Virus record (IMG/VR): IMGVR_UViG_3300021963_005690
Span: 19,584-83,583 of that record
Reading direction: 5' to 3' (one strand)
From: a virus
DNA length: 64,000 nt
Both the position numbers and the translations under genes were made by a program. Shown here piece by piece: positions 1 to 64,000 of the stretch (position 1 is the stretch's first letter; every line of letters begins with the position of its first letter). The notes under the pieces are model-generated. The model made no database searches, was not told the DNA's origin, and worked only from the letters and a program-made list of their open reading frames with translations.

Positions 1-164
1 GCTATCAATTGATGCCCGCCTGGATCTAAAACTTGAATACATTCCTTCACAATCAATTCGGCAAACTTTTCAATAGCCTTACGGTCATAGTCATCCATTT
101 CATCCCAGCATCCTTGTGCTGTAAGTCCTGCATGATACATCAATTTTTCAATTTGTTCGTTCAT
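1..164 (-). CDS. Small phage protein, partial (C-terminus outside window)
   Basis: An open frame runs from an ATG to the window edge and gives 54 residues beginning MNEQIEKLM, with the core FAELIVKEC followed by VLDPGG. The next gene upstream has the same MNExI start and the same FAELIVKEC core, so the two are tandem paralogues. The ATG overlaps the stop of that gene (ATGA), indicating translational coupling. Function is unknown; this resembles the many short phage proteins of the 'MNERIRELAEQAG' type. Confidence 0.75.
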   Translation of the reverse strand, partial: MNEQIEKLMYHAGLTAQGCWDEMDDYDRKAIEKFAELIVKECIQVLDPGGHQLI

Positions 165-391
165 TCTTCAACTCCAAAATGTATCTTTGTATTCCAAATA
201 GCATCACTAAGACGCAACTTAGAATCACTAGCATCAGTCATAATTGTTACGCATTCCTTCACAATCAATTCGGCGAACTTCTCCTTAAAAATTTCGTACC
301 TCAACATACGTTGATAGTGTGTATAAGGAGCATGTTGCTCTGCCGCATAATCCTCAGCCTGTACAATAAGTTCTTTAATTCTTTCGTTCAT
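161..391 (-). CDS. Small phage protein, paralogue of the preceding gene
   Basis: 76 residues, charged and probably helical, beginning MNERIKELIVQAEDY and containing FAELIVKEC at about residues 39-47, shared with the adjacent truncated gene. Its start codon overlaps the stop of the upstream gene by one base (TAATG) and its stop overlaps the next ATG, so three genes form a tightly coupled minus-strand operon behind the promoter near 750. Function is not recognised. Confidence 0.8.
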   Translation of the reverse strand: MNERIKELIVQAEDYAAEQHAPYTHYQRMLRYEIFKEKFAELIVKECVTIMTDASDSKLRLSDAIWNTKIHFGVEE

Positions 392-729
392 TACTTTACT
401 CCAAATGTGTTTAATGCTGGTTGCAATGTGTTAATTAATTCTGTTTCACGGGCATGTGCAGGACGCTTACCACGGACAACTTCCAATGTTCCAAATATAA
501 AACGTTCAGCACCACGCTCACGCAAAGCACGACTCAGACCCCAGTTTTTGTTTTCTGTCATAGCACGTTGCATATGTTTTTGCATACGACGGCGTAGTGT
601 CAAAAACACGTTGCCTTTGTATGAAAGTGCTGTTAAACCGATGTAGTACTCAAGTGTTACTGTATCACGGATATAGTATATCACTTGATTGCGATCTGTT
701 CTGCGTTTGCGGACGATTTTTGAGTTCAT
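391..729 (-). CDS. GIY-YIG-fold nuclease-like protein
   Basis: 112 residues. VIYYIRD at about residues 16-22 and YYIGLT at 28-33 match the GIY...YIG strands, followed by a basic helix with RRRMQKHMQ and a late glutamate in ETELI, as expected for a GIY-YIG core. It lacks the NUMOD3 repeats seen in the other GIY-YIG genes of this window, so it may be a small free-standing phage nuclease rather than a homing enzyme. It is the first gene after a consensus sigma70 promoter. Confidence 0.65.
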   Translation of the reverse strand: MNSKIVRKRRTDRNQVIYYIRDTVTLEYYIGLTALSYKGNVFLTLRRRMQKHMQRAMTENKNWGLSRALRERGAERFIFGTLEVVRGKRPAHARETELINTLQPALNTFGVK

Positions 730-735
730 AGATGA

Positions 736-764
736 ATTATACGCCCAAATTGATTATTTGTCAA
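736..764 (-). promoter_or_regulatory. Consensus sigma70 promoter
   Basis: On the minus strand TTGACA (764-759) and TATAAT (741-736) are separated by exactly 17 bases. Both hexamers match the bacterial sigma70 consensus completely. The -10 box lies 7 bases from the ATG of the GIY-YIG-like gene, so the leader is almost absent. An inverted repeat with arms TTATACGCC/GGCGTATAA surrounds the site. Confidence 0.9.
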
Positions 765-781
765 ATTTAGGCGTATAATAC

Positions 782-952
782 TTATTTCTTACGCTTGATA
801 ACTTCTAGGATCTTAGCTTCAAAATGCTCTGAATAGTGGCGCTCATCCCTTGAGTTTTCGCTGTTGGGATATTCCAAACATGTACGGAGACTATCAGCAA
901 GTTCCAAAATCTCTTTGACTTTGGGATTAACAATGAAAGTATACTTTGACAT
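782..952 (-). CDS. Small phage protein of unknown function
   Basis: 56 residues starting MSKYTFIVNP. A longer frame exists upstream, but this ATG follows a good ribosome binding site (AGAAAGGAAG, 6 bases upstream) and the longer frame would start inside the promoter. The protein is hydrophilic with a basic C-terminus (KRKK). No recognised domain. Confidence 0.7.
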   Translation of the reverse strand: MSKYTFIVNPKVKEILELADSLRTCLEYPNSENSRDERHYSEHFEAKILEVIKRKK

Positions 953-981
953 ATCGTCTTCCTTTCTTCTACTGTAAAGAC

Positions 982-1010
982 AGTGTAGCATAAAGCCCAT
1001 TTATTGTCAA
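982..1010 (-). promoter_or_regulatory. Sigma70-type promoter
   Basis: TTGACA (1010-1005), 17-base spacer, TACACT (987-982) on the minus strand. The -35 sits in the string TTGACAATAAAT, which recurs at several other promoters of this window. It would drive the 56-residue gene just downstream. Confidence 0.8.
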
Positions 1011-1018
1011 ATATTGGC

Positions 1019-1088
1019 AAAAATCGCTAGAAGTGTATCAGAGTGTATACCTGAGTATTCTAGCGATTTTGAAGCCCCTGAGGGGGCT
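1019..1088 (-). terminator. Double hairpin, likely terminator
   Basis: Downstream of the acidic small gene there is first a GC hairpin (AGCCCC/GGGGCT, 1073-1088) and then a 13-bp perfect stem AAAATCGCTAGAA / TTCTAGCGATTTT (1020-1032 with 1058-1070, 25-base loop) ending in a T-run on the minus strand. The A and T tracts flanking the second stem suggest termination in either direction. It separates this unit from the next sigma70 promoter. Confidence 0.6.
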
Positions 1089-1129
1089 AAATGAGTACTT
1101 TTGTTTCTTAAAAATGTAATACTTAAGTA

Positions 1130-1423
1130 TTAGTGAATTACTTGACCTACACTTGTATTAAGCCACGTTTTAATTTCTTTACGTAATTCTTTTTCTGTAT
1201 AACCCATTTCTCCTAAACGGGCTATTAATGAAACAAATAATCCATGACTTGCAATACCATATATATAAGTATCATCATCATTATCCAGTTCAAATTTATC
1301 TAATTGAGATAATAATACATCATTAATGAATTCTGATGCGATAATGGCACTATGTTCAAATTGCCACATTTCCGGATCGTCATCTTCTACTTCTTTAACT
1401 ATTAATAGATTCTCTTTGCTCAT
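1130..1423 (-). CDS. Acidic phage protein of unknown function
   Basis: 97 residues starting MSKENLLIVKEVEDDD, strongly acidic in the first half (FELDNDDDTYIYG around residues 44-56). The C-terminal half GEMGYTEKELRKEIKTWLN looks like a helical pair. It overlaps the 3' end of the upstream GNAT-like gene by 29 bases in another frame, so the two are probably co-translated. No domain is recognised. Confidence 0.7.
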   Translation of the reverse strand: MSKENLLIVKEVEDDDPEMWQFEHSAIIASEFINDVLLSQLDKFELDNDDDTYIYGIASHGLFVSLIARLGEMGYTEKELRKEIKTWLNTSVGQVIH

Positions 1424-1895
1424 TATTATTCTCCGAGTTATTATCTGTATTTACTATCGGTGTATATTCATAATTAATTGTTTCTATATTCTCTCTAAAA
1501 ATAATAGCCCCATTACGTAAATGAAATCTCCTAGCCATATTAGTTTTAGGACTTAATGTTACAAATCTAGTAACACTTGGATATTGTTCCTGAATGCCCT
1601 TAACCGCTCTATATAATAACTCAGCACCTTTACCGGCTTTATAACTCCATATAGTATAGAATACTGCGGTTGTCGGTACTTGTGTAGTGTTATCTAAATC
1701 TTTTACATTTTCTGGAATAAAATCATGGAAACTAACACATACCATAGCGTCCGGATTATCTTGTGATTCATCGGTTAATGCGGCAACTAATCTCCCATTA
1801 CTAACTCTAAAATCGGCTGAAATTTCAGGTCTTACTGGGTCGTCTTTAATAAATTCTAATAGTTTGTGTGTGATATCTTTGATAAAGTGTAGCAT
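1395..1895 (-). CDS. GNAT-like acetyltransferase
   Basis: 166 residues. The central strand ending in VPTTAVFYTIWSYKAGKGAE (about residues 75-95) resembles the acetyl-CoA pyrophosphate-binding turn of GNAT enzymes, and the following segment VTRFVTLSPKT...ARRFHLRNGA matches the usual motif B with the 'x-x-F-x-x-x-G' ending. The acceptor substrate cannot be deduced. A CTAAATA late box lies upstream, followed by a GAGG ribosome binding site. The asparagine-rich C-terminal tail overlaps the next gene. Confidence 0.65.
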   Translation of the reverse strand: MLHFIKDITHKLLEFIKDDPVRPEISADFRVSNGRLVAALTDESQDNPDAMVCVSFHDFIPENVKDLDNTTQVPTTAVFYTIWSYKAGKGAELLYRAVKGIQEQYPSVTRFVTLSPKTNMARRFHLRNGAIIFRENIETINYEYTPIVNTDNNSENNNEQRESINS

Positions 1896-1920
1896 TTTAG
1901 CCTCAGAGTTGTGTTATTCG

Positions 1921-1927
1921 TATTTAG
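1921..1927 (-). promoter_or_regulatory. T4-type late promoter box (leadered)
   Basis: CTAAATA on the minus strand 25 bases before the GNAT ATG, with GAGG between. A second CTAAATA (1955-1949) and a 7-bp hairpin TAGCATA/TATGCTA lie in the same short divergent region. Confidence 0.55.
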
Positions 1928-1971
1928 CATAAATTCAAAATATGCTATTATTTAGCGACTTTTTTTAACCA

Positions 1972-1978
1972 CTAAATA
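1972..1978 (+). promoter_or_regulatory. T4-type late box, leaderless spacing
   Basis: CTAAATA is followed by five bases (TTATC) and then the ATG of the PP-loop gene. If the box occupies -13/-7 to -6 as in T4, transcription would begin at the A of the start codon. No Shine-Dalgarno sequence is present. Confidence 0.6.
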
Positions 1979-1983
1979 TTATC

Positions 1984-2892
1984 ATGAAAAATGTTATTGA
2001 ATGGAATGTTGGATTAAATGGGTTCAAGAAATGTACACTAGAATTAGGAGAAAATTCTCATAAATTTACCACAGAATTATTAGATGTTCCATTTGAATAT
2101 GGTCGTGATATTACGGACATATTTAATGACCATTTATCAAATAGACAGACCAAATATGTAGAGGTATTATATAGTGGTGGATTAGATAGTGAATTAGTAT
2201 TGTTATCCTGTATTAAAAACAGTATACCAGTGATAGCAATGACATTAGTTATTAAAATAGAAGGGTTAATCATTAATACACATGATTTATATTATGCTGA
2301 GAAGTTTTGTAGAGAACATAATATAATTCATAAACTTGTTGAATTAGATGCCGATAACTTTTTTCAGAATGGTAAACATTTACCTTATTTGACACCTTAT
2401 TATATCACAGAACCTCATGTAGCAACACATTTATGGTTAATTGAACAATGTAATTATTTCCCTATTATGGGCGGTGATTGGCCTTGGGTACAAATCAATA
2501 AAGAAAATAAAGTATTATCACCTAGTAGACTAGAGTTTTCTAGTTATGAAAGATTTATGACTGATAAAGGTATACACGGAATTGGAAATATGGTTGGGTA
2601 TAGTTTGGAATCTAGTTGTAAACTAATACAAATACATTTGAACAATCATACAGTTAATGAATCATCCGTATCTAATTTCAAATCAAGGATGTACCAAACT
2701 ATGTACTCTGAATTAGAACCTAGATTAAGAAGTTATGGATGGGAACATAATAAAACTAATTCATTTAATCTAATAAAGTATAAAATAGAGTTAATTAAAC
2801 AATTAAAACCTACTATCCCACTTATTAAATGGAATAACACCATTAAAACACTATTAAACACACCTGTAACAGAAAATGACAAATTCAACTAA
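1984..2892 (+). CDS. PP-loop ATP pyrophosphatase (asparagine-synthase-like)
   Basis: 302 residues. The P-P loop is SGGLDSE at about residues 63-69, preceded by the hydrophobic strand YVEVLY, as in N-type ATP pyrophosphatases that adenylate a substrate carbonyl before amide or thiol transfer. Its closest relative in this window is the PP-loop gene at 25.0-25.9 kb (same SGGLDSE loop and overall size). It lacks the glutaminase domain of true asparagine synthetase, so the nitrogen or other nucleophile donor is unknown. It overlaps the next gene by 17 bases, a methyltransferase, which suggests the two act on one product. Confidence 0.75.
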   Translation: MKNVIEWNVGLNGFKKCTLELGENSHKFTTELLDVPFEYGRDITDIFNDHLSNRQTKYVEVLYSGGLDSELVLLSCIKNSIPVIAMTLVIKIEGLIINTHDLYYAEKFCREHNIIHKLVELDADNFFQNGKHLPYLTPYYITEPHVATHLWLIEQCNYFPIMGGDWPWVQINKENKVLSPSRLEFSSYERFMTDKGIHGIGNMVGYSLESSCKLIQIHLNNHTVNESSVSNFKSRMYQTMYSELEPRLRSYGWEHNKTNSFNLIKYKIELIKQLKPTIPLIKWNNTIKTLLNTPVTENDKFN

Positions 2893-3466
2893 ATTTGATA
2901 CACATGAATCTTTTTATCATGGATTAATTAAAAGCAAAATATGGTTATGTGAGGAACTAGAAACAGCTATATACCGTGAATGTATTAGCAAACCCTCATT
3001 ACATATTCTTGGATGTTGGGATAATCTATTAGCATTCATGCTACTTACACGTAAACCTACATTCTATTATGAAGTTCATGGTTATGATATAAATCCAGAA
3101 GCAATAAGTAATGCCAATAAAGTATGTGACATGTGGAAATATGAATCTCCTAAAGTTTATAATCATGTACAGGATGTGAATAACTATGATTATAGTACAT
3201 GTGTAAACAGTATCTTTATCAATTGTAGTATAGACCAAATGGATAGCAATAATTGGTATAATTCAGTACCAAAAAGTAGTTTAGTATGTGTTCAAACTAC
3301 TAATATGAAAGATCCAGACTTTCCGTGGTTTATTAAACAAACAACAAATAGTTTGGATGAATTAGTTGAACGGTTTAATCTGAGTAATTTGATATATTCC
3401 GGTGTGACAAACATACAATATGAAACTAATGGTTATAAACGCTATATGATTATAGGACGTAAATGA
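2876..3466 (+). CDS. SAM-dependent methyltransferase-like protein
   Basis: 196 residues. LHILGCWDN at about residues 42-50 corresponds to motif I, and VHGYDINPEAI at about 67-77 to the acidic end of strand 2 that binds the ribose of SAM, so this is a class I Rossmann methyltransferase. Substrate not known. The start lies inside the upstream PP-loop gene, implying translational coupling. Confidence 0.65.
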   Translation: MTNSTKFDTHESFYHGLIKSKIWLCEELETAIYRECISKPSLHILGCWDNLLAFMLLTRKPTFYYEVHGYDINPEAISNANKVCDMWKYESPKVYNHVQDVNNYDYSTCVNSIFINCSIDQMDSNNWYNSVPKSSLVCVQTTNMKDPDFPWFIKQTTNSLDELVERFNLSNLIYSGVTNIQYETNGYKRYMIIGRK

Positions 3467-3476
3467 TTAGTAAAGA

Positions 3477-3483
3477 ATAAATA
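3477..3483 (+). promoter_or_regulatory. T4-type late box, leaderless spacing
   Basis: ATAAATA followed by CATAT and then the ATG. The gap is five bases and there is no Shine-Dalgarno sequence. Confidence 0.6.
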
Positions 3484-3488
3484 CATAT

Positions 3489-4394
3489 ATGGATGATTAT
3501 AAGCATTTTTCACAATTATGCGAAAGCATAGTTTCAGAAGTCAGTACCGCAATGGCACAATTTACTGGACCGGGCGCACAGGAAGTATTAAAACAACTAC
3601 ATTCTAAAGAAGCTTTGGGACATGATGTTGAACCTGAACCTGCAGTCAGACCTAAATGGACTGATCTCAAAGATAGTCCTGGCACATGGTTGTTAATAGC
3701 AGGTAATAAAGGATTTGGTGCAGTAAGATTTATGGTATCTGATACTTATGGTAGAAGGGCATCAAAGTCTGGTTCGTATCAAATATTTACTAGTAATGGT
3801 AGACCTGATCCGGATGAAGGCAATATGGTATATTCTACCTTTGCAGACAATGTTACTGATGCTAATGGTTTGTTAAAAAGTATTATAGGTGATGCTAGAA
3901 AATTTTACTTTGTAGATAGTGAGTACTCTAAACAATTAAATCAAACTCGTGGTGAAAATAAACCTATATCAGACTTTAACTCTGTTAATGTAACCACCTT
4001 GACCAAACGATTTAAACCACTTTTTAGAAAAATATTAGTTGCTTCTAAAGCTGATATTAATGGTGTTATTGCTAGTATGGCAAAAAATGATGCTCATCAC
4101 AAAGTAGATAAAAAAATTGACCAAGTAAAATTAATTGACCAGGCAATCCAGGGTTTAGATAACAATGAGATAAGTGACGTCCTTGGCAATGCAGTTAGTG
4201 CTAGCGTAATATTAACAGCAAGATATTACTATCCGCAACTTACTGGTAATGTAACTAGTGGTTATAGATATCGTGATAATGGTTTAATGGCAGAAAGAAA
4301 TGACGGTGTGATAAAGGTATTAGCAGATATATCTAACGGAGATAGAGAGAAATTAAGTGCTGTTCTCGCATATCTAAAAAGGAGTTTAGTATAA
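3489..4394 (+). CDS. Uncharacterised phage protein, possibly virion-associated
   Basis: 301 residues, not recognised. N-terminus MDDYKHFSQLCESIVSEVSTAM is helical. The middle (TWLLIAGNKGFGAVRFMVSD) looks like a beta domain, and the C-terminal third is helical. Its last base is the first base of the next ATG (TAATG), so it is coupled to the 405-residue protein that follows. The AEAD-like start of that partner and the late promoter suggest structural or late-expressed proteins, but that is inference. Confidence 0.7.
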   Translation: MDDYKHFSQLCESIVSEVSTAMAQFTGPGAQEVLKQLHSKEALGHDVEPEPAVRPKWTDLKDSPGTWLLIAGNKGFGAVRFMVSDTYGRRASKSGSYQIFTSNGRPDPDEGNMVYSTFADNVTDANGLLKSIIGDARKFYFVDSEYSKQLNQTRGENKPISDFNSVNVTTLTKRFKPLFRKILVASKADINGVIASMAKNDAHHKVDKKIDQVKLIDQAIQGLDNNEISDVLGNAVSASVILTARYYYPQLTGNVTSGYRYRDNGLMAERNDGVIKVLADISNGDREKLSAVLAYLKRSLV

Positions 4395-5611
4395 TGAGAG
4401 CAATACACTTTTTAGCAGAAGCTGATATCAGCACTAATATAATGAAAGATCCTAAGCTAGCAAAAATGTTAGCTATAGCTGTCAGACATGATAGAACATT
4501 CCCAAAAAATGAAATAGCAGATATGGGTCCAAGACCTACTGTTGCTGATTATGTTCAAGCTTGGAGTAAATTAGTTAATCAAACACTAGCTAAGAATGAC
4601 TACGGTGATCTAAGTAAAGAAGGTAAGTTTGATAATTGGTTATTAAAACTATATAATAATCACGCAATAGATTATGAAGATTTGAATGGTGAAGGTGGTG
4701 ACGCATTGGGTGCATGGCAAGCATTAAGCACACGTGGTTTATTAAAGAAGCCAGACCAAGACTTTAATAAGTTTTCTAGTATACGGTCATTACAACAGGC
4801 AATGGAAAAAGACGAGTATCGTAATACTCTAAGAAGAATCAAAGATGCTGAAGCATTAGAAAAACATAAACGCACTAGAAAAGAAATAGTACTATTAGAT
4901 AATGACAGATTTCATGTTATAATGCCATTAAACTATGGTGCTTGTTATACATTTAATAATCAAACAGGACACATGAGTAATTTCTGTACCGGTGGTTCTA
5001 GTGGATTGAATTGGTTTAATAATTATGCTCCTGATGGTCCTATCATTAGTATAATTGATAAACAAAATGTTGATAATAAGAACGGTAAGTGGCAACTACA
5101 TGCGCCTACTAGTCAACTTGTAAATAGTACGCAGGATCAAAGATATAACAGAACTGGAGCCGATCTTGAGTTTTCTAAAAGATTCCCTGGTTTAATGAAA
5201 GAAATTGTTAGAGCTATGCTTACAAAAGCAGGTGAAGTAAAAACCGGCAGTAAAGAAATTAGTCCACCTGATGGATATGATGTTAGAGAAGCGGCTAAAC
5301 AAATAGTAGCAAAATTTCCTCAAAGTTATAAATCAGTACCAGGTGCGCCGGGCAAAGAAGAAGTGCCTGATAATGTTTTTGTAAATCAACCAGCAGAACC
5401 GGAACCAACTCAGGCAACGCAACCTACTGAGCCTGAAGGTCCACGTATAAGTGATTGGAGAATCTATAATGCAGGAAGACAGGTTGCTACAGCAGTAAAT
5501 AAAACACAACAGCAAGCTATGCAAGAACTAGAAAAATATGCTGTAAAGAATAGAATACCTAGAGGTCGTATGTATATGAGTGATTATTCTAACAATCAAA
5601 TAGTCAGATGA
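4394..5611 (+). CDS. Uncharacterised large phage protein with Cys/Gly-rich central motif
   Basis: 405 residues preceded by AAGGAG. A conserved-looking block near residues 180-220 reads YGACYTFNNQTG, NFCTGGSSG, then a Y...GPIISIID segment. Comparable 'W-C-T...GP-x-x-x-I-D' blocks occur in uncharacterised phage proteins, so this is probably a real domain of unknown activity. Residues about 343-367 form a Pro/Glu/Thr linker, and a helical tail (KTQQQAMQELEKYA) follows. It ends just before a strong bidirectional terminator. Confidence 0.7.
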   Translation: MRAIHFLAEADISTNIMKDPKLAKMLAIAVRHDRTFPKNEIADMGPRPTVADYVQAWSKLVNQTLAKNDYGDLSKEGKFDNWLLKLYNNHAIDYEDLNGEGGDALGAWQALSTRGLLKKPDQDFNKFSSIRSLQQAMEKDEYRNTLRRIKDAEALEKHKRTRKEIVLLDNDRFHVIMPLNYGACYTFNNQTGHMSNFCTGGSSGLNWFNNYAPDGPIISIIDKQNVDNKNGKWQLHAPTSQLVNSTQDQRYNRTGADLEFSKRFPGLMKEIVRAMLTKAGEVKTGSKEISPPDGYDVREAAKQIVAKFPQSYKSVPGAPGKEEVPDNVFVNQPAEPEPTQATQPTEPEGPRISDWRIYNAGRQVATAVNKTQQQAMQELEKYAVKNRIPRGRMYMSDYSNNQIVR

Positions 5612-5619
5612 TAGCCAAA

Positions 5620-5645
5620 AAAATAGACCCCGAAGGGTCTATTTT
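5620..5645. terminator. Bidirectional rho-independent terminator
   Basis: Perfect 11-bp stem AAAATAGACCC / GGGTCTATTTT with a CGAA loop, A-tract before and T-tract after. It lies between convergent genes and can serve both strands. Confidence 0.92.
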
Positions 5646-6246
5646 ACATTGCAGGTCCATTCCCGTTCTTGAATCCTACACTACCACCTTCTGCTTCAAT
5701 ACGTTTGATAACATCCTCAAACAGTATAGGTCTATAGTCTGTATGCTCAACACAAACACAATGATAACGAACATCAATATAATGTCTAGTACCACGTTGG
5801 TGAAACTCATGTAATGTTTCAACATGTTTCATTACACGATTAGCATGTAAGTGACCGTGAATGTTAGTGCCAAATCGACCCAATGATTCAGTATGAATTG
5901 GTATATGACTTAATATCATACCGTTCATAACATGATACGCACGTAGTTCACGGAAGTACTGTCTATATTCATCATCACGGAAGATATCGTGGTTACCACG
6001 AATCAATACTTTATCACCGTTTAAACGACCCATAATCTTTAATGCTTTTCTATTGATAACAACATCACCACAATGATATACTTTATCATTAGGTCGTACT
6101 GTTTCATTCCAACGCTTAACCATTTCTTCATCCATTTCATCTGGGTCAGTCCATGGTCGAAGTTTTGTAACACCGTCGTTACGTGTAAAATGACATACTC
6201 CGGCATGCCCGAAGTGTGTATCCGATACTAAAAATACTGCGGGCAT
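5644..6246 (-). CDS. Calcineurin-like metallophosphoesterase
   Basis: 200 residues with the full set of metal-binding motifs: SDTHFGH (about 8-14), GDVV (about 60), GNHD (about 85-88), SHIP and GHLH (about 130). This matches small phage and bacterial metallophosphoesterases that hydrolyse phosphodiesters or phosphomonoesters with a dinuclear metal centre. Such genes are frequent beside phage tRNA clusters; a role in nucleotide or RNA end processing is possible but unproven. Confidence 0.88.
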   Translation of the reverse strand: MPAVFLVSDTHFGHAGVCHFTRNDGVTKLRPWTDPDEMDEEMVKRWNETVRPNDKVYHCGDVVINRKALKIMGRLNGDKVLIRGNHDIFRDDEYRQYFRELRAYHVMNGMILSHIPIHTESLGRFGTNIHGHLHANRVMKHVETLHEFHQRGTRHYIDVRYHCVCVEHTDYRPILFEDVIKRIEAEGGSVGFKNGNGPAM

Positions 6247-6260
6247 ATAATTCCTTTATT

Positions 6261-6337
6261 TGGCATCCCCGGACCGAATTGAACGGCCAACCTTTGAGTT
6301 TGGAGCTCACTGCTCTGCCTAATTGAGCTACGGAGAC
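6261..6337 (-). tRNA. tRNA-Trp(CCA)
   Basis: Cloverleaf folds with acceptor GTCTCCG/CGGGGAT, D-stem GCTC/GAGC, anticodon loop CTCCAAA and T-arm GGCCG-TTCAATT-CGGTC. The CCA end is encoded. The top pair of the anticodon stem is G-A. Confidence 0.95.
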
Positions 6338-6340
6338 ATA

Positions 6341-6955
6341 TTACTTTTGTTTTCTAGGCATACCACCTTTTTTCCAGCCTAGATTTTCATATTCTAAGAG
6401 TTCGTTTTTATCTATGCGTTTGGCACAATTACCGTTATTAACCAGTATTTTACCTAAATTTGCTTCAGCTACTTTAGTATTATGTGCATCAGACCTAGAC
6501 ATTTTAGCGATTGTCTGCATATGAAGGCGATGTGCTTCAGGATCCTTTTTAGACCAATTATTATCAGAAAGTTTTTTCCTAGTTTTGTCAGTAATTTTTT
6601 GTTTCAATGATGCCTGTCTTTGTTTTTCTTTAGTGGCATCGGTGTGCTTTAATCCAGTAAAGGCTCCCACGATACCTGGATTTCCACCACTGCCTCCTAT
6701 TTTTAAATTATATGATAGAGGATCATTTATTAAATTTTCAGTAACAATTTGTCTTTCTAAATCAAACATTTCAATCTTTGAATTTGCAAAATGCAATATT
6801 TCCACTTTAAAATTCTCATGCCCATATTTTTTTATGGCATGTTTTAAATGTTTGCCGGATCCTAAATAACCATCATTAATATTTGCAGTTTGATGACAAC
6901 CCACATAATATTTATTATTGATTAAATTTGTAGTTCTATATATTATATAATGCAT
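6341..6955 (-). CDS. GIY-YIG homing endonuclease
   Basis: 204 residues. YIIYRTTN...KYYVGCHQT forms the GIY-YIG strands, followed by YLGSGKHLKHAIKKYG, typical of Seg-type endonucleases with the catalytic region at about residues 30-45. The C-terminal half contains lysine-rich NUMOD-like DNA-binding segments. It lies between an intact tRNA-Trp and a tRNA 5' half, consistent with insertion at tRNA loci. A CATAAATA late box stands four bases before its ATG. Confidence 0.88.
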   Translation of the reverse strand: MHYIIYRTTNLINNKYYVGCHQTANINDGYLGSGKHLKHAIKKYGHENFKVEILHFANSKIEMFDLERQIVTENLINDPLSYNLKIGGSGGNPGIVGAFTGLKHTDATKEKQRQASLKQKITDKTRKKLSDNNWSKKDPEAHRLHMQTIAKMSRSDAHNTKVAEANLGKILVNNGNCAKRIDKNELLEYENLGWKKGGMPRKQK

Positions 6956-6959
6956 AATC

Positions 6960-6966
6960 TATTTAT
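6960..6966 (-). promoter_or_regulatory. T4-type late box, leaderless spacing
   Basis: ATAAATA then GATT then the ATG of the GIY-YIG gene; gap four bases, no Shine-Dalgarno. Confidence 0.6.
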
Positions 6967-6971
6967 GCATT

Positions 6972-7010
6972 TAACAAAAAACCGGTATGCTGCCATTACA
7001 CTAGGGAGAT
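6972..7010 (-). pseudogene. Truncated tRNA 5' half (anticodon loop breakpoint)
   Basis: On the minus strand there is a plausible tRNA 5' half: acceptor (A)TCTCCC, a D-arm ending in GGCAGCAT, then ACCGG and a run of six T and G where the anticodon loop should be (UUU or UUG reading). The sequence then loses tRNA character and the endonuclease gene begins. No matching 3' half with a complementary acceptor strand is found before the next gene. Confidence 0.5.
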
Positions 7011-7015
7011 TTTGT

Positions 7016-7237
7016 TTATAAATTTTTTCTAATACGTTTGAGATATTCTCGTCCAACAAGTCCTTGCTCAATTTCTTCTAATGCAGTTACCATTGGTCCT
7101 GATTTAGTATTGAGGGTAGAACGATGACCACGCTTTAATTCTCTTACTCTTTGTGATGCTATAAGAACTAAATCAAAACGATTACCAACCATGTTTGCGG
7201 CTTCTTCACTTGTATATCTTGCTCTGCTTTGTGACAT
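7016..7237 (-). CDS. rpoZ: RNA polymerase omega subunit
   Basis: 73 residues. ARYTSEEAA followed by GNRFDLVLIASQRVREL (about residues 18-34) and later ALEEIEQGL matches the conserved core of bacterial RpoZ, including the GNRFDLV helix that cradles the beta-prime C-terminus. The long acidic C-terminal extension of some bacterial RpoZ is absent. The start has an AAAGGA ribosome binding site. A phage-encoded omega could replace the host subunit in transcription complexes used for late or early genes; this role is inferred. Confidence 0.88.
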   Translation of the reverse strand: MSQSRARYTSEEAANMVGNRFDLVLIASQRVRELKRGHRSTLNTKSGPMVTALEEIEQGLVGREYLKRIRKNL

Positions 7238-7246
7238 ATTTTTCCT

Positions 7247-7387
7247 TTATCTTGTTACTTTTCTAATTAATTTATACCAATAGTATTTGAAACCACGGAA
7301 CACTATGATATCAAAAGTAATTACAGGAGTAACTTCTTTTACAATGTGTCCGTATGCTCTATTGATTACATCTTCACTTTTGCTCAT
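7247..7387 (-). CDS. Small basic hydrophobic protein
   Basis: 46 residues beginning MSKSEDVINRAYGH with GGAG seven bases upstream. A longer frame would begin inside tRNA-Val, so this start is preferred. The C-terminal half (ITFDIIVFRGFKYYWYKLI) is hydrophobic and aromatic with basic residues, possibly membrane-associated. Unknown function. It sits directly upstream of rpoZ. Confidence 0.6.
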   Translation of the reverse strand: MSKSEDVINRAYGHIVKEVTPVITFDIIVFRGFKYYWYKLIRKVTR

Positions 7388-7402
7388 ACTTACTCCTTTA
7401 TT

Positions 7403-7478
7403 TGGTGGGTCGTGACAGGCTCGAACTGCCGACATTCTGCGTGTAAGGCAGACACTCTACCAACTGAGTTAACGACCC
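7403..7478 (-). tRNA. tRNA-Val(TAC)
   Basis: Acceptor GGGTCGT/ACGACCC, anticodon loop CTTACAC in stem TCTGC/GCAGA, T-loop TTCGAGC, encoded CCA. Confidence 0.97.
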
Positions 7479-7483
7479 GATTT

Positions 7484-7663
7484 TTAACCACCTTGGTTAC
7501 TATCTTTAACTTCTGATTGACTAGCAATTTTTTCAAATGCTTCATCTTCATTCTTTTGATCCTCAATTATTCTTGGATCAGGCTTACGAAAGATATTATC
7601 CCAGTTGTTATTAAACGTTTTTAAATCAACACTATAGGGTCTTGGTAAGCTACCTTTACTCAT
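7484..7663 (-). CDS. Small conserved phage protein
   Basis: 59 residues, MSKGSLPRPYSVDLK... with FNNNWDNIF near the middle. The pattern 'RPYSVD...F...WD.IF' is familiar from short proteins of T4-like aquatic phages, but no function is known. Its ATG overlaps the stop of the upstream small gene (ATGA). Confidence 0.75.
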   Translation of the reverse strand: MSKGSLPRPYSVDLKTFNNNWDNIFRKPDPRIIEDQKNEDEAFEKIASQSEVKDSNQGG

Positions 7664-7827
7664 TTACTATTATCCTTACGAGAACTTGTACGTGAATTGC
7701 TTTTTTCAATCTCAACATAACTACGAATAAAATCCCCACGTACATGTGCATCACGAATTAGTGTTGCCGCACGTTTAACTGCTTTAGGGATTTTAACTGC
7801 CCTTGAATCATAACCTCTACATGTCAT
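7660..7827 (-). CDS. Small basic phage protein
   Basis: 55 residues, MTCRGYDSRAVKIPKAVKR..., rich in Arg and Lys, with helical IRDAHVRGDFIRSYVEIEK. Likely nucleic-acid-binding from composition only. Coupled by ATGA overlap to the next gene and preceded by AAAAAGGAAA. Confidence 0.7.
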   Translation of the reverse strand: MTCRGYDSRAVKIPKAVKRAATLIRDAHVRGDFIRSYVEIEKSNSRTSSRKDNSK

Positions 7828-7850
7828 ACTATTTCCTTTTTAAAAATTAT

Positions 7851-7928
7851 TGGTCGGAATACAAGGATTCGAACCTTGGACCTCTTGCTCCCAAAGCAAG
7901 CGCACTACCAGGCTGTGCTACACTCCGA
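7851..7928 (-). tRNA. tRNA-Pro(TGG)
   Basis: Acceptor TCGGAGT/ATTCCGA, anticodon loop TTTGGGA in stem CTTGC/GCAAG, T-loop TTCGAAT, encoded CCA. Confidence 0.97.
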
Positions 7929-7929
7929 A

Positions 7930-8079
7930 TTAACTTGGTATTATATGCGGTATATATGGAACATTACGTGGACCATGTCGTTGTTCAAGTAGTTTTTTAG
8001 CTTCTTGCACATTTGGTGCGTACACTTTGTCCTTCTTATCACCTTCCGGTGTTCTTACTGTTGCTTCATACATTGGCAT
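7930..8079 (-). CDS. Small phage protein of unknown function
   Basis: 49 residues, MPMYEATVRTPEGDKK then VQEAKKLLEQRHG and a proline-rich end. The N-terminal strand plus helix resembles very small 'modified-residue' phage proteins in which the segment YEATVR...A..A...L recurs. Upstream AGGAGAATT gives a good ribosome binding site. It lies between tRNA-Pro and tRNA-fMet. Confidence 0.65.
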   Translation of the reverse strand: MPMYEATVRTPEGDKKDKVYAPNVQEAKKLLEQRHGPRNVPYIPHIIPS

Positions 8080-8093
8080 ATAATTCTCCTATT

Positions 8094-8168
8094 TGGATGC
8101 GGGGGACGGATTCGCACCGCCGATCTTCAGGTTATGAGCCTGATGAGTTACTACTTCTCCACCCCGCG
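8094..8168 (-). tRNA. Initiator tRNA-fMet(CAT)
   Basis: The 5' end CGCGGGGTGGAG is the same as in E. coli tRNA-fMet. The C1-A72 mismatch that marks initiator tRNA is present (5' CGCGGGG, 3' CCCCGCA). The anticodon stem TCAGG/CCTGA keeps two of the three G-C pairs. The T-loop is TGCGAAT, with G at position 55, which is unusual. Confidence 0.92.
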
Positions 8169-8381
8169 GTAATTAGTGAGACTGCTACTACACCACATAG
8201 CCCAATCTCTGAGTTGTTACACTGTCCATAACATTTATTCTTTTGGAAAGGTGTTATACCTCACCTAATGCGTTCCCGCCACTCCTTCACAGAGTACAGA
8301 TGGTCAATGCACTACATACCTAGCACTTTCTTTGGTGACTGCCCCACCCACTTTATAACGTTAAAGTGTAAACGGGTTTCT
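8169..8381 (-). ncRNA. Structured non-coding spacer in tRNA array
   Basis: No convincing ORF on either strand. Hairpins are visible in the minus-strand RNA: ACTTTA/TAAAGT (8351-8368) and AGGTG/CACCT around 8250-8270. The stretch lies between tRNA-Ala and tRNA-fMet in the same transcript. Possible structured RNA or processing spacer. Confidence 0.3.
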
Positions 8382-8457
8382 TGGTGGAGGAGACAGGGAT
8401 CGAACCTGCGACCTACTGGTTGCAAACCAGTCGCTCTCCCAACTGAGCTACACCCCC
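8382..8457 (-). tRNA. tRNA-Ala(TGC)
   Basis: Anticodon loop TTTGCAA in stem ACTGG/CCAGT, D-arm GCTCAGTTGGGAGAGC, T-loop TTCGATC, encoded CCA. Acceptor GGGGGTG/CTCCTCC has one T-T mismatch. Confidence 0.95.
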
Positions 8458-8466
8458 TAAATATTT

Positions 8467-8551
8467 TGGTGCCCTAGGTCGGACTCGAACCGACACATAT
8501 TTCTACGCCAGAACCTAAATCTGGTGCGTCTACCAATTTCGCCACCAGGGC
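8467..8551 (-). tRNA. tRNA-Leu(TAG)
   Basis: Type II tRNA with long variable arm, acceptor GCCCTGG/CTAGGGC, anticodon loop TTTAGGT in stem CCAGA/TCTGG, encoded CCA. Confidence 0.96.
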
Positions 8552-8559
8552 ATTTAACT

Positions 8560-8588
8560 ATTATATTAGAAAACTATTTATCTGTCTA
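8560..8588 (-). promoter_or_regulatory. Sigma70-type promoter for tRNA-Leu
   Basis: TAGACA (8588-8583), 17-base spacer, TATAAT (8565-8560). The -10 box ends 9 bases before the tRNA-Leu 5' end, so transcription would begin almost at the mature tRNA. Confidence 0.75.
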
Positions 8589-8602
8589 GTACTTTTGGGT
8601 AG

Positions 8603-8609
8603 CTAAATA
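8603..8609 (+). promoter_or_regulatory. T4-type late box, leaderless spacing
   Basis: CTAAATA, then AATTT, then the ATG of the HNH gene; gap five bases, no Shine-Dalgarno. It lies back-to-back with the sigma70 promoter of tRNA-Leu. Confidence 0.6.
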
Positions 8610-8614
8610 AATTT

Positions 8615-8893
8615 ATGCTACAAAAGAAAGAACGTATACCTCTTAACCTACGCAGTAGAGTTATTGAAAGGGACGGTAAATGGTGTGTCTATTGTGATGA
8701 AGACTTGTCCGATAAAGAAATACACATGGATCATGTTATTGCTGAATCTAAAGGTGGAGAAACCACATACAACAATCTTCAAGTAACTTGTAGAAAATGT
8801 AATCTTGCTAAAGGTGTATTAACTGAATCAGAATTTGTTGACCAGTTAAGAACCAGAGCAATGAACATTTTAAATAGAATTGGAGCGGGATAG
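8615..8893 (+). CDS. HNH endonuclease
   Basis: 92 residues. Two zinc-binding pairs (CVYC at about 24-27 and CRKC at about 60-63) bracket the HNH core MDHVIAESKGG...NNLQ. It is a minimal free-standing HNH nuclease, probably a homing enzyme. Its last codons run antisense through the 3' end of tRNA-Gly, so its C-terminus IGAG is set by the tRNA. Confidence 0.88.
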   Translation: MLQKKERIPLNLRSRVIERDGKWCVYCDEDLSDKEIHMDHVIAESKGGETTYNNLQVTCRKCNLAKGVLTESEFVDQLRTRAMNILNRIGAG

Positions 8894-8955
8894 CGGATTC
8901 GAACCGCTGACGAACAGCTTGGAAGGCTGACACTCTACCCCTGAGTTAATCCCGC
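8881..8955 (-). tRNA. tRNA-Gly(TCC)
   Basis: Acceptor GCGGGAT/ATCCCGC, anticodon loop CTTCCAA, T-loop TTCGAAT, encoded CCA. Its 3' end overlaps the stop of the opposing HNH gene by 13 bases. Confidence 0.97.
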
Positions 8956-8960
8956 AAATT

Positions 8961-9038
8961 TGGAGCACAGAGTGAGATTTGAACTCACGGTTTTACGGAT
9001 TTGCAATCCGTCGCATTTGACCACTCTGCCACCTGTGC
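8961..9038 (-). tRNA. tRNA-Cys(GCA)
   Basis: Acceptor GCACAGG/TCTGTGC, anticodon loop TTGCAAA in stem ACGGA/TCCGT, T-arm GTGAG-TTCAAAT-CTCAC, encoded CCA. Confidence 0.96.
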
Positions 9039-9039
9039 A

Positions 9040-9047
9040 TATAAATA
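9040..9047 (+). promoter_or_regulatory. T4 late octamer TATAAATA, leaderless spacing
   Basis: Exact TATAAATA octamer, then CATT, then ATG. The octamer begins two bases beyond the tRNA-Cys 5' end on the opposite strand. Confidence 0.7.
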
Positions 9048-9051
9048 CATT

Positions 9052-9597
9052 ATGAAATATTATTCACCTATCTATTTAGAAAATATTAAAATCATTCAAG
9101 AAAAGATTTTTGATGTATTTCCTAAAACTGAATTATCAAGTAAAGAAAACTTATTCTATATACCTGATAATCTAAAATTATTTTTTGATATACCAGAATT
9201 AAAATCTGAATTAGATAATATGAACTGGTCACAATATGTTCATTCGTTTGGTTTTTATGTAATTAACAAAACATACGGCACACCTATACATATTGATAGT
9301 GGTAATAGTCTTTATAGTTTTAATATACCAATACTAAATTGTAAAAATACTTTTGTTAATTTTTACAAAACAGATAAAGAACCTGTAAAGAAATCATATG
9401 TTACATATAACAAGATTATAGACTATTATAGTTTTAATCCTACCGAATGTGTATTACAAGATAAATTAGAAATGACCACTCCACATGTCATAAAAGTCAA
9501 AGAGGTACATAATGTAACTAACATTAACGATTTACCACGCATTACATTATTAATCAGATTAAAAAAAGAAATTAACTTGGATTACTTATTTCAATGA
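9052..9597 (+). CDS. HxD double-stranded beta-helix protein, oxygenase-like
   Basis: 181 residues from the ATG just after the late octamer; an upstream in-frame start would lie inside tRNA-Cys. GTPIHIDSGN (about residues 78-87) supplies an H-x-D pair, and a later EVHNVTN plus PRITLLIRL gives the distal His and Arg arrangement of Fe(II)/2-oxoglutarate-type folds. Two other genes in the tRNA region (next gene, and the one at 12.8 kb) share the pattern. Activity is not proven. The stop overlaps the next ATG (ATGA). Confidence 0.65.
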   Translation: MKYYSPIYLENIKIIQEKIFDVFPKTELSSKENLFYIPDNLKLFFDIPELKSELDNMNWSQYVHSFGFYVINKTYGTPIHIDSGNSLYSFNIPILNCKNTFVNFYKTDKEPVKKSYVTYNKIIDYYSFNPTECVLQDKLEMTTPHVIKVKEVHNVTNINDLPRITLLIRLKKEINLDYLFQ

Positions 9598-10031
9598 AAT
9601 ATATAGAATACTTAGATTTACCACCAGTACCCGAAAACTTAATTGAATCAATTACGGATATCATTAATAAGCCACCTAAAGCTTATAGTACAGTACCGGC
9701 TGAATATAACTTTTTCAAAACTAGAAATGTTAATGATGATTTAGCAGAATGGTTACAATCTATAGTTGAATACAAAATATATCCACAATATCAATTAATA
9801 TATAACGGTTTACCTATACATATAGATAACGGTAACAGAATTAATGCCTATAACTATTTGTTAGATACAGGAGGAAAAAATGTTAAAACGGTTGTGTATA
9901 ATGAAAACTACAAACCATTACAAATTGAACAGCTTGAGCTAAAAAGATGGCACCGTATTAATACGGGCATGTTACACGGTGTTCATGGAATTGAACCTGA
10001 TAAAGTTAGAGTTGCTATTAGCATAACATAA
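9594..10031 (+). CDS. HxD double-stranded beta-helix protein, oxygenase-like
   Basis: 145 residues. GLPIHIDNGNRINAY (about residues 77-91) is followed by GGKNVKTVVY and, near the C-terminus, HGVHGIEPDKVRVAISI. This gives H-x-D...H...R as in small Fe(II)/2OG dioxygenase-like or cupin proteins. It is coupled to the preceding paralogue-like gene by ATGA. The substrate is unknown. Confidence 0.65.
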   Translation: MKYIEYLDLPPVPENLIESITDIINKPPKAYSTVPAEYNFFKTRNVNDDLAEWLQSIVEYKIYPQYQLIYNGLPIHIDNGNRINAYNYLLDTGGKNVKTVVYNENYKPLQIEQLELKRWHRINTGMLHGVHGIEPDKVRVAISIT

Positions 10032-10346
10032 TCATTTATTTGTGCATAAAGCATATTGAAACACACTAACTACCTTGGTATGTACTAAAGTTCAATGAAC
10101 CGCTACGACCCAATCTTTAATGTATTTCAATATGCTCTGCATCCCCCGGCGGTAATTATAGTACAGAAAGATATGACGCTATCATACCCCTCACTCGTAC
10201 CTTCCACCCGCTTCCCGACAGGGACCGTTCTCGCATTGCTAGCGGCCTTTGGGTTTAAAGACTACCACCCGTAGTTGTCACACTACTTCTCATCGTGCGG
10301 GTCACACTATCCGAAGACACTCGGAACGTTCTTTTATAAATACAGT
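10032..10346 (-). ncRNA. Structured non-coding region with 20-bp closing stem
   Basis: No supported ORF in about 315 bases. Arms 10050-10069 and 10117-10136 form a 20-bp stem in the minus-strand RNA. The two non-Watson-Crick positions are G-U wobbles on that strand and would be A-C mismatches on the other, so the minus-strand RNA is the folding one. The interior holds GTTCA/TGAAC. Further hairpins follow (TCCC-TGTC-GGGA near 10217-10228, CCGA/TCGG near 10310-10323). Function unknown. Confidence 0.45.
10335..10342 (+). promoter_or_regulatory. T4 late octamer TATAAATA, leaderless spacing
   Basis: Exact octamer, then CAGT, then ATG; no Shine-Dalgarno. Confidence 0.7.
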
Positions 10347-10529
10347 ATGGAACTACAAAACTGTATTGATGTTGTTGAAAAGTTGTTGCGTCAAAACAAC
10401 CGTAAATATAAAGATAGCCACGAACAATTATTATATGAACGAGGCTACCTTACTGGTTTACTAGCTAGGATGATGAGTGATGACCCTCACATTTTACATC
10501 AAGTCATAAACAAAGCAAACCATCGCTAA
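10347..10529 (+). CDS. Small conserved phage protein
   Basis: 60 residues, MELQNCIDVVEKLLRQNN... then HEQLLYERGYLTGLLARMM. All-helical, with a pattern common in short proteins of T4-like phages. The late octamer four bases before this ATG fixes the start; the longer upstream frame runs through the structured spacer. The stop lies just before the tRNA-Ser 3' end on the other strand. Function unknown. Confidence 0.75.
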   Translation: MELQNCIDVVEKLLRQNNRKYKDSHEQLLYERGYLTGLLARMMSDDPHILHQVINKANHR

Positions 10530-10530
10530 T

Positions 10531-10622
10531 TGGTGGAGACGGTGAGATTCGAACTCACGGTACATATTACTACATACGACAGGTTAGCAACCTGCTGCCT
10601 TAGGCCACTCGGCCACGTCTCC
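10531..10622 (-). tRNA. tRNA-Ser(GCT)
   Basis: Type II tRNA with long variable arm; acceptor GGAGACG/CGTCTCC, anticodon loop TTGCTAA in stem GCAGG/CCTGT, encoded CCA. Confidence 0.97.
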
Positions 10623-10628
10623 TATGTT

Positions 10629-10706
10629 TGGTGCCTCCACCTGGACTCGAACCAGGAACCTAGCGATTATGAGTCGCTTGCAACTAACCAATTGTGCTAT
10701 AGAGGC
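10629..10706 (-). tRNA. tRNA with CAT anticodon, probably Ile2 (lysidine type)
   Basis: Acceptor GCCTCTA/TGGAGGC, anticodon arm AGCGA-CTCATAA-TCGCT, T-arm CCTGG-TTCGAGT-CCAGG. The anticodon arm closely matches E. coli tRNA-Ile2, which reads AUA after C34 is converted to lysidine. A second elongator-type CAT tRNA at 15.9 kb would then be Met. Assignment between the two is inference. Confidence 0.85.
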
Positions 10707-10711
10707 AATAA

Positions 10712-11326
10712 TCAAATACTCAACTCAAATTTATTTCGTTGAATATTTATTATATCTTGTTTTTGAACTACTAACAACTGTTCTGGGAATTGTACCCACT
10801 TTGCGGTGTCTCGTTCAGTCTTATATCCTTTGACTTCTACATACACTTTTTTTTCAGGCAAATAGAAATCAGGGAAATATGTTCTGGAGCCATTCCATTC
10901 ATACGGAAATCCTTTTGTATTCCTAATACAAGGAATATTATTAGCGAGACACCATTTATAAAAATTAAGTTCCCAATTTCCTTGAAATTTAATTCCATTA
11001 AAAATAATTTGCTTTACTCTTCCCCTATTAGAAGATGAGTATGCTTCTGGATTATTTTCAACTGCTTGTTTCATACTTGATGACAGTTTATTTTTAGATT
11101 CGTCAGACCAAACTCTATTACGATTTGAATTACGAATAATATCTCTGCCTGTTTCCGTCATAGGAGTAGCAGTGCCTTTAATAAACTGATTACTACCTTG
11201 TTTCCCTAACATCCCCATTGATGCTTTTTTAACTTTAGCATCAGGATTAGATTTACAATACAGTTCGTGTTGAGCCTTACTGTTGGGTGATTTTTCATCA
11301 CGGTTACAAAAATTACATTTTAACAT
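10712..11326 (-). CDS. Homing endonuclease, PD-(D/E)XK type with zinc finger
   Basis: 204 residues. An N-terminal zinc finger (CNFCNR...H...C) is followed by basic, Ser/Asn-rich DNA-binding segments. The C-terminal nuclease domain shows FQGNWELNFYKWC, then YFPDFYLP and VYVEVKGYK at about residues 158-175, i.e. the E...PD...E-x-K signature. The arrangement resembles phage homing enzymes of the Vsr/PD-(D/E)XK group. A late box stands five bases before the ATG. Confidence 0.8.
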   Translation of the reverse strand: MLKCNFCNRDEKSPNSKAQHELYCKSNPDAKVKKASMGMLGKQGSNQFIKGTATPMTETGRDIIRNSNRNRVWSDESKNKLSSSMKQAVENNPEAYSSSNRGRVKQIIFNGIKFQGNWELNFYKWCLANNIPCIRNTKGFPYEWNGSRTYFPDFYLPEKKVYVEVKGYKTERDTAKWVQFPEQLLVVQKQDIINIQRNKFELSI

Positions 11327-11331
11327 AAATG

Positions 11332-11338
11332 TATTTAG
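11332..11338 (-). promoter_or_regulatory. T4-type late box, leaderless spacing
   Basis: CTAAATA, then CATTT, then the ATG of the homing endonuclease; gap five bases, no Shine-Dalgarno. Confidence 0.6.
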
Positions 11339-11369
11339 TCCTAAAGTTCATTGCTCTAACCTTCTATTT

Positions 11370-11454
11370 TGGTGCGAGTGCCCGGAATCGAACCGGGATG
11401 CCGTTAAGCGAGAGATTTTAAGTCTCTTGTGTCTACCTATTTCACCACACTCGC
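11370..11454 (-). tRNA. tRNA-Leu(TAA)
   Basis: Type II, acceptor GCGAGTG/CACTCGC, anticodon loop CTTAAAA in stem AGAGA/TCTCT, encoded CCA. Confidence 0.97.
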
Positions 11455-11466
11455 ATTATTGTTATC

Positions 11467-11495
11467 ATTATATATCATACAATGATTGTAGTCAA
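11467..11495 (-). promoter_or_regulatory. Sigma70-type promoter for tRNA-Leu(TAA)
   Basis: TTGACT (11495-11490), 17-base spacer, TATAAT (11472-11467). The -10 box is 12 bases from the tRNA 5' end. Confidence 0.75.
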
Positions 11496-11514
11496 ATAAT
11501 TTGGTCAACTAACT

Positions 11515-11589
11515 TGGCGGTCCCAGCGGGTAACGATCCCGCTCCTCATGCGTGACAGGCATGTATGCGTCCATGAACACTTTGAGACC
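11515..11589 (-). tRNA. tRNA-Asp(GTC)
   Basis: Acceptor GGTCTCA/TGGGACC, anticodon loop CTGTCAC in stem CATGC/GCATG, T-arm GCGGG-ATCGTTA-CCCGC (A instead of T at position 54), encoded CCA with G73. Confidence 0.9.
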
Positions 11590-11662
11590 TAACACTGAAT
11601 AGGACACCCCTTTGGCCTAGGTCGTTTAAGAGTACGCCTGCCCAGCGACTCTCCTATATTCT

Positions 11663-11747
11663 TGGTGGAGATTACTGGGATCGAACCAGTCGTGCTATAA
11701 AGCGGCGGATTTACAATCCACTGCATCACCATTGATGCTTCATCTCC
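11663..11747 (-). tRNA. tRNA-Tyr(GTA)
   Basis: Type II, acceptor GGAGAT pairs with ATCTCC, anticodon loop TTGTAAA in stem GTGGA/TCCGC, T-loop TTCGATC, encoded CCA. Confidence 0.95.
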
Positions 11748-12013
11748 AAGATGAGTTACGGTTGCAAGACCTAGTGTCTCATTACTGAGAGAAGTGTCAG
11801 GGCGATGTAACTCAAAAAATTAGTATAAGCTACTGGGTTCCACGCCAGCCCTTAATTGAGCGGTTACTCTGTCCATCTCTTTTATTCTAACGTCTGTGTG
11901 CAGAGAGATACTGCCTATCAGATTCAGAGGATTTCCCTCGCTAACGGTCTTCTGCCACCGGAACTCTATCGCTATTCAAACGCTATTTTAACGAAAATAG
12001 TAACGGGATTCTT
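11748..12013 (-). ncRNA. Structured non-coding spacer
   Basis: No ORF supported on either strand. An 8-bp perfect inverted repeat TGAGTTAC / GTAACTCA (11752-11759, 11807-11814) encloses about 47 bases, and CTATTTTAACGAAAATAG forms a hairpin near 11980. A CTGG...CCAG hairpin near 11830 resembles a T-arm. Possible structured RNA processed from the tRNA transcript. Confidence 0.3.
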
Positions 12014-12088
12014 TGGAAGAGCATAGGAGAATCGAACTCCTCTTCTTAGGATGAAAACCTAATGTCCTAACCGATAGACGAATGCTCC
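12014..12088 (-). tRNA. tRNA-Glu(TTC)
   Basis: Starts GGAGCAT then TCGTCTATCGGTTAGGACA, the usual tRNA-Glu D-region; anticodon loop TTTTCAT in stem TTAGG/CCTAA; T-arm GAGGAG-TTCGATT; encoded CCA with a G1-T72 wobble. Confidence 0.95.
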
Positions 12089-12512
12089 ATGTTATTAGTT
12101 TTGCTGACGCACTATTTGCTATGCTCAACGGAATTGCCAGCTGGACGTACCGTTTATATACATAGTTAGTTAGAGTTGACGTTTACTCAGGCGCTTACAT
12201 CAGCAAAACTAATAACACACTATATGAAAACACACTATGGGAACTACACTTCTAATATAAGACCGTCTCTTATATTTTTAGTTTTGTCATTACTTCCTAC
12301 ATACTCCGTCGCTTCTCCAGAGCCTAAGCCCCTATTTCATGTACTTAGCTTGAGCGTGGGCGGCCCCACAGTCCTCGCCTTAAGTACCTAACGGTGTAGG
12401 TAACCCTTAATATGTTTACATATAGTCCCTGTAACTTAAACAGGGCTATATGATAACTTAACTTTTTAAAGAACTCTTTGCAACTGACTCTATCGTTTGT
12501 TGCTATGTGTCT

Positions 12513-12541
12513 ATTATAACACCGTTTTGATTAATTGTCAA
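12513..12541 (-). promoter_or_regulatory. Perfect-consensus sigma70 promoter
   Basis: TTGACA (12541-12536), 17-base spacer, TATAAT (12518-12513). It would transcribe the structured region and tRNA-Glu onward. Confidence 0.9.
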
Positions 12542-12594
12542 ATTCTTTTTTGTGTCTCTGTTTCCAAGAACTTCTTCAATCAATCTATACATAG

Positions 12595-12623
12595 AGTATA
12601 GCACTATTTGGATTTATTGTCAA
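12595..12623 (-). promoter_or_regulatory. Sigma70-type promoter
   Basis: TTGACA (12623-12618), 17-base spacer, TATACT (12600-12595). The -35 region reads TTGACAATAAAT, as at other tRNA-array promoters. Tandem with the perfect promoter 82 bases downstream. Confidence 0.85.
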
Positions 12624-12652
12624 ACTATTAGTTGTTGTAAATAAACAACATT

Positions 12653-12727
12653 TGGTCCGGGGTACAGGAATCGAACCTGTATTGACTGCTTAGAAGGCAG
12701 CTGTATTATCCATTATACTAACCCCAG
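12653..12727 (-). tRNA. tRNA-Arg(TCT)
   Basis: Acceptor CTGGGGT/ACCCCGG, anticodon loop CTTCTAA in stem GCTGC/GCAGT, T-loop TTCGATT, encoded CCA. Confidence 0.96.
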
Positions 12728-12748
12728 ATAAATTTTCAACTTGTCTCT

Positions 12749-12777
12749 ATTGAAGTAGAATTTTGATTTATTGTCAA
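12749..12777 (-). promoter_or_regulatory. Sigma70-type promoter for tRNA-Arg(TCT)
   Basis: TTGACA (12777-12772) with the TTGACAATAAAT string, 17-base spacer, TTCAAT (12754-12749), 22 bases before the tRNA. Confidence 0.65.
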
Positions 12778-12784
12778 CCTATTA

Positions 12785-12791
12785 CTAAATA
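12785..12791 (+). promoter_or_regulatory. T4-type late box, leaderless spacing
   Basis: CTAAATA, then TCTCT, then ATG; gap five bases. It is divergent from the adjacent sigma70 promoter. Confidence 0.6.
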
Positions 12792-12796
12792 TCTCT

Positions 12797-13426
12797 ATGA
12801 TATCATTGTTAAACTTACCCAAACCATCTAATGCGGTGTTAGATATGGTCACTCATAACATCAATACATTACAAATAAACAACTCCTCAAAAAAATATTT
12901 TGATGGTTCTCAACACAATAAAATGAACTGTATTGCAGGTCAAACCTTTGTATGCGATATTCCTATATATTTACAACTTTTTAAAGAGTTTAAATTTTAT
13001 ATTACTGATAGATTTCAAGCTAGTATTGGCATATTTAAAAATGTTGATACTAGTAAACTATCGTACTTGCCACCGCATATTGATAATGTACGAACACTAA
13101 GTTTAAATTATGTTATTAGTGAAGGAGGAAAAAATGTATTGACTACTATGTACAAAACTACTGCACAAAACGTAACTAAAAGTGCTATTCAAATGGAACT
13201 ATATGACAATTTAGAAATAGATGTTGCAGTAAAAACAGTTGCTAATAACTGGTATGCAATAGATATTCAAAACTATCATAGTGTTGACCATATTGAAAAT
13301 CAACGTGTTATTCTAACGTTAAGTTTTAATCATATAAACTATGATTATTTTACAAGCAAATATGAACATTTGCTTGTAAAAGATTGGCTCCCCAGGATGG
13401 GATCGAACCACCGACACCCTGATTAA
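12797..13426 (+). CDS. HxD double-stranded beta-helix protein, oxygenase-like
   Basis: 209 residues. PPHIDNVRTLSLNY (about residues 93-106) with ISEGGKNVLTTMY after it, and a distal HSVDHIENQRVILTLSF, repeat the pattern seen in the two genes at 9.0-10.0 kb (HID..., GGKNV..., H...R). This suggests a small Fe(II)/2OG-dioxygenase-like or cupin family spread through the tRNA region. The last 14 residues (WLPRMGSNHRHPD) are encoded antisense to tRNA-Asn and are unlikely to be functional. Confidence 0.65.
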   Translation: MISLLNLPKPSNAVLDMVTHNINTLQINNSSKKYFDGSQHNKMNCIAGQTFVCDIPIYLQLFKEFKFYITDRFQASIGIFKNVDTSKLSYLPPHIDNVRTLSLNYVISEGGKNVLTTMYKTTAQNVTKSAIQMELYDNLEIDVAVKTVANNWYAIDIQNYHSVDHIENQRVILTLSFNHINYDYFTSKYEHLLVKDWLPRMGSNHRHPD

Positions 13427-13460
13427 CAGTCAGGTGCAACTGCCGCTGTGCTACTGGGGA
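13385..13460 (-). tRNA. tRNA-Asn(GTT)
   Basis: Acceptor TCCCCAG/CTGGGGA, anticodon loop CTGTTAA in stem CCTGA/TCAGG, T-loop TTCGATC, encoded CCA. It overlaps the 3' end of the opposing gene by 42 bases. Confidence 0.96.
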
Positions 13461-13554
13461 ATAAATTTGGGGCAGGGTTCAAACCTACCGCGTTACATAC
13501 CGTTATCGTTGTAACTCTGCACTATGTTATAGCCATTGTGTGCCTGCGTTTTCT
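13461..13554 (-). ncRNA. tRNA-like structured spacer
   Basis: Minus-strand RNA contains a T-arm-like hairpin GTAGG-TTTGAAC-CCTGC (13488-13472), an arm GTTAC/GTAAC (13492-13515) and an outer hairpin GCAC...GTGC (about 13519-13545). There is no acceptor stem or CCA, so this is not a functional tRNA. The T-arm-like string recurs in the spacer at 15.0-15.2 kb. Confidence 0.35.
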
Positions 13555-13629
13555 TGGTGCCCCAGGTTAGAATCGAACTAACTACCTACCGCTTACAAGG
13601 CGGGTGCTCTACCAGTGAGCTACAAGGGC
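13555..13629 (-). tRNA. tRNA-Thr(TGT)
   Basis: Anticodon loop CTTGTAA in stem CCCGC/GCGGT, D-arm GCTCACTGGTAGAGC, T-loop TTCGATT, encoded CCA. Acceptor GCCCTTG/CTGGGGC has one T-T mismatch. Confidence 0.95.
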
Positions 13630-13654
13630 ATTGTTTATTTAATAGTATTATACA

Positions 13655-14215
13655 CTAGCTTAATAATATTCTACTATGTTTTGGAACACCTGCTAACAAA
13701 TATTCCATTTGGTCAGCAAGAATTGTTCTATGTTGTAGAATCATATTCTCGTAGTGATTAGGTACATAAGGTGTATATAGTAATTCCATACGCACTTCTT
13801 TCAAACTCTTATGTCCTTTTTTGCTGTTACAATCTTTACATGCTGTAACAACATTCATCCAAGTGTTTTCACCGCCCTTACTTCTAGGGACAATGTGGTC
13901 ACGACTTAATAGATGATAGTTAGGAAAGTGTTCGCCGCAATAAGCACATACATGTCTATCACGACCAAACAATGTTTTATTAGTTAGTGCTACACATGAG
14001 TGTTTGTATGGATTAAATCCGTGACCTTTGATAGCAATGATACTACTAGCTTCTAAGTAACTTAGTGTACCGTCATTTTGTATGCCACCACGATATCTAG
14101 CCACAATATTACCCATTGACCATGCTATGGCATCTTTTGCTTTATAGGTAATTGCGTCATCATTTGAGATCCATTGCCGGGGAACTCCCGAGATATCTAG
14201 TGCTAATACTGACAC
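13655..14215 (-). CDS. HNH endonuclease
   Basis: 186 residues; start is GTG with AAGGAG 9 bases upstream. The zinc-binding CAYCG and CKDCN pairs bracket the HNH core LSRDHIVPRSKGGENTW...N (about residues 105-130). The N-terminal 80 residues (MSVLALDISGVPRQWIS) and the C-terminal MELLYTPYVPN match a widespread family of bacterial HNH proteins found in host chromosomes as well as phages, so it may not be a homing enzyme. Confidence 0.85.
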   Translation of the reverse strand: MSVLALDISGVPRQWISNDDAITYKAKDAIAWSMGNIVARYRGGIQNDGTLSYLEASSIIAIKGHGFNPYKHSCVALTNKTLFGRDRHVCAYCGEHFPNYHLLSRDHIVPRSKGGENTWMNVVTACKDCNSKKGHKSLKEVRMELLYTPYVPNHYENMILQHRTILADQMEYLLAGVPKHSRILLS

Positions 14216-14235
14216 GACAAACTCCTTAAAAAAAA

Positions 14236-14243
14236 GATAAATA
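14236..14243 (+). promoter_or_regulatory. T4-type late box (leadered)
   Basis: GATAAATA 22 bases before the HNH ATG, with an AAAGGGT ribosome binding site between. Confidence 0.5.
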
Positions 14244-14265
14244 AGTATATCACAAAGGGTACACT

Positions 14266-14931
14266 ATGTCTATTTACACAGGTAACAATTATAGAAAAAT
14301 TTATGAGTCACACTTTGGTCCCATACCAAAAGACGACCAGGAAAGATCATATGAAATACATCACATTGATGGTAATCGCAAAAATAATGACCCTTCAAAT
14401 CTACAGTGCCTCGCTATTCAAGAGCATTATAACATACATTTTAATCAATCAGATTGGGGCGCATGTTATTTAATTGCTAGAAAAATGAAACTGTCGCCAG
14501 AAGAATTGTCAACCTTATCTAAAAAAGTTAATCAACAAAGAATACAAACAGGCGAACATCAATTCTGTGGGGATAAGAACCCGCAAAAACAAGAATATAA
14601 TCGTATTAAATCATCTAAGAAGATGAAAGCACAATATGAAACAGTTTGGAAAAATAATCCTGAAAACAAAAAAATGCGCTCAGTGTGGGGCAAAAAAGGT
14701 TCTGAATTTATGAAGTCTGCTGAAGGTAGATTACTGGCTTCTAGCAAAACACAATCAAAAAATCCAAATTACGACCATACGATTCTCACATTTGAACACA
14801 CTGAAACAAATACACAATTCACAGGAACTATGTACGACTTTAGAACAAAATTCATGTTACGACAGTCATCAGTGAGTATGGTTGTTGCCGGTAAGCGACA
14901 AACAGTTTCTGGTTGGAAACTTGTCATCTGA
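14266..14931 (+). CDS. HNH homing endonuclease
   Basis: 221 residues. The HNH core is YEIHHIDGNRKNNDPSNLQ (about residues 28-46), then a helix EHYNIHF. The middle is Lys/Asn-rich (NUMOD-like) and the C-terminus (RQSSVSMVVAGKRQTVSGWKL, about 200-220) resembles the NUMOD1 helix-turn-helix. This architecture is that of T4-type HNH homing endonucleases. Confidence 0.88.
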   Translation: MSIYTGNNYRKIYESHFGPIPKDDQERSYEIHHIDGNRKNNDPSNLQCLAIQEHYNIHFNQSDWGACYLIARKMKLSPEELSTLSKKVNQQRIQTGEHQFCGDKNPQKQEYNRIKSSKKMKAQYETVWKNNPENKKMRSVWGKKGSEFMKSAEGRLLASSKTQSKNPNYDHTILTFEHTETNTQFTGTMYDFRTKFMLRQSSVSMVVAGKRQTVSGWKLVI

Positions 14932-14956
14932 CTGTCTACATTTATTTAATGCCAAG

Positions 14957-15031
14957 TGGCGGGTCCTGTAGGAATTGAACCCACATCCCGAAGTTCGAAG
15001 CATCGTATTCTATCCATTGAACTAAGGACCC
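14957..15031 (-). tRNA. tRNA-Arg(TCG)
   Basis: Acceptor GGGTCCT/AGGACCC, anticodon loop CTTCGAA (stem CGATG/CTTCG has one T-T mismatch), T-loop TTCAATT, encoded CCA with G73. Confidence 0.92.
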
Positions 15032-15191
15032 GATAAAGGTGGGAGCCTAACTATCTTATTGTTAGTAAGCCTCGTTAGATTGTCTCGTATAGGCAAGTTT
15101 ACACACCCGTCAATCATACTATAGTGTCATCACAGTTAACCCCACTGTGACTAGATTGACAGGGACTCAAACCTATCGTCTATCCCATAAC
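15032..15191 (-). ncRNA. Structured non-coding spacer with nested hairpins
   Basis: No ORF supported. The outer stem GTCAATC/GATTGAC (15109-15115, 15154-15160) encloses a perfect hairpin TCACAGT-TAACCCC-ACTGTGA (15130-15150). A further CTAAC/GTTAG hairpin lies near 15046-15064. A T-arm-like string (TAGGTTTGA..CCCTG on the minus strand) is shared with the spacer at 13.5 kb. Confidence 0.4.
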
Positions 15192-15265
15192 TGGCAGAGG
15201 GTACAAGAATCGAACTTGTGATCTCGGAATCAAAATCCGATGTTATGCCATTTAACTAACCCCCA
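15192..15265 (-). tRNA. tRNA-Gln(TTG)
   Basis: Anticodon loop TTTTGAT in stem TCGGA/TCCGA, T-arm ACAAG-TTCGATT-CTTGT, encoded CCA with G73. The first acceptor pair is T-T. Confidence 0.94.
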
Positions 15266-15274
15266 ATAATCTTG

Positions 15275-15281
15275 CTAAATA
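15275..15281 (+). promoter_or_regulatory. T4-type late box, leaderless spacing
   Basis: CTAAATA, then ATTG, then ATG; no Shine-Dalgarno. Confidence 0.6.
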
Positions 15282-15285
15282 ATTG

Positions 15286-15918
15286 ATGTTTAATATTACA
15301 AAAACCCCAATCTTAATTATTTCATCACCTAGAACAGGAAGTTCAGTGTTAGGTTCATATCTACAAACTTTGTGTGACGTGCCTTACTTTAAAGAACCTG
15401 ATTACACCGGCGGCAAAGAAATGACTGACTTTTATGATTATTTCTCTCAGTCAAAAAACTTTATTCTTAAATTCCATTATATCCATTTAAATAGATACAG
15501 AAGCGATATATCCAATTATCTTATTGAAAATTCTTATAAAATAAGAATTAGAAGAAAAAATATTGTTGAACAAATTGCAAGTTTTTACATTGCGACTGAA
15601 AGAGATTTTAAGTGGCATTTTAGAAACACCGATCAACTAAATTTAGTTGACACTCTTAACATTGATATAGCAAAAATTAAACAAAATATTTTATATATTA
15701 AATACGCAAATTATAGATTAAACTCAGCACCTATTAAGTTTGATTTAGACTTATATTACGAAGACTTACCCAAAATAAATGATGTAAATTATTATATTGT
15801 TCCTAAACCTTCTAACTATAATGAGTTGTTATCTACGATAACAGAATTGGTACCGCCACCTGGATTTGAACCAGAGACCTACGCCTTATCAAGGCGGTGC
15901 TCTACCACTGAGCTATAG
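15286..15918 (+). CDS. Sulfotransferase-like protein
   Basis: 210 residues from ATG (a TTG lies directly before it). PILIISSPRTGSSVLGSYL at about residues 8-26 is the 5'-phosphosulfate-binding loop of PAPS-dependent sulfotransferases, and YKIRIRRKNIVEQIAS at about 84-99 occupies the place of the 3'-phosphate motif (usually R-x7-S). It is shorter than usual. The last about 23 residues are encoded antisense across the complete tRNA-Ile, so the functional domain probably ends before. Acceptor unknown. Confidence 0.65.
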   Translation: MFNITKTPILIISSPRTGSSVLGSYLQTLCDVPYFKEPDYTGGKEMTDFYDYFSQSKNFILKFHYIHLNRYRSDISNYLIENSYKIRIRRKNIVEQIASFYIATERDFKWHFRNTDQLNLVDTLNIDIAKIKQNILYIKYANYRLNSAPIKFDLDLYYEDLPKINDVNYYIVPKPSNYNELLSTITELVPPPGFEPETYALSRRCSTTEL

Positions 15919-15922
15919 CGGT
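15848..15922 (-). tRNA. tRNA-Ile(GAT)
   Basis: Acceptor ACCGCTA/TGGCGGT, anticodon loop TTGATAA in stem CCGCC/GGCGT, T-loop TTCAAAT, encoded CCA. Lies entirely antisense to the end of the sulfotransferase-like ORF. Confidence 0.96.
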
Positions 15923-15926
15923 GAAT

Positions 15927-16001
15927 TGGTGGATGTAAGTAGATTTGAACTACTAACCTATTCCGTATGAAGGAATTGCACTACCCTTGTGCTATACATC
16001 C
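15927..16001 (-). tRNA. tRNA-Met(CAT), elongator
   Basis: Acceptor GGATGTA/TACATCC, anticodon loop TTCATAC in stem ATTCC/GGAAT, T-loop TTCAAAT, encoded CCA. Taken as Met because the other CAT elongator resembles Ile2; the reverse assignment cannot be excluded. Confidence 0.88.
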
Positions 16002-16002
16002 A

Positions 16003-16079
16003 TGGGGTGCTTGATGGGATTTGAACCCACGCATATCGGAATCACAATCCGAGGTCTTAACCGCTTGACGACAAGCACC
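16003..16079 (-). tRNA. tRNA-His(GTG)
   Basis: Acceptor GTGCTTG/CAAGCAC with the extra G-1 opposite C73 that is diagnostic of tRNA-His; anticodon loop TTGTGAT in stem TCGGA/TCCGA; encoded CCA. Confidence 0.96.
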
Positions 16080-16085
16080 GTATAT

Positions 16086-16177
16086 TGGTAGAAACGGTGA
16101 GATTCGAACTCACGGGACCATTGCTGATCCGTCTGATTTCAAGTCAGGTGCATTAAACCGGGCTCTGCCACGTTTCC
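16086..16177 (-). tRNA. tRNA-Ser(TGA)
   Basis: Type II with long variable arm; acceptor GGAAACG/CGTTTCT, anticodon loop CTTGAAA in stem CCTGA/TCAGA, encoded CCA. Confidence 0.96.
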
Positions 16178-16185
16178 TTTTATTA

Positions 16186-16261
16186 TGGTAGGACCAGGGC
16201 GGTTCGAACGCCCGACCAACGGATTAAAAGTCCGCTGCTCTACCGACTGAGCTATGGTCCC
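16186..16261 (-). tRNA. tRNA-Lys(TTT)
   Basis: Acceptor GGGACCA/TGGTCCT, anticodon loop CTTTTAA in stem GCGGA/TCCGT, T-loop TTCGAAC, encoded CCA. Confidence 0.97.
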
Positions 16262-16267
16262 ATATAT

Positions 16268-16344
16268 TGGTGCGACCGGAAGGACTTGAACCTCCGACTC
16301 CCTATTTCGTAGACAGGTACTCTAATCCACTGAGTTACGGTCGC
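16268..16344 (-). tRNA. tRNA-Arg(ACG)
   Basis: Acceptor GCGACCG/CGGTCGC, anticodon loop CTACGAA in stem CCTGT/ATAGG, T-loop TTCAAGT, encoded CCA. A34 would need host TadA to become inosine. It is the most upstream tRNA of the array. Confidence 0.96.
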
Positions 16345-16570
16345 ATTCTAAAACACACATAGTACACTCTAGTCATCAAAGTTGCCCTCTTGGCCTTATT
16401 TTCCACTATGTATGCTTTAGAATGCCGTGTATCTCTACACGACATGATAGGGTCAATACCCTACCCAGTAGTCTTACTAACATGTTGTCTCCATGCTTTC
16501 ATATATACTGTCCGCCCATTCTATACATTTTGCGCTGTATTACGGCTCTCGTTGCCTATTCACGCTGTCA
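16345..16570 (-). ncRNA. Structured leader with 19-bp stem upstream of the tRNA array
   Basis: Arms 16345-16363 and 16405-16423 form a 19-bp stem in minus-strand RNA, with two G-U wobbles that would be A-C mismatches on the plus strand. The stem abuts the 5' end of tRNA-Arg(ACG). Upstream are hairpins CGTGTA/TACACG and AGGGT/ACCCT (16425-16460). No ORF is supported here. Confidence 0.45.
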
Positions 16571-16738
16571 TCAATCAGTGTAAGTCAGTTGGTTAACTTT
16601 CTTAGTAGCCTCATGATGGACTCTAGCACGTTCAAGTTTATTTTCTATCAACTGTGCTACTTGTTCCTTAGTCAAAACATGATTGCTAAACCAATCTTGT
16701 TTGTTTTCAGAAGTTTTGTATTGTATCTGTTCATCCAT
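16571..16738 (-). CDS. Small phage protein of unknown function
   Basis: 55 residues, MDEQIQYKTSENKQDWFSNH..., then LTKEQVAQLIENKLERARV, helical and charged. Codon use is like neighbouring genes. A sigma70-like promoter overlaps the first codons, so a transcript from that promoter would lack this ATG; translation would need the upstream promoter and read-through of the terminator. Confidence 0.55.
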   Translation of the reverse strand: MDEQIQYKTSENKQDWFSNHVLTKEQVAQLIENKLERARVHHEATKKVNQLTYTD

Positions 16739-16748
16739 TTATTGTCAA
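16720..16748 (-). promoter_or_regulatory. Sigma70-type promoter
   Basis: TTGACA (16748-16743) in TTGACAATAAAT, 17-base spacer, TACAAT (16725-16720). It overlaps the start of the 55-residue gene and would drive the structured leader and tRNA-Arg(ACG) onward. Confidence 0.7.
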
Positions 16749-16763
16749 ATCCTCTCTGTAAAA

Positions 16764-16799
16764 GCAAAAACCCCTGAGACTTTTTAGTTCCCAGGGGTT
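16764..16799 (-). terminator. Rho-independent terminator
   Basis: Stem AACCCCTG / CAGGGGTT (16799-16792 with 16776-16769) followed on the minus strand by TTTTTGC. It separates the 45-residue ORF from the tRNA-array promoter. Confidence 0.88.
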
Positions 16800-16827
16800 A
16801 GATAAATGTAGTTATGATGTTAACTTG

Positions 16828-16965
16828 TTACCTAGTCCCCGGGCCATGTTCTTGTGAATCATTATTGCCGCGAATACTTGTTGGATATGCTGGTACAAAG
16901 GATACACTGGCTAATGACAGCCACTGTCCGGTATGTTTCAACATGTTACAAGTTTTATTCATCAT
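16828..16965 (-). CDS. Putative small phage protein
   Basis: 45 residues, MMNKTCNMLKHTGQWLSLAS then VSFVPAYPTS. A CTAAATA late box lies seven bases before the ATG, and a terminator follows the stop, making a self-contained unit. The segment 'MLKHTGQWLSLAS' looks amphipathic. No known function. Confidence 0.5.
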   Translation of the reverse strand: MMNKTCNMLKHTGQWLSLASVSFVPAYPTSIRGNNDSQEHGPGTR

Positions 16966-16972
16966 AGTCTTT

Positions 16973-16979
16973 TATTTAG
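16973..16979 (-). promoter_or_regulatory. T4-type late box
   Basis: CTAAATA, seven bases before the ATG of the 45-residue ORF. Confidence 0.45.
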
Positions 16980-17041
16980 TCCTGGTTTTAAATTAGTGTA
17001 AACAACGGATGTTTTTTACACCTTTTCTCAATTCATGCTGA

Positions 17042-17070
17042 AGTATAGCACGGTTTTGAATTAATGTCAA
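17042..17070 (-). promoter_or_regulatory. Sigma70-type promoter
   Basis: TTGACA (17070-17065), 17-base spacer, TATACT (17047-17042). It lies at the 3' edge of the metabolic island and reads toward the tRNA array. A GTGTAA/TTACAC hairpin follows at about 16997-17022. Confidence 0.82.
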
Positions 17071-17114
17071 ACTTTCGTTCGCCCATTTTTGCAATTATTT
17101 TTTAATACTTATTG

Positions 17115-18575
17115 TTAAATTTGTCTGTGGGCAAGCTTTTTTGCAATATAGGTTTTTATTATGTATCTTAAATTATTATGAACTTTACCTTCATCGTCTA
17201 TTACAACCACTGGTTCTTCCCTCATTTCTGTTATAGGATTTTTATTATCATACAAGCCTTTTATTGATTCATTAAATTTAGTTTGAAGTTCACTTGCTAA
17301 TTTAGAAGCTGATGAGTTTGACATATGTTCTGTTTTCCACTGCAAATTTTTGTATAAAATTTTGTTAGTAATTGTATATCCATATTTTTCTGGATTGGAT
17401 GCAAACTTACTAGAGAACATTCTACCTTCTGAATTACGAATTCCCAAAGAACCAACTTTTACATGTTGAGTAAGCGTAGGATTATCAATGAACCATTGAA
17501 CTGTATCTCTTGCAGTTTCTTCAGTGTCATGGGGTAGGCCTAATATTAAATTAATTTGAAATTTATTATCGGGAAATCGTTCTCTTAATTGTAATAAAAA
17601 TGATTTTAATTTGTTGGGATCAGCTCCTTTACCAACAGCCTTACCACTATCTCGGTTGAAAGTTTCAACACCAAATGTCATTGACCTCCAACCTATTTCA
17701 GAAATTAAATCAACTTGTTCAGTTTTGGATGCAAGCAAATCTAATCTACAATATGCCCAAAATTGAAAATCAATGTTAGTTTCTTCTCTAATTTCTTTAA
17801 TCATTTGCATTTTTTCAATGCTATCGTTAAATGTATCGTCTACAAAAATAAATCTAGTAGATCCATACTGGGTGTACCTATCTACTATATCTCTTTTAAT
17901 ACTTTCTTTATCACGAATGTAGGTTCCTAGTTTTTTACCCAGATGGGCAAATTCACAAAAAGCACAATGAAAAATGCAACCTCTACCTATCTCTATAGGA
18001 AATACTTCATTGTCACTTATAAAATCAGTATAATCATAGTTTGTTTCTAGATCGGACAAATCAGTTATCGGGTAATCACGATCACTGTTTACCACTTGCA
18101 TTCCGTTATATGATTCACTAATCAAAGTACCGTTGTTAACCAGATAATTATGTATTGCAATTACAGAGACATCGGAATATCCCATACATACAATATCAAA
18201 ATCACTTGTCATGTGTCTAACTAGTTCTGCGTTAGGACCGCCCAATACAAGTTTTTTCTTTCTACTTTTTATATATGAAATTAATTTGTTTTCTCCTTCT
18301 ACAGAAAAACGAGTGAATAATCCTGAACCTTCTATATTTCGTTGTGTTAGATAACTTTGTACACTAAATCCGGGTTGATAGAACTTAGTACTGAATCCAA
18401 ACCATTCAATGTTTTCAATACTATCTAGATATTTAAACAATATATCTAGATCCCAGTGTGATAGGTAATCTATCACTTCTACCTCTAAACCCTGTCTGCG
18501 TAATACTGTGGCGATCCTATAAATCCCAATGGATCTGTTAGGCACGTTAGGACTTTCATTGAATAATATAATCAT
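17115..18575 (-). CDS. B12-binding-domain radical SAM enzyme
   Basis: 486 residues from MIILFNESPN; an ATG 45 bases upstream lies inside the preceding gene and has no better ribosome site. Residues 1-170 look like a cobalamin-binding Rossmann domain (ILFNESP, KLVLGGPNAELV). The radical SAM domain has GRGCIFHCAFCEF (C-x3-C-x2-C, about residue 200), FIFVDDTFN and later FGVETFN and INLILGLPHDTEE. This is the class that performs methylations or ring rearrangements in bacteriochlorophyll, hopanoid and peptide pathways. Last gene of the minus-strand island. Confidence 0.85.
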   Translation of the reverse strand: MIILFNESPNVPNRSIGIYRIATVLRRQGLEVEVIDYLSHWDLDILFKYLDSIENIEWFGFSTKFYQPGFSVQSYLTQRNIEGSGLFTRFSVEGENKLISYIKSRKKKLVLGGPNAELVRHMTSDFDIVCMGYSDVSVIAIHNYLVNNGTLISESYNGMQVVNSDRDYPITDLSDLETNYDYTDFISDNEVFPIEIGRGCIFHCAFCEFAHLGKKLGTYIRDKESIKRDIVDRYTQYGSTRFIFVDDTFNDSIEKMQMIKEIREETNIDFQFWAYCRLDLLASKTEQVDLISEIGWRSMTFGVETFNRDSGKAVGKGADPNKLKSFLLQLRERFPDNKFQINLILGLPHDTEETARDTVQWFIDNPTLTQHVKVGSLGIRNSEGRMFSSKFASNPEKYGYTITNKILYKNLQWKTEHMSNSSASKLASELQTKFNESIKGLYDNKNPITEMREEPVVVIDDEGKVHNNLRYIIKTYIAKKLAHRQI

Positions 18576-18592
18576 TTTTTTATTTGTTGTAG

Positions 18593-19753
18593 TTAAGAAT
18601 ATGTTCCTAAATAATGCCATTTTGTAGCAGTAGGTAAAAACTCTCCATTTTCCATAATACTAGGGATAGAACGGTCTAACATGTTATCGTATGATTTCCA
18701 ATAATATCTCCATTTTGCCTTTAGATCAGCAAGCTCAGGTAACGTTTCAATTATTACATCACCCGGTCGCATATCGCTTTTTATACCCCATGAAGGTTTT
18801 TCTACTTGAAACTTATTTTTATCCCATGTTGAGTACAATACTGTACCTGTCAGGTCACAAAATTTTTGCCACTTGGCATGTCCAACTGTATGACCTTGAC
18901 CAGGCATCTTTTGAATTACATATCTTAAATCTTTGTTAATGTCAAAAAATTTAAAAGTTTTGTATGCCATTTCCCATGCTAACTCTGGCATGTCAGGTGA
19001 CCAATAAAAATACTCAGTACCATTAGGATTGTGAATTGTAGGACTTGATATAACCATTGGCTTATCTTTAAGATTCATATAGACTTTATCGCCGGATTCT
19101 GTTCCTAACGATATTAGTCTAGGTTTATCGATTCCCCACATTAGAGCTACACTTTTTCCTTTATCTAACATCTCTCGTTCACCTGGATCCACCGCAAAGT
19201 TAGCAGACCTAAGCATACTACCTAAAAAGTAACCACCCCTAGGATCTATAAACGAATCTTCTTTTAAAGAATTCATAGCAGATTCATCTAACCAATCTAA
19301 TAATACTATTTTAGTATACGGATGATTTGTTGATACCCATTCAAGCATTGGTTTTATTGTAAAATCCCATTCGCTGTATCGGTTTAATTGTGAAGTATCG
19401 TTTTGATTTGGTTTATGAATATTATTATTTAACGCACTAAAAGGTAGTCTGACTGTTATTTGATCTAACTTAATGTTATTGTTAAGGTAAGTCATCAAAA
19501 TGTTATGACTATCTGAACCACCACTGTAGTTTAGTATAAGATAGTCATACGCATCTCTTAGTTGTAACGCTCGTTGCTTATAGAAAAAATCTAGAGGAAA
19601 TTTTCCTAAATGTTCTCTGTTTACCTTTTCAAAGATATCCTCATGATAAAACCAATATATTGGTTGTTTATTTTTTGAGGCTGCAATGTGCGCTAACATA
19701 CAGCTATAATGTTTTTCTTCTCCTACTAAGTAATATCCATATTTGGTAAACAT
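18593..19753 (-). CDS. PP-loop ATP pyrophosphatase, asparagine-synthase-like
   Basis: 386 residues. YDYLILNYSGGSDSHNIL at about residues 70-87 is a P-P loop of the N-type ATP pyrophosphatases. It is clearly paralogous to the 375-residue gene at 21.9-23.1 kb, which also has the N-terminal WYFYDE/WFYHEDIF and RALQLRD segments and the EWDFTIKP block. No glutaminase domain, so it is not a standard asparagine synthetase. The ATG is two bases from the stop of the periplasmic binding protein gene, so they are one operon. Confidence 0.72.
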   Translation of the reverse strand: MFTKYGYYLVGEEKHYSCMLAHIAASKNKQPIYWFYHEDIFEKVNREHLGKFPLDFFYKQRALQLRDAYDYLILNYSGGSDSHNILMTYLNNNIKLDQITVRLPFSALNNNIHKPNQNDTSQLNRYSEWDFTIKPMLEWVSTNHPYTKIVLLDWLDESAMNSLKEDSFIDPRGGYFLGSMLRSANFAVDPGEREMLDKGKSVALMWGIDKPRLISLGTESGDKVYMNLKDKPMVISSPTIHNPNGTEYFYWSPDMPELAWEMAYKTFKFFDINKDLRYVIQKMPGQGHTVGHAKWQKFCDLTGTVLYSTWDKNKFQVEKPSWGIKSDMRPGDVIIETLPELADLKAKWRYYWKSYDNMLDRSIPSIMENGEFLPTATKWHYLGTYS

Positions 19754-19754
19754 A

Positions 19755-20660
19755 TTAGAGCAAAGATTCTAAAAACATTAATTCTCGTAGGAACTCTTTT
19801 TGACCAAACATTGCATCAGAACTATTTAAGTAAACCTCATTAAATTTTGATTTGTGAGTTTGTATGAACTCTTTAGATATGTCAGTATAAAAATTTATTA
19901 CATGAGGTGGTGTTCCTTTTGGAACTACGATCCCTATTAATGCACCAAAATCTTTACCCAATGGATTAATTTTTGAGCTGAACTCAGGTACATTAGTTCC
20001 TGAAGCAGTAGTTGCAATTGCTACCATTTTTCCTTGTTGAATATAAGTACCAGTTGAAGCCTGTGTTGATATTGCATAGTCAATTATGCCACCTAATAAG
20101 TCTCTTGTCACATCACTATTGTTTTTGTAGGGTACAACCACTACATCATGATTTAAGGTTTTTGCAAGAGTTTTAGCTAAAATTTCTTGTGTCTCGGTTG
20201 AATATGCAATACTAATCTTCTTTCTAGGTAAAGCTATTAATTGATTGATGGTTTTAACCGAGTTATCAGACCGTGTAACTAAGAACGAAGGTACTTTACC
20301 AACTATAGTGATAAGTTCAAAATCTTTATATGAATGCTTTTTTGACATATATGCGGCCTCATCAGGGTGAACCATCATTCCTAGACCCAATGTCATTAGT
20401 AATGAATATCCATTGGGTTGTTGTTGACTTAAATGTGCTGTTGCTATTTGTCCTTTAGCCCCTTGTTTAACATCAACAAATGCAGTTATACCTTTTGATG
20501 ATAAAAATCTCTCAAACCAAGTTGCAACAAGATGTGTTGTTCCGCCCGGTCCATGGCCACTTATAACTGCAACTGTTTTGTTTTTATCTGGTATCCATTC
20601 GGCATGTGCAGAAGTAGTTATATTTAATAACACGGTTAATAATACAAGTATTTTAATCAT
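19755..20660 (-). CDS. TctC/Bug-type periplasmic solute-binding protein
   Basis: 301 residues with an N-terminal signal peptide (MIKILVLLTVLLNITTSAHA, cleavage after AHA). ISGHGPGGTTHLVATWF follows, matching the 'PxxPGGxxD' ligand-binding loop of tripartite tricarboxylate transporter receptors, and VVVPYKNNSDVTRDLLGG resembles the conserved 'PYKG...DLLGG' segment. These proteins bind small carboxylates in the periplasm. A phage copy could scavenge a substrate or modulate host uptake. A CTAAATA box and AAAGGA ribosome site lie upstream. Confidence 0.82.
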   Translation of the reverse strand: MIKILVLLTVLLNITTSAHAEWIPDKNKTVAVISGHGPGGTTHLVATWFERFLSSKGITAFVDVKQGAKGQIATAHLSQQQPNGYSLLMTLGLGMMVHPDEAAYMSKKHSYKDFELITIVGKVPSFLVTRSDNSVKTINQLIALPRKKISIAYSTETQEILAKTLAKTLNHDVVVVPYKNNSDVTRDLLGGIIDYAISTQASTGTYIQQGKMVAIATTASGTNVPEFSSKINPLGKDFGALIGIVVPKGTPPHVINFYTDISKEFIQTHKSKFNEVYLNSSDAMFGQKEFLRELMFLESLL

Positions 20661-20683
20661 CTAAGATTCCTTTGTGAGTTAAT

Positions 20684-20690
20684 TATTTAG
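20684..20690 (-). promoter_or_regulatory. T4-type late box (leadered)
   Basis: CTAAATA 23 bases before the ATG of the first TctC-like gene, with AAAGGA between. Confidence 0.5.
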
Positions 20691-20694
20691 TGAT

Positions 20695-20702
20695 GATAAA
20701 TA
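20695..20702 (+). promoter_or_regulatory. T4-type late box (leadered)
   Basis: GATAAATA 23 bases before the ATG of the plus-strand gene, with AAAAGGA between. It is divergent from the box of the TctC gene. Confidence 0.5.
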
Positions 20703-20725
20703 CATTATTAATAAAAGGAATAGCA

Positions 20726-21022
20726 ATGTACAAATATCGTATTGTTACTATAAAAAATGTCAATATTGAATGGTATCCAAAAGATCCTTCGCTGGAAACA
20801 CATTTAAATGAAACCTACATAAATACAGGAATAATGTCATTAGTCACTATTAGTAATGAATCATCTAATAGTACAGATATATTGACCAAAGAAGTGACAT
20901 TTATAAATGAGGAATCATTTGTTAGATATAAAACGGATCCATTAATAGTAGAATATATTGTCGGACGCAATGCGTATGAAGCTAATAATTCAATTGTGAG
21001 AATCAAAGAAAATATTGTTTAA
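20726..21022 (+). CDS. Small protein of unknown function, opposite to its neighbours
   Basis: 98 residues from MYKYRIVT with AAAAGGA nine bases upstream; an earlier in-frame ATG lies before that site. The protein is beta-rich, with KEVTFINEESFVRYKTDP and VEYIVGRNAYEANN in the C-terminal half, and has the look of a small alpha/beta barrel-type dimer. It is the only plus-strand gene within the island, inserted between the two TctC-like genes. Confidence 0.6.
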   Translation: MYKYRIVTIKNVNIEWYPKDPSLETHLNETYINTGIMSLVTISNESSNSTDILTKEVTFINEESFVRYKTDPLIVEYIVGRNAYEANNSIVRIKENIV

Positions 21023-21036
21023 TATACAAATCAGTG

Positions 21037-21939
21037 TTAATAAGACTTTGCGATGAATGTCTTAACCGTCTCTTCCGCTTTTTGCGGATCACTAGAAACT
21101 AATTCAATGTTATCTCTTTTAAATTCATCCAATGTTGCAGGATCGTTAAGGTATTGATTAATAAAAATAGTCCAAGCTTTTATTACTTCAGTAGTTGTGT
21201 CCGGCGGTGTAATCAAACAATACCAGTCAAAATCTTCCCATTGAACATAATGTTTTTGCAATAACATTGAATTTGGACTATTTTTTGGCACCGTTGATGA
21301 GTTAATAGCAATTATTCTAATGGTGTCTGTATCTGCATATGTTGATATAATATTATACGGTAGTAATGCAGATGTAATATGACCCCCCAATAAATCTGTT
21401 ATAACATTTGAACCACCCTTGTATGCTATATTAATGGGTTCATTTCTTATCTTCATTAATTCAGTTAATTGACTGAAATACATTCTTTGCGCAGGTGCGG
21501 CAAATCCAAAACTAAACTTTGGATCATTCTTTATTGCATTTTCATAATCGGCTAATGTTTTAATAGGGGATTTAGCATTTACAATCAATGCTATTGGTGC
21601 ATTTCTAATTCCTATTATAGGTTTAATATTATCTGTGTTATTTTTCATTCTATATATAGCGATGTTACCGGTAGTAACTATTCCAACTGTATACCCGTCA
21701 TTTTTTGACTTAGCTAATTCATTCATACCTATCAATCCCTCTGCGCCGGGCCTGTATACAGGAACTAATTTTATATTATGTTTAGTAGCATAGTTCATAA
21801 TACTTTTGAATGTAGCATCTACTCCGCCTCCCGGAGAAAACGGTATAACAACTTTAATTGGTTCTTTTGTTAAGTCAAATGAGTGTGACATTGTAGTTAC
21901 TAATAACATAGCAACTACGATTAATATTTTTTTTATCAT
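21037..21939 (-). CDS. TctC/Bug-type periplasmic solute-binding protein
   Basis: 300 residues. Signal peptide MIKKILIVVAMLLVTTMSHS, then IKVVIPFSPGGGVDATF, a textbook TctC loop, and YRPGAEGLIGMNELA and IAYKGGSNVITDLLGG, both conserved in the family. It is a second, more canonical copy than the gene at 19.8 kb. Its ATG overlaps the stop of the upstream PP-loop gene (ATGA), so binding protein and PP-loop enzyme are translated together. Confidence 0.88.
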   Translation of the reverse strand: MIKKILIVVAMLLVTTMSHSFDLTKEPIKVVIPFSPGGGVDATFKSIMNYATKHNIKLVPVYRPGAEGLIGMNELAKSKNDGYTVGIVTTGNIAIYRMKNNTDNIKPIIGIRNAPIALIVNAKSPIKTLADYENAIKNDPKFSFGFAAPAQRMYFSQLTELMKIRNEPINIAYKGGSNVITDLLGGHITSALLPYNIISTYADTDTIRIIAINSSTVPKNSPNSMLLQKHYVQWEDFDWYCLITPPDTTTEVIKAWTIFINQYLNDPATLDEFKRDNIELVSSDPQKAEETVKTFIAKSY

Positions 21940-23063
21940 ATTAAATTTCCTATTTTAACCCACGGCGATATACAAATACGCTGACAGGTATGATTAAACG
22001 TTAATAAGTTTACATCTATAGTTGAATACCAACTTGAAAAGTTATAATCCCATCTCTCTTTGTATGATTTAAAATCATTATGGTTTAAGTATATCAAATC
22101 TCTAGTACGGCCCATAGTAGAAAGTTCACTAGTTTTTCCTACTTGAAATTTATAGTCCCATGTATTATAAATTATGGGTATAAAAAAGTTTCTACTTTCA
22201 TCATGTGTTGCCGATGATATTAATCGTTTAACCTCAAATAGTGCTCTATTAGTAGGATCTTTATTTAATTGTTCTAATATAGCTCTAGCCTGTGCATAGA
22301 AAATTAAAGGACAATCTACTGACCAATAAAATAATTCAGTAGAAGCGTTAGTATCTGATGAATATATCTTATTGGCAACATTAACAGCACCGTCTGTGAA
22401 GAATCCAAATAACGTATTTTCTTTAATTACAAGATGAGGTTTGTCTATCCCGTAAATGTCTGCTACAGTTTTACCTTTATCTAAACATTTTTGTATTGAA
22501 TCAGAATATGATGATTGTCTTAATATTTCAAAAACACCTAAATAATGCCCGGCTCTATCACCTATATCATCATATACCTTTAAGGATTGTGTTTGAAAAA
22601 TATCATGTATGTTTATTTTAATATCAGGGTACTCTTTGGCTATCCACTCTAATGTAGGTTTAATTGTGAAGTCCCATTCGCTAAACAGATTTGCGGCTGT
22701 CAAATCTGCCTTATTTGGAGTATATATCTTTTCATCAACTGTAGAACTACGCTGAACATATATTTCATCTAATTTTATGTTATTAGATAGAAATGACATT
22801 AAAACATTATGACTGTCTGCACCGCCACTATAATTTAAAATCAAATAATCATATTTGTCTCTCAACTGGTGTGCTCGTTGTTTATATAGTTCATCCAACG
22901 GCGGTATGTATATAGGAGATTTCCTATAATTTTCATACAAATCAAACCAAATCTCATCATAAAAATACCATTTTAATGGAGATTTACTTTCTGATGCTTT
23001 GTATGCCGCTTTGCTTTTGCTATGAAATATTTCACCGTTAACGGTATAATGTCCAAGTGTCAT
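21936..23063 (-). CDS. PP-loop ATP pyrophosphatase, asparagine-synthase-like
   Basis: 375 residues with the P-P loop LILNYSGGADSHNVLM at about residues 74-89, the EWDFTIKPTLEW block and KWYFYDE near the N-terminus, all shared with the paralogue at 18.6-19.8 kb. Lacks an amidotransferase domain. It overlaps the hydroxylase-like gene upstream and the TctC gene downstream by 4 bases each. The repeated pairing of this enzyme type with a periplasmic carboxylate-binding protein suggests a carboxylate substrate (inference). Confidence 0.72.
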   Translation of the reverse strand: MTLGHYTVNGEIFHSKSKAAYKASESKSPLKWYFYDEIWFDLYENYRKSPIYIPPLDELYKQRAHQLRDKYDYLILNYSGGADSHNVLMSFLSNNIKLDEIYVQRSSTVDEKIYTPNKADLTAANLFSEWDFTIKPTLEWIAKEYPDIKINIHDIFQTQSLKVYDDIGDRAGHYLGVFEILRQSSYSDSIQKCLDKGKTVADIYGIDKPHLVIKENTLFGFFTDGAVNVANKIYSSDTNASTELFYWSVDCPLIFYAQARAILEQLNKDPTNRALFEVKRLISSATHDESRNFFIPIIYNTWDYKFQVGKTSELSTMGRTRDLIYLNHNDFKSYKERWDYNFSSWYSTIDVNLLTFNHTCQRICISPWVKIGNLI

Positions 23064-23779
23064 GTTAATAAATGATTAATATCTTCAGTGCCATTGATAG
23101 ATATCATAAAAGTATATCTATCATGCTTACTAAAATTAGTTACTGCATGTTTATACCCAGTATTCAAGAAGTATGCATTTCCTGGAGTAAACAATACTGA
23201 TTCAATATTATTTTTAACCCAAAACAAGTTAACACACTCTGGTTCAGCGAATATAGGAATGATAATTCTAACTGCGTAACTAGGGTCATAATCAATATGT
23301 GGGGTAATATTATTACCTGCTTCTAATTTTACTAAACGAATTCTAGTAGGTGTACCTTTAAATTTGCTCAAAACTTTATCAAATATAGTTGCATATTTTT
23401 TGTAGATTTCCGTTTTATGAACAAATGTTGCTTCATTATGAATACTACTTACGTCGGTACTTAACATCTTTTTTTGACGCATGCCTTTAATCTTACCCTC
23501 TTTATGAAAGTCTTTAGCTATCATTTCTAACTCATCAATAGAGACTTCTTCGTTTGGTAATTCGCTATCGGTTAGACTTATTTGAAAGAAGTTTTTATAA
23601 ACATCATTAGTTAAATCATAATGTACTCCGCATAACTTTTTGTTTACTTTCAGTGCAGACTTGAACTCTGTTTCTAAATTACGTACACAGGTTTGTAGTT
23701 CAGAAAGTAAGGTTGAATCTAATTTCAAATGTTCTAAAATACTATAGGTTGGTAATAAATGTTTTATTTTTTGTGTCAT
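23060..23779 (-). CDS. Aspartyl/asparaginyl beta-hydroxylase-like oxygenase
   Basis: 239 residues from MTQKIKHLLP; the longer frame overlaps the desaturase. RLVKLEAGNNITPHIDYDP (about residues 158-176) has the H-x-D pair, VRIIIPIF follows, and GNAYFLNTGYKHAVTNFSK..DRYTFMISI holds the distal His and Arg. This is the layout of the Asp/Asn beta-hydroxylase family of Fe(II)/2-oxoglutarate oxygenases (PHIDYD...GNxYFLNTxxxHAVxN). In the island it could hydroxylate an amino-acid-like or peptide intermediate. Confidence 0.8.
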   Translation of the reverse strand: MTQKIKHLLPTYSILEHLKLDSTLLSELQTCVRNLETEFKSALKVNKKLCGVHYDLTNDVYKNFFQISLTDSELPNEEVSIDELEMIAKDFHKEGKIKGMRQKKMLSTDVSSIHNEATFVHKTEIYKKYATIFDKVLSKFKGTPTRIRLVKLEAGNNITPHIDYDPSYAVRIIIPIFAEPECVNLFWVKNNIESVLFTPGNAYFLNTGYKHAVTNFSKHDRYTFMISINGTEDINHLLT

Positions 23780-23780
23780 T

Positions 23781-24488
23781 TTATTTGACCTTAAGTAACG
23801 AATGGAAATGTCCACCCCAATCAGCCCAGTGTCTAAATGACGGATTAGCAGGTTGGTCGTGATGGTTTTTGTGCCAACCTTCACCTCCGTTTAAGAATCC
23901 TAATACTGGTACATTTGTGGGTCCGTTCTTGTCATGGCAGAATATGTTAATTAAACTTCCACCTAACCACATTAGTACTCCGGGCACTACAAGTAATATC
24001 CAATACCATTTCAATGGTAAAAAGATTAATCCTAATAGGTGAATAGAATACAATACATGAAAATAGTATTTGTGTTGAAACAGATATAATGGTTTTCTTA
24101 GCAAGTCAGGAACATATTTTACAATATCTTTGTCATTATCTGACATTTGCCAATATGCTCTAAAACGTCCCATAAACTTAGGACTATGTGGGTCTTTTTC
24201 TGTGTCACTATATCTATGATGTTTTCTATGGACACCTGCCCAAGCTAATGCAGATGAGGTTGCACCTAACCAAGATAACGTTACTAGTATTTTTTCAGCT
24301 AACGGATGAATGTCATTTTTATGTGATACTGTTCTATGGAATAGCATAGTACCACACAACCCAACATATAAAATCTGCGATAGAACAAGTGTGGGTATTG
24401 TTATGTACCACGGGTAATATAATAACCCTATTACAAATAAAATATGTAAATAAATCTGTGTTATAATGAGTTTTTGTTTGTATGTCAT
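23781..24488 (-). CDS. Membrane fatty-acid desaturase
   Basis: 235 residues with the three histidine boxes of acyl-CoA/acyl-lipid delta-9-type desaturases: HRTVSH (about 51-56), HRKHH (about 87-91) and HKNHH (about 211-215), separated by hydrophobic membrane pairs. It introduces a double bond into acyl chains using a di-iron centre. Slightly short at the N-terminus compared with bacterial homologues. Presence of rubredoxin 1.4 kb away is notable as a possible electron donor. A late box stands five bases before the ATG. Confidence 0.9.
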   Translation of the reverse strand: MTYKQKLIITQIYLHILFVIGLLYYPWYITIPTLVLSQILYVGLCGTMLFHRTVSHKNDIHPLAEKILVTLSWLGATSSALAWAGVHRKHHRYSDTEKDPHSPKFMGRFRAYWQMSDNDKDIVKYVPDLLRKPLYLFQHKYYFHVLYSIHLLGLIFLPLKWYWILLVVPGVLMWLGGSLINIFCHDKNGPTNVPVLGFLNGGEGWHKNHHDQPANPSFRHWADWGGHFHSLLKVK

Positions 24489-24493
24489 GTTAC

Positions 24494-24500
24494 TATTTAT
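24494..24500 (-). promoter_or_regulatory. T4-type late box, leaderless spacing
   Basis: ATAAATA, then GTAAC, then the desaturase ATG; gap five bases, no Shine-Dalgarno. It lies just past the stop of the upstream GNAT gene. Confidence 0.55.
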
Positions 24501-25031
24501 TCATAGCTCTAATGTTAACAACCATTGTTCTACACCATTAAACATTATAGGTTTGGATGACGCAGTAAAGGTGTGTTCGGGCAATGCCTTAGGTAACATA
24601 TATTTTTTTGTTAATTCAAAAAGTTTATAATTGTAATCATTAAATGAAATAATTACACTATGACAACCTAACTCTTTGGCTCTTTCAATTTGGTATTTAG
24701 TATTATGAAGGTGTGTATATGATTTTACACCTAAACCCTTATGCCTATTATCAGCATCGGAAAAACCACGAAACACCGCCTGATATACTTTATTACCGTT
24801 GAACTCTCTGACTATGCCACCAGTTGCAGTCCAAAATTTCTCATTAACATACAATAATTGATACGTATCAATTGCATCATCCCTTAATAAACTTAACAAG
24901 CTCCATGGGTGAGTATAATTGTAATTTTCTGGAATCTCTTCTCCAAACTTATCAATCAATGCACGTTTAAGCATGTCAACAAATTTATCTTTATTTTCTT
25001 TAGAGAGTGTTATCATTACTACTGTGTCCAT
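24501..25031 (-). CDS. GNAT-like acetyltransferase
   Basis: 176 residues. FRGFSDADNRHKGLGVKSY (about residues 87-105) resembles motif A of GNAT proteins (R-x-x-G-x-G/A) and HSVIISFNDYNYKLFELTKKY fits motif B. It overlaps the upstream PP-loop gene by 13 bases. The N-terminal methionine could be MDTVVM or the later MITLSK. Likely acyl-transfers onto the product of the adjacent PP-loop enzyme (inference). Confidence 0.65.
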   Translation of the reverse strand: MDTVVMITLSKENKDKFVDMLKRALIDKFGEEIPENYNYTHPWSLLSLLRDDAIDTYQLLYVNEKFWTATGGIVREFNGNKVYQAVFRGFSDADNRHKGLGVKSYTHLHNTKYQIERAKELGCHSVIISFNDYNYKLFELTKKYMLPKALPEHTFTASSKPIMFNGVEQWLLTLEL

Positions 25032-25885
25032 GACAATCTTTCTATCAAATCAAAATACTCATGATTACTTGACCCCCACCATTTATCTTTCCAACTTTTA
25101 ACTAATTGAATATCGGGATGATTGAATATTGGACTTTTTTCTACAACTTCATATCCATGTTGCTTTTGTCGTTGCTCTAATTTAAATTTAACTTGATTAT
25201 TATAAACATAAACTTTACTTGAGTAAGATCCTGTCTTACCTGATATACGATTACTTGCTAATAATAACATTGTAGGGTCAGTAAGGAATGCAAAGTATTG
25301 TTCAGAATTATAACTTAAAAAGAAAGGTGTACCGTGTATATTATTTTTTTTAAAGAAATCAAATTGTCTATATATAGGTTCTATCTCATCTACATACCAT
25401 TTGCCATTAATGTCTAATAGTAAGTGAGGGTCAGAATCACCGGTAATAACTGTTCCTTCTAGTTGAGTAAGTAACCACAAATTGCTAGGCATTTGGTATG
25501 CGGCTATTTTATACTCTGTTGCAATTTTTAAAAATTCACCGGACTCTACAAACTTATCATAATCTAAATCAATAATAATTGGAGTAATGCTATTTTCATC
25601 ACAATATTTAAATGCATATTGTATATCATGGTGATTATATTGTGTACGCATAATCACAGGAGATATCGGCATACCCAAAGTCCTAAACACAGCTAGTACA
25701 TATTCGCTATCAAGACCCCCACTATAACATAAATGAATTTTTCCTTGTTTTTCTGCCCAAATTTTTTCAGCTACTAGTACAGTTTCTTCATAAAAAGATT
25801 TAATGGGGCGACTTACCGAGTTGATGTTTACACACCAACTTGAGCCGGTACCAGACCAAGTTAAATAGCCACTCTGTAAATTCAT
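25019..25885 (-). CDS. PP-loop ATP pyrophosphatase, asparagine-synthase-like
   Basis: 288 residues with KIHLCYSGGLDSEYVLAVF at about 51-69 containing the P-P loop. It is more similar in size and loop to the plus-strand PP-loop gene at 2.0 kb than to its two neighbours in the island. The stretch MPSNLWLLTQLEG and ITGDSDPHLL corresponds to the THLWLIEQCN and MGGDWPW region of that gene. It starts the minus-strand island. Confidence 0.72.
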   Translation of the reverse strand: MNLQSGYLTWSGTGSSWCVNINSVSRPIKSFYEETVLVAEKIWAEKQGKIHLCYSGGLDSEYVLAVFRTLGMPISPVIMRTQYNHHDIQYAFKYCDENSITPIIIDLDYDKFVESGEFLKIATEYKIAAYQMPSNLWLLTQLEGTVITGDSDPHLLLDINGKWYVDEIEPIYRQFDFFKKNNIHGTPFFLSYNSEQYFAFLTDPTMLLLASNRISGKTGSYSSKVYVYNNQVKFKLEQRQKQHGYEVVEKSPIFNHPDIQLVKSWKDKWWGSSNHEYFDLIERLSWTQ

Positions 25886-25891
25886 CAGTTC

Positions 25892-26020
25892 TTAAATAGT
25901 TTCGTAATCAGCTTTAAAACCACCGCACTCTGGGCAAGGAAAGTCTTCTGGCAAATCATCCCATTTACCTTCTGTTTCTTCATCGTGGACATGTCCACAA
26001 ATTACGCATACATGATCCAT
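25892..26020 (-). CDS. Rubredoxin-like protein
   Basis: 42 residues, MDHVCVICGHVHDEE... with C-x2-C-G at residues 5-9 and CPECGG near residue 29. The four cysteines match a rubredoxin [Fe(SCys)4] centre, and the tryptophan and DLPEDFPCPECG match the family. It begins inside the stop of the rubrerythrin gene (TAATG). It is the domain missing from the C-terminus of that rubrerythrin. Confidence 0.9.
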   Translation of the reverse strand: MDHVCVICGHVHDEETEGKWDDLPEDFPCPECGGFKADYETI

Positions 26021-26484
26021 TATACTGCTCCCTTTGTTAGTTCATCAAGTTTAACTTGATATGCTTCAGCATGGCGCTTCTCTACTTTAGCAAGAGCCGC
26101 AAAACGCTTTTCAGCTTTCTTTAGTATTTCTTGAAACTCACTAGCATGACGCTGTGATTCTTCAATTTGATGTTGTGCTTCTTTTGCCGCAAGTAAATTG
26201 CCTTCAAATTCTGCAATCTCACGAAACTCAGGATACATAACTTGAAATTCATAAGTTTCACCTTCAATTGCCATCTCTAAACATTGTTTAGTATCTGGCT
26301 TCTTAATAAGCAATTCTAAATGACCCCAGGCATGTAGTAGCTCTTGGTCTGCTGTATGCTCAAAATGTTTTGCAATATCCTCATATCCTTCAGCACGTGC
26401 TATTTTTGCAAAATATTTATATTTTACATGTGCTTGGCTTTCACCGGCTAGTGCCCCTTGTAGGCTAGTTATAGTTTCTGACAT
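26020..26484 (-). CDS. Rubrerythrin (di-iron peroxidase domain)
   Basis: 154 residues of four-helix ferritin-like fold. LAGESQAHVKYKYFAKIARAE at the start, HTADQELLHAWGHLELL (E-x2-H) and the later EFEGNLLAAKEAQHQIEES provide the carboxylate/His ligands of the di-iron site. Classical rubrerythrin carries a rubredoxin domain at the C-terminus; here the protein ends after the helical bundle and rubredoxin is a separate coupled gene. Probably reduces hydrogen peroxide in the infected cell. Confidence 0.9.
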   Translation of the reverse strand: MSETITSLQGALAGESQAHVKYKYFAKIARAEGYEDIAKHFEHTADQELLHAWGHLELLIKKPDTKQCLEMAIEGETYEFQVMYPEFREIAEFEGNLLAAKEAQHQIEESQRHASEFQEILKKAEKRFAALAKVEKRHAEAYQVKLDELTKGAV

Positions 26485-26505
26485 AGTTTCTCCTTTGTGT
26501 GTAAA

Positions 26506-26808
26506 TCATTCATCAGTGGGTTTTAATCCATTACTGTGTTTATCTGTTGTTTTTTCAATATCCTGAAATAAACGTTTCTCTTGTGCTGTTAGTTTATCTT
26601 TATGTGACCTGCGTGGGTTACCACATATATAACATTCTTTATTACCACAATCCATAACATGATGTTTTGCTAAACGGTGTGGTTCTTTTATTGCTTTATC
26701 TTTATGTGTTAACCCATGTGCTTTTGCTATCTTAACTTGTTTCTTAACTGCTGTTTCATCCCGATGACGGCGTTGTGAGTTTAAAAATTTTGCTAATTCA
26801 TTGGCCAT
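26506..26808 (-). CDS. Phage protein with Cys/His-rich centre
   Basis: 100 residues, basic. KHHVMDCGNKECYICGNPRR near the middle may bind zinc (C..C..C plus His). Common in T4-like aquatic phages but of unknown function. It overlaps the start of the iscU gene region by 11 bases. Confidence 0.7.
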   Translation of the reverse strand: MANELAKFLNSQRRHRDETAVKKQVKIAKAHGLTHKDKAIKEPHRLAKHHVMDCGNKECYICGNPRRSHKDKLTAQEKRLFQDIEKTTDKHSNGLKPTDE

Positions 26809-27187
26809 TATATTTCTTTCTATAATCTTCTACTGCGGCTTTGATGGCGTCTTCGGCGAGGATACTGCAGTGGATTTTGACTGGGGGGAGGGCAAGTTCG
26901 TCTGCGATCTGGGAGTTTTTAATGGATGAAGCTTCATCCAATGTTTTACCTTTGACCCAGTCTGTGACAAGACTTGAAGAAGCAATTGCCGACCCACACC
27001 CATATGTTTTAAATTTGGCATCTGTTATTATTCCTGTTTCTTTATTTACTTTAATCTGTAACTTCATTACATCCCCGCATGCAGGGGCTCCTACCATACC
27101 TGTACCTACATCATCCTCATCTTTACTAAAACTTCCCACATTTCTTGGGTTTTCGTAATGGTCTATCAACTGCGGCGAATAACTCAT
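26798..27187 (-). CDS. iscU: Iron-sulfur cluster scaffold protein IscU
   Basis: 129 residues, full length for IscU. The three cluster-ligand cysteines are present: PACGD (C37), YGCGSAIASSS (C64) and IHCSILAED (C107), and LPPVK (100-104), the HscA-recognition motif, marks it as IscU rather than NifU. Base composition in its second half is noticeably GC-richer than flanking genes, suggesting recent transfer from a bacterium. Its 5' end overlaps a homing endonuclease ORF. Confidence 0.93.
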   Translation of the reverse strand: MSYSPQLIDHYENPRNVGSFSKDEDDVGTGMVGAPACGDVMKLQIKVNKETGIITDAKFKTYGCGSAIASSSLVTDWVKGKTLDEASSIKNSQIADELALPPVKIHCSILAEDAIKAAVEDYRKKYNGQ

Positions 27188-27815
27188 ATAATTTCTCCAA
27201 TGTTATGGAACATTTAGTCCCTTTTCTTACATTATCAGTACTCAATAAAAATTCTAAATTATATACACTACCAATAATATTGGGAGAAACTTTGTTTTTA
27301 AATCCTTCTGATATACTATATTTATGATCCAAATGATACTCAGTTTTGCTTCTTTTATCAAAGTTTGCTAACATAGTTAAATCGTTTTTTGAAGTCCAAT
27401 AATAAACTTTTCTACGATACTTTTTAAATTCTAAATATTCAGGATCATCTGGTTTCCACCAAAGACCTTTAGCAATACAGGTATCCTTACGTTTTTGTAT
27501 AGACTGCTCAGTTACTATTTTGCCAGTTAGTGTATTAGATCGTTTTTTGTTTGACTCTACTGATTGCTGTTTTCCGGTCCATGCACTTCTAGTTAGATTA
27601 GCAAGGCTATTACTATTAGTCTGTCTTACTCCAAACATTGGATTGTTTTCTCCTTGTTTAGCTATACTATTCTTTTCTTTCCAGGATTCAGTACGATTAT
27701 TTGCTGCCCATCGTCTAGAACAAATTGGTCCACAAAACCTTCTTTTTAAATTTTTTTGATGTAGATTGGGTAATGTAAATTTGATATTACAATGTTCGCA
27801 AATTTTAGTTAGCAT
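27126..27815 (-). CDS. HNH-like homing endonuclease with zinc finger
   Basis: 229 residues. CEHCNIKF and FCGPICSRRW form an N-terminal zinc-binding pair. NNPMFGVRQTNS is a NUMOD3-like repeat. The nuclease core near residue 160 reads YHLDHKYSISEGF...NLEFLLSTDNVRKG, an H-x2-D-H HNH variant. The last about 20 residues use the same DNA as the N-terminus of iscU in another frame, so the element sits precisely at the iscU 5' end. Confidence 0.8.
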   Translation of the reverse strand: MLTKICEHCNIKFTLPNLHQKNLKRRFCGPICSRRWAANNRTESWKEKNSIAKQGENNPMFGVRQTNSNSLANLTRSAWTGKQQSVESNKKRSNTLTGKIVTEQSIQKRKDTCIAKGLWWKPDDPEYLEFKKYRRKVYYWTSKNDLTMLANFDKRSKTEYHLDHKYSISEGFKNKVSPNIIGSVYNLEFLLSTDNVRKGTKCSITLEKLYELFAAVDRPLRKPKKCGKF

Positions 27816-27839
27816 AATAGGACTTTCGTTGTGTTCTAT

Positions 27840-27846
27840 TATTTAG
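27840..27846 (-). promoter_or_regulatory. T4-type late box (leadered)
   Basis: CTAAATA 24 bases before the ATG of the homing endonuclease. Confidence 0.45.
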
Positions 27847-27853
27847 TCCTTTA

Positions 27854-27970
27854 TTAATCTTTTTTGAACATAGTCAAAATTTTTGCTTGTATATTCTTTG
27901 CAAACTGAGGCTGTGGGAAATTCCAACCAATAAATGCACCTAGTGCTAACCAAAATAATGTTTCTAACAT
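27854..27970 (-). CDS. Small single-pass membrane protein
   Basis: 38 residues, MLETLFWLALGAFIGWNFP followed by a basic tail (FKKD). Residues 3-18 form a hydrophobic segment, so it is probably an inner-membrane peptide. AAGGAG precedes the start and a CTAAATA late box lies 24 bases upstream. Function unknown. Confidence 0.65.
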   Translation of the reverse strand: MLETLFWLALGAFIGWNFPQPQFAKNIQAKILTMFKKD

Positions 27971-27994
27971 AATGAGTTCTCCTTGTATGTACTG

Positions 27995-28001
27995 TATTTA
28001 G
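27995..28001 (-). promoter_or_regulatory. T4-type late box (leadered)
   Basis: CTAAATA 24 bases before the small membrane protein ATG, with AAGGAG between. Confidence 0.5.
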
Positions 28002-28567
28002 TGTTCATCAGTATTGTCTATTACTATCCAACCTAATTTCAACAAATCTTCTCTTATCTCATCAGTTACTACACTTTCAGGTACAAACTTCTTACTTTGT
28101 ATATAGTATTCTTGTTGTTCTTTTGTAAGGGCACGAAATTCATCATCATCTAATATCTTACTATCTCTGATACCACTACAATACCAATCAATGTAATCGC
28201 CCTTCTCTTGCATATCAGCAATGATACCACCAGCATGTCTCCAACTACAACTCCACTTTTTCTCAGTTAAGATTGGCCATACATCATTCTTAGTAAAATC
28301 ATTGTTACACATAGAGGCATACAAATTTTGTGCATATACTTCATCACCTTTAACTTTGTCAATGATCCATTGCGTACTACGTAGGTCATACTCCATGTTA
28401 TCTTTTTTCCACTCATCAGTTTCTTCAAGTTCAAGAGTTTGCTGGTGCCATTCCTCATAGAATTTAATCATTTCTTGTGCTAATTCGGGTGTTTTGGTGC
28501 CCTCTTCAACACGCTTTAATTGAGATTTAATTTGAAATGTACCTTTTTCTGGACTTTTATTTATCAT
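27998..28567 (-). CDS. Uncharacterised phage protein
   Basis: 189 residues, acidic and helix-rich. The first half includes ELAQEMIKFYEEWHQQT, the second WPILTEKKWSCSWRHAGGIIADM. The pattern is common in phage genomes without known function. Its ATG lies inside the 3' end of the DUF2452-like gene (11-base overlap). Confidence 0.72.
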   Translation of the reverse strand: MINKSPEKGTFQIKSQLKRVEEGTKTPELAQEMIKFYEEWHQQTLELEETDEWKKDNMEYDLRSTQWIIDKVKGDEVYAQNLYASMCNNDFTKNDVWPILTEKKWSCSWRHAGGIIADMQEKGDYIDWYCSGIRDSKILDDDEFRALTKEQQEYYIQSKKFVPESVVTDEIREDLLKLGWIVIDNTDEH

Positions 28568-29033
28568 CTTCTACCTCTATCCAAGTGTGATCACCTAACC
28601 ATTTAACTTTACATATATATTCGTAATCAACTGGTTTACCAGCAGACCAATCATTGGGTCCATGAATACTTAATCTAGTAAACTGTTTACGTGTATCAAA
28701 CAACAACCAATATATATTACCATTTGCTAATTGAAAGTCGTATTTTGCGGCATGAACCATATCAGTTAAATCTAATCTATGTTTAATCTGTTCTGCTTGT
28801 TTTTGTAACACATTTACCAGTTCCATTATTCTATCATATTCTTGTTTGGCGTGTAATCTAGCAACATTAAGCATAATATCTTTATGCTTTTCAACAGGAA
28901 CTAAATCAAACTTAGGTCCACTACTTTCTGTAGCATAAGGTGTTACATTACGGTTAAAGAAATGAATTAGTGAACCTGTACCAGTAGAATCATAACTACT
29001 GACACCATTAGCTGAATTTGGTTTGTCACTCAT
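28557..29033 (-). CDS. DUF2452-family protein
   Basis: 158 residues. KQAEQIKHRLDLTDMVHAAKYDFQ then NIYWLLFDTRKQ and HGPNDWSAG...YEYICKVKWLGDHTWIEV match my memory of the DUF2452 pattern (E-Q-A-x-x-I-x-x-R, then Y-W-L, then P-x-x-W). Widespread in marine bacteria and phages; function unknown. The family assignment is from pattern recognition only. Confidence 0.65.
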   Translation of the reverse strand: MSDKPNSANGVSSYDSTGTGSLIHFFNRNVTPYATESSGPKFDLVPVEKHKDIMLNVARLHAKQEYDRIMELVNVLQKQAEQIKHRLDLTDMVHAAKYDFQLANGNIYWLLFDTRKQFTRLSIHGPNDWSAGKPVDYEYICKVKWLGDHTWIEVEDDK

Positions 29034-29039
29034 TAGCTA

Positions 29040-29636
29040 TTATATATCATTTTCTGATTTAACTATAATCTTTTGGGTAGGCTTTTTAGCCTTACTGTAG
29101 AATATATGATTGCCAATTTTTGCTACTTGTTTATAAGGCCACAATGGGTCTACACTTAAATTGTGAAAAAATAGTGTTGATTTTGGTACTACATCAGTAT
29201 ATGCATCATGTGCTAATACATCGTATGCTACTTGTTCTGCTTGTTTATATCTTGTGCTGTTTTTATTTGGCTCACCTTTCCCCTCACATACCCAACTAAA
29301 CTGACATAGTTTTACCTTTTGCATTTCATCGTCTATTAGTCTATCTACATGTGATGCTTGATATATTACAGCGCATGGATCTTTGCCAAAGCCATGTGCT
29401 ATTCTATTCATTACAACACGTGCTACTGCCGCTTGCCCATTTAATGATTCACTACCTGCTTCATAAAATATATTCTTAGCCATACATGTTAATTGATTTG
29501 GATCTACTGCTTTTGCAATTTTAGTTTCTGCTATTATTAAATTAGTTTCTACTACATTTGTCATTTGGTCAATTATAAAAACAATTGTTAAAAACAATAA
29601 TGCTATTAAAATTTTAATAGGTTGGCTTAAATTCAT
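29040..29636 (-). CDS. SleB/CwlJ-type cell wall hydrolase (endolysin)
   Basis: 198 residues. The N-terminal IKILIALLFLTIVFIID (about residues 8-24) is a signal anchor, so the enzyme could be exported and act as a SAR-type endolysin. NIFYEAGSESLNGQAAVARVV (about 55-75) holds the catalytic glutamate of the Hydrolase_2 fold; CQFSWVCEGKG and FHNLSVDPLWP complete it. These enzymes cleave the glycan strand of peptidoglycan. Confidence 0.88.
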   Translation of the reverse strand: MNLSQPIKILIALLFLTIVFIIDQMTNVVETNLIIAETKIAKAVDPNQLTCMAKNIFYEAGSESLNGQAAVARVVMNRIAHGFGKDPCAVIYQASHVDRLIDDEMQKVKLCQFSWVCEGKGEPNKNSTRYKQAEQVAYDVLAHDAYTDVVPKSTLFFHNLSVDPLWPYKQVAKIGNHIFYSKAKKPTQKIIVKSENDI

Positions 29637-29672
29637 AATTTATCCTTTCTGCTTATTTCTAAGCTATGGAAT

Positions 29673-31190
29673 TTAAATGTTATCCCAACAATCGCAATTG
29701 CAACGAATTACTTCGTCTATTGCTTCTTGTACAGAATAAGTTGCAGGTAATAATATGTCAGATGCATATATTACTGATAGCTGAGGTGGTATTAAATTAC
29801 TATATCTTGATCCTGCAAAACTACCCGGCTCAACTGCTTCACCTATATCTATTGCAACACCATCACTATAATAACGGTCATCAACTGGATCATAATATCC
29901 AAAAGGTACGGGTGATCCAATTTCAGTTGCTAATGTTGCAGGTACACTGCCGCCTAATATTCCATTAGCAATTAACTCTGATTCTTGTTGTTTAGTTAAT
30001 TTGTTAGCTATGTTGTTATCTACCGGTATACCGGCTTCTTGCAATCTAGCTTGATTACGAGATTCACGTAACATTGCTACTATACTTCTTCCGCCAACAG
30101 TATTATAATTAGCAATAGCTTCTAAGGTTTGTGAATACATATGCGGTTGAGTAAATGTAGCATATCGTGGTATACTATCTACAAAAGCATATTGTGTACT
30201 AGGAAATGCCGCTATCGTTGGTTCTCTTAAATAGCTTGGTGAACTGTTAGGTACACCTATTGTCATACCTGTGGCAATTGCACGTTGTTCTACTGATAAT
30301 AATGTTCCAGTAAGTTCCCAATTAGTAATTAACTGTTGTGCTAAAGCCGGCTGACTATTTTTAATTGATAGTATCTCAGCGTTGGCAGCATCAATATAAC
30401 TTTGAATAACTGTATTCATGGTTGGCCAACCACCACCGGGAGGAGGATTTATTACTACAGTACCGGCTGCACCTGAATAACTAATAGATATAATCCTACC
30501 ATATGTAGTTATATCCGTAGAATCAGTACCTATTATAGCAGTTGCTGGATTACCACCTACAGTTACGGTGGGTGCGCTTGCATATCCACCACCTTTATTA
30601 GTGTAAGTAAAAGATGTACCATTCCATGTAGCAGTAGCCTGTTCCCATGTAACTGCTAGATATATATTTTTATAAATGTCAGACAGTGTAGTTGTTTGTA
30701 CGTTCTTTATTAAACCGTCGATATCTATACCAAGATAAGGTAATCCACTCATACATCCTAAGAAATTACTCATTGTGTACGTACCATATGGACCATTACC
30801 TAATGCAATTAAGGCTAATCCTTGAGTTGCTAATGTAGTATCAGTTGGCACACTAGTACCATTCACATTTAAGTTTTTATTTGTTTCTAAACTATTAACT
30901 ACTTGTGCAAACTTTTCAATAGGCACACTAGAAATGTTTTTAATCTGTTGCATTGATACACTAAATGATCCAGCCGCTTTAGCAATATCAGGTGGCAATA
31001 TACCATCTAAATATGCACCAAACCCTTGTGGTATGGCTTGTACAGTTAATGGATTAGGTTGTGTAATCTGTTCTGTACTAGATTGAGCAACATTTGTACT
31101 AGCTGTGGTAGTTTCATACGCATTGCTAGCAGGTGCATCCATGTCATTACGTTCTGAAGTTAATCTAAGATTTTGAAAAATGCCGGCCAT
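29673..31190 (-). CDS. Virion structural protein, probably tail tip/baseplate
   Basis: 505 residues. No enzyme motif. N-terminal Ser/Thr-rich region, then an Ala-rich helical middle, and a beta segment GGGYASAPTVTVGGNPATA (about residues 200-219) of the kind found in phage fibre and tail proteins. It ends CNCDCWDNI. It is translationally coupled (TAATG) to the 362-residue gene, which is coupled in turn to PAAR, so all three probably form the distal tail. Confidence 0.65.
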   Translation of the reverse strand: MAGIFQNLRLTSERNDMDAPASNAYETTTASTNVAQSSTEQITQPNPLTVQAIPQGFGAYLDGILPPDIAKAAGSFSVSMQQIKNISSVPIEKFAQVVNSLETNKNLNVNGTSVPTDTTLATQGLALIALGNGPYGTYTMSNFLGCMSGLPYLGIDIDGLIKNVQTTTLSDIYKNIYLAVTWEQATATWNGTSFTYTNKGGGYASAPTVTVGGNPATAIIGTDSTDITTYGRIISISYSGAAGTVVINPPPGGGWPTMNTVIQSYIDAANAEILSIKNSQPALAQQLITNWELTGTLLSVEQRAIATGMTIGVPNSSPSYLREPTIAAFPSTQYAFVDSIPRYATFTQPHMYSQTLEAIANYNTVGGRSIVAMLRESRNQARLQEAGIPVDNNIANKLTKQQESELIANGILGGSVPATLATEIGSPVPFGYYDPVDDRYYSDGVAIDIGEAVEPGSFAGSRYSNLIPPQLSVIYASDILLPATYSVQEAIDEVIRCNCDCWDNI

Positions 31191-32278
31191 TAAATTACTA
31201 CTCCATTTTGTTGTACTGCTGTAGGTGATCTTAGCTGACTATTCAATCCATCATTAACATATATAGGATAATATATTTTACTATTAGCAGGTCCACCAAT
31301 TGTATTATACACTGGAACTGTTAATGTTGCATAGCTATTAGGAAATAACTTTAATGGATTTAATAAATCTGCTAATGATTCTAAACCAACTGTCTTACAA
31401 TTTAATGATACTAATATATCTTTTAAATCTTGTCCTAAAATAATACCAAATGCTCCGTATATCTTACGTTCTTGTTCTTTGGTTACAGATGAAATATTAC
31501 CTAATATCTGTTCTAACTCTGATACCGTTATATTGCTTGCAATTAGTGCAAGACTTACTGATTTAGTAATAGCATTATTTTTCTGTAGAGTAAATAATAG
31601 ATTACTAGGCAAACCAAATGTAGCAATTGTTTGTAAATTTATTGCTTTTCCACTGGCAATTAAATCTTGACCAAATATAGTAGTTGCTACACTAACACCA
31701 GTAATATCACCCGTAGTTAAATCGTCCATATTACTATATGTACCATCTAAAAATTCTTGTGAATTGTTTACTGCTAGTATAGCATCATTACTAGATTCAA
31801 TAAAACTGCAAGTTGACATAAAGCCAGATAAGAAATCTTTATATGCTCCGGCATCGGCTGATAAACCGCTATTGTAATTAAATTCGTTATAACCCTGTAA
31901 TGCAAACAATCTCACATAACCCCAACGTGTTACTTCATTAGTATATGTGTAATTGCTAGCCCAATTGGGATATCCACTCCAATTAAATGTTGATGGTGGA
32001 CTATTACCTAATGCAGGTATAGTAGTAGAACCAATGGATATTAAATTGTTATAGGTTGTACTATTAACTTGTCCTCTACTATACGCATCATTGATTGAAT
32101 ATGTTAGTAATCGTAAACAAGTGTCATTAACAATTTTACCTAATTGTGTAGCAGATGACACACTGGTACTAGAACCAGTAAAGTCTATCATAATAGGGTT
32201 AATATTAAATCCAATATTTTGTAATAGTGAACTTAATGTATTAACACCTAATGGGCTTTGTTTTCCTGTATCACTCAT
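31190..32278 (-). CDS. Virion structural protein, probably tail tip/baseplate
   Basis: 362 residues. Serine/threonine-rich N-terminal domain, then a helical segment IASNITVSELEQILGNIS, and LNPLKLFPNSYATL. It shares the phrase pattern with the 505-residue gene (ALIALGNG...; LNPLKLFPN...). It lies directly after PAAR with a 4-base overlap. No enzyme motif. Confidence 0.6.
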   Translation of the reverse strand: MSDTGKQSPLGVNTLSSLLQNIGFNINPIMIDFTGSSTSVSSATQLGKIVNDTCLRLLTYSINDAYSRGQVNSTTYNNLISIGSTTIPALGNSPPSTFNWSGYPNWASNYTYTNEVTRWGYVRLFALQGYNEFNYNSGLSADAGAYKDFLSGFMSTCSFIESSNDAILAVNNSQEFLDGTYSNMDDLTTGDITGVSVATTIFGQDLIASGKAINLQTIATFGLPSNLLFTLQKNNAITKSVSLALIASNITVSELEQILGNISSVTKEQERKIYGAFGIILGQDLKDILVSLNCKTVGLESLADLLNPLKLFPNSYATLTVPVYNTIGGPANSKIYYPIYVNDGLNSQLRSPTAVQQNGVVI

Positions 32279-32559
32279 GGGACAAACACATCAGGACTAC
32301 CTTGTACGATACTATGACCGCAAGTGTTTCCTGATCCTACTCTAAGTACTGGTACCCCCTCACAAAAAACAGTTGGACTACCATCAGTAGTTGTTGCTGC
32401 CTTATGCGGCGGATGTCCTTTTCTACTCCATGGCGCGTGTGGTGTAATCTGACTAACATGTAATCCAACTTGAATTCCATTTGCAAATACAGTGCTAGCA
32501 CCACGAATTATAGTGCCACCCTCTTGATTTGCATCTCCCACACGACTTAATTTTGCCAT
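32275..32559 (-). CDS. PAAR-domain tail-tip protein
   Basis: 94 residues. VGDANQEGGTIIRGASTVFANG, HVSQITPHAPW...GHPPHKAATTTDGSPTVF and GSGNTCGHSIVQGSPDVF show the PAAR repeat pattern with conserved His and Cys that bind the apical iron or zinc. The protein forms the sharpened cap of the tail spike, as gp5.4 does in T4. The following genes are likely baseplate components. Confidence 0.9.
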   Translation of the reverse strand: MAKLSRVGDANQEGGTIIRGASTVFANGIQVGLHVSQITPHAPWSRKGHPPHKAATTTDGSPTVFCEGVPVLRVGSGNTCGHSIVQGSPDVFVP

Positions 32560-32560
32560 T

Positions 32561-32866
32561 TTATCCCAATACGATTTTTTTACTAGGTACTTTAATACCA
32601 GTTGTTGCTTCTAGGTACTTATCTTTAATACTATCATCTGTTTCTGCATACATTGCAACATTAGTAGTATTTAGCTTAAATTCACCCTTCGGATTTGCAG
32701 TGAAAATGCTTGGAATCATTTGCATACCCTGTTGTGATGGGGCAATAGATACTGGTTCTTCAATAGTGATGAACCCATTTTCATCGGATACACTAGTCAC
32801 TTTAGCTATTAACTCTTCTCCACTATTCATTTTTATTGTCATGACCGACCCTGTTATAAATTTCAT
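32561..32866 (-). CDS. Sm-like small beta-barrel phage protein
   Basis: 101 residues from MKFITGSVMTIKMN, where AAAGGA lies eight bases upstream; the longer frame has no ribosome site. The strand pattern MTIKMNSGEELIAKVTSVSDENGFITIEEP resembles the Sm/LSm fold found in many phage proteins next to tail genes. Function unknown. Confidence 0.65.
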   Translation of the reverse strand: MKFITGSVMTIKMNSGEELIAKVTSVSDENGFITIEEPVSIAPSQQGMQMIPSIFTANPKGEFKLNTTNVAMYAETDDSIKDKYLEATTGIKVPSKKIVLG

Positions 32867-32880
32867 TTTTATCCTTTGTG

Positions 32881-32888
32881 TATAAATA
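32881..32888 (+). promoter_or_regulatory. T4 late octamer (leadered)
   Basis: TATAAATA 60 bases before the GIY-YIG ATG; the leader contains a hairpin TTAGAGT/ACTCTAA (about 32909-32930) and GGAG near 32937. Confidence 0.55.
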
Positions 32889-32948
32889 ATAGTGTAGTTC
32901 GCGGAATTAGAGTTCCCAACTACTCTAACGCTATGGAGAGCAATCAGC

Positions 32949-33533
32949 ATGAGTATTTATTCACTATATATCAAGACCCATAAAAAGACAGGTCTTAAAT
33001 ATTTCGGTTACACTAAACAAAATCCTCACCTATATCCAGGATCAGGTACTGACTGGAAAATTCATTTAAAGAAACATGGTTATGAAGTCCATACTGAAGT
33101 TTTATTACAAACTACCGATAAGGCTGAAATAGTAAGTTGGGGAATATTATATAGTTCTAAATGGAATATAGTAAACGCACAAGATGATTTTGGTAATAAA
33201 ATTTGGGCCAACAAGATACCGGAAACAGGTTCCGGGGCAGGTAGAAAGATTGGATCAATTATGCGGTCAGAATCAAAGGAATTGATTAGAGCTAAAGCAA
33301 TTGGTAGAAAACAATCCAATGCATGTGTTGAAAAGAGAAGATTAAAAATGTTAGGCAAGACTGTATGGAATAAAGGCAAGTCAGGATATAAACTACCACA
33401 GTGTGCTAATAAGGGTGAAAAGAATCCCATGTACGGAAAATCAGTACCTAAAAAAATATGTCCACATTGCAATAAAGAGGTGGACATAAGGAACTTTGCT
33501 AGATCACATGGTAATAAGTGCAAGTTTAAATAA
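32949..33533 (+). CDS. GIY-YIG homing endonuclease
   Basis: 194 residues, on the strand opposite to its neighbours. SLYIKTHKKTGLKYFGYTKQN provides the GIY-YIG strands, and GSGTDWKIHLKKHG the following helix. NUMOD3-like ANKGEKNPMYGK is followed by a C-terminal zinc finger (CPHC...H...C). It lies between the Sm-like gene and glutaredoxin with a late promoter and hairpin leader, as in T4 seg genes whose translation is restricted to late RNA. Confidence 0.87.
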   Translation: MSIYSLYIKTHKKTGLKYFGYTKQNPHLYPGSGTDWKIHLKKHGYEVHTEVLLQTTDKAEIVSWGILYSSKWNIVNAQDDFGNKIWANKIPETGSGAGRKIGSIMRSESKELIRAKAIGRKQSNACVEKRRLKMLGKTVWNKGKSGYKLPQCANKGEKNPMYGKSVPKKICPHCNKEVDIRNFARSHGNKCKFK

Positions 33534-33764
33534 CTACGTTGCCTTTGTTAAAAATTGTTTAAGTTCATTAAATCCACCAATCAATTCACCATCTAAAATG
33601 ATTTGGGGTACTGTTCTTGCTGACGGGATTGCTTCTAGCAATTCTTCTTTGGTATATCCGTCTCCAATTTTCTTTTCTTCAAACGGAATACCCTTTTGAT
33701 GTAACAAGGCTTTTGCTTGGTCACAGTAGGGACAATGGTACTTCGACCAAATAACTGCTTTCAT
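33534..33764 (-). CDS. Glutaredoxin
   Basis: 76 residues with the CPYC redox motif at residues 11-14, TVPQIILDGELIGGF (cis-proline and GSH-binding region) and the usual length. It sits 12 bases downstream of nrdB and is the likely reductant of the phage ribonucleotide reductase. Confidence 0.93.
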   Translation of the reverse strand: MKAVIWSKYHCPYCDQAKALLHQKGIPFEEKKIGDGYTKEELLEAIPSARTVPQIILDGELIGGFNELKQFLTKAT

Positions 33765-33776
33765 TTTTTATTCTCC

Positions 33777-34877
33777 TTAAATATTTGGTAAATCATCATA
33801 GTTTAATGATTCTGACATTACGCCTATAACGTAATTTGTTGATTCAGTTTCCTGCAATGCAGATTGTTTCTTACTGGTATCACTATGTTTAGTGAACCAG
33901 GGGATAGGTGTACTCTTTGGGGCAGGATTGTTATATCTTATTCCAATTTCTTTCAATGCACCTACAGCAGTATAATCAACAAAGTCTTTTAATACTGCGG
34001 CATTTAATCCAATAACCGGACCCATCTTAAACAAATAATCTGCCCAATCTTTTTCTTCTTTAATCACATCCATATAAAGTTGATAGACTTCACTTTCACA
34101 CTCTGATTTAACTTGTGCAAAACGACTATCTTCTTTAACTACTTGATTGATAAGGTAGGCAGTCCAGCCTTTATGTAACAATTCATCTTGGAGAATTAAA
34201 CTGATAATGTTGCCATTACCAATAAAGATTTTGTTTTCAACCATTGCTAACGATGTAGCAAATGATACCATAAATCTAAATGCTTCTAATGCGTAACTGG
34301 CATGTAGTGCCATATAAATTGCTTTGATATGTTCTTTTTCATTAACATTTTCATCCAACTCTTTACGACAATTTACTTTGTGTAATTCATCATAATATCT
34401 GCCAACACTACTTGCCATGTCAACAATCTCTTTTGTGTCATGGATAGTATTGAATACATCTTTAGGTACGTTATAGATATTACGAATGATATGACTATAG
34501 CTACGACTATGAATGTTAGTTTCAAAGAATGACCAATTGTATATCAATGCTTCTAATTCAGGTAAACTTACTACTGGAGTAAACACTTGACTAGGTGCAC
34601 GTCCTTGTAAACTATCTAATGCTGTTTGACGCAATAGGTTACTGGTAAAGATATGTTTTACTGCGTCACTTGCATCTTTGAAATCATTGGCATCCTTGGT
34701 TAGAGAAATTTCTTCTGGGACCCAAAAGAAACCACGGGCCGTTGTTTCAAAGTCTGCAATCTTTTTATATTTTACTTCTTCAAATCTTTGAATGGTTACG
34801 GGACCTTCCGGATCCAAAAACATTTTTCTATTCAAATAATCTGTCTTAGTGTGTAGGTTGTATTGTTGTTTACTCAT
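33777..34877 (-). CDS. nrdB: Ribonucleotide reductase class Ia, beta subunit
   Basis: 366 residues, normal length. Iron-binding motifs are present: LEALIYNWSFFE, NIHSRSYSHII (with the tyrosine at the radical position) and LILQDELLHKG. The protein pairs with NrdA encoded 1.4 kb upstream in the same orientation; aldolase and BAX-inhibitor-like genes lie between them. The C-terminus LNYDDLPNI is the segment that docks to the alpha subunit. Confidence 0.95.
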   Translation of the reverse strand: MSKQQYNLHTKTDYLNRKMFLDPEGPVTIQRFEEVKYKKIADFETTARGFFWVPEEISLTKDANDFKDASDAVKHIFTSNLLRQTALDSLQGRAPSQVFTPVVSLPELEALIYNWSFFETNIHSRSYSHIIRNIYNVPKDVFNTIHDTKEIVDMASSVGRYYDELHKVNCRKELDENVNEKEHIKAIYMALHASYALEAFRFMVSFATSLAMVENKIFIGNGNIISLILQDELLHKGWTAYLINQVVKEDSRFAQVKSECESEVYQLYMDVIKEEKDWADYLFKMGPVIGLNAAVLKDFVDYTAVGALKEIGIRYNNPAPKSTPIPWFTKHSDTSKKQSALQETESTNYVIGVMSESLNYDDLPNI

Positions 34878-34909
34878 ATTTTCTTTCTTTTTATTCGTTC
34901 ATTCGCCAT

Positions 34910-35599
34910 TTATTTTCTATCACCAAACAGTTGTAATAGATTTATAAACAGATTAATAAAGTCCATATATAGTGTTAATGCACCACGTACTTCTGCAACG
35001 TCATTAGCTTGTACACTTAGTTCTTCACGGATCTTTTGTGTGTCATATGCAGTTAATCCAAGAAAGATGATAATAGCTAATGCACTAATTACCATCTGCA
35101 TAACTGTACTGCCAATAAAGATATTAACAATGCTGGCAATGATGATAGCAATCAATCCTACAATCATAAACTTACCAACACTATCTAAACTTTGTTTAGT
35201 AAAGTAGCCATAACCACTCATAACACCAAATAAGATACCTGCACCCATAAATGCTGACACAATACTACCCATAGTGAATACCGCAAAGATTGTAGCAAAG
35301 CTTAATCCCATTAATGCGGCAAAGCCATGTAAACATAATTGTGCTATACTTTTACTTGGATTGTTAGCTAATACATAGCTAACACCAAAGATAGCTAATA
35401 GTGGTGAGAAAATCACAAGCCACTTTGTCCAGCCTGTAAAAAATAATTGTAGCAACTCTGGGCTAGTGCCTACAAAGTAACTGACAAACATTGATACAAT
35501 AACAGCAATACTCATATGTCCATAGACACGACCCATTGCTGAGTTAATTTCGCTGGCGGAACGATATGATATTCCATTTTGATAAGTTGTTTCAAACAT
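34910..35599 (-). CDS. BAX inhibitor-1/YccA-like membrane protein
   Basis: 229 residues from MFETTYQNG, with AAGGAGA nine bases upstream; the longer frame overlaps the aldolase gene. Seven hydrophobic segments and the terminal LTLYMDFINLFINLLQLFG together with AYDTQKI (about residues 185-191) identify the UPF0005/BI-1 family, in which the bacterial members (YccA, YbhL) are channels or FtsH modulators. A phage copy may protect replication proteins from FtsH or alter ion balance (inference). Confidence 0.88.
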   Translation of the reverse strand: MFETTYQNGISYRSASEINSAMGRVYGHMSIAVIVSMFVSYFVGTSPELLQLFFTGWTKWLVIFSPLLAIFGVSYVLANNPSKSIAQLCLHGFAALMGLSFATIFAVFTMGSIVSAFMGAGILFGVMSGYGYFTKQSLDSVGKFMIVGLIAIIIASIVNIFIGSTVMQMVISALAIIIFLGLTAYDTQKIREELSVQANDVAEVRGALTLYMDFINLFINLLQLFGDRK

Positions 35600-35609
35600 A
35601 GTTTTCTCC

Positions 35610-36260
35610 TTAAAATTTACCTGAAGCAAGTACAATCTTGCAAATGTGTTCTAATCTTTCTATATGCTCGTAAGCACGCCATGGGCTTGTGTCAATGGCA
35701 ACTACACCGTGTCCTTTAATGCCTACAATATCATAAGCAATATTGCCGTCTTTATCTAACTGTAAATTCTTATGACACTTATCTGCTAATTCTTGACTGA
35801 TGGGAGGAACATCACCTACATTTGGTGCTACTTTAGTATAACGATTGAGTTCAGGGAATGAATCACATATTGTGTTTAAATCAATACCGGCATGCATTGC
35901 CGCAATACAATAAGTAGGGTGTAAATGAACTACAACTCTTACATCATTGGCGTGTTGTCCTAATTCTCGTTGTAAACCAAAGTGTAGTGGTATTTCTCCA
36001 CTAGGTTTTAGTTTCTCACTAATGTCTGTATATGCCAATTCTTTCCAAGAATAGTATGGTTTAGGAGGTTGGTCATAGTAGCCTTGTTCAATGCCAATCT
36101 TCTTAAATTGATCAGGTTGCATTGTCTGCTTACGCACACCACTGGGTGTGATGTAAAAATGGTCACGGTCATGATGGCGAATACTTACATTGCCGTCACG
36201 ACTAGTAATCCAATTACGCTTATAAGCGTCTACCATAATATCACAAATTGTTTCTAACAT
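35610..36260 (-). CDS. Class II aldolase/adducin-family protein
   Basis: 216 residues from MLETICDIM; its ATG overlaps the stop of nrdA by one base (TAATG). RDGNVSIRH (substrate-binding loop), SGEIPLHFGLQRE, VVVHLHPTYCIAAM (metal His pair) and GHGVVAIDTSPWRAYEHIERLEHI match zinc-dependent fuculose-phosphate-type aldolases. The metal set is two His of HLHP and a third His in EHI. The substrate is unknown; location inside the nrd cluster suggests nucleotide or pentose metabolism (inference). Confidence 0.8.
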   Translation of the reverse strand: MLETICDIMVDAYKRNWITSRDGNVSIRHHDRDHFYITPSGVRKQTMQPDQFKKIGIEQGYYDQPPKPYYSWKELAYTDISEKLKPSGEIPLHFGLQRELGQHANDVRVVVHLHPTYCIAAMHAGIDLNTICDSFPELNRYTKVAPNVGDVPPISQELADKCHKNLQLDKDGNIAYDIVGIKGHGVVAIDTSPWRAYEHIERLEHICKIVLASGKF

Positions 36261-38581
36261 TATAATTTGCAGGCTAAGCAATCCTCTTCTTCATCTATAT
36301 CATTAAAGCCACTAGGCAAATCTAATACAGTTTCATCTTGGCTCTTACTACCTGCTTTGTTAATCAAGCTATAGTAGAATGTTTTTAATCCCCACATATG
36401 TGCCTGCATCAAGTTCTTAGCAATCAATGTTGTTGGAACTTTACGTTCAGGGAAATGTGCAGGGTTATAGAATGTATTAGTTGATATTGATTGATCTACA
36501 TAGGCTGCAATAACTGCCGCGGTCTTTAAATAACCATCACAATCTTTTTGATCCCACATCAATTGATATTTATGTTTCAATTTATGATATTCGGGAACAA
36601 CTTGCACAAAACTTCCTGCTTTACTTTCTTTTACTGATATCAAACTCATTGGCATTTCAATGCCATTAGTACTGTTGATAACTACTGAACTAGATTCTAC
36701 AGGAGCCACAGCCATTTGTGTAGCATTACGGACACCATAACTACGCATCATAGCACGTAATCCTTCCCAGTTAAGTTCTGGATCAAAGTTAGTTAATTCG
36801 TTTACACCATTGGCACGTAATTCCCAAGGAAAGATACCTTGCCCATAACGTGTTTTATCGCTATGTTCGCAACGACCACGTTCTTGTGCTAGTTCTACAC
36901 TTGCTTCAGTTAAGTAGAAGGATAGATGTTCCATCCACGTCTTGACTTCAGCCAGGGAATCTTTTTCTCCGTATCTGAGACTTCGTTTGGCGTGCCAGTA
37001 TGCAAGATTAGTAATTCCAATTCCGAGAGGTCTGATTTCATCGTTTGATAGTTTAGACTGAATGGATAGAAAGTCTTGATAGTCAAGAATGTTATTGAGG
37101 CTACGATGCAATATGCGACAAGCACGGCGCATATCTTCTGGGTTACGGAACGCACCCCAATTGATACTGCCCAATGTGCAAAGAGCGATACGACCATCGC
37201 TGTCATCCAGACGTTTAAAGGATTTAGTAGGTAAAAGAATTTCACAGCATAAGTTACTCTGGTAAATTGTATGATATTCAGGATCAAATGGTCCTTGATT
37301 CATAACATTGTCAACGAACACTAAGTAGATACGACCTGTATCTGTTCGTTCTTTAAGAATGCCCGACTTGAATACTTCTTCAGCACTCATTGTTTTCTTT
37401 CTTAAGTCTTTACGTTTTTCATATTTAATGTATAATTCTTCAAACAATTCAGTATTTGAATAGAAAGCTTGGTAAAGATCAGGAACTTCATTAGGATCAA
37501 AGAAGGTTATTTGTTCTTTGTTTTTAAATCTTCTCCAGAAGAATGCACTAAGAACAACCCCATAGTCCATGAACCTGACACGTGTTTCGTCGGTTCCTTG
37601 ATTGTTTTTAAGTACGATAAGATCATCAAACTGATGATGCCAAATGGGATAAAATACAGTAGCACTTGCATTACGAATACCTCCTTGACTGCAACTTCTT
37701 AAGTCACCGAACCATTTCTTTAAGAACGGAATCATGCCGGTGTGCATAATCTCGCCACCACGAATAGGACTGCCTAATGGTCGTAGTCTACCAATTTCTA
37801 AGCCTATGCCAGCACGTTTGCTAGCATACTTTGCCATCATCTCACCAGAAGCAAATATGCTATCCAGATCGTCGTCACTGCGGATAAGTACGCAACTACT
37901 AAACTGTTTAGTAGGAGTCCCAAGACCAGCGAGAACAGGAGTAGCAAGAGTGAACAACCCATCACTGGCTGCATTGTAATATTCTTTAATATAACGCATA
38001 CGGGCGTTATTAGGTTCTTCTTTATGAAAAACTGTAGCGGCTGCAACCATGTATCTAATTTGAGGTGTTTCATATGTTTGTTTTGTTGAACGATTACGAA
38101 CAAGATATTTTTCAATTAATTGCTCAATGGCGGCATAACTATATTGTTCATCTTTAGAATGGTCAAGCATGTCATCCATCTTGTTCCAATCATCTTCACT
38201 ATACCATTCTAGTAGTTCTGGCGTATATAATCCTGTAGCTACATTAGTTACTACAATATCATAAAGACGGGGAGGTTCATAGTTGCCGTATACTGATTTT
38301 CTCAACATAGATAAACGTTGTTTACCTGCTACATATTGATAGTTTGTATGTCCTACATCTGGATTGTTTTCTACGTCAATCAAGTCAACTACAGCACGTA
38401 ACGTAATTTCATCTATCTCTTTTGTGGTTATTCCATCATAGAAATGTAGTTGACTTTTAATTTCCACCATCGATGGACTAACATCTGCTATTCCTTTGCA
38501 CACTGTAGCAACCTGTGCTTGCCATTTTTCTATCATTAATGGTTCTTTTTTCCCACTTCGTTTAATAATACTAATATTCAT
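36260..38581 (-). CDS. nrdA: Ribonucleotide reductase class Ia, alpha subunit
   Basis: 773 residues, close to E. coli NrdA. ATP-cone remnant at the N-terminus (IIKRSGKKEPLMIEKW). The active-site cysteines are in SSCVLIRSDDD, NLCCEILLPT and ALCTLGSINWG, and the C-terminal CLACKL pair receives electrons from glutaredoxin. Much of the central part (about 36.9-37.9 kb) is more GC-rich than the ends, suggesting gene conversion. Confidence 0.95.
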   Translation of the reverse strand: MNISIIKRSGKKEPLMIEKWQAQVATVCKGIADVSPSMVEIKSQLHFYDGITTKEIDEITLRAVVDLIDVENNPDVGHTNYQYVAGKQRLSMLRKSVYGNYEPPRLYDIVVTNVATGLYTPELLEWYSEDDWNKMDDMLDHSKDEQYSYAAIEQLIEKYLVRNRSTKQTYETPQIRYMVAAATVFHKEEPNNARMRYIKEYYNAASDGLFTLATPVLAGLGTPTKQFSSCVLIRSDDDLDSIFASGEMMAKYASKRAGIGLEIGRLRPLGSPIRGGEIMHTGMIPFLKKWFGDLRSCSQGGIRNASATVFYPIWHHQFDDLIVLKNNQGTDETRVRFMDYGVVLSAFFWRRFKNKEQITFFDPNEVPDLYQAFYSNTELFEELYIKYEKRKDLRKKTMSAEEVFKSGILKERTDTGRIYLVFVDNVMNQGPFDPEYHTIYQSNLCCEILLPTKSFKRLDDSDGRIALCTLGSINWGAFRNPEDMRRACRILHRSLNNILDYQDFLSIQSKLSNDEIRPLGIGITNLAYWHAKRSLRYGEKDSLAEVKTWMEHLSFYLTEASVELAQERGRCEHSDKTRYGQGIFPWELRANGVNELTNFDPELNWEGLRAMMRSYGVRNATQMAVAPVESSSVVINSTNGIEMPMSLISVKESKAGSFVQVVPEYHKLKHKYQLMWDQKDCDGYLKTAAVIAAYVDQSISTNTFYNPAHFPERKVPTTLIAKNLMQAHMWGLKTFYYSLINKAGSKSQDETVLDLPSGFNDIDEEEDCLACKL

Positions 38582-38584
38582 TTA

Positions 38585-39223
38585 TTACCTTTTATTTTTA
38601 TTTTGACATTTTCCGTTAAGATGCCATCTATTAAACATACCAATACTTGCTAATATGCCACAGGCGTCACATTTTTTCTTTGAGAGTTTTTTACCATAGT
38701 TAGGATTATTTTCTCCTGTTTTACCATACATTGGGTTTTTTGATCCTGATTGATCAAAATTTATTCGTTTAACTCCTACTTTTGATAACTTTATAGCATC
38801 TCTACTTTCGGAAGTATGCTTATAGCCATATGCCGGATGTTCTTCTCTTTTTTTACCATGCATGGGATTGTGTTCTCCGGTCATGTCTGGTCGTTTTTTA
38901 CCATATGCATGGTGTTTTTCTTTTGTTCTTCCAAACATACCATTTTGTTTTCCAATCAAACGAACACCATCTCCTCCATTAGTTTTATTTCTTAAAATTC
39001 CCGTACCCAAATCTATCCTACCATATGTTTTTATTAAATTAATTTCATGTTCCTTTGCTTCGGTATCAGTTAAATTTTCTTGTAATATAACAATACGTGA
39101 TATATCTGTTGGTTTGCCTATTTCATTTTTAGCTTTTGTCCAAGCCCTTTTATCCTTACCCTTACCTATATAGTAAGGGGTACCATCTTCTCGTAAATAC
39201 GCATAAACATAAAACTGATTCAT
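38585..39223 (-). CDS. GIY-YIG homing endonuclease with NUMOD3 repeats
   Basis: 212 residues. FYVYAYLREDGTPYYIGKGKDKRAW (residues 4-28) is the GIY-YIG core. Five NUMOD3-like repeats follow (GKQNGMFG, KHHAYGKK, EHNPMHGKK, EHPAYGY, GSKNPMYGK), then a C-terminal zinc finger (C-x2-C...H...C). It lies 4 bases upstream of nrdA's reading frame start, a classical target gene for homing endonucleases. Confidence 0.9.
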   Translation of the reverse strand: MNQFYVYAYLREDGTPYYIGKGKDKRAWTKAKNEIGKPTDISRIVILQENLTDTEAKEHEINLIKTYGRIDLGTGILRNKTNGGDGVRLIGKQNGMFGRTKEKHHAYGKKRPDMTGEHNPMHGKKREEHPAYGYKHTSESRDAIKLSKVGVKRINFDQSGSKNPMYGKTGENNPNYGKKLSKKKCDACGILASIGMFNRWHLNGKCQNKNKR

Positions 39224-39654
39224 CTTATTTTTTCTTTCAATGAGTCTATACTTATTCGGGTTGATAGCGTAAAATCTGTTGTTTTATTGGTTTGTACAGT
39301 GTTAGGCCAATAATTAAGTACATAGGTATCATATACTATAACTAATGAAACATCATCTCCTTGAGAATCAGTAGCTAACACAAACTCTATATCAGTAATA
39401 TCCATTAATAGTAGAGTATAACACATTCCTAGACCTCTTGCAAGCGTACAATAGGTGTTTTCTACCAAAAGTTCCCAAGGACCGGGCCATGTGGGTAAAT
39501 CAATTGGATGTAAATAATGGTTAACTAATGGGGCACGTTGCCACCATTTGTCTATTTCTACACATTGTTGATCTAAATCAAAATCTTTGATTTGATTGCG
39601 TAAATTATACCAGCTTTGTAATCTATTGTCGTAAGACGATTGAAATGAGTTCAT
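39220..39654 (-). CDS. Uncharacterised phage protein
   Basis: 144 residues, Trp-rich N-terminal part with KWWQRAPLVNHYLHP and LPTWPGPWELLVENTYC. The middle LGMCYTLLLMDITDIEFVLATD has alternating hydrophobics. This pattern is common in T4-like aquatic phages, but no function is known to me. It shares ATGA with the GIY-YIG gene downstream. Confidence 0.72.
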   Translation of the reverse strand: MNSFQSSYDNRLQSWYNLRNQIKDFDLDQQCVEIDKWWQRAPLVNHYLHPIDLPTWPGPWELLVENTYCTLARGLGMCYTLLLMDITDIEFVLATDSQGDDVSLVIVYDTYVLNYWPNTVQTNKTTDFTLSTRISIDSLKEKIR

Positions 39655-39665
39655 TAGATAACTAC

Positions 39666-40442
39666 TTATCTATTTTCAATATTAGCTAGCGTTTTCCTTG
39701 TTTTAGTCATATCAGCACATGTGTATTTCTGATAATTGTTTTTCAATATCTCTGGAATCGGAATTTCAACTACTTTAACATTGAAAGTGTTTGCTATATC
39801 CAAGAAACTCATAGGTTTCCCACTACCTACATTAAATATCCCGGATTCTTTCACATTTAAAAACTTTAAGTGAATATCTATTACATCTTCTACAGGAACA
39901 AAATCTCTCTTATGTTCTGCACTATTTTCAAATACACTAATTTCCCCCGTCTTTGATTGCTGATAAAACTGACTGAAGGGGCTTGCTTGTTTATCTTTGT
40001 GCTCTTCTCCTATACCATTTAATGCATATACATTAAAGTATCTAAATCCTTGTACTATACTTCCTGTAGGATGTTTTTCTACATATCTCTCAAATAAATA
40101 CTTGCTCCAGGCATAAGGATTTCTTGGATCAACTGGAGCAGTTTCAGTAAAATCTGTACCCAATCCATACACACTTGCACTACTAGAATATTGCATATTA
40201 ACTCCAAATGTTTTACATTCTTCATATAAGTCTATGCTAAACTCTGTGTTCTGTCTAAGTATCTTATCAATATCACGTTCGGTTGTGCTACTGATTCCAC
40301 CCATATGAATTACCCAATTAAAATCTATTACACTAGGTCTAATGCCATCCGACCACTCATATGTAGTAACATCATGCTCTGCTAGTGCTTTAAGCATATA
40401 ACTGCCTATAAAGCCTTTATGCCCTGTTAATAATATTTTCAT
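39666..40442 (-). CDS. ADP-heptose-epimerase-like NAD-dependent epimerase
   Basis: 258 residues, extended SDR. NAD-binding GHKGFIG at residues 7-13, catalytic region SSSASVYG and NPYAWSK (Y-x3-K). RDFVPVEDVI and GIFNVGSGKP are typical. The closest family by appearance is HldD/RfaD, which converts ADP-D-glycero-beta-D-manno-heptose to the L-glycero form. It follows the HldE-like and HAD genes, consistent with a heptose pathway. Short compared with about 310 residues in HldD. Confidence 0.8.
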   Translation of the reverse strand: MKILLTGHKGFIGSYMLKALAEHDVTTYEWSDGIRPSVIDFNWVIHMGGISSTTERDIDKILRQNTEFSIDLYEECKTFGVNMQYSSSASVYGLGTDFTETAPVDPRNPYAWSKYLFERYVEKHPTGSIVQGFRYFNVYALNGIGEEHKDKQASPFSQFYQQSKTGEISVFENSAEHKRDFVPVEDVIDIHLKFLNVKESGIFNVGSGKPMSFLDIANTFNVKVVEIPIPEILKNNYQKYTCADMTKTRKTLANIENR

Positions 40443-40732
40443 TTAAAATATGTACCTACGTTAAATGCTTTATCATCAATCCAAATATCATATGCAGGCT
40501 TACCCGACTTAGCAGTTGTATACTTTACACCCCAATCAGCTAATTGCATTAATGTAAGGTTATCCCAATTTTTTCCACTATTAGCACCACGTGCTGTCCA
40601 ATAATGTATCTCATTACCAGCATCATATAACATATTAAAATGTTGTATACGTGATAGATAAGGTTCAGCATTAGCATAATCACCATTGGTTGTAGTACAT
40701 ATTGTACCATCTATATCTACAATATATTTCAT
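40439..40732 (-). CDS. HAD-superfamily phosphatase (capsule/heptose type)
   Basis: 97 residues. Catalytic DxD in IVDIDGTIC (residues 4-12), then HYWTARG (Ser/Thr motif II) and YDIWIDDKAFN (motif IV). The small size and sequence resemble phage HAD phosphatases next to sugar nucleotide genes, which could fill the role of GmhB removing the 7-phosphate. Overlaps both neighbours by 4 bases. Confidence 0.75.
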   Translation of the reverse strand: MKYIVDIDGTICTTTNGDYANAEPYLSRIQHFNMLYDAGNEIHYWTARGANSGKNWDNLTLMQLADWGVKYTTAKSGKPAYDIWIDDKAFNVGTYFK

Positions 40733-41085
40733 TTTTGACTATCTCCGGGTAGTATTCTATAATTATCTTCTACACTATCGGGTGTACTAACTTCACAAAT
40801 CACACCCTCTTCAATACATATTAACTGATGCGGTAATAATGGTGGGTTATGCCATGTATCACCCTTCTCTAATATATGTTCGTATTGTGTTGCGTTTGCT
40901 GTATTGATACATATAACTTTGAACTTACCGGATACAACATGCCAAGTTTCATCTTTGATTGCATGAAAGTGCATACTAAATTTAGAGCCAGTATTAAAGT
41001 GCAACATCTTTCCGCAATATTTATCATTGGTAGCCCAGATATTTTCTGCTCCCCAACCCTTCTCTACAAATCCTTCAAGTCGCAT
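40729..41085 (-). CDS. Cupin-domain protein, sugar isomerase-like
   Basis: 118 residues. GSKFSMHFHAIKDETWHVVSG (cupin motif 1, about 33-53) and GDTWHNPPLLPHQL (motif 2) form a metal-binding cupin, as in mannose-6-phosphate isomerase type II tails. The protein lies between the heptose kinase and HAD phosphatase genes. Role uncertain. Confidence 0.75.
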   Translation of the reverse strand: MRLEGFVEKGWGAENIWATNDKYCGKMLHFNTGSKFSMHFHAIKDETWHVVSGKFKVICINTANATQYEHILEKGDTWHNPPLLPHQLICIEEGVICEVSTPDSVEDNYRILPGDSQK

Positions 41086-41830
41086 TTATTTCCTTTAATG
41101 TAGGTGCATATACACCAATGTGCTGTACTGTAATAGAACTAGCTTTAATAGCAAAAGATATTGCTTGTTCCATATCTTTTGTTGTTAAATATCCATAAGT
41201 CAATGCTGATAAGAATGTGTCTCCTGCACCGCACACATCAAATGCATCTACTTTAGGCACGTTGAATGTTTTGTTATTATATGATACACTACTGCCACCA
41301 TGGGTGATTACCATGTTAGAACAATCACTAGTTCTGCTATTATACTCTGTTTCATTGATCTTTACTATACATCCTTCAAACAGTTTTAAATCACGTTTCT
41401 TTGTATCAACAAAGATAGGACCATTATACTGTTGTCTAATGCCAATAATCAATTCTTCTGTAACAAAGCCTTTAGCATAATCAGAAATAACTATAGCATC
41501 ACTATCAGTTATAAATTCTAATATATAGTCTAATTTGCAAGGATGAGATTTCACATCGTCATCAATACGCATTAGTTGTTGTTTAGATTTTACATCTATT
41601 AAGCGTTTCTTTTTAGACGGGTCACCTAAGAAAGATGAAACAGTCAATCCCAATGCTAATAGATTTTCTTTTACATTGCTACCCATGCCTGATTTGATAT
41701 CAGTATGTTTAGGAACAAAAACGGGTACAGGAGCTTCTGGGCTAATTCTATCTACTGTACCATATTGATATTCATCAATGCAAGTGTCGCCTATTAATGT
41801 AATTTTCAATTGTTTTTGTTGTTGATTCAT
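41075..41830 (-). CDS. Heptose-7-phosphate kinase (HldE N-domain-like, PfkB fold)
   Basis: 251 residues. GDTCIDEYQYGTVDRISPEAPVPVF at the start is very like the HldE kinase domain (substrate loop 'RISPEAPVPV'), with GMGSNVKENLLALG and the ATP-binding DVCGAGDTFLSA near residue 205. It is about 60 residues shorter than the bacterial domain. In most bacteria this domain is fused to the adenylyltransferase; here the two are separate, overlapping genes. Confidence 0.88.
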   Translation of the reverse strand: MNQQQKQLKITLIGDTCIDEYQYGTVDRISPEAPVPVFVPKHTDIKSGMGSNVKENLLALGLTVSSFLGDPSKKKRLIDVKSKQQLMRIDDDVKSHPCKLDYILEFITDSDAIVISDYAKGFVTEELIIGIRQQYNGPIFVDTKKRDLKLFEGCIVKINETEYNSRTSDCSNMVITHGGSSVSYNNKTFNVPKVDAFDVCGAGDTFLSALTYGYLTTKDMEQAISFAIKASSITVQHIGVYAPTLKEINAT

Positions 41831-42182
41831 CTATCGTTCTATCAAAGAATACTAACTCTTTAGCATACTCTGACCCTATTACTGTTTTATCTTTCCAATC
41901 ACTGCCAACTAGCATTATGTCTGGACTGTATTGTTCAATTATGTTTTCTAATTCAAAATCTGTATTAAAAACTAATACTTTATCAACAGCTTTTAAGTTA
42001 CTAAGTAATGCTATTCTATTATCTATTTTATTGAATGGTCTATCACTGCCTTTTTTCTCTGTTACTCTGTTATCGGAATCAATTGCTACTACAAGATATG
42101 TACCTAAACTCTTTGCATAGTTTAATAGTTCCAAATGGCCTATATGCAATATATCAAATGTCCCGTTAACAAAAACTTTCAT
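41775..42182 (-). CDS. Heptose-1-phosphate adenylyltransferase (HldE C-domain-like)
   Basis: 135 residues. VNGTFDILHIGHLELL has the HxGH nucleotidyltransferase motif and VVAIDSDNRVTEKKGSDRPFN closely follows the pattern of the HldE C-terminal domain (VAVNSDxSxxxLKGxxRP). It attaches AMP to heptose-1-phosphate. Overlaps the kinase gene by 56 bases in another frame, a split version of the fused bacterial gene. Confidence 0.85.
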   Translation of the reverse strand: MKVFVNGTFDILHIGHLELLNYAKSLGTYLVVAIDSDNRVTEKKGSDRPFNKIDNRIALLSNLKAVDKVLVFNTDFELENIIEQYSPDIMLVGSDWKDKTVIGSEYAKELVFFDRTIDESTTKTIENYINRRHLH

Positions 42183-42970
42183 AGTCCCAATGATTTACGA
42201 ATATTTGTTGCACTTATGGCATGTATTTTGTCATCAAATGTTTCTTGTTCAATCTTATATCCAACATCACGTCCATATGTAATATTCACAATGTTTGGCA
42301 CAACTTGAATCTCATATTGACCTTGATATAATGGATCTAAATCACGTTTAATAAATGATTTGACTTTTTCAATTTCAAATGGGTTACTTCCTTGCCAACC
42401 TTGACAGTCCCGTATTTGAATAACAACCTGTCCTGTCTTATTTATAGCACGTTCAAACAATGCACTATGACCATCATGCCATGGTTGCCACCGTCCTAGC
42501 ATTTGCACCGTTTCTTTTTTCCAATCAAAAATAGGTCTGCGTCTATTGTCATATAGATGTGCAAATATAAACTCACTCCATTTTTCTGAGTTTTGTTCGG
42601 TGATACGGAAATCATATACTTCTGGTGGAATGAATGCTTTGTTAGTATCTTCATAGCGACCCTCTTTTATTGTATCTACCCAAATAGTCCAATCAGCTTT
42701 GAAGTTATTACGCATCTCAACTAGTGGTGCAACAAAGTCACATATAACGTAATCAACATCAGTCATTGCATCTGCTAGTTCACGCATACGCAAACTTTGA
42801 CGTATACGTCCTTCTTTGCTGAAATCCCAATCATTATATTTTTTACGAACATCATCTGCGTTTAGCCAAGCTACACGTTTATTAGCTGTTTGTAAGTGAC
42901 CGAGTAAGTGTTGTGCCAGATAAGTTTTGCCTGAGCCTGGCAGACCCATAATTAGAATACGTTGTGTCAT
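42179..42970 (-). CDS. APS-kinase-like domain fused to nucleotidyltransferase
   Basis: 263 residues. N-terminal P-loop GLPGSGKTYLAQHLL (residues 8-22) and WLNADDVRKKYNDWDFS, as in adenylylsulfate kinase, with the later CDFVAPL region. The C-terminal half has GRWQPWHDGHSALFERA, the H-x-G-H nucleotidyltransferase motif, ending ISATNIRKSL. A similar fusion occurs in phage and bacterial polysaccharide gene clusters. Precise substrates unknown. TATAAATA and AGGAGA lie upstream. Confidence 0.82.
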   Translation of the reverse strand: MTQRILIMGLPGSGKTYLAQHLLGHLQTANKRVAWLNADDVRKKYNDWDFSKEGRIRQSLRMRELADAMTDVDYVICDFVAPLVEMRNNFKADWTIWVDTIKEGRYEDTNKAFIPPEVYDFRITEQNSEKWSEFIFAHLYDNRRRPIFDWKKETVQMLGRWQPWHDGHSALFERAINKTGQVVIQIRDCQGWQGSNPFEIEKVKSFIKRDLDPLYQGQYEIQVVPNIVNITYGRDVGYKIEQETFDDKIHAISATNIRKSLGL

Positions 42971-42992
42971 GTTTATCTCCTGATATAAAAAT

Positions 42993-43000
42993 ATTTATAG
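42993..43000 (-). promoter_or_regulatory. T4 late octamer (leadered)
   Basis: TATAAATA on the minus strand 22 bases before the kinase/nucleotidyltransferase ATG, with CAGGAGA between. It heads the heptose gene operon. Confidence 0.65.
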
Positions 43001-43024
43001 TAGAGATATATTACCCGTTTATTT

Positions 43025-43405
43025 TTAACTATCGTTAACTTTGCCAAATTTTTCATTAGCTATAGAGATTACTGACGGGTGATGGCCTTTTCTGCAATCA
43101 AATTGTCTACACGCTATGGGTCTATATTCATATATAGAACATTTACCATTTACAAACATATTACAACCTCCACCATTTTTCTTAAAGATTGTTACTATAG
43201 GACCTATATTAGGATTAGCATTACGTTGTTCAAGTGTGGGTGTAACTAAACTTAGTGGATATTTACCTGAACTAATTTCGTCCGGAGTTAAATTAGGAGC
43301 AAGTAATTCACAACATCTAGTACATGTGCCACACGGTACATCCTCAATAGGTTCATCCGTTGTGATAGATGTTAAATTTATAGACAAAATGTTGAAGTGT
43401 TGCAT
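43025..43405 (-). CDS. YkgJ-type cysteine-cluster protein
   Basis: 126 residues. CGTCTRCCELL near residue 25, GGGCNMFVNGKCSIYEYRPIACRQFDC near residues 79-105: the C-x2-C-x2-CC...C...C...C pattern of the YkgJ/UPF0153 zinc/iron-binding family. Found beside several phage modification genes. Function unknown. Confidence 0.85.
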   Translation of the reverse strand: MQHFNILSINLTSITTDEPIEDVPCGTCTRCCELLAPNLTPDEISSGKYPLSLVTPTLEQRNANPNIGPIVTIFKKNGGGCNMFVNGKCSIYEYRPIACRQFDCRKGHHPSVISIANEKFGKVNDS

Positions 43406-44026
43406 TTATTTCTCAAATGTGATAAAAAATACTTGAGTTAGTCTGCTATCTTCTTTTGTAGTACCAAAATATTTATTTGACTTATGATAGATATCACCTT
43501 TGTATATTACTAACCGATTAAACACATTACCAATTATATCTACCGGGGTGAATAGTTGTTGATATAGTTCAACATCTTCTTTTGTGTTAATTTGTTTTAA
43601 TTTATTATACCCAGCCTGATCATTCATATAGCTTGTCCATTTATCAACATCATTGCAACGATATAACGTTGTACCCGTTGATGGGTCAGCATTTGGATTC
43701 AAGTACAATAATGCGGCATAATCAATATTATTATCTTGATGTACCCAACTGTCACCGTCATTTTCAGTTGTTAGCTGAAAATAAGATTTGATACTTAGGC
43801 CTTGTTTTCCTGTCATTCTTGTTATAATATTTGAAACTGCATTAAGTACGTTATCACCGTATATTTTATCAAGATCGTATACATGATCTGTTCTTGAACC
43901 TGGCCAATCTGTATGTGTATTATATTTTTGTGTAAATTGTTGTGCGTTTAAAAATTCTTGTTGTAATGCCCAAGCCCTAACTTGATTTGGATATGGTAAA
44001 AAATTATTAATTGTTAGAGTATCCAT
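43406..44026 (-). CDS. Fe(II)/2-oxoglutarate oxygenase-like protein
   Basis: 206 residues. WVHQDNNIDYAALLYLNP (about residues 94-111) holds an H-x-D pair, TGTTLYR follows, and LVIYKGDIYHKSNKYFG...RLTQVFFI supplies the distal His and Arg. The order fits prolyl-4-hydroxylase-like oxygenases (DUF6445-like group, from memory). It overlaps the SGNH-like gene upstream. Confidence 0.75.
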   Translation of the reverse strand: MDTLTINNFLPYPNQVRAWALQQEFLNAQQFTQKYNTHTDWPGSRTDHVYDLDKIYGDNVLNAVSNIITRMTGKQGLSIKSYFQLTTENDGDSWVHQDNNIDYAALLYLNPNADPSTGTTLYRCNDVDKWTSYMNDQAGYNKLKQINTKEDVELYQQLFTPVDIIGNVFNRLVIYKGDIYHKSNKYFGTTKEDSRLTQVFFITFEK

Positions 44027-44720
44027 TATTTAATTCCTTTATTAATAAATCTGCTACATTGATATGTTCTTCTTTTGACCAATATTCTTTATCAGTTTCT
44101 TTACCTGGTATATTTCTAGAAGCATTTAGCAAATTAGTTCCTCTTAATATATAGTTACTTACATCATTGAATTCATTATCTTCACATTGGTCGCACCATA
44201 CGTCAAATGCTAACCACCTACATCCTGCCTTATCTAATACATTTTGACAAGATGTAAACATTACTTTGAACATTTCTTTATACCAAGGTTCAGAATTAAA
44301 CGGCCCGTAAGCTGACCACATAAAGTTTTTAGCATAGTGACAGGTTGTACGATCCATTAAATGGTATGATAATCTTTTAGTTCTTATTCCGTCATCATCT
44401 TCATTTAAATCTGTTATCCTATAATGGATATCCGGATGATTAGGAATAATATCATACTCGTTTGCTAGGCCAAACTCAAAACGGGTAGGCGCTGTCCATC
44501 CTATCAATACAATATCATCTTTTGTTAAAGGCAATGATTGTAATTTTCTAGCGATTCTCCAATTACTAGATGCAGGTAATGAATAATCAGTTAGTGGTTG
44601 ATTTAACTTTTTAGCTAAAACTGCAGGCCATACAAGTTCTTTTCGCTGGTCCTCACTTATACTAGCATCAGTAAAAAAGTTCCAACCCCACATGTAACTA
44701 TCACCAAATGTGTAAATCAT
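44007..44720 (-). CDS. SGNH-hydrolase-like protein
   Basis: 237 residues. MIYTFGDSYMWGW has the GDS motif at the N-terminus; DYSLPASSNWRIARKLQS gives the second block with Asn, and the C-terminal W..EEHINVADLL supplies an E/H-containing block. The core matches GDSL/SGNH esterases acting on O-acyl groups. It overlaps the glycosyltransferase gene upstream (ATGA) and the oxygenase downstream. Confidence 0.6.
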   Translation of the reverse strand: MIYTFGDSYMWGWNFFTDASISEDQRKELVWPAVLAKKLNQPLTDYSLPASSNWRIARKLQSLPLTKDDIVLIGWTAPTRFEFGLANEYDIIPNHPDIHYRITDLNEDDDGIRTKRLSYHLMDRTTCHYAKNFMWSAYGPFNSEPWYKEMFKVMFTSCQNVLDKAGCRWLAFDVWCDQCEDNEFNDVSNYILRGTNLLNASRNIPGKETDKEYWSKEEHINVADLLIKELNNGYSNN

Positions 44721-46030
44721 TTATGTAACAATTCTTTTAATTCAGCCATAGTAGAATTCCAATTATCATATTCTGTTTGACGTATAATTTGTAAATTGTT
44801 ACTATACCATTTGCTATAATTACCAGGTATTGCCCAAGTGTAATAATTTAAGATAGGTACACATACATATGTTTTTTTATCCATTGCCGCTGCCGCATGT
44901 GCCAATGATGTACAGCTAGAAACAATAATATCCATTTGATCAATATAATCTAAAGTGTCTTCCCAAGAATTAATTTTATCTTTAAGATTGATTACTCTAG
45001 GATGATAAAAATCTTCATCAAGGTGAAACGAGTAAATTGTATAATCTTCTGGTATAGCATTTATTGTATCTTCCCAGGGAATAGTTCTATGCAAGTCTTG
45101 ATCATATTTAGGATTACCCATTGTTTTAATGCCAACTTTTTTATTTCCCGGCAATTGTTTTTTAACACGTAAGGGGGTAATATATGGTCCATACCACAAG
45201 TCCTCTTGTTCAAGTTCTAAATAACAAGGTACGGGCATGGCGTAGCACCATAACCAATCAGGTTTATATTCTTTCAAATTCGTGATTGTTTCAAAACCTG
45301 CACGTCTAAATATACTTGCCAAATCTTCTTTTGTTGTATACCATATAGGTTTCATTCCTTTATCTCTGAGATGTTTTGCAAATCTAACAGATATAATTTC
45401 ATCTCCCATGCCACCCTCAGAACATATAAGAATAGTCTTACCGGGTATTATGGTGCCAGTAAAATTATTTTCTTTTGGTAAATTATAGCTTTCCCATATG
45501 TTTAACTCTCTACCAGCAAGCAATACTTTTCGTAGTCCTGGTCTAAAATTACCAGCACTCAACTCATATGTACCAAGATTAAACGTAACTCTTTTATCAA
45601 CATCTTTTGTTCTAGGTTGAGTTAATATATTTCTAAGTATTTTTTCACCGATTGGTTTTTGATTTAATAAAAAGTAAACCATTGCCTTATCCATTTGATT
45701 TGGGTGGTCATTTGGTTTTTCTTTTTCATTAATCAAAATGTATTCTAATGCTTCTATAGGTTGATTTAAATTCAGATGGGCACGAATAATATTTACACGT
45801 GCAGTATATCGTGTTTCATCATCTGTACATAAGTTATAAATTTTATGAGCAAGTTCTAATGTGTCGTTGAATTCACGAATATCGGCATATAATTTACCAA
45901 TTTGATCTATATGGTCTATTGTACTAGCATAGGGTTTTAGCAAATCTAAAACAATTTTAGCTTTATTATTTTCTTTTAAGTCTATAAAAAATTCAACCGT
46001 TGATAATGGGGTTTTAGCTATTTGAGTCAT
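44717..46030 (-). CDS. TPR protein with GT9/GT41-like glycosyltransferase domain
   Basis: 437 residues. The first about 180 residues are tetratricopeptide-like helices (KAKIVLDLLKPYASTID; NLGTYELSAGNFRPGL). The C-terminal half has a Rossmann pair ILICSEGGMGDEIISVRFA and IWYTTKEDLASIFRRAG, then DQMDIIVSSCTSLAHAAAAMDKKTYVCVP (about 365-393), the nucleotide-binding region of GT9 heptosyltransferases. With the ADP-heptose genes nearby it is a good candidate heptosyltransferase. Confidence 0.78.
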   Translation of the reverse strand: MTQIAKTPLSTVEFFIDLKENNKAKIVLDLLKPYASTIDHIDQIGKLYADIREFNDTLELAHKIYNLCTDDETRYTARVNIIRAHLNLNQPIEALEYILINEKEKPNDHPNQMDKAMVYFLLNQKPIGEKILRNILTQPRTKDVDKRVTFNLGTYELSAGNFRPGLRKVLLAGRELNIWESYNLPKENNFTGTIIPGKTILICSEGGMGDEIISVRFAKHLRDKGMKPIWYTTKEDLASIFRRAGFETITNLKEYKPDWLWCYAMPVPCYLELEQEDLWYGPYITPLRVKKQLPGNKKVGIKTMGNPKYDQDLHRTIPWEDTINAIPEDYTIYSFHLDEDFYHPRVINLKDKINSWEDTLDYIDQMDIIVSSCTSLAHAAAAMDKKTYVCVPILNYYTWAIPGNYSKWYSNNLQIIRQTEYDNWNSTMAELKELLHK

Positions 46031-46571
46031 CTTTAATTACCTTTAGTATCATTTCCATAGTACCTATAACATTATTAGTTGTTCTTAAAATATGATTAAT
46101 TTGTTCTTCTGGCATAGTTTTAAACGTTTCTTCATAATAAGGATCATAGTGCAATCTATGTGCTATCATTTCAAAATCCACATTATTAATAATGGCAACA
46201 GGAGTTTCATTTCCATTGTTCATAATATCTCTTAAATTGTGCTTGCGAGAAAACATATTCAATGTTTCTGGATAGATTGGTCTTCTATGAGTCGGATCAA
46301 TTAAAAAAGTATCATGTCTAGGATGAGGTACTTCTATATGTATAGTAGCACCATTCTTACATACCCGATATAATTCTTTCATACAATGAAAAAATCCTTC
46401 ACCTAGATGTTCTAATATATGAATAGCCCTAACTTCATCTACAGTAGAATCGTTAAATGGAAATTCATCTTTTTCAAGATCAACTACGTAATCCGGTTTA
46501 CATGCTGGGCTTGAATCTATATTTACAAATCCAGGTACTTTTTTATATCCTGATCCTATATTAATTTTCAT
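46014..46571 (-). CDS. SAM-dependent methyltransferase
   Basis: 185 residues. MKINIGSGYKKVPGFVNIDSS (motif I GSG and NID), PDYVVDLE, DEVRAIHILEHLG and LYRVCKNGATIHIEVP form a class I methyltransferase of the glycan/SAM type. It is a paralogue of the next upstream gene, with which it shares KINIGSGY/NLGSGY, ILEHL/VLEHIG and DPTH(R/K)R. The pair overlap by 11 bases. Confidence 0.85.
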   Translation of the reverse strand: MKINIGSGYKKVPGFVNIDSSPACKPDYVVDLEKDEFPFNDSTVDEVRAIHILEHLGEGFFHCMKELYRVCKNGATIHIEVPHPRHDTFLIDPTHRRPIYPETLNMFSRKHNLRDIMNNGNETPVAIINNVDFEMIAHRLHYDPYYEETFKTMPEEQINHILRTTNNVIGTMEMILKVIKDDSNS

Positions 46572-47112
46572 TTTTTATTACTTTCATAAACATATGTGTT
46601 TCAATATACACATTATTAAAATTGTCAGATACCATTTGTATTTCTTCCGGGGACATGGATTTAAATCTTTCTTCCCAAACTGGTCTAGCAATATTTCTGT
46701 ATTTTACTACTTCAAAATCTACATTAAGCTTTAATCCAAATCCAGAAGATGAATTAAATTGTTCTATATGCCATTGATTATATGATTTAGAAAATAATAG
46801 AAACTGATCCATTGTCAATGTACGTTTATGAGTTGGGTCCATATGCTGTACATCTGAACGATGATGTGGGAATTTAATATCCAATGACGCATCATGTTTA
46901 CATACACGATAAAGCTCCTTCATTAGATTTAAAAAATTATCACCTATATGTTCTAATACATGATGCGCTCTTATTTCGGATACTGAAGAATCTTCAAATG
47001 GCAATGGTTCATGTTCAAAATCAACAATATAGTCTGGATTTACTAATGGATCGTGGTCTACATTTAAATACCCGTCAAATCGAGTATATCCACTACCTAA
47101 ATTAATTTTCAT
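46561..47112 (-). CDS. SAM-dependent methyltransferase
   Basis: 183 residues from MKINLGSGYTRFDG, with AGGAAA upstream; the longer frame is inside the previous gene. Motif I NLGSGY, NVDHDPLVNPDY, VSEIRAHHVLEHIGDNF and ELYRVCKHDASLDIKFPHH match the neighbour. Both carry C-terminal blocks differing in detail, so they may have distinct acceptors. Likely to methylate a sugar or small molecule. Confidence 0.85.
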   Translation of the reverse strand: MKINLGSGYTRFDGYLNVDHDPLVNPDYIVDFEHEPLPFEDSSVSEIRAHHVLEHIGDNFLNLMKELYRVCKHDASLDIKFPHHRSDVQHMDPTHKRTLTMDQFLLFSKSYNQWHIEQFNSSSGFGLKLNVDFEVVKYRNIARPVWEERFKSMSPEEIQMVSDNFNNVYIETHMFMKVIKNEN

Positions 47113-47647
47113 TTGTTTCCTGTTCTGGTTTTTTACCAATCAGTCTATAATATTGTACAAGACCATCTTCAATTGAATGGAATAACCAAGGTCTAAAAAT
47201 AACACCTTGATTAGGTTCTAATCGAATATTCACGCATACATCCCATTCCATCATGTTTCTGTAATTAAACTTATATCCATCTAATGCACTTCTAGCATTT
47301 ACTTTACTTAATGGGCCGGCTTCTAAATGATTGTATAAATTGAATGTAGTAGGTTCAAGAGCTACGATGAAACACCATTCAGTTAAATCATCAAATTCTT
47401 CAAAATGGATAATACAATTCATTGGTCGTCTGAATATACCTGAACGAACCTGATCTACAATAACTTCTTCTCCGATCACGTTACTAAAAACAGGATCTAG
47501 TCCCGGAAAAACTAAATTAAAATTATCTATCTCTAAACCATATTGTTTTTCTACAAATTGTAAATTCCTACTTATCATATATAATTTATGAGCATCATCA
47601 TCTGGAAAAAAATCATCTGCATGTATTAACTTAACTTCTTTACTCAT
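47102..47647 (-). CDS. Double-stranded beta-helix (cupin/oxygenase-like) protein
   Basis: 181 residues. PMNCIIHFEEFDDLTEWCFIV has an H-x-E pair and NQGVIFRPWLFHSIEDGLVQYYRLIG supplies the distal His and Arg. Other parts are beta-rich. Resembles Fe(II)/2OG-type folds but is weaker than the other candidates in this window. Confidence 0.6.
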   Translation of the reverse strand: MSKEVKLIHADDFFPDDDAHKLYMISRNLQFVEKQYGLEIDNFNLVFPGLDPVFSNVIGEEVIVDQVRSGIFRRPMNCIIHFEEFDDLTEWCFIVALEPTTFNLYNHLEAGPLSKVNARSALDGYKFNYRNMMEWDVCVNIRLEPNQGVIFRPWLFHSIEDGLVQYYRLIGKKPEQETNEN

Positions 47648-48442
47648 TTATCCCACCAACAGTAACTCATTATCAATCTTATTAAAAAATTCTAATAAAT
47701 CCTTACTTAATATTTGTGTAGGGTCATTACTAGTTTTAGTAATTGTATCTCGTATATTATGTAGATTTTTGAATCCCCATGCATCATCCTTTTGTTCTCC
47801 GCAAGTATTTGAAATATTGTTATATGAATGTTGATATTCAGGTATCCCAAGAAAATTATATATGCGTTTCATTTGTGTTTCAGTATCATTAACTATATCA
47901 TCATAATTAACAATTAACAAATTGTCTCTATGATGTTCTAACCCATATTTTAATGATTCGTATGGGTCATTTGAATAATTATACCAAAGTTTCATTGCTC
48001 TATGATACGTATCGCATGGTAGTCCTAATTCTCTTAATTCCCTATCTACACTGTTGTGTGGGTCTTTTTCAATTAATTTTAAAAAAGAACAAATGTTTTC
48101 AGCGATAGGTCTATATGTACAGATAATTTTTGGATTATCTGTGATATGTGTTTTAATTTGTGTTACATTTCTTGGCCAGCCACGATGTTTATCAATAACA
48201 TATGGTTTATTAATATTAGCATAAAAAGTACTTGGTATATGATATTGAAGATTATTCAATGTTGTTTTTTTATCAAACGTATATTGAACTTCTACTTTGT
48301 TGTAAACCTCTTCAGTTAGACAAAAAATATCCATTAATGGACTTGTTGGTGATACATGTATGTCTGGGTTTTGATTTAAAATAGATCCTAATAGTGTGGA
48401 TCCTGACCGAGCTATACCCGATAAAAAAAACAATTGTTTCAT
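47648..48442 (-). CDS. Sulfotransferase
   Basis: 264 residues. LFFLSGIARSGSTLLGSIL (about residues 4-22) is the PAPS 5'-phosphosulfate loop and KIICTYRPIAENICSFLK the 3'-phosphate site; ENLLIVNYDDIVND-like LLIVNYDDIVNDTETQMKRI and LGIPEY match. Probably sulfates a sugar or host surface glycan. A late box lies upstream. Confidence 0.88.
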   Translation of the reverse strand: MKQLFFLSGIARSGSTLLGSILNQNPDIHVSPTSPLMDIFCLTEEVYNKVEVQYTFDKKTTLNNLQYHIPSTFYANINKPYVIDKHRGWPRNVTQIKTHITDNPKIICTYRPIAENICSFLKLIEKDPHNSVDRELRELGLPCDTYHRAMKLWYNYSNDPYESLKYGLEHHRDNLLIVNYDDIVNDTETQMKRIYNFLGIPEYQHSYNNISNTCGEQKDDAWGFKNLHNIRDTITKTSNDPTQILSKDLLEFFNKIDNELLLVG

Positions 48443-48463
48443 AATTTACTCACAGTTAGCAGT

Positions 48464-48470
48464 TATTTAG
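48464..48470 (-). promoter_or_regulatory. T4-type late box (leadered)
   Basis: CTAAATA 21 bases before the sulfotransferase ATG, with TGTGAG between. Confidence 0.5.
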
Positions 48471-48487
48471 TGAGTATGTACGTTATT

Positions 48488-48512
48488 AAAAAAATTAACG
48501 GGCGTACCGTTT
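48488..48512 (-). terminator. Rho-independent terminator
   Basis: Hairpin AACGG-TACGC-CCGTT followed on the minus strand by AATTTTTTT. It follows the first RCC1 gene. Confidence 0.85.
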
Positions 48513-48531
48513 TAATTATTTTTACAAAATA

Positions 48532-49716
48532 TTAAAAAGGAGCGTATAGGTAGATCATCCCTATAGCAAAATTTGTTCCAGCTGCTATAGAACTCCAATT
48601 AGTTCCACTTGCTATTGTTTGTACTGGACTTGATCTACTAATATTACTATTATTACCAAGTTCACCACTACCGCCAGTTCCCCACATCCATAATGTACCA
48701 TCTGTTTTTATAGCTCCGGTAAAATTGTATCCAGCCGAAGCCTGTCTCCAACCAGTTCCTCCACTAACAGTTTGCACAGGACTAGAACTATTAATAGTAG
48801 TATTATCACCAAGTTGACCATTATCATTTCGCCCCCAACCCCATAATGTCCCATCTGTTTTAATAGATAACATGAAACTATTTCCGTTACTAATACTACT
48901 CCAGTTAGTTCCACTTGCTATTGTTTGCACTGGACTTGATTGATTAATGGTAGTATTATTTCCTAAATCTCCAGATGAATTTCTACCCCATACCCACAAT
49001 GTGCCATCAGTTTTTATAGCAGCCGACGTGAATGCACCGGCTGCTATCTGATTCCAATTGGTTCCGCCGCCTATAACTTGATTTGGACTTGAAACTTTTA
49101 TTGTTGAATTAGTACCAAGCTGTCCGTAATTATTACCTCCCCATACCCATAACGTTCCGTCTGTTTTAGTTGCTAACGTATGAAGACCTCCGGCTGATAC
49201 ATTAAACCATGATGGGCCACCTGAAATGGTTTGTGTCGGATTTGCTCGTTGTGTTACTGAGTTGTCACCTAGTTGTCCCTGTGTGTTTCTACCCCAACAC
49301 CATAATGTGCCATCAGATTTAATTGCGGTAGTAAATTTATCTGTTGCAAGTCCATTACCAGTTGAACACGACACACTTTTCCAATTTGTTCCACCACTAC
49401 TAGTTTGAATAGGGCTTGATTGATTTGTTCCTGAACTTGCACCAAGTTGACCATAATTATTTCGTCCCCACATCCATAATGTACCGTCATCTTTAACTGA
49501 TCCACTAAATTCAAATCCTGCACTTGATTGTTTCCAATTAATTCCTCCAGAACTAGTTTGCACCGGTGAATAGTAAGTATCACCTATGGTACCAGTTCCA
49601 AGTTGTCCGTAATAATTACTTCCCCACCCCCACAATACACTTTGATTGAAAAAACTTCTAGGTACTAATACAGTATCGAGGTCTTGTCCATTAAATTTGA
49701 ATCCGTTATTTGCCAT
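48532..49716 (-). CDS. RCC1-repeat beta-propeller tail protein (7 repeats)
   Basis: 394 residues. After an N-terminal segment (NNGFKFNGQDLDTVLV) there are seven RCC1-like repeats, each with 'GTLW-W-GxNxxGQLG' and 'SSPVQTxSGGTNW', followed by a short C-tail. Seven repeats make one seven-bladed propeller. Probably a tail-associated receptor-binding protein; RCC1-like repeats occur in some aquatic phages. The conserved N-terminus (FxxNGxDxD...V) is shared with the other two RCC1 genes and with no other gene here. Confidence 0.85.
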   Translation of the reverse strand: MANNGFKFNGQDLDTVLVPRSFFNQSVLWGWGSNYYGQLGTGTIGDTYYSPVQTSSGGINWKQSSAGFEFSGSVKDDGTLWMWGRNNYGQLGASSGTNQSSPIQTSSGGTNWKSVSCSTGNGLATDKFTTAIKSDGTLWCWGRNTQGQLGDNSVTQRANPTQTISGGPSWFNVSAGGLHTLATKTDGTLWVWGGNNYGQLGTNSTIKVSSPNQVIGGGTNWNQIAAGAFTSAAIKTDGTLWVWGRNSSGDLGNNTTINQSSPVQTIASGTNWSSISNGNSFMLSIKTDGTLWGWGRNDNGQLGDNTTINSSSPVQTVSGGTGWRQASAGYNFTGAIKTDGTLWMWGTGGSGELGNNSNISRSSPVQTIASGTNWSSIAAGTNFAIGMIYLYAPF

Positions 49717-49764
49717 TACGTATTACCTAAATTATAAATTAATATGTTATGATTATTCATATTT

Positions 49765-50988
49765 TTACATATTATACATGTTAAAATCTCTAATTGAGGC
49801 GACGCCTAGGGTAGATGCTGAACATTGTGTCCAATTATATCCACTAGCTATAGTCTGTATCGGGCTTGATATATTTGCGGAGAAACCCGGAGCTCCGGCT
49901 GCTCCAGATTGATTATCTCCCCAAATCCACAATGATCCGTCAGTTTTAATTGCAGCTCTTGGACCGTTTCCCATTGAGATTTGTTTCCAATTTGTGCCTC
50001 CTGATATAGATTGCACTGGGCTAGATTCAGGATTAATAGAGGGATTACTACCGCCGAGTTGACCATTAAAATTTCTTCCCCAAAGCCATAATGTTCCATC
50101 AGATTTTATCCCTGCACAGGCAGTTGGTCCTGCAGAAACTGATACCCAATTTGTTCCGCCGGCAACAGTTTGCACTGGACTTGAACTTCTAGGAGTAGTA
50201 TTAATACCTAGTTGACTGTTTGAGTTTTCTCCCCAACCCCATAATGTTCCATCTGTTTTTATAGCTGCCATAATACCAGTTGTTCCACCGGGCGCTGCAC
50301 CAGCCGCTGAAATTAGTCTCCAATTAGTTCCGCCGGAAATAGTTTGTATTGGACTGGACCTATTAATAGTATTACCGGTACCAAGTTGACCATTATTGTT
50401 TCTTCCCCAAACCCATAATGTACCATCTGTTTTTATAGCCCCCATAAAGAAACCGGAATTTGATACTTGTTTCCAAATTGCTGTACCTGAAACTGTTTGA
50501 ACAGGACTAGAACTATTAATAATAGAATTACGGCCAAGCTGACCATAATTATTGAGACCCCATGTCCATAATGTACCATCTGTTTTAATTGCCGCAGTCG
50601 TACTGTTATTAGTTGAAACTTGTTTCCAATTGGTGCCTCCAGTACTAGTTTGTACAGGACTTGATTGAATTGTAGTGTTTAGATTTCCTAATTGACCATT
50701 GTTATTACTTCCCCACATCCATAATCTACCGTCTGTTTTTATAGAGCCTGTAATTTCTGAGCCACACGAAACTTGGCTCCAATTTGAACCGGAAGCAATA
50801 GTTTGTACTGGGCTAGATACATTTGTTGAGGTATTATTACCTAATACACCTGATTGACCTGTACCCCAAAGATACAATCCAGACATTTTAAATGTATTAA
50901 CTAATTCTGGATATCTATCTATAAGGTATGATTTGGTTACGTATATTTTATCAACATCAGTTCCATTATAATTGAAATTAGTTGGCAT
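49765..50988 (-). CDS. RCC1-repeat beta-propeller tail protein (7 repeats)
   Basis: 407 residues. N-terminus MPTNFNYNGTDVDKIYVTKSY, then seven RCC1 repeats (GLYLWG..., GRLWMWG..., five GTLW/GSLW units). The repeat linker SSPVQT..SGGTNW is nearly the same as in the flanking paralogues. Last repeat GSLWIWGDNQSGAAG is divergent. It lies one base after the DUF4376-like gene and probably is co-transcribed. Confidence 0.85.
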   Translation of the reverse strand: MPTNFNYNGTDVDKIYVTKSYLIDRYPELVNTFKMSGLYLWGTGQSGVLGNNTSTNVSSPVQTIASGSNWSQVSCGSEITGSIKTDGRLWMWGSNNNGQLGNLNTTIQSSPVQTSTGGTNWKQVSTNNSTTAAIKTDGTLWTWGLNNYGQLGRNSIINSSSPVQTVSGTAIWKQVSNSGFFMGAIKTDGTLWVWGRNNNGQLGTGNTINRSSPIQTISGGTNWRLISAAGAAPGGTTGIMAAIKTDGTLWGWGENSNSQLGINTTPRSSSPVQTVAGGTNWVSVSAGPTACAGIKSDGTLWLWGRNFNGQLGGSNPSINPESSPVQSISGGTNWKQISMGNGPRAAIKTDGSLWIWGDNQSGAAGAPGFSANISSPIQTIASGYNWTQCSASTLGVASIRDFNMYNM

Positions 50989-50989
50989 T

Positions 50990-51613
50990 TTATTCCTTTA
51001 TGACAATAGATTCAATAGTTTCAAGTGTTGCTAAATTAATTTCATCATTTTTATTTGATTCCCATTCAAATGATTTTTGAAAGTGATCGACTATTTTATT
51101 AAAAATTATTGATAGATGTTCGTTTGTTAATGTAATCCAAGTGTGTTGATCTATTTTCCAATTTATATTAGTAGCACCGGCTGTTACATAATTAAGGAAA
51201 GACATTCTTGTTAAAGGATCTGTGGGGAACTTATATGTATTACCATTTATTTCTACCTCAACCCCACTATGTAATTTTTCCCAACGTACATCTGCAATTT
51301 CTTGTTTTAAAAAGTTTCTTATAGCTTCTAACGAATATGATTCTACAGTCATACTAGAAATTGCATGTGTATCAGTAAATGTCCAAAAAGGTCCATGTAG
51401 ATATTGTGTTCTTGTATTATATTCAGGATTAGGTTCACTATCAACCGGATATATTTTTATTTCATCATTAACTGTAACAACTTTGTTGTCATCATTTTTT
51501 AAATCTAACACAGTAGATATTTCACAATCGTCATTAATTACTTCTGAAAAGCGCCTGGCATTCCAAATCATTGGTCCTAAAATTACTCTTCCATTATAAA
51601 CTATTACAAACAT
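50990..51613 (-). CDS. DUF4376-like tail fibre accessory protein
   Basis: 207 residues. The C-terminal half ADVRWEKLHSGVEVEINGN, FPTDPLTRMSFLNYV and WKIDQHTWITLTNEHL matches the DUF4376 pattern found next to phage tail fibres (R-W..E..G....T...-D..S). It lies between two RCC1 genes and may be an attachment or assembly factor for them. Confidence 0.7.
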   Translation of the reverse strand: MFVIVYNGRVILGPMIWNARRFSEVINDDCEISTVLDLKNDDNKVVTVNDEIKIYPVDSEPNPEYNTRTQYLHGPFWTFTDTHAISSMTVESYSLEAIRNFLKQEIADVRWEKLHSGVEVEINGNTYKFPTDPLTRMSFLNYVTAGATNINWKIDQHTWITLTNEHLSIIFNKIVDHFQKSFEWESNKNDEINLATLETIESIVIKE

Positions 51614-51637
51614 TTTTATTCCTTAAAATTATATTTA

Positions 51638-53974
51638 TCAACTTGGATACAAATTATATGCATCATAGAAATATATACCTTGCATAATATATTCACCTAC
51701 TGAAATTGATTTCCAATTATTTCCACCTGCAATAGTTTGAATAGGGCTTGACCTATTAATAATAGTATTATTACCTAGTTGACCTTGGGTATTTTTGCCC
51801 CAGGTCCACAAGGTACCGTCTGTTTTTATTCCAGCTGAAAAATTAGCTCCCATAGAAACAAATTTCCAGTTTGTTCCACCTGAAATAGTTTGTACCGGGC
51901 TTGATGTATTAGCTGTACCATTATTTCCTAAAGCACCATCCGTATTTGAGCCCCACGTCCATAATGTTCCATTTAGTTTTATGGCGGCTGTATTTATATT
52001 TCCGGCTGCAACTTGAAGCCAATCAGTACCACCCGAAACAGTTTGTACTGGGATTGATTTACTAGTTATACTATTATCACCTAATTGTCCTTCATTGTTT
52101 CTTCCCCAAGTCCATAGTGTGCCATCTGTTTTTATAGCAGCCATATGCTGGCCCTGATTAGCCATAGATACCTGTAGCCAATTGGAAGCAACTGCTGGCC
52201 ATGCCGCAGGTATAGTAATATTAGTTGTGACATTAACTAGAATCTGAGTCATTTGACCCTGATTATCCTGAGTTCCCCATAAATATAACGATCCATTTAT
52301 TTTTATTGCCCCATTCATGAAACTACCTAGCCTGATACACTTATTCCAATCTGTACCTACCCCGTTTGCTGTAGTACCAGATGCTTCGTTTGAACCAACA
52401 GGCGTGGGTGTAGTTCTTGTTATTTGAGCACCGTCACCTATCAGAGAAAAACTTCCTAATCCCCAGGTCCATAATGTATTATCTGTTTTTATGGCTGTAG
52501 TGTTGCCCCGACTATTATCTTTTTGAACGTCTTTCCAATTAGTTCCAGCACTGGATGTCTGTACTGGACTAGACCTAGAAATAGTAGTATTATCACCAAG
52601 TTGACCGTAACCATTGTTGCCCCAACTCCATAATCTACCGTCTGTTTTAATTGCGGATGCATTGTAGTTGCCACCTGCTACTTGTCTCCAATTATTACCG
52701 CCGGAAATAGTTTGTACTGGACTGTTTTTACTAATGCCAGTGTTATCGCCAAGGGCTCCTCCAGAGCCATTTCCCCATGCCCATAATGTGCCATCTGTTT
52801 TAATTGCGTAAGCTGTAAATCTGCCAGCAGAACTTCTCCTATTAGTAGACCAATCCCAATTTGTACCCCCTGCAATTGTTTGTACCGGACTTGATCTACT
52901 AGTGTTGGTTCCATCACCGAGTTGACCATAGTTATTAGTTCCCCAAGTCCATAATGTACCGTCTGACTTTACCCCAATAGCATAACTGCCTATAGCAGAA
53001 GGATCACATAGATATATCTGTTTCCAATTGGTTCCGGAACTAATAGTTTGTATCGGGCTAGATACGTCAATATTAGCACCATTACCGAGTTGACCTTCGG
53101 AATTTCTGCCCCAAAGCCACAATGTTCCATCACTTTTTATTCCTGCCGATTGTTGATAACCAGTCGCAATTTGTATCCAATTTGTTCCTCCGGAAATAGT
53201 TTGAACCGGTGAATCAACACTAATCGTATTGTTGGTACCTAGTTGACCTCTAGCATTTCTTCCCCAACCCCATAATGTACCGTCAGTTTTTAAGGCGATA
53301 GTTTGGGTGTTGCAGGTAACTACCTCACTCCAACCTCCTGCCGCTATATCCACTGGTATTTGTTGATTAACAGTATTACCAATACCAAGCTGACCATGAT
53401 TATTGCGACCCCATGTCCATAAACTGTTATTTGTTTTTATGGCTCCGAGTGAGTCAACACCGGTCGTAACTATAGCCCAATTGGTTCCTCCAATAATAGT
53501 TTGAACCGGGCTAGACCTACTGTAGCCATTTGTATATATAGCTAGTTGGCCATAGTTATTTCTTCCCCACGTCCATAGTTGTCCATTTTGTTTTACTGCC
53601 GCAGTATTATCTTGTCCGCATGCGACTGTTCTCCAATTGGTTCCGCCGCTTGTAACTTGATTTGGACTTGATCTATTAATAGTAGTACCGCTACCTAGCT
53701 GTCCGTAATTATTGATTCCCCAAGTCCATAATGTACCGTCAGTTTTTACAGATGCAGCATGGCGTTGTCCACTTACCGCATTTAGCCAATTTGTTCCACC
53801 CGCAGCAGTTTGCACTGGACTGGATCTATAAATAACATTATTAGTTCCTAATAGGCCCGAGAAGTTTTCTCCCCATCCCCACAACGAACCAGTAATAACA
53901 AATTGATTTAAGTACGCTTGAGATATATAATAGTTGTCAAAAGAAGTACCATTTACACTAAAATTTGTTGACAT
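51638..53974 (-). CDS. RCC1-repeat beta-propeller tail protein (14 repeats)
   Basis: 778 residues, N-terminus MSTNFSVNGTSFDNYYISQAY then fourteen RCC1 repeats. Fourteen is exactly twice seven, consistent with two tandem propellers in one chain. Repeats 10 and 11 are the most divergent and contain insertions (NEASGTTANGVGTDW; LYLWGTQDNQGQM), the rest differ mostly at loop positions. C-terminus FYDAYNLYPS. Likely a major adhesin next to the S74 tail fibre. Confidence 0.87.
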   Translation of the reverse strand: MSTNFSVNGTSFDNYYISQAYLNQFVITGSLWGWGENFSGLLGTNNVIYRSSPVQTAAGGTNWLNAVSGQRHAASVKTDGTLWTWGINNYGQLGSGTTINRSSPNQVTSGGTNWRTVACGQDNTAAVKQNGQLWTWGRNNYGQLAIYTNGYSRSSPVQTIIGGTNWAIVTTGVDSLGAIKTNNSLWTWGRNNHGQLGIGNTVNQQIPVDIAAGGWSEVVTCNTQTIALKTDGTLWGWGRNARGQLGTNNTISVDSPVQTISGGTNWIQIATGYQQSAGIKSDGTLWLWGRNSEGQLGNGANIDVSSPIQTISSGTNWKQIYLCDPSAIGSYAIGVKSDGTLWTWGTNNYGQLGDGTNTSRSSPVQTIAGGTNWDWSTNRRSSAGRFTAYAIKTDGTLWAWGNGSGGALGDNTGISKNSPVQTISGGNNWRQVAGGNYNASAIKTDGRLWSWGNNGYGQLGDNTTISRSSPVQTSSAGTNWKDVQKDNSRGNTTAIKTDNTLWTWGLGSFSLIGDGAQITRTTPTPVGSNEASGTTANGVGTDWNKCIRLGSFMNGAIKINGSLYLWGTQDNQGQMTQILVNVTTNITIPAAWPAVASNWLQVSMANQGQHMAAIKTDGTLWTWGRNNEGQLGDNSITSKSIPVQTVSGGTDWLQVAAGNINTAAIKLNGTLWTWGSNTDGALGNNGTANTSSPVQTISGGTNWKFVSMGANFSAGIKTDGTLWTWGKNTQGQLGNNTIINRSSPIQTIAGGNNWKSISVGEYIMQGIYFYDAYNLYPS

Positions 53975-53980
53975 TTTATA

Positions 53981-56900
53981 TCACACCTGCTTATTAATAA
54001 GTTGCTTTAATTCATCAATTTGCAATTGTTGTTCTTTTATTGCCTCTACTAGTAAACCAATAACACCGCTATAATTTAATGATAATATACCATTATTATG
54101 TTTTACTGCGTTTGGTAATACTTTCTCAACATCTTGTGCTATCAATCCGGCACTTGATTCATTGCTATCAATAAAATTAAAAGTTACACCGTTCAATGTT
54201 AATACTTTACTTAACGCATTTGTTATTATTTCTATATTACTTTTCTTATTTTTGTCAGAAAGTGAATTGAATATAATAGCATTCAATTGACCACTGAGTG
54301 GATTAAAGTATAAATCAGCGGCTGATACGTTAGCAGTAGCCAATGATCCAGAAGTTATAGTAGATAATATAGGATAATAAGCATTACTATTAGTTGTAGT
54401 ATCATCTGTGATAGTAATGCCTCCACCGCCTCCACTAGCATTAGCCCAAGTTAATACACCTGAACCATTTGTTTGTAAAAACTGATTTGCAGTACCACCA
54501 GTGATAACTACATTTCCCACTGGACCTAAATTACTTTGACCACTTACCTGTAATGTTCCTGCAACATTAACACCCGTAGTTGTAATAGTCATTACATTTG
54601 CAGTGCCACCTACACCAACAGTTACATTGCCACCACTGGCTGCAATATTAACATTACTTGTGCCGTTACTTATAGAAGCACCGCCTCCACCTGATTGTGC
54701 AACCCAAGTTAAATTGCCTGCACCATCAGTTCTTAGAACATATCCAACAGTACCACCGGTTATTTTAACGGTAGTAACATCACCAAATGTAGCAGAGCCA
54801 GCATTTGCAATTAGATTTCCAGTGCCACCTGCACCAACTGTTAAGTCAGTACGTACACCGACTGCACCACCAACACTACCATAATATGGAAATAATGCCG
54901 CTGTACCGTCTAGACCTTGAATACTATTAGCTTTTACAAAGCCTGATGTACCTGATAATGTTATACTACTGTTAGGTCCAACTGTTAACGCAGTCAATGT
55001 ACCAACACTTGTTATATTTGGTTGTGCCGCCGTTGTTACTGTACCAGCAGTTGTTGCACTAGTTGCACTTGGCACTGTACCAGTTACATTACCACCTGCT
55101 AATTGACTTAAACCAGATCCATTACCAGTGAATACTCCTGTATTTGCCGTGATATTTGCGGCAGTTATGTTTCCATTAACATCTAACCCGGTTAATGTAC
55201 CAACACTAGTAATATTACCTTGTGCCGAGGCAGTTACTGTACCTGCTGTAGTTGCACTGCCGGCAGAACCTGATAATGTTCCAACAAATGTTGTGGCTGT
55301 TAATGCTCCATTTGCTAAGTTTGCACTAAATGCAGTATTACTTGCTAATGCATAATTACCATTTGAAGTAGCTGATATGAATGTTGGATAATATGTTCCG
55401 GTTGTTTGTACGTTATTAAGAACCGCACTTGCATTAGTTGCAGATGTTGCACTCGGTACAGTACCAGTTACATTTGAACCTTGAATGTTACTTAAATTAT
55501 TACCACTACCAATAAAGAAATTAGCGGTAGTTGCATTACCTAAGTTTGCATTACCTGCAGTTATGTTGCCACTAGTAGATAGATTACCAGTAATATTTGC
55601 ACCGGTACTTGTAACAGTCATTACATTTGCAGTGCCACCTACACCAACAGTTACATTGCCACCACTGGCTGCAATATTAACATTACTTGTGCCGTTACTT
55701 ATAGAAGCACCGCCTCCTCCACCTGATTGTGCTATCCAACTTAGTGTACCTGATCCATCAGTACTTAGTACATATCCACCAGTACCGCCTGATATATGTA
55801 AATTAGCGACAGCCCCCAATGTAACGTTACCGGTAGTTGTAAAATCAACTATACCTGTTGCATTACTTACTGTTAATCCGGTTAAGCTTCCTACAGATGT
55901 AATATTACCTTGTGCCGCAGTATAAACAGTACCTGCTATTACTGCATTAGCTACTTGTCCAGTAACGTTTCCGCCGGCTACACTATTTGCAGTTGTTGCA
56001 TATGTAGCTAGGTTAGCTGTACCATAAAGATTGCCAGTGAAGAAGTTAGCTGTTACATTATTACCTAAGGTAGTATTGCCAGATACATTTAATGTACCTG
56101 TAATATTTGCACCAGTGCCGGTAACTACAACTATATTTGCATTACCAACTGCACTAATGTTTACATTACCATTAGCACTTGGAATATCTACATTACTATT
56201 GCCATTTACAATAGAAGATGTGTTCGCCGCTCCTGTACCAACAACAGTAAATGTACCACCTAAGGGATTAGTTAATGTAATTCCACTAGCATTAGCAGTT
56301 ATAGTAGCACCATTAATATCAATGGTAGAACCGGAAATATATAAATCTTTAAAACGTTGTGTTGCGCTACCCAAACTGTATGTAATATTAGCACTTGGTA
56401 AAATATTACCTGATACAGTTAAACTACTTAATGTACCAACACTTGTTATATTTGGCTGTGCTGCCGTTGTCAACGTACCGGTAAAGTAATTAGCTGATGC
56501 GGCATTACCTAAACTAGCATTACCAGATGTGATATTACCACTAGCAATAAAAGTATTAGCTGAAATAACATTAACATTGCTAACGTTACCACCTGAACCA
56601 GATGTAACAATATTACCAACAGTAGCATTACCTGTTACTGTTAAATTACTTAATGTACCTACATTAGTTACTTGAGATTGATTTGCATTTACACTAAAAG
56701 TACTTCCAGTTAATGTTAATCCCGTACCTGCTTGATATGTACCAGCACCACTAAATTGGGTGAACTCAATATTATTGCCTACTGTACCAATAGCACTTAC
56801 TGTACTTGTTTGTACCCATCCGGTATTATCATATAATGTACCACCGGTAACAAATACGAAATCGCCGGCTTCTACTTCAGGCACACTATTATAATCAGTT

Positions 56901-59158
56901 GCACGTGTAATTACAGTAGCGTTACTCCATGTATATATACCATTATATACGGCATTTGCTTCGTTCTTAACTAATATACGAGTACCTGATGTTTGAACAT
57001 TAACACCATCTATTAAATTAAAAGTACCGGTTGTAGTTAAATTAGCACCTACTCCACTTGATCCATTATTATAAGTGATTGTACCACTAGTAACGTTTGC
57101 CAATGTATCTGTAGTAGCGGCTGCTACAGCATCGTGTACATTTAGTCCCTGAGCAACATCATCAACATATTGTTTAGTTGCGGCATCTGTACTTGCATTT
57201 GGTGTAGCTAAGTTAGTGATGTTAAAACTATTTAAGTTTACATTACCACTGAATGATCCAGTACCTGATACTACTAGACTTGTTAGTGTACCTACTGAAG
57301 TTATATTTGGTTGTGCCGCAGTTGTTACAGTACCGGCTGTAGTTGCACTTGATGCTGAGTTGGCTGTTCCATAGAAGTTACCAATAAAGTAATTAGCTGT
57401 TACTGCATTACCTAAATTAGCATTACCGGCTGTTATATTACCACTTGCTGTAAAAGTATTTGCACTAATGACATTTGCATTACTAATGTTACCACCTGTA
57501 CCATTACCTGCAATAAAGTTATTAGCTGTTATATTACCACTTGCAATAAATGTATTAGCTGAGATGACATTAACATTACTAACGTTACCTCCTGACCCAG
57601 ATGTAACTATATTACCAACTGTAGCATTTCCTGTTACATTTAATGTGCCTGCGATGTTTGCGCCAGTTCCGGTAACTACAACTATATTTGCATTACCAAC
57701 GGCACTAATGTTTACATTGCCATTAGCACTTGGAATATTTACATTACTATTTCCATTACTAATGTTACTTGTAGAACCAGAGGTTACTGTAGACCATGTT
57801 AATGTTCCTGTCCCATCTGTCTGTAAATATTGACCATTACTTCCACCCGTGATACGAACATTACCTACTACACCCAAAGATACATTAGCAGTATTAGATA
57901 AATTAACAACCCCGGATGAATTGCTTACTGTCAAACCAAGCAATGATCCAACACTTGTTATATTTGGTTGTGCCGCAGTTGTTACTGTGCCTGCTGTAGT
58001 TGCTGTAGTTGCTGAGTTAGCTGTACCATAGAAGTTACCAATAAAGTAATTAGCTGATGCGGCATTACCTAAATTAGCATTACCTGATGTAATGTTACCT
58101 GACGCAGTAAATGTATTAGCTGAGATGACATTTGCATTGGTGATATTACCACCTGTACCATTACCTGCAATAAAGTTATTAGCTGTAATGTTGCCACTAG
58201 CGACAAATGTATTTGCTGATATAACGTTAACATTGCTAACGTTACCACCGGATCCGGATGTAACTATATTACCAACAGTAGCATTACCGGTTACATTTAA
58301 TGTACCCGCAACATTAACGCCAGTTCCAGTAACTATTAAGATATTTGCATTACCAACTGCACTAATGTTTACATTGCCATTTGCTGATGGAATATTTACA
58401 TTACTATTTCCATTACTAATATTGCTTGTAGAACCACTATTTACGGTAGACCAAGATAATACACCAGAACCGTCTGTTTGTAAATATTGACCATTACTTC
58501 CACCTGTAATTTTTACATTACCGACTGGACCTAATGATACATTACTTGCACCAATTAAGTTAGCAGTACCTGTACTTGTTAAACCAGTTAGTGTGCCGAC
58601 ACTTGTTATATTTGGTTGTGCCGCGGTCGTTACAGTACCGGCTGTAGTTGCTGAGTTAGCTGTACCATATAAATTACCAATAAAGTAATTAGCTGAGACT
58701 GCGTTACCCAAATTAGCATTACCAGATGTGATATTACCACTTACACTTAAACTACTTAATGTACCAATTGAGGTTATATTTGGTTGAGCTGCCGTTGTTA
58801 GTGAACCACCCAATGTTGTTGCTAGTACATCTGTGGCACCCAAATTGCCTACATTAGCATTACCTGTACTGTTTAATGTGCCGGATACATTTACGCCCGT
58901 ACCAGTAACAGTGAATATATTACTATTTCCTGCAACACTTGTAGTTACATTTCCGTTAGCAATAACAGTTACATTGCTATTACCATTGACAATAGTATTA
59001 CCCGCACTTACAGTAATACCCGTTAATAAACTACCATTACCAATAAAAAAGTTAGCAGTAGCCGCATTTCCTAAATTAGCATTAGTTGTGGTAATATTGG
59101 CAAAGGTGTAATTAGCGGTTGTATCTAAATTGAACGGTTGTAATTTTGTAATTGCCAT
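53981..59158 (-). CDS. Long tail fibre with S74 intramolecular chaperone domain
   Basis: 1725 residues of low-complexity beta-rich sequence with repeats such as AQPNITSVGTL and SGNITSGNANLGNA. Residues about 660-780 contain a non-repeat domain (ATPNASTDAATKQYVDD, then ARVATTGT-like loops). The C-terminal 95 residues start LSDKNKKSNIE and contain SSAGLIAQDVEKVLPNAV and IKEQQLQIDELKQLI, the S74 peptidase/chaperone domain that trimerises and cleaves itself off. A 102-bp direct DNA repeat occurs inside. Confidence 0.9.
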   Translation of the reverse strand: MAITKLQPFNLDTTANYTFANITTTNANLGNAATANFFIGNGSLLTGITVSAGNTIVNGNSNVTVIANGNVTTSVAGNSNIFTVTGTGVNVSGTLNSTGNANVGNLGATDVLATTLGGSLTTAAQPNITSIGTLSSLSVSGNITSGNANLGNAVSANYFIGNLYGTANSATTAGTVTTAAQPNITSVGTLTGLTSTGTANLIGASNVSLGPVGNVKITGGSNGQYLQTDGSGVLSWSTVNSGSTSNISNGNSNVNIPSANGNVNISAVGNANILIVTGTGVNVAGTLNVTGNATVGNIVTSGSGGNVSNVNVISANTFVASGNITANNFIAGNGTGGNITNANVISANTFTASGNITSGNANLGNAASANYFIGNFYGTANSATTATTAGTVTTAAQPNITSVGSLLGLTVSNSSGVVNLSNTANVSLGVVGNVRITGGSNGQYLQTDGTGTLTWSTVTSGSTSNISNGNSNVNIPSANGNVNISAVGNANIVVVTGTGANIAGTLNVTGNATVGNIVTSGSGGNVSNVNVISANTFIASGNITANNFIAGNGTGGNISNANVISANTFTASGNITAGNANLGNAVTANYFIGNFYGTANSASSATTAGTVTTAAQPNITSVGTLTSLVVSGTGSFSGNVNLNSFNITNLATPNASTDAATKQYVDDVAQGLNVHDAVAAATTDTLANVTSGTITYNNGSSGVGANLTTTGTFNLIDGVNVQTSGTRILVKNEANAVYNGIYTWSNATVITRATDYNSVPEVEAGDFVFVTGGTLYDNTGWVQTSTVSAIGTVGNNIEFTQFSGAGTYQAGTGLTLTGSTFSVNANQSQVTNVGTLSNLTVTGNATVGNIVTSGSGGNVSNVNVISANTFIASGNITSGNASLGNAASANYFTGTLTTAAQPNITSVGTLSSLTVSGNILPSANITYSLGSATQRFKDLYISGSTIDINGATITANASGITLTNPLGGTFTVVGTGAANTSSIVNGNSNVDIPSANGNVNISAVGNANIVVVTGTGANITGTLNVSGNTTLGNNVTANFFTGNLYGTANLATYATTANSVAGGNVTGQVANAVIAGTVYTAAQGNITSVGSLTGLTVSNATGIVDFTTTGNVTLGAVANLHISGGTGGYVLSTDGSGTLSWIAQSGGGGGASISNGTSNVNIAASGGNVTVGVGGTANVMTVTSTGANITGNLSTSGNITAGNANLGNATTANFFIGSGNNLSNIQGSNVTGTVPSATSATNASAVLNNVQTTGTYYPTFISATSNGNYALASNTAFSANLANGALTATTFVGTLSGSAGSATTAGTVTASAQGNITSVGTLTGLDVNGNITAANITANTGVFTGNGSGLSQLAGGNVTGTVPSATSATTAGTVTTAAQPNITSVGTLTALTVGPNSSITLSGTSGFVKANSIQGLDGTAALFPYYGSVGGAVGVRTDLTVGAGGTGNLIANAGSATFGDVTTVKITGGTVGYVLRTDGAGNLTWVAQSGGGGASISNGTSNVNIAASGGNVTVGVGGTANVMTITTTGVNVAGTLQVSGQSNLGPVGNVVITGGTANQFLQTNGSGVLTWANASGGGGGITITDDTTTNSNAYYPILSTITSGSLATANVSAADLYFNPLSGQLNAIIFNSLSDKNKKSNIEIITNALSKVLTLNGVTFNFIDSNESSAGLIAQDVEKVLPNAVKHNNGILSLNYSGVIGLLVEAIKEQQLQIDELKQLINKQV
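54587..54688. repeat. 102-bp direct repeat, copy 1
   Basis: Identical to the copy at 55616-55717 in the tail fibre gene; encodes the GGGGASISNGTS / NIAASGGNVTVGVGGTANVM module. Confidence 0.85.
55616..55717. repeat. 102-bp direct repeat, copy 2
   Basis: Second exact copy of the preceding repeat, 1029 bases away in the same gene. Perfect identity at DNA level indicates recent duplication or gene conversion. Confidence 0.85.
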
Positions 59159-59237
59159 GCATTGTTTCTCTTATTAGTATAATTAGATTAATTGTATAAT
59201 CCCATATATGTATTTAATCCAATTTGTTCCGTAATAG

Positions 59238-59591
59238 TTACGCTGTCAATTCAATCCAAGACGTAGTTTCTTCATCCCAATTATATATTTTATCATCATT
59301 TGGCATTGGTATAGGAGCTTCCCATAAGCATGTTTCTTCATTTAATACCCAACTATTATATGGTGTCGGAGGTATAAATGCATCTCTAGTACTATCATAT
59401 GTATAGCCTATACCAGCATAGTTTTTACGTAATGGTGTACCACCTTGTGAGTGTACACCAGCATGTGTATTATAGCTTGTTTGAATCCAGCTATTTGGAT
59501 CACCAAATAGACCAGTATCTACAACATCTTGTTCTATTACGATTACTTGTGTAACGACGTTATTTTCATCTATTTGTGCAAAATGACTCAT
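59238..59591 (-). CDS. Conserved phage tail-associated protein
   Basis: 117 residues. MSHFAQIDENNVVTQVIVIEQ, QTSYNTHAG, GTPLRKNYAGIGYTYD and a W/Y-rich C-terminus (NWDEETTSWIELT) match a short structural protein that is very common near tail fibre genes of cyanophages and other T4-like aquatic phages. Exact function unknown. GAAAATAAA precedes the ATG. Confidence 0.78.
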   Translation of the reverse strand: MSHFAQIDENNVVTQVIVIEQDVVDTGLFGDPNSWIQTSYNTHAGVHSQGGTPLRKNYAGIGYTYDSTRDAFIPPTPYNSWVLNEETCLWEAPIPMPNDDKIYNWDEETTSWIELTA

Positions 59592-59609
59592 TTGTTTATT
59601 TTCCTTTAA

Positions 59610-60518
59610 TTAAAATGTTATTGAACCTGAGCTGGTATATTTATATACTCTATATCCACCTGCAGTTGTTATTGTTGGACTACCAGTGGTTGATGTTGCG
59701 GCTGCGTATGTATCTGAGTAACGAATGATTACGATACCAGAGCCGCCGGTTGCACCATATTGTCCTGCATTTCCAGCACCACCATTACCACCACCGCCAC
59801 CACCGCCACCGGTATTTGCGGTACCGGTTGTACCGTCAGAGGTGCCCTTACCGCCAGCCCCACCGCCACCATTGCCACCTGCTCCGGCAGCAGTGGCTTG
59901 GTATCCTGCACCGCCACCGCCTCCTCCACCATAGTATGTTGCTGTACCGGATATTGATGTTTGTATACCTATACCTCCGGCGCCACCGCCTGTAGGATTT
60001 ACACCAGTTGTTCCGTTTGCACCAGCACCACCACCACCTCCGCCGCCGTCAGTATAATCACCATTATCAGATCCATTGCCACCATTGTAGCCTTGTCTAG
60101 GAGGGCCCGCAGTTCCAAGAGCACCGTCACCACCACCTGTTCTATCAGCACCACCTCCGCCGGATCCACCTCCTCCACCGTTACCTGGTCCAGCACTTAA
60201 GTGGCCACCGCCGAAGCCACCTCCCAATGATGTAATAGATCCAAATACAGAATTACTACCGGCGTAACCCGAATCACTAGTACTAGGTGACCCGCCACCT
60301 CCGGCACCAACGGTTACTGTAATTGCAGAGCTTGCAGACACGGTATATCCGGTATTAGTTAAATATCCGCCGGCGCCGCCACCTCCACCATTCCAACCAC
60401 CACCACCACCACCGCCGGCAACTACAAGATATTCTACTGTGGGTGTAACTGCAGGTGCGCCACCGCCCGAAATAGTTAGTCCACCGTCTGATATTGTTAA
60501 TCCACTTAATATTGCCAT
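59610..60518 (-). CDS. Glycine-rich tail fibre protein
   Basis: 302 residues. After a short N-terminus (MAILSGLTISDGGLTISGGG) the protein is dominated by Gly-rich blocks with Ala, Ser and Tyr (polyGly stretches at about residues 35-45, 110-130, 155-165, 195-205), ending SGIVIIRYSDTY and a beta tail. Such domains form a compact polyglycine-II bundle in phage adhesins (the S16 gp38 type). Confidence 0.82.
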   Translation of the reverse strand: MAILSGLTISDGGLTISGGGAPAVTPTVEYLVVAGGGGGGGWNGGGGGAGGYLTNTGYTVSASSAITVTVGAGGGGSPSTSDSGYAGSNSVFGSITSLGGGFGGGHLSAGPGNGGGGGSGGGGADRTGGGDGALGTAGPPRQGYNGGNGSDNGDYTDGGGGGGGAGANGTTGVNPTGGGAGGIGIQTSISGTATYYGGGGGGGAGYQATAAGAGGNGGGGAGGKGTSDGTTGTANTGGGGGGGGNGGAGNAGQYGATGGSGIVIIRYSDTYAAATSTTGSPTITTAGGYRVYKYTSSGSITF

Positions 60519-60536
60519 AATTTACCTTTATTTTTA

Positions 60537-60587
60537 TTAAAACAGAACCTTACTAATAGTTAGTCCGCCGTCTATTTGTAATGTCAT
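60537..60587 (-). CDS. 16-residue ORF resembling fibre N-terminus
   Basis: MTLQIDGGLTISKVLF preceded by AAAAAGGATATAAT, so it has a good ribosome site. The first 12 residues match the N-termini of its neighbours (LTISDGGLTISGG; LTFSGITISGG). It may be a truncated remnant of a third fibre gene whose body was lost, or a genuine short peptide. Confidence 0.4.
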   Translation of the reverse strand: MTLQIDGGLTISKVLF

Positions 60588-60621
60588 ATTATATCCTTTT
60601 TATTTTAGTGTGTTGTTAATT

Positions 60622-61263
60622 TTAAGATCCGTAACTTGCGGCTGCAAGATACCATCTAGCAGTACCTACACCTGTTGTATTACTTGCAACAACACCGGTG
60701 TTTGATACTAAATTGGTTATTGACGTATAATTAGTACTATATCCATAACCAAATATTGCTTTATCTGTGCCATAACCTACGGCTGCTAATCCATTTCTAT
60801 CAGTACCACCGCCTGCAGTATCTGTAGAAACAACTCCAGTATTTGATACTAAGTTGGTTATTGAAGTTAATCCAGAATTTTGTTCACCATATCCAAATAT
60901 AGCTTTTCTAACCGGTATTGCTGATTCAGTAGTGATACTATTACTTGATGCACTAGGTACACTTGTACCATTACTATTAGTAGCAGTTACAGTAAATGTA
61001 TAACTTGTACTTGCGGTTAATCCAGAAACAGTAATAGTACCACTGCCGGCTTGACTTAGTGTACCAGTGATACCGCCGGGATTGCTTGTTGCTGTATAAC
61101 TTGTTATAGTACTTGAGCCACCGTTACTTGGAGCAGTAAATGCTACTGTAGCTGTAGTTGACCCTGTAGCTGTTGCAGAACCTATTGTTGGTGCATCGGG
61201 AACAAAGGTTGGTTGAATGTCCCAACCCCCTGATATTGTTATTCCTGAAAAAGTTAATGCCAT
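60622..61263 (-). CDS. Fibronectin type III tail protein with repeats
   Basis: 213 residues. N-terminal MALTFSGITISGGWDI, then one FN3 domain (PDAPTIGSATATGSTTATVAF, VSGLTASTSYTFTVTATNSNGTS), then two repeats beginning AIFGYG and ending LAAV/LAAAS (TSITNLVSNTGVV in each). The repeats resemble Kelch-like or YD-like blades; only two copies are present, which suggests a truncated longer array. Confidence 0.8.
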   Translation of the reverse strand: MALTFSGITISGGWDIQPTFVPDAPTIGSATATGSTTATVAFTAPSNGGSSTITSYTATSNPGGITGTLSQAGSGTITVSGLTASTSYTFTVTATNSNGTSVPSASSNSITTESAIPVRKAIFGYGEQNSGLTSITNLVSNTGVVSTDTAGGGTDRNGLAAVGYGTDKAIFGYGYSTNYTSITNLVSNTGVVASNTTGVGTARWYLAAASYGS

Positions 61264-61282
61264 TATGTGTTATCCTATACTA

Positions 61283-61289
61283 TATTTAG
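61283..61289 (-). promoter_or_regulatory. T4-type late box (leadered)
   Basis: CTAAATA 19 bases before the FN3 gene ATG, with AGGAT between. Confidence 0.5.
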
Positions 61290-61314
61290 TATTGCAATCA
61301 TTGATCGTATTACA

Positions 61315-64000
61315 TTAATATGTCGGGAACGCACTTGTTGATGGTGTGAAGTTACTGGTGTAACGTGCATAACCTTTTGTTATTCTTAAATCGTCTAAGT
61401 AACCGTTGATAGGCTCGGATCCGTTATTTGCGGCACCTATTCCTACTGGTTGAACTGTTGCTGAAATATTAACCGAACCAGTATGAGTATTAGTTTGCAA
61501 TACTCCGCCAACAAACATACGTGTTACTCCGGAAGCTCTTGTTATTGCTACGTGCGTCCAAGTATTAGCCGTAATACCAGTGTTGCCCACTAGTGTGATC
61601 GGGACACTATCGCCCGCCCTAAATAACAATACATTCGGTGTACCTGCACGTGTAGCACAGTAGAAATTAACACTACTTGCCCAAGTGAGGTAGCTTGCCA
61701 TCCAAACTGTATCTCCACTGAACGATACTTGATATAACCAGCATTCAATAGTAAAGTCACCTGTTCCAAACGCAAAATTTTGGAACTGTGTTGATGGAAT
61801 ATATAAGTAATCCCCCGTACCATCAAAACTCATACTACTTCCACCAAACTTACTTACTGCTGTACTTAGTTTAGCATCGGCAACAGTTTCCATTGTAGTC
61901 ATCATTGCGGCATCATAAACACCAGCACTGGTCATATTAGATAGTAACGTTGTATTTTGTATTGCTGTTAGTGGTTGTGATGGTGGTACAAAGTTACTGG
62001 TGTATATAGATGTACCTACAACAAATCGCAAATCAGCAATATATCCCGTGTAGGTAATCCCGTTGTATCCAATGGCAATATAGCGAATCGAAAAAGTTCC
62101 AGATTGCGTCCCTTGAGATGTCGTCAAGCTCACGCCATTTACAAACACTTTTACGGTCGTACCTGAACGAGTCATGGCCACGTGATACCAAGTGTTGGGA
62201 ACAAATGTGTACGCTGCAGTCACTACGGTGGCAGAACCAGTGCCAAATTGTGCTTCAACACCTGAAGCATTAATCCCTAGATAGTCACTGGCGCTTGCAT
62301 CAATATTTCCACCACATAACATTCTAAAACCGGACACAGCAATCGTGGTGTTAAACCAGCACTCAAGTGTGAAATCACCGAGGGCAGAAATTAAACTAGG
62401 TACACTTAAATAATCCCCAGTACCATCAAAGTAACCACTACCGCCGATTGTACTAACACTATAGCCATTAGTTGTTGCACTAGTATAACCGAATGGGTTT
62501 TGTTGTGTTGGTTGACTATTACCATACGCTGTAATCGTAAAGTTGTTTGTGCTGTTATCTATAAATGTTGGTGATTGTAATGTTAACAATGATACTTGAC
62601 TTGCGGTAGCACCTTGGCTTGTTGTAGTCAATGGAGTTGTGCTTGGTGTAAATGTAGTAGTATACAGTGCAGTGCCTTTAATAACTCGCAAATTAGAAAA
62701 ATAACCAATAACATCAGATGGGCTATACAAAGGCGAAACACCTATATGGGGAACTGGTGTGTCAGAAAAGTTGTTAGCTTTTGTAAATGTCCCATTTAAT
62801 ACGCCATTTGAAAATAATCTGACTGTTGTTCCACTTCTAGTAACCGCACAATGATTCCAAACATTGTAGTTAAGAACAGTTGAGCCTAAATTAAACCCAC
62901 CATCGGTGTAGAAATTTAACTGATACCCTATACCAGTTGGGTTCATGTTAAAAACAAAACCGGTACTTGTTGATTCAGTTGAGCGCAATTCAATGATCAC
63001 ATCATTGTAAGCATGAACCAAAGGTGTGTTTACCCAACATTCAATCGTAAAGTCGCCTGTACCCATAGCAAAAGCGGAATTGCTAGGCACAGTCAAATAA
63101 TCTCCCGTACCATCAAAATAACCACTATAACTTGTTGGTGTTACTGATGATGGATTGAATGGACTAAATCGTTGTACGGTTGGTGAACCAGTTATAGTAA
63201 CTGCATATGCATTTATACTAGTATCAATAAAACGAGGTGATTGACAAGTCAATAAACTTGTGTTGGTAATTGCTGTTAGTGGTGTTGTGCTTGGTGTAAA
63301 GGTTGAAGTGTAAACTGCCGTGCCGTTAACAATGCGTAAATTACTAATATAACCATTATATCCACCCGATGCTCCGGGATCACGACCAATATATGTAGTT
63401 TCTAAAGCACCAACAGTCGCAGAATTTGTGTAGGTTGATGCATCAGCAACACCATTAATATAAATCTTAGCTATGCCTGAGCTTCTTACTAATGCTATGT
63501 GAGTCCAGGTGTTTAACGAAACAGTAAGAGATGTTGTTATTCTTACTGATGCTGGTGTGTAGTAAACAACTTGCCCACTAGTGTTAACCCACAACTCCCA
63601 TGTCTGTCCAATAATAACACCACTGTTTGCCAAACTTGTTACATACACCCAGCATTCAACTGTGAAGTCAGCAGTCATTGCTTGAATTGTTGTTTGAATA
63701 TAGTTTGATTGGCCGTTATTAAAGTAGTTACTCCAGTTACCACCATAAGGACTAAATGTACCTTGAGTAGTATTACCTGCTCTTGTTACTAAAAAGTTAT
63801 TAGTACTGTTATCTAAGAATACACTATTGTTTACTGATTGATTGTTTTGTAATGTTAATAAACTTGTATTTGCTATAGCGGTTAGTGGACTTGTAGGTGG
63901 GGTGAATGTTGTGGTATAGACTGCTGTACCTTTAACTACACGCAAATCAGTAACATATCCTAACAAGAATCCACCAACACCTTCACCCAAACAACCTATA
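61315..64000 (-). CDS. LamG/concanavalin-like repeat tail protein, partial
   Basis: 895 codons visible, open to the window edge; a possible start (TTG) near 63990 is not needed. Four to five repeats of about 200 residues, each with SGYFDGTGDYLxVPS, GDFTIECWV, NTWTHIAxxR, GTTVxxFxNG and ADLRxxxGTAxYTTTFTPS, i.e. LamG/concanavalin jelly-roll domains typical of phage adhesins. The N-terminus lies beyond 64000. Confidence 0.88.
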   Translation of the reverse strand, partial: IGCLGEGVGGFLLGYVTDLRVVKGTAVYTTTFTPPTSPLTAIANTSLLTLQNNQSVNNSVFLDNSTNNFLVTRAGNTTQGTFSPYGGNWSNYFNNGQSNYIQTTIQAMTADFTVECWVYVTSLANSGVIIGQTWELWVNTSGQVVYYTPASVRITTSLTVSLNTWTHIALVRSSGIAKIYINGVADASTYTNSATVGALETTYIGRDPGASGGYNGYISNLRIVNGTAVYTSTFTPSTTPLTAITNTSLLTCQSPRFIDTSINAYAVTITGSPTVQRFSPFNPSSVTPTSYSGYFDGTGDYLTVPSNSAFAMGTGDFTIECWVNTPLVHAYNDVIIELRSTESTSTGFVFNMNPTGIGYQLNFYTDGGFNLGSTVLNYNVWNHCAVTRSGTTVRLFSNGVLNGTFTKANNFSDTPVPHIGVSPLYSPSDVIGYFSNLRVIKGTALYTTTFTPSTTPLTTTSQGATASQVSLLTLQSPTFIDNSTNNFTITAYGNSQPTQQNPFGYTSATTNGYSVSTIGGSGYFDGTGDYLSVPSLISALGDFTLECWFNTTIAVSGFRMLCGGNIDASASDYLGINASGVEAQFGTGSATVVTAAYTFVPNTWYHVAMTRSGTTVKVFVNGVSLTTSQGTQSGTFSIRYIAIGYNGITYTGYIADLRFVVGTSIYTSNFVPPSQPLTAIQNTTLLSNMTSAGVYDAAMMTTMETVADAKLSTAVSKFGGSSMSFDGTGDYLYIPSTQFQNFAFGTGDFTIECWLYQVSFSGDTVWMASYLTWASSVNFYCATRAGTPNVLLFRAGDSVPITLVGNTGITANTWTHVAITRASGVTRMFVGGVLQTNTHTGSVNISATVQPVGIGAANNGSEPINGYLDDLRITKGYARYTSNFTPSTSAFPTY

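Follow-up and report, generated by a model that had tools for sequence, protein, structure and literature searches.

Paired genes for a PP-loop enzyme family and TctC-type receptors in variable metabolic islands of freshwater T4-like jumbo phages

Cyanophages carry PstS, a phosphate ABC receptor that acts in the periplasm, is encoded by a single phage gene and boosts host uptake. Receptors of the TctC type are known from bacteria, where orphan TctC genes adjoin enzymes acting on the imported carboxylate; beta-proteobacteria encode many TctC per TctA (PMC5812351). Orphan TctC are common, and cognate membrane subunits are not required. On the phage side, a TctA-like TTT permease domain, seen as a single domain match, is reported on SUP05 phage contigs (PMC4164917), and lipid desaturases are known singly in cyanophages (Roitman et al., 2018, cited in PMC11480375). 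A literature search found no described phage system with the gene set analysed here, in agreement with the first-pass annotation.

This set occupies positions 17115–25885 of the window, the 64,000-nucleotide stretch analysed, and is part of an uncultivated phage contig of 83.6 kb. The island encodes a radical SAM protein, three PP-loop proteins, two secreted TctC proteins, a 2OG-type hydroxylase, a desaturase and a GNAT-like protein, and every gene previously named there was found in its place. The genes had been described as a minus-strand run, but a real plus-strand gene interrupts it. The features, including two outside the island, are as follows.

1984–2892, plus strand: PPb2, a second PP-loop protein of family b, outside 17115–25885
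2876–3466, plus strand: methyltransferase-like protein, paired with PPb2 (Methyltransf_31 2e-4, under cut-off)
17115–18620, minus strand: radical SAM protein, CIFHCAFC (PF04055 3.6e-15)
18593–19753, minus strand: PPa1, PP-loop protein of family a, 386 aa, SGGSDSHN
19755–20660, minus strand: TctC1, secreted TTT-type substrate-binding protein with a signal-peptide-like N-terminus (PF03401 5.7e-21)
20690–21022, plus strand: small protein of family c9, 110 aa, recurrent in islands
21037–21939, minus strand: TctC2, secreted TTT-type substrate-binding protein with a signal-peptide-like N-terminus (PF03401 3.1e-25)
21936–23063, minus strand: PPa2, PP-loop protein of family a, 375 aa, SGGADSHN
23060–23779, minus strand: 2OG/Fe(II) Asp/Asn-hydroxylase-like protein, HxD...H motif
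23781–24488, minus strand: membrane fatty-acid-desaturase-like protein, 235 aa, histidine boxes HRTVSH, HRKHH and HKNHH
24501–25031, minus strand: GNAT-like protein, overlapping PPb1 by 13 nt
25019–25885, minus strand: PPb1, PP-loop ATP-pyrophosphatase of family b, 288 aa, first gene of a four-gene cassette, SGGLDSE

The three PP-loop proteins of the island carry SGGxDS motifs and belong to families with a PP-loop fold, but these families are two rather than one, PPa with two members and PPb with one. None of the three matches the HMM libraries individually, and PPa has no Pfam family. The family invariants of PPa are R, R, SGG.DS, E, GxDKP and K, the SGGxDS columns being kept in 72–74 of 74 aligned sequences. 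PPa1, modelled by AlphaFold at pLDDT 90.4, strongly matches unnamed phage proteins, and the PDB fold search ranked LarE best, as a weak match (2.5e-3, probability 0.99), with no solved structure there matching PPa well across its full length. PPa was not found when 368 other genomes from a single bacterial class were searched, and it is present in 5 of 84,980 species genomes. A Methylococcaceae MAG contributes one of these loci, on a phage-like contig of 3 kb; the other four lie in Bacteriovoracaceae MAGs in a host-like gene context and without TctC. Single-protein searches of cultured phages and viral contigs with the PP-loop and radical SAM proteins returned nothing, and the TctC search gave only weak matches, in two Salmonella records. 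A signal-peptide-like start is missing from 95 of 100 PPa proteins by a hydrophobicity heuristic. Judged from these comparisons, PPa is a large, nearly phage-specific and previously undescribed enzyme family.

The two window TctC proteins score 75.7 and 89.7 bits against PF03401 (cut-off 27), as expected of the periplasmic binding proteins that had been annotated, and TctC2 is homologous to the structures of BugE, Bug27, BugD and a terephthalate-binding protein. The same heuristic detects a signal-peptide-like start in all 65 complete TctC proteins. PPa2 overlaps TctC2 by 4 nt, while PPa1 overlaps the radical SAM gene by 28 nt. Across 82 non-redundant loci, PPa and TctC are adjacent 50 times against 11.1 expected (maximum of 22 in 300 shuffles); 42 of the 50 pairs share a strand, and in most pairs the two genes overlap or are separated by no more than 30 nt. 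Where loci were picked by TctC alone, PPa is the direct neighbour in 24 of 37, and PPa or PPb is present in 30 of 37. The PPa and TctC trees co-vary (Mantel r 0.61; null maximum 0.20 in 2000 permutations), and partner swaps within a locus reach the observed co-variation in 2% of trials, a test that rests on only six loci. A two-gene PPa–TctC module is thus well supported, and no description of the pair was found in the open-access literature searched.

Among 28 phage records, 2 encode TctA, and one of these also has a TctB-like fragment within an island of desaturase, PPb, PPa and TctC genes; neither TctA nor TctB was found in the window's own record. Because most of these phages lack both, import would depend on the host. 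DctP-type binding proteins near PPa carry a signal peptide in 0 of 14 cases and are therefore at odds with uptake. The receptors might instead serve as periplasmic sensors, decoys or exclusion factors whose ligand PPa makes, which would fit the missing TctA of most phages and the suggestion that surplus bacterial TctC may be sensors (PMC5812351); with TctA encoded by some phages and no sensor kinase or receptor partner seen in the islands, this is highly improbable.

The second unit is a cassette of PPb, GNAT-like, desaturase and hydroxylase genes, held at a fixed site and 61–82% identical in four related phages. The orthologues of PPb1 are 78–80% identical (L030, L083, L086 and L088), the syntenic GNAT-like orthologues 68–76%, the desaturases 66–82% and the hydroxylases 61–66%. 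Both annotated oxygen-dependent enzymes are borne out: the desaturase matches PF00487 (2.9e-8, 34.3 bits, cut-off 29.7), the DesA model NF049918 (3.1e-19) and acyl-CoA desaturase structures (3e-5), and the hydroxylase matches PF05118 (Asp/Arg hydroxylase) over cut-off at 5.3e-5. For the hydroxylase, ATG 23779 is a more probable start than the called GTG 23884, since its orthologues begin exactly where the desaturase gene ends. The GNAT assignment is carried by relatives, 8 of 33 grouped island proteins matching Acetyltransf_7 and 6 Acetyltransf_1, but the window protein itself has no significant library match.

These enzymes might remodel the envelope, with the desaturase, the PF05118 hydroxylase, the PF04116 fatty-acid hydroxylase and the GNAT acting on host (outer-)membrane lipids in an ornithine-lipid or lipid-A-like tailoring, and the PP-loop enzymes making amide head groups. 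The islands repeatedly contain three oxygen-dependent families with lipid enzymes among their members, and the NCBIfam models nearest to the radical SAM protein include lipid enzymes (ladderane, hopanoid), far under cut-off. However, this reading leaves the secreted TctC unexplained, PF05118 also contains peptide hydroxylases, and no OlsA/OlsB- or LpxA-type acyltransferase occurs among the island genes scanned, so that we regard it as distinctly unlikely.

PPb, too, has the PP-loop fold. The model of PPb1 (pLDDT 94) matches LarE, carbapenam synthetase and MnmA in the comparison of PP-loop structures that the first-pass annotation had proposed; PPb has 93 PDB matches at E <= 1e-3, the best being PP-loop enzymes, and the motif residues S, G, D and S are kept in 47–50 of 50 members. 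Family members match QueC/Asn_synthase in Pfam. The weak QueC matches of 34 of the 50 PPb, the fold matches to MnmA and LarE and the 24 tRNA genes upstream within the window would suit MnmA/TilS/QueC-like enzymes that modify tRNA or nucleobases and serve the phage tRNAs adjoining the island. Yet no equivalog cut-off is reached (23.3 bits for the PPb of L156 against 150.3 for QueC), the window PP-loop proteins have no QueC match, PPb1 lacks a QueC-type cysteine cluster, and the PP-loop proteins are partnered by secreted TctC and by a desaturase of the membrane type; there is little chance that this explanation is correct.

The radical SAM protein contains the CxxxCxxC motif and the radical SAM domain, but its designation as B12-type is tentative because the match to B12-binding PF02310 is only 0.013 (15.7 bits, cut-off 32.1); the protein possibly has a cobalamin-binding domain at its N-terminus. 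Its nearest NCBIfam models, PhpK and rSAM_ladder_B12, are far under cut-off, and relatives occur in 23 loci, the window's record included. Family c9 has 38 members in 27 loci and no family match in a Pfam scan. PPb2 is 26% identical to PPb1, and PPb and methyltransferase genes are adjacent 14 times against 1.7 expected. For the methyltransferase partners, a nicotianamine-synthase-like identity was rejected, only generic methyltransferase profiles matching. A defence-system reading was set aside, since PADLOC returned no more than a radical SAM candidate (2.9e-16) plus a stray CARF match.

Many contigs of freshwater T4-like jumbo phages, up to 524 kb long, carry homologous islands. Of 28 records, 13 encode a T4-type terminase, and 11 of these 13 rank among the 13 longest. 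The earlier observation is confirmed and reaches beyond the window. The first-pass annotation had named a lack of co-occurrence in related phages as grounds for refutation; instead, the families are found together in dozens of phage loci, well in excess of the shuffled expectation. The core genes flanking the island are about 60–93% identical in relatives, in which the PPa, TctC and radical SAM genes are missing or substituted by far more distant versions, and family combinations vary between phages. Such turnover would be expected of a loose set of independent auxiliary metabolic genes in one hypervariable hotspot, serving separate host functions (desaturase for membrane fluidity, TctC for carbon uptake) without a joint product, and phage lipid desaturases known singly, as noted above, point the same way. 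Against this stand specific pairs far over chance (PPa–TctC, PPb–MTase, PPb–Rieske and Des–c10), overlapping genes, tree co-variation and the conserved four-gene cassette, and we consider the explanation unlikely. The island thus comprises two units, the four-gene cassette and exchangeable PPa–TctC modules, the rest being swapped. The proposal that the genes jointly build a small molecule is partly supported: the units recur, but the remaining genes are swapped among close relatives. Such rapid turnover of gene content gives no support to a single fixed pathway, and this variation makes one common product unlikely.

We tentatively favour, at somewhat less than an even chance, a metabolic island that is hypervariable among freshwater T4-like jumbo phages and assembled from reusable modules for carboxylate capture and tailoring. 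For ligand, import, reaction and product we infer the following steps. In the periplasm of the host, secreted TctC would bind one particular carboxylate, which would then enter through the TctAB permease of the host or, where the phage encodes TctA, through that protein; cytoplasmic PPa is predicted to adenylate it with ATP and join it to an amine or other acceptor. The cassette is predicted to acylate, desaturate and hydroxylate an acyl or amide product, sometimes accompanied by a radical SAM, Rieske or fatty-acid hydroxylase enzyme; since the desaturase belongs to the membrane type, this product is probably lipid-like. Carboxylate binding by TctC and carboxylate activation by the PP-loop enzymes, both predicted, are the most sensible reading, and the pairing beside lipid- or small-molecule-modifying enzymes suggests phage-driven acid uptake and modification in infected cells. 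A combinatorial biosynthesis, with a separate co-evolved periplasmic receptor for every PP-loop enzyme and with chosen acids taken up and converted into phage-specified amide or lipid-like metabolites, is rather doubtful; if true, phages would run small-molecule metabolism of a new kind, using an enzyme family not described before.

A large, nearly phage-specific family absent from Pfam is now tied to secreted receptors, and its chemistry becomes testable because the receptor ligand should point to the enzyme substrate. If carboxylate capture and tailoring is correct, very large freshwater phages redirect how their hosts take up and transform dissolved organic acids, by means of modules that are reshuffled among the phages.

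Like TctC here, cyanophage PstS is a phage-encoded periplasmic receptor, but it has no dedicated enzyme partner. The SUP05 phage contigs are another case of a TTT permease domain on viral DNA; the passage reporting it describes no TctC/PP-loop pairing (PMC4164917). The cyanophage desaturases (PMC11480375) are likewise phage-borne members of the membrane desaturase family, whereas the island desaturase sits in a four-gene cassette and in multi-copy islands. PPa and PPb have the SGGxDS loop and fold in common with AsnB, beta-lactam/carbapenam synthetase, LarE, QueC, MnmA and NadE, but fall under all equivalog cut-offs and, unlike glutamine-hydrolysing asparagine synthetase, show no N-terminal glutaminase domain in Pfam scans (PPa, 375–386 aa; PPb1, 288 aa). 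With the TctC/Bug receptors BugD, BugE, Bug27, TphC and AdpC, the phage TctC share PF03401, the PGG ligand-loop motif and a signal peptide, and bacteria provide a precedent for an orphan TctC beside an enzyme; in contrast to these, they are phage-borne, occur in many divergent copies and have as partner a PP-loop enzyme whose family is hardly known from cells.

All genes that the first-pass annotation had placed in a metabolic island that could build or tailor a small molecule are present in the window (bases 19584–83583 of an IMG/VR virus record of 83,583 bases). The radical SAM, hydroxylase and desaturase calls and both TctC calls (secreted TTT-type substrate-binding proteins) are backed by Pfam and NCBIfam, and the GNAT call is supported solely through related island proteins. 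The three proposed PP-loop proteins each carry SGGxDS and none singly finds a library match. The supposed minus-strand run is interrupted by a plus-strand gene whose family is found again in other islands, and a further PP-loop protein lies outside the interval first proposed. The features concerned are:

1984–2892, PP-loop protein of family PPb, beside a methyltransferase-like gene
18593–19753, PP-loop protein of family PPa
20690–21022, plus strand, the interrupting gene
21936–23063, second PPa protein
25019–25885, second PPb protein

The first of these and its methyltransferase-like partner (1984–3466) form a pair that is widely conserved in these phages, and the partner's family occurs in 49 loci. 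Elsewhere in the window, 24 tRNA genes occupy about 10 kb of the minus strand (6261–16344), interspersed with genes that read as HNH/GIY-YIG-like endonucleases and several small 2OG-oxygenase-like proteins. Three proteins with RCC1-like repeats (WGWGxNxxGQLG; 48532–53974), apparently tail-fibre or adhesin-like, adjoin a 1725-aa repeat protein. Genes reading as an epimerase, a PfkB-type kinase and nucleotidyltransferases (39666–42970) resemble, judging by sequence alone, sugar-nucleotide or heptose synthesis, which suggests phage work on surface sugars.

PP-loop enzymes commonly activate their substrates by adenylation of a carboxyl or carbonyl group. The two PPa members share 35% identity and the two PPb members 26%, and the family profiles align with each other in the PP-loop region alone (96% probability). 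Searched individually in Pfam, PPa members gave no meaningful match, and PPb members weakly matched QueC and asparagine synthase. AlphaFold models are confident (mean pLDDT 94.2 for PPb, 90.4 for PPa); the predicted PPb fold matches LarE, carbapenam synthetase and MnmA, while the PPa model matches solved structures weakly (LarE, 2.5e-3) and strongly matches uncharacterised proteins from uncultured phages exclusively.

In four related phages (loci L030, L083, L086 and L088), the core flank, whose genes read as ribonucleotide reductase, glutaredoxin, IscU-like and rubrerythrin-like proteins, is mostly about 60–93% identical where present. The PPb-GNAT-desaturase-hydroxylase cassette lies in the same place with 61–82% identity, and the PPa, TctC and radical SAM genes are missing or just 25–36% identical. 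A further relative, L071, has a flank identity of 75–88% and a wholly different island gene set. With the cassette conserved and the PPa, TctC and radical SAM genes replaced, the interval therefore combines one fixed unit with exchangeable modules, all within a hypervariable island.

Two alignment searches of viral contigs yielded 148 loci, many on contigs of 100–524 kb. Within a non-redundant set of 82 loci, PPa adjoins TctC 50 times, versus 11.1 expected from shuffled gene order (shuffle maximum 22); in 42 of these 50 pairs both genes lie on the same strand, and in most pairs they overlap or almost touch. Adjacency also exceeds expectation for PPa-PPb (23 versus 8.7), PPb-methyltransferase (14 versus 1.7), PPb-Rieske (10 versus 1.7) and the desaturase with island protein family c10 (13 versus 2.7). 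Because the first loci had been chosen via PPa or PPb, the search was repeated from TctC alone; in the resulting 37 loci, which still include some near-duplicate contigs, PPa is a direct neighbour in 24 and PPa or PPb is present in 30. For 37 neighbouring PPa and TctC proteins, the two trees co-vary with r = 0.61, against a null distribution that has mean 0, sd 0.05 and a maximum of 0.20, with PPa clade 1 accompanying TctC clade 4 in 17/21 cases and PPa clade 2 accompanying TctC clade 1 in 11/14. When partners were swapped within the six multi-pair loci, the observed value was reached in 2% of trials.

PPa is present in 24 of 28 phage records, mostly in 1–5 copies. A single T4-type terminase occurs in 13 of the 28, among them 11 of the 13 longest, and the remaining records may be fragments. 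Cellular PPa is rare, with five loci among 84,980 species genomes in a pattern-limited search. One, in a Methylococcaceae MAG (1/369 genomes of its class), sits on a PPa-DctP-PPa contig of 3 kb with a phage-like appearance. The other four (4/129 genomes of their order) are single homologues in a host-like gene context in Bacteriovoracaceae MAGs, with neither TctC nor desaturase at these loci; three (L153–L155) have the PPa neighbourhood in common, and in L152 PPa (9974–11059) is followed by a methyltransferase-like gene.

A signal-peptide-like N-terminal stretch, scored by a hydrophobicity heuristic rather than a trained predictor, begins all 65 complete TctC proteins; PPa and PPb mostly start without one. 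DctP-type (TRAP) binding proteins (PF03480, 2.8e-45), often near or beside PPa, carried none in 14 phage proteins by the same heuristic and are therefore apparently cytoplasmic solute-binding folds. Two of the 28 phage records encode TctA, a membrane subunit of the TctC transporter type (1e-136, 4e-84). The positions of these binding-protein and permease genes are:

L052 5524–6480, L056 6831–7763 and 15 others, DctP-type binding proteins
L156 4552–6048 (contig G024, 26551–28047), TctA permease gene
L157 5198–6655 (contig G015, 15197–16654), TctA permease gene

One of these two TctA contigs has a truncated TctB-like gene upstream (match below cut-off); both genes adjoin GNAT, desaturase, fatty-acid hydroxylase, PPb, PPa and TctC, and farther along lie a SPASM radical SAM and a nitronate-monooxygenase-like gene.

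Known TctC ligands are carboxylates, for example citrate, aspartate, glutamate, quinolinate, terephthalate and adipate (PMC5812351, PMC11452294), and cases have been described in bacteria where an orphan TctC gene adjoins an enzyme that uses the imported carboxylate (PMC5812351). Given these ligands and PP-loop adenylation, the pairing is most simply read as carboxylate capture, import and activation: secreted TctC would capture a carboxylate, host TctAB would presumably import it, and the cytoplasmic PP-loop enzyme would activate it. The desaturase, hydroxylase and GNAT of the cassette point to acyl tailoring.

No description of the PPa-TctC pair was found among the open-access papers searched; subscription papers or preprints could hold one. 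The island can be classed as phage auxiliary metabolism. Among known systems, phage PstS receptors have been described, lipid desaturases of phages are also on record, and a TctA-like domain was already known from a viral contig.
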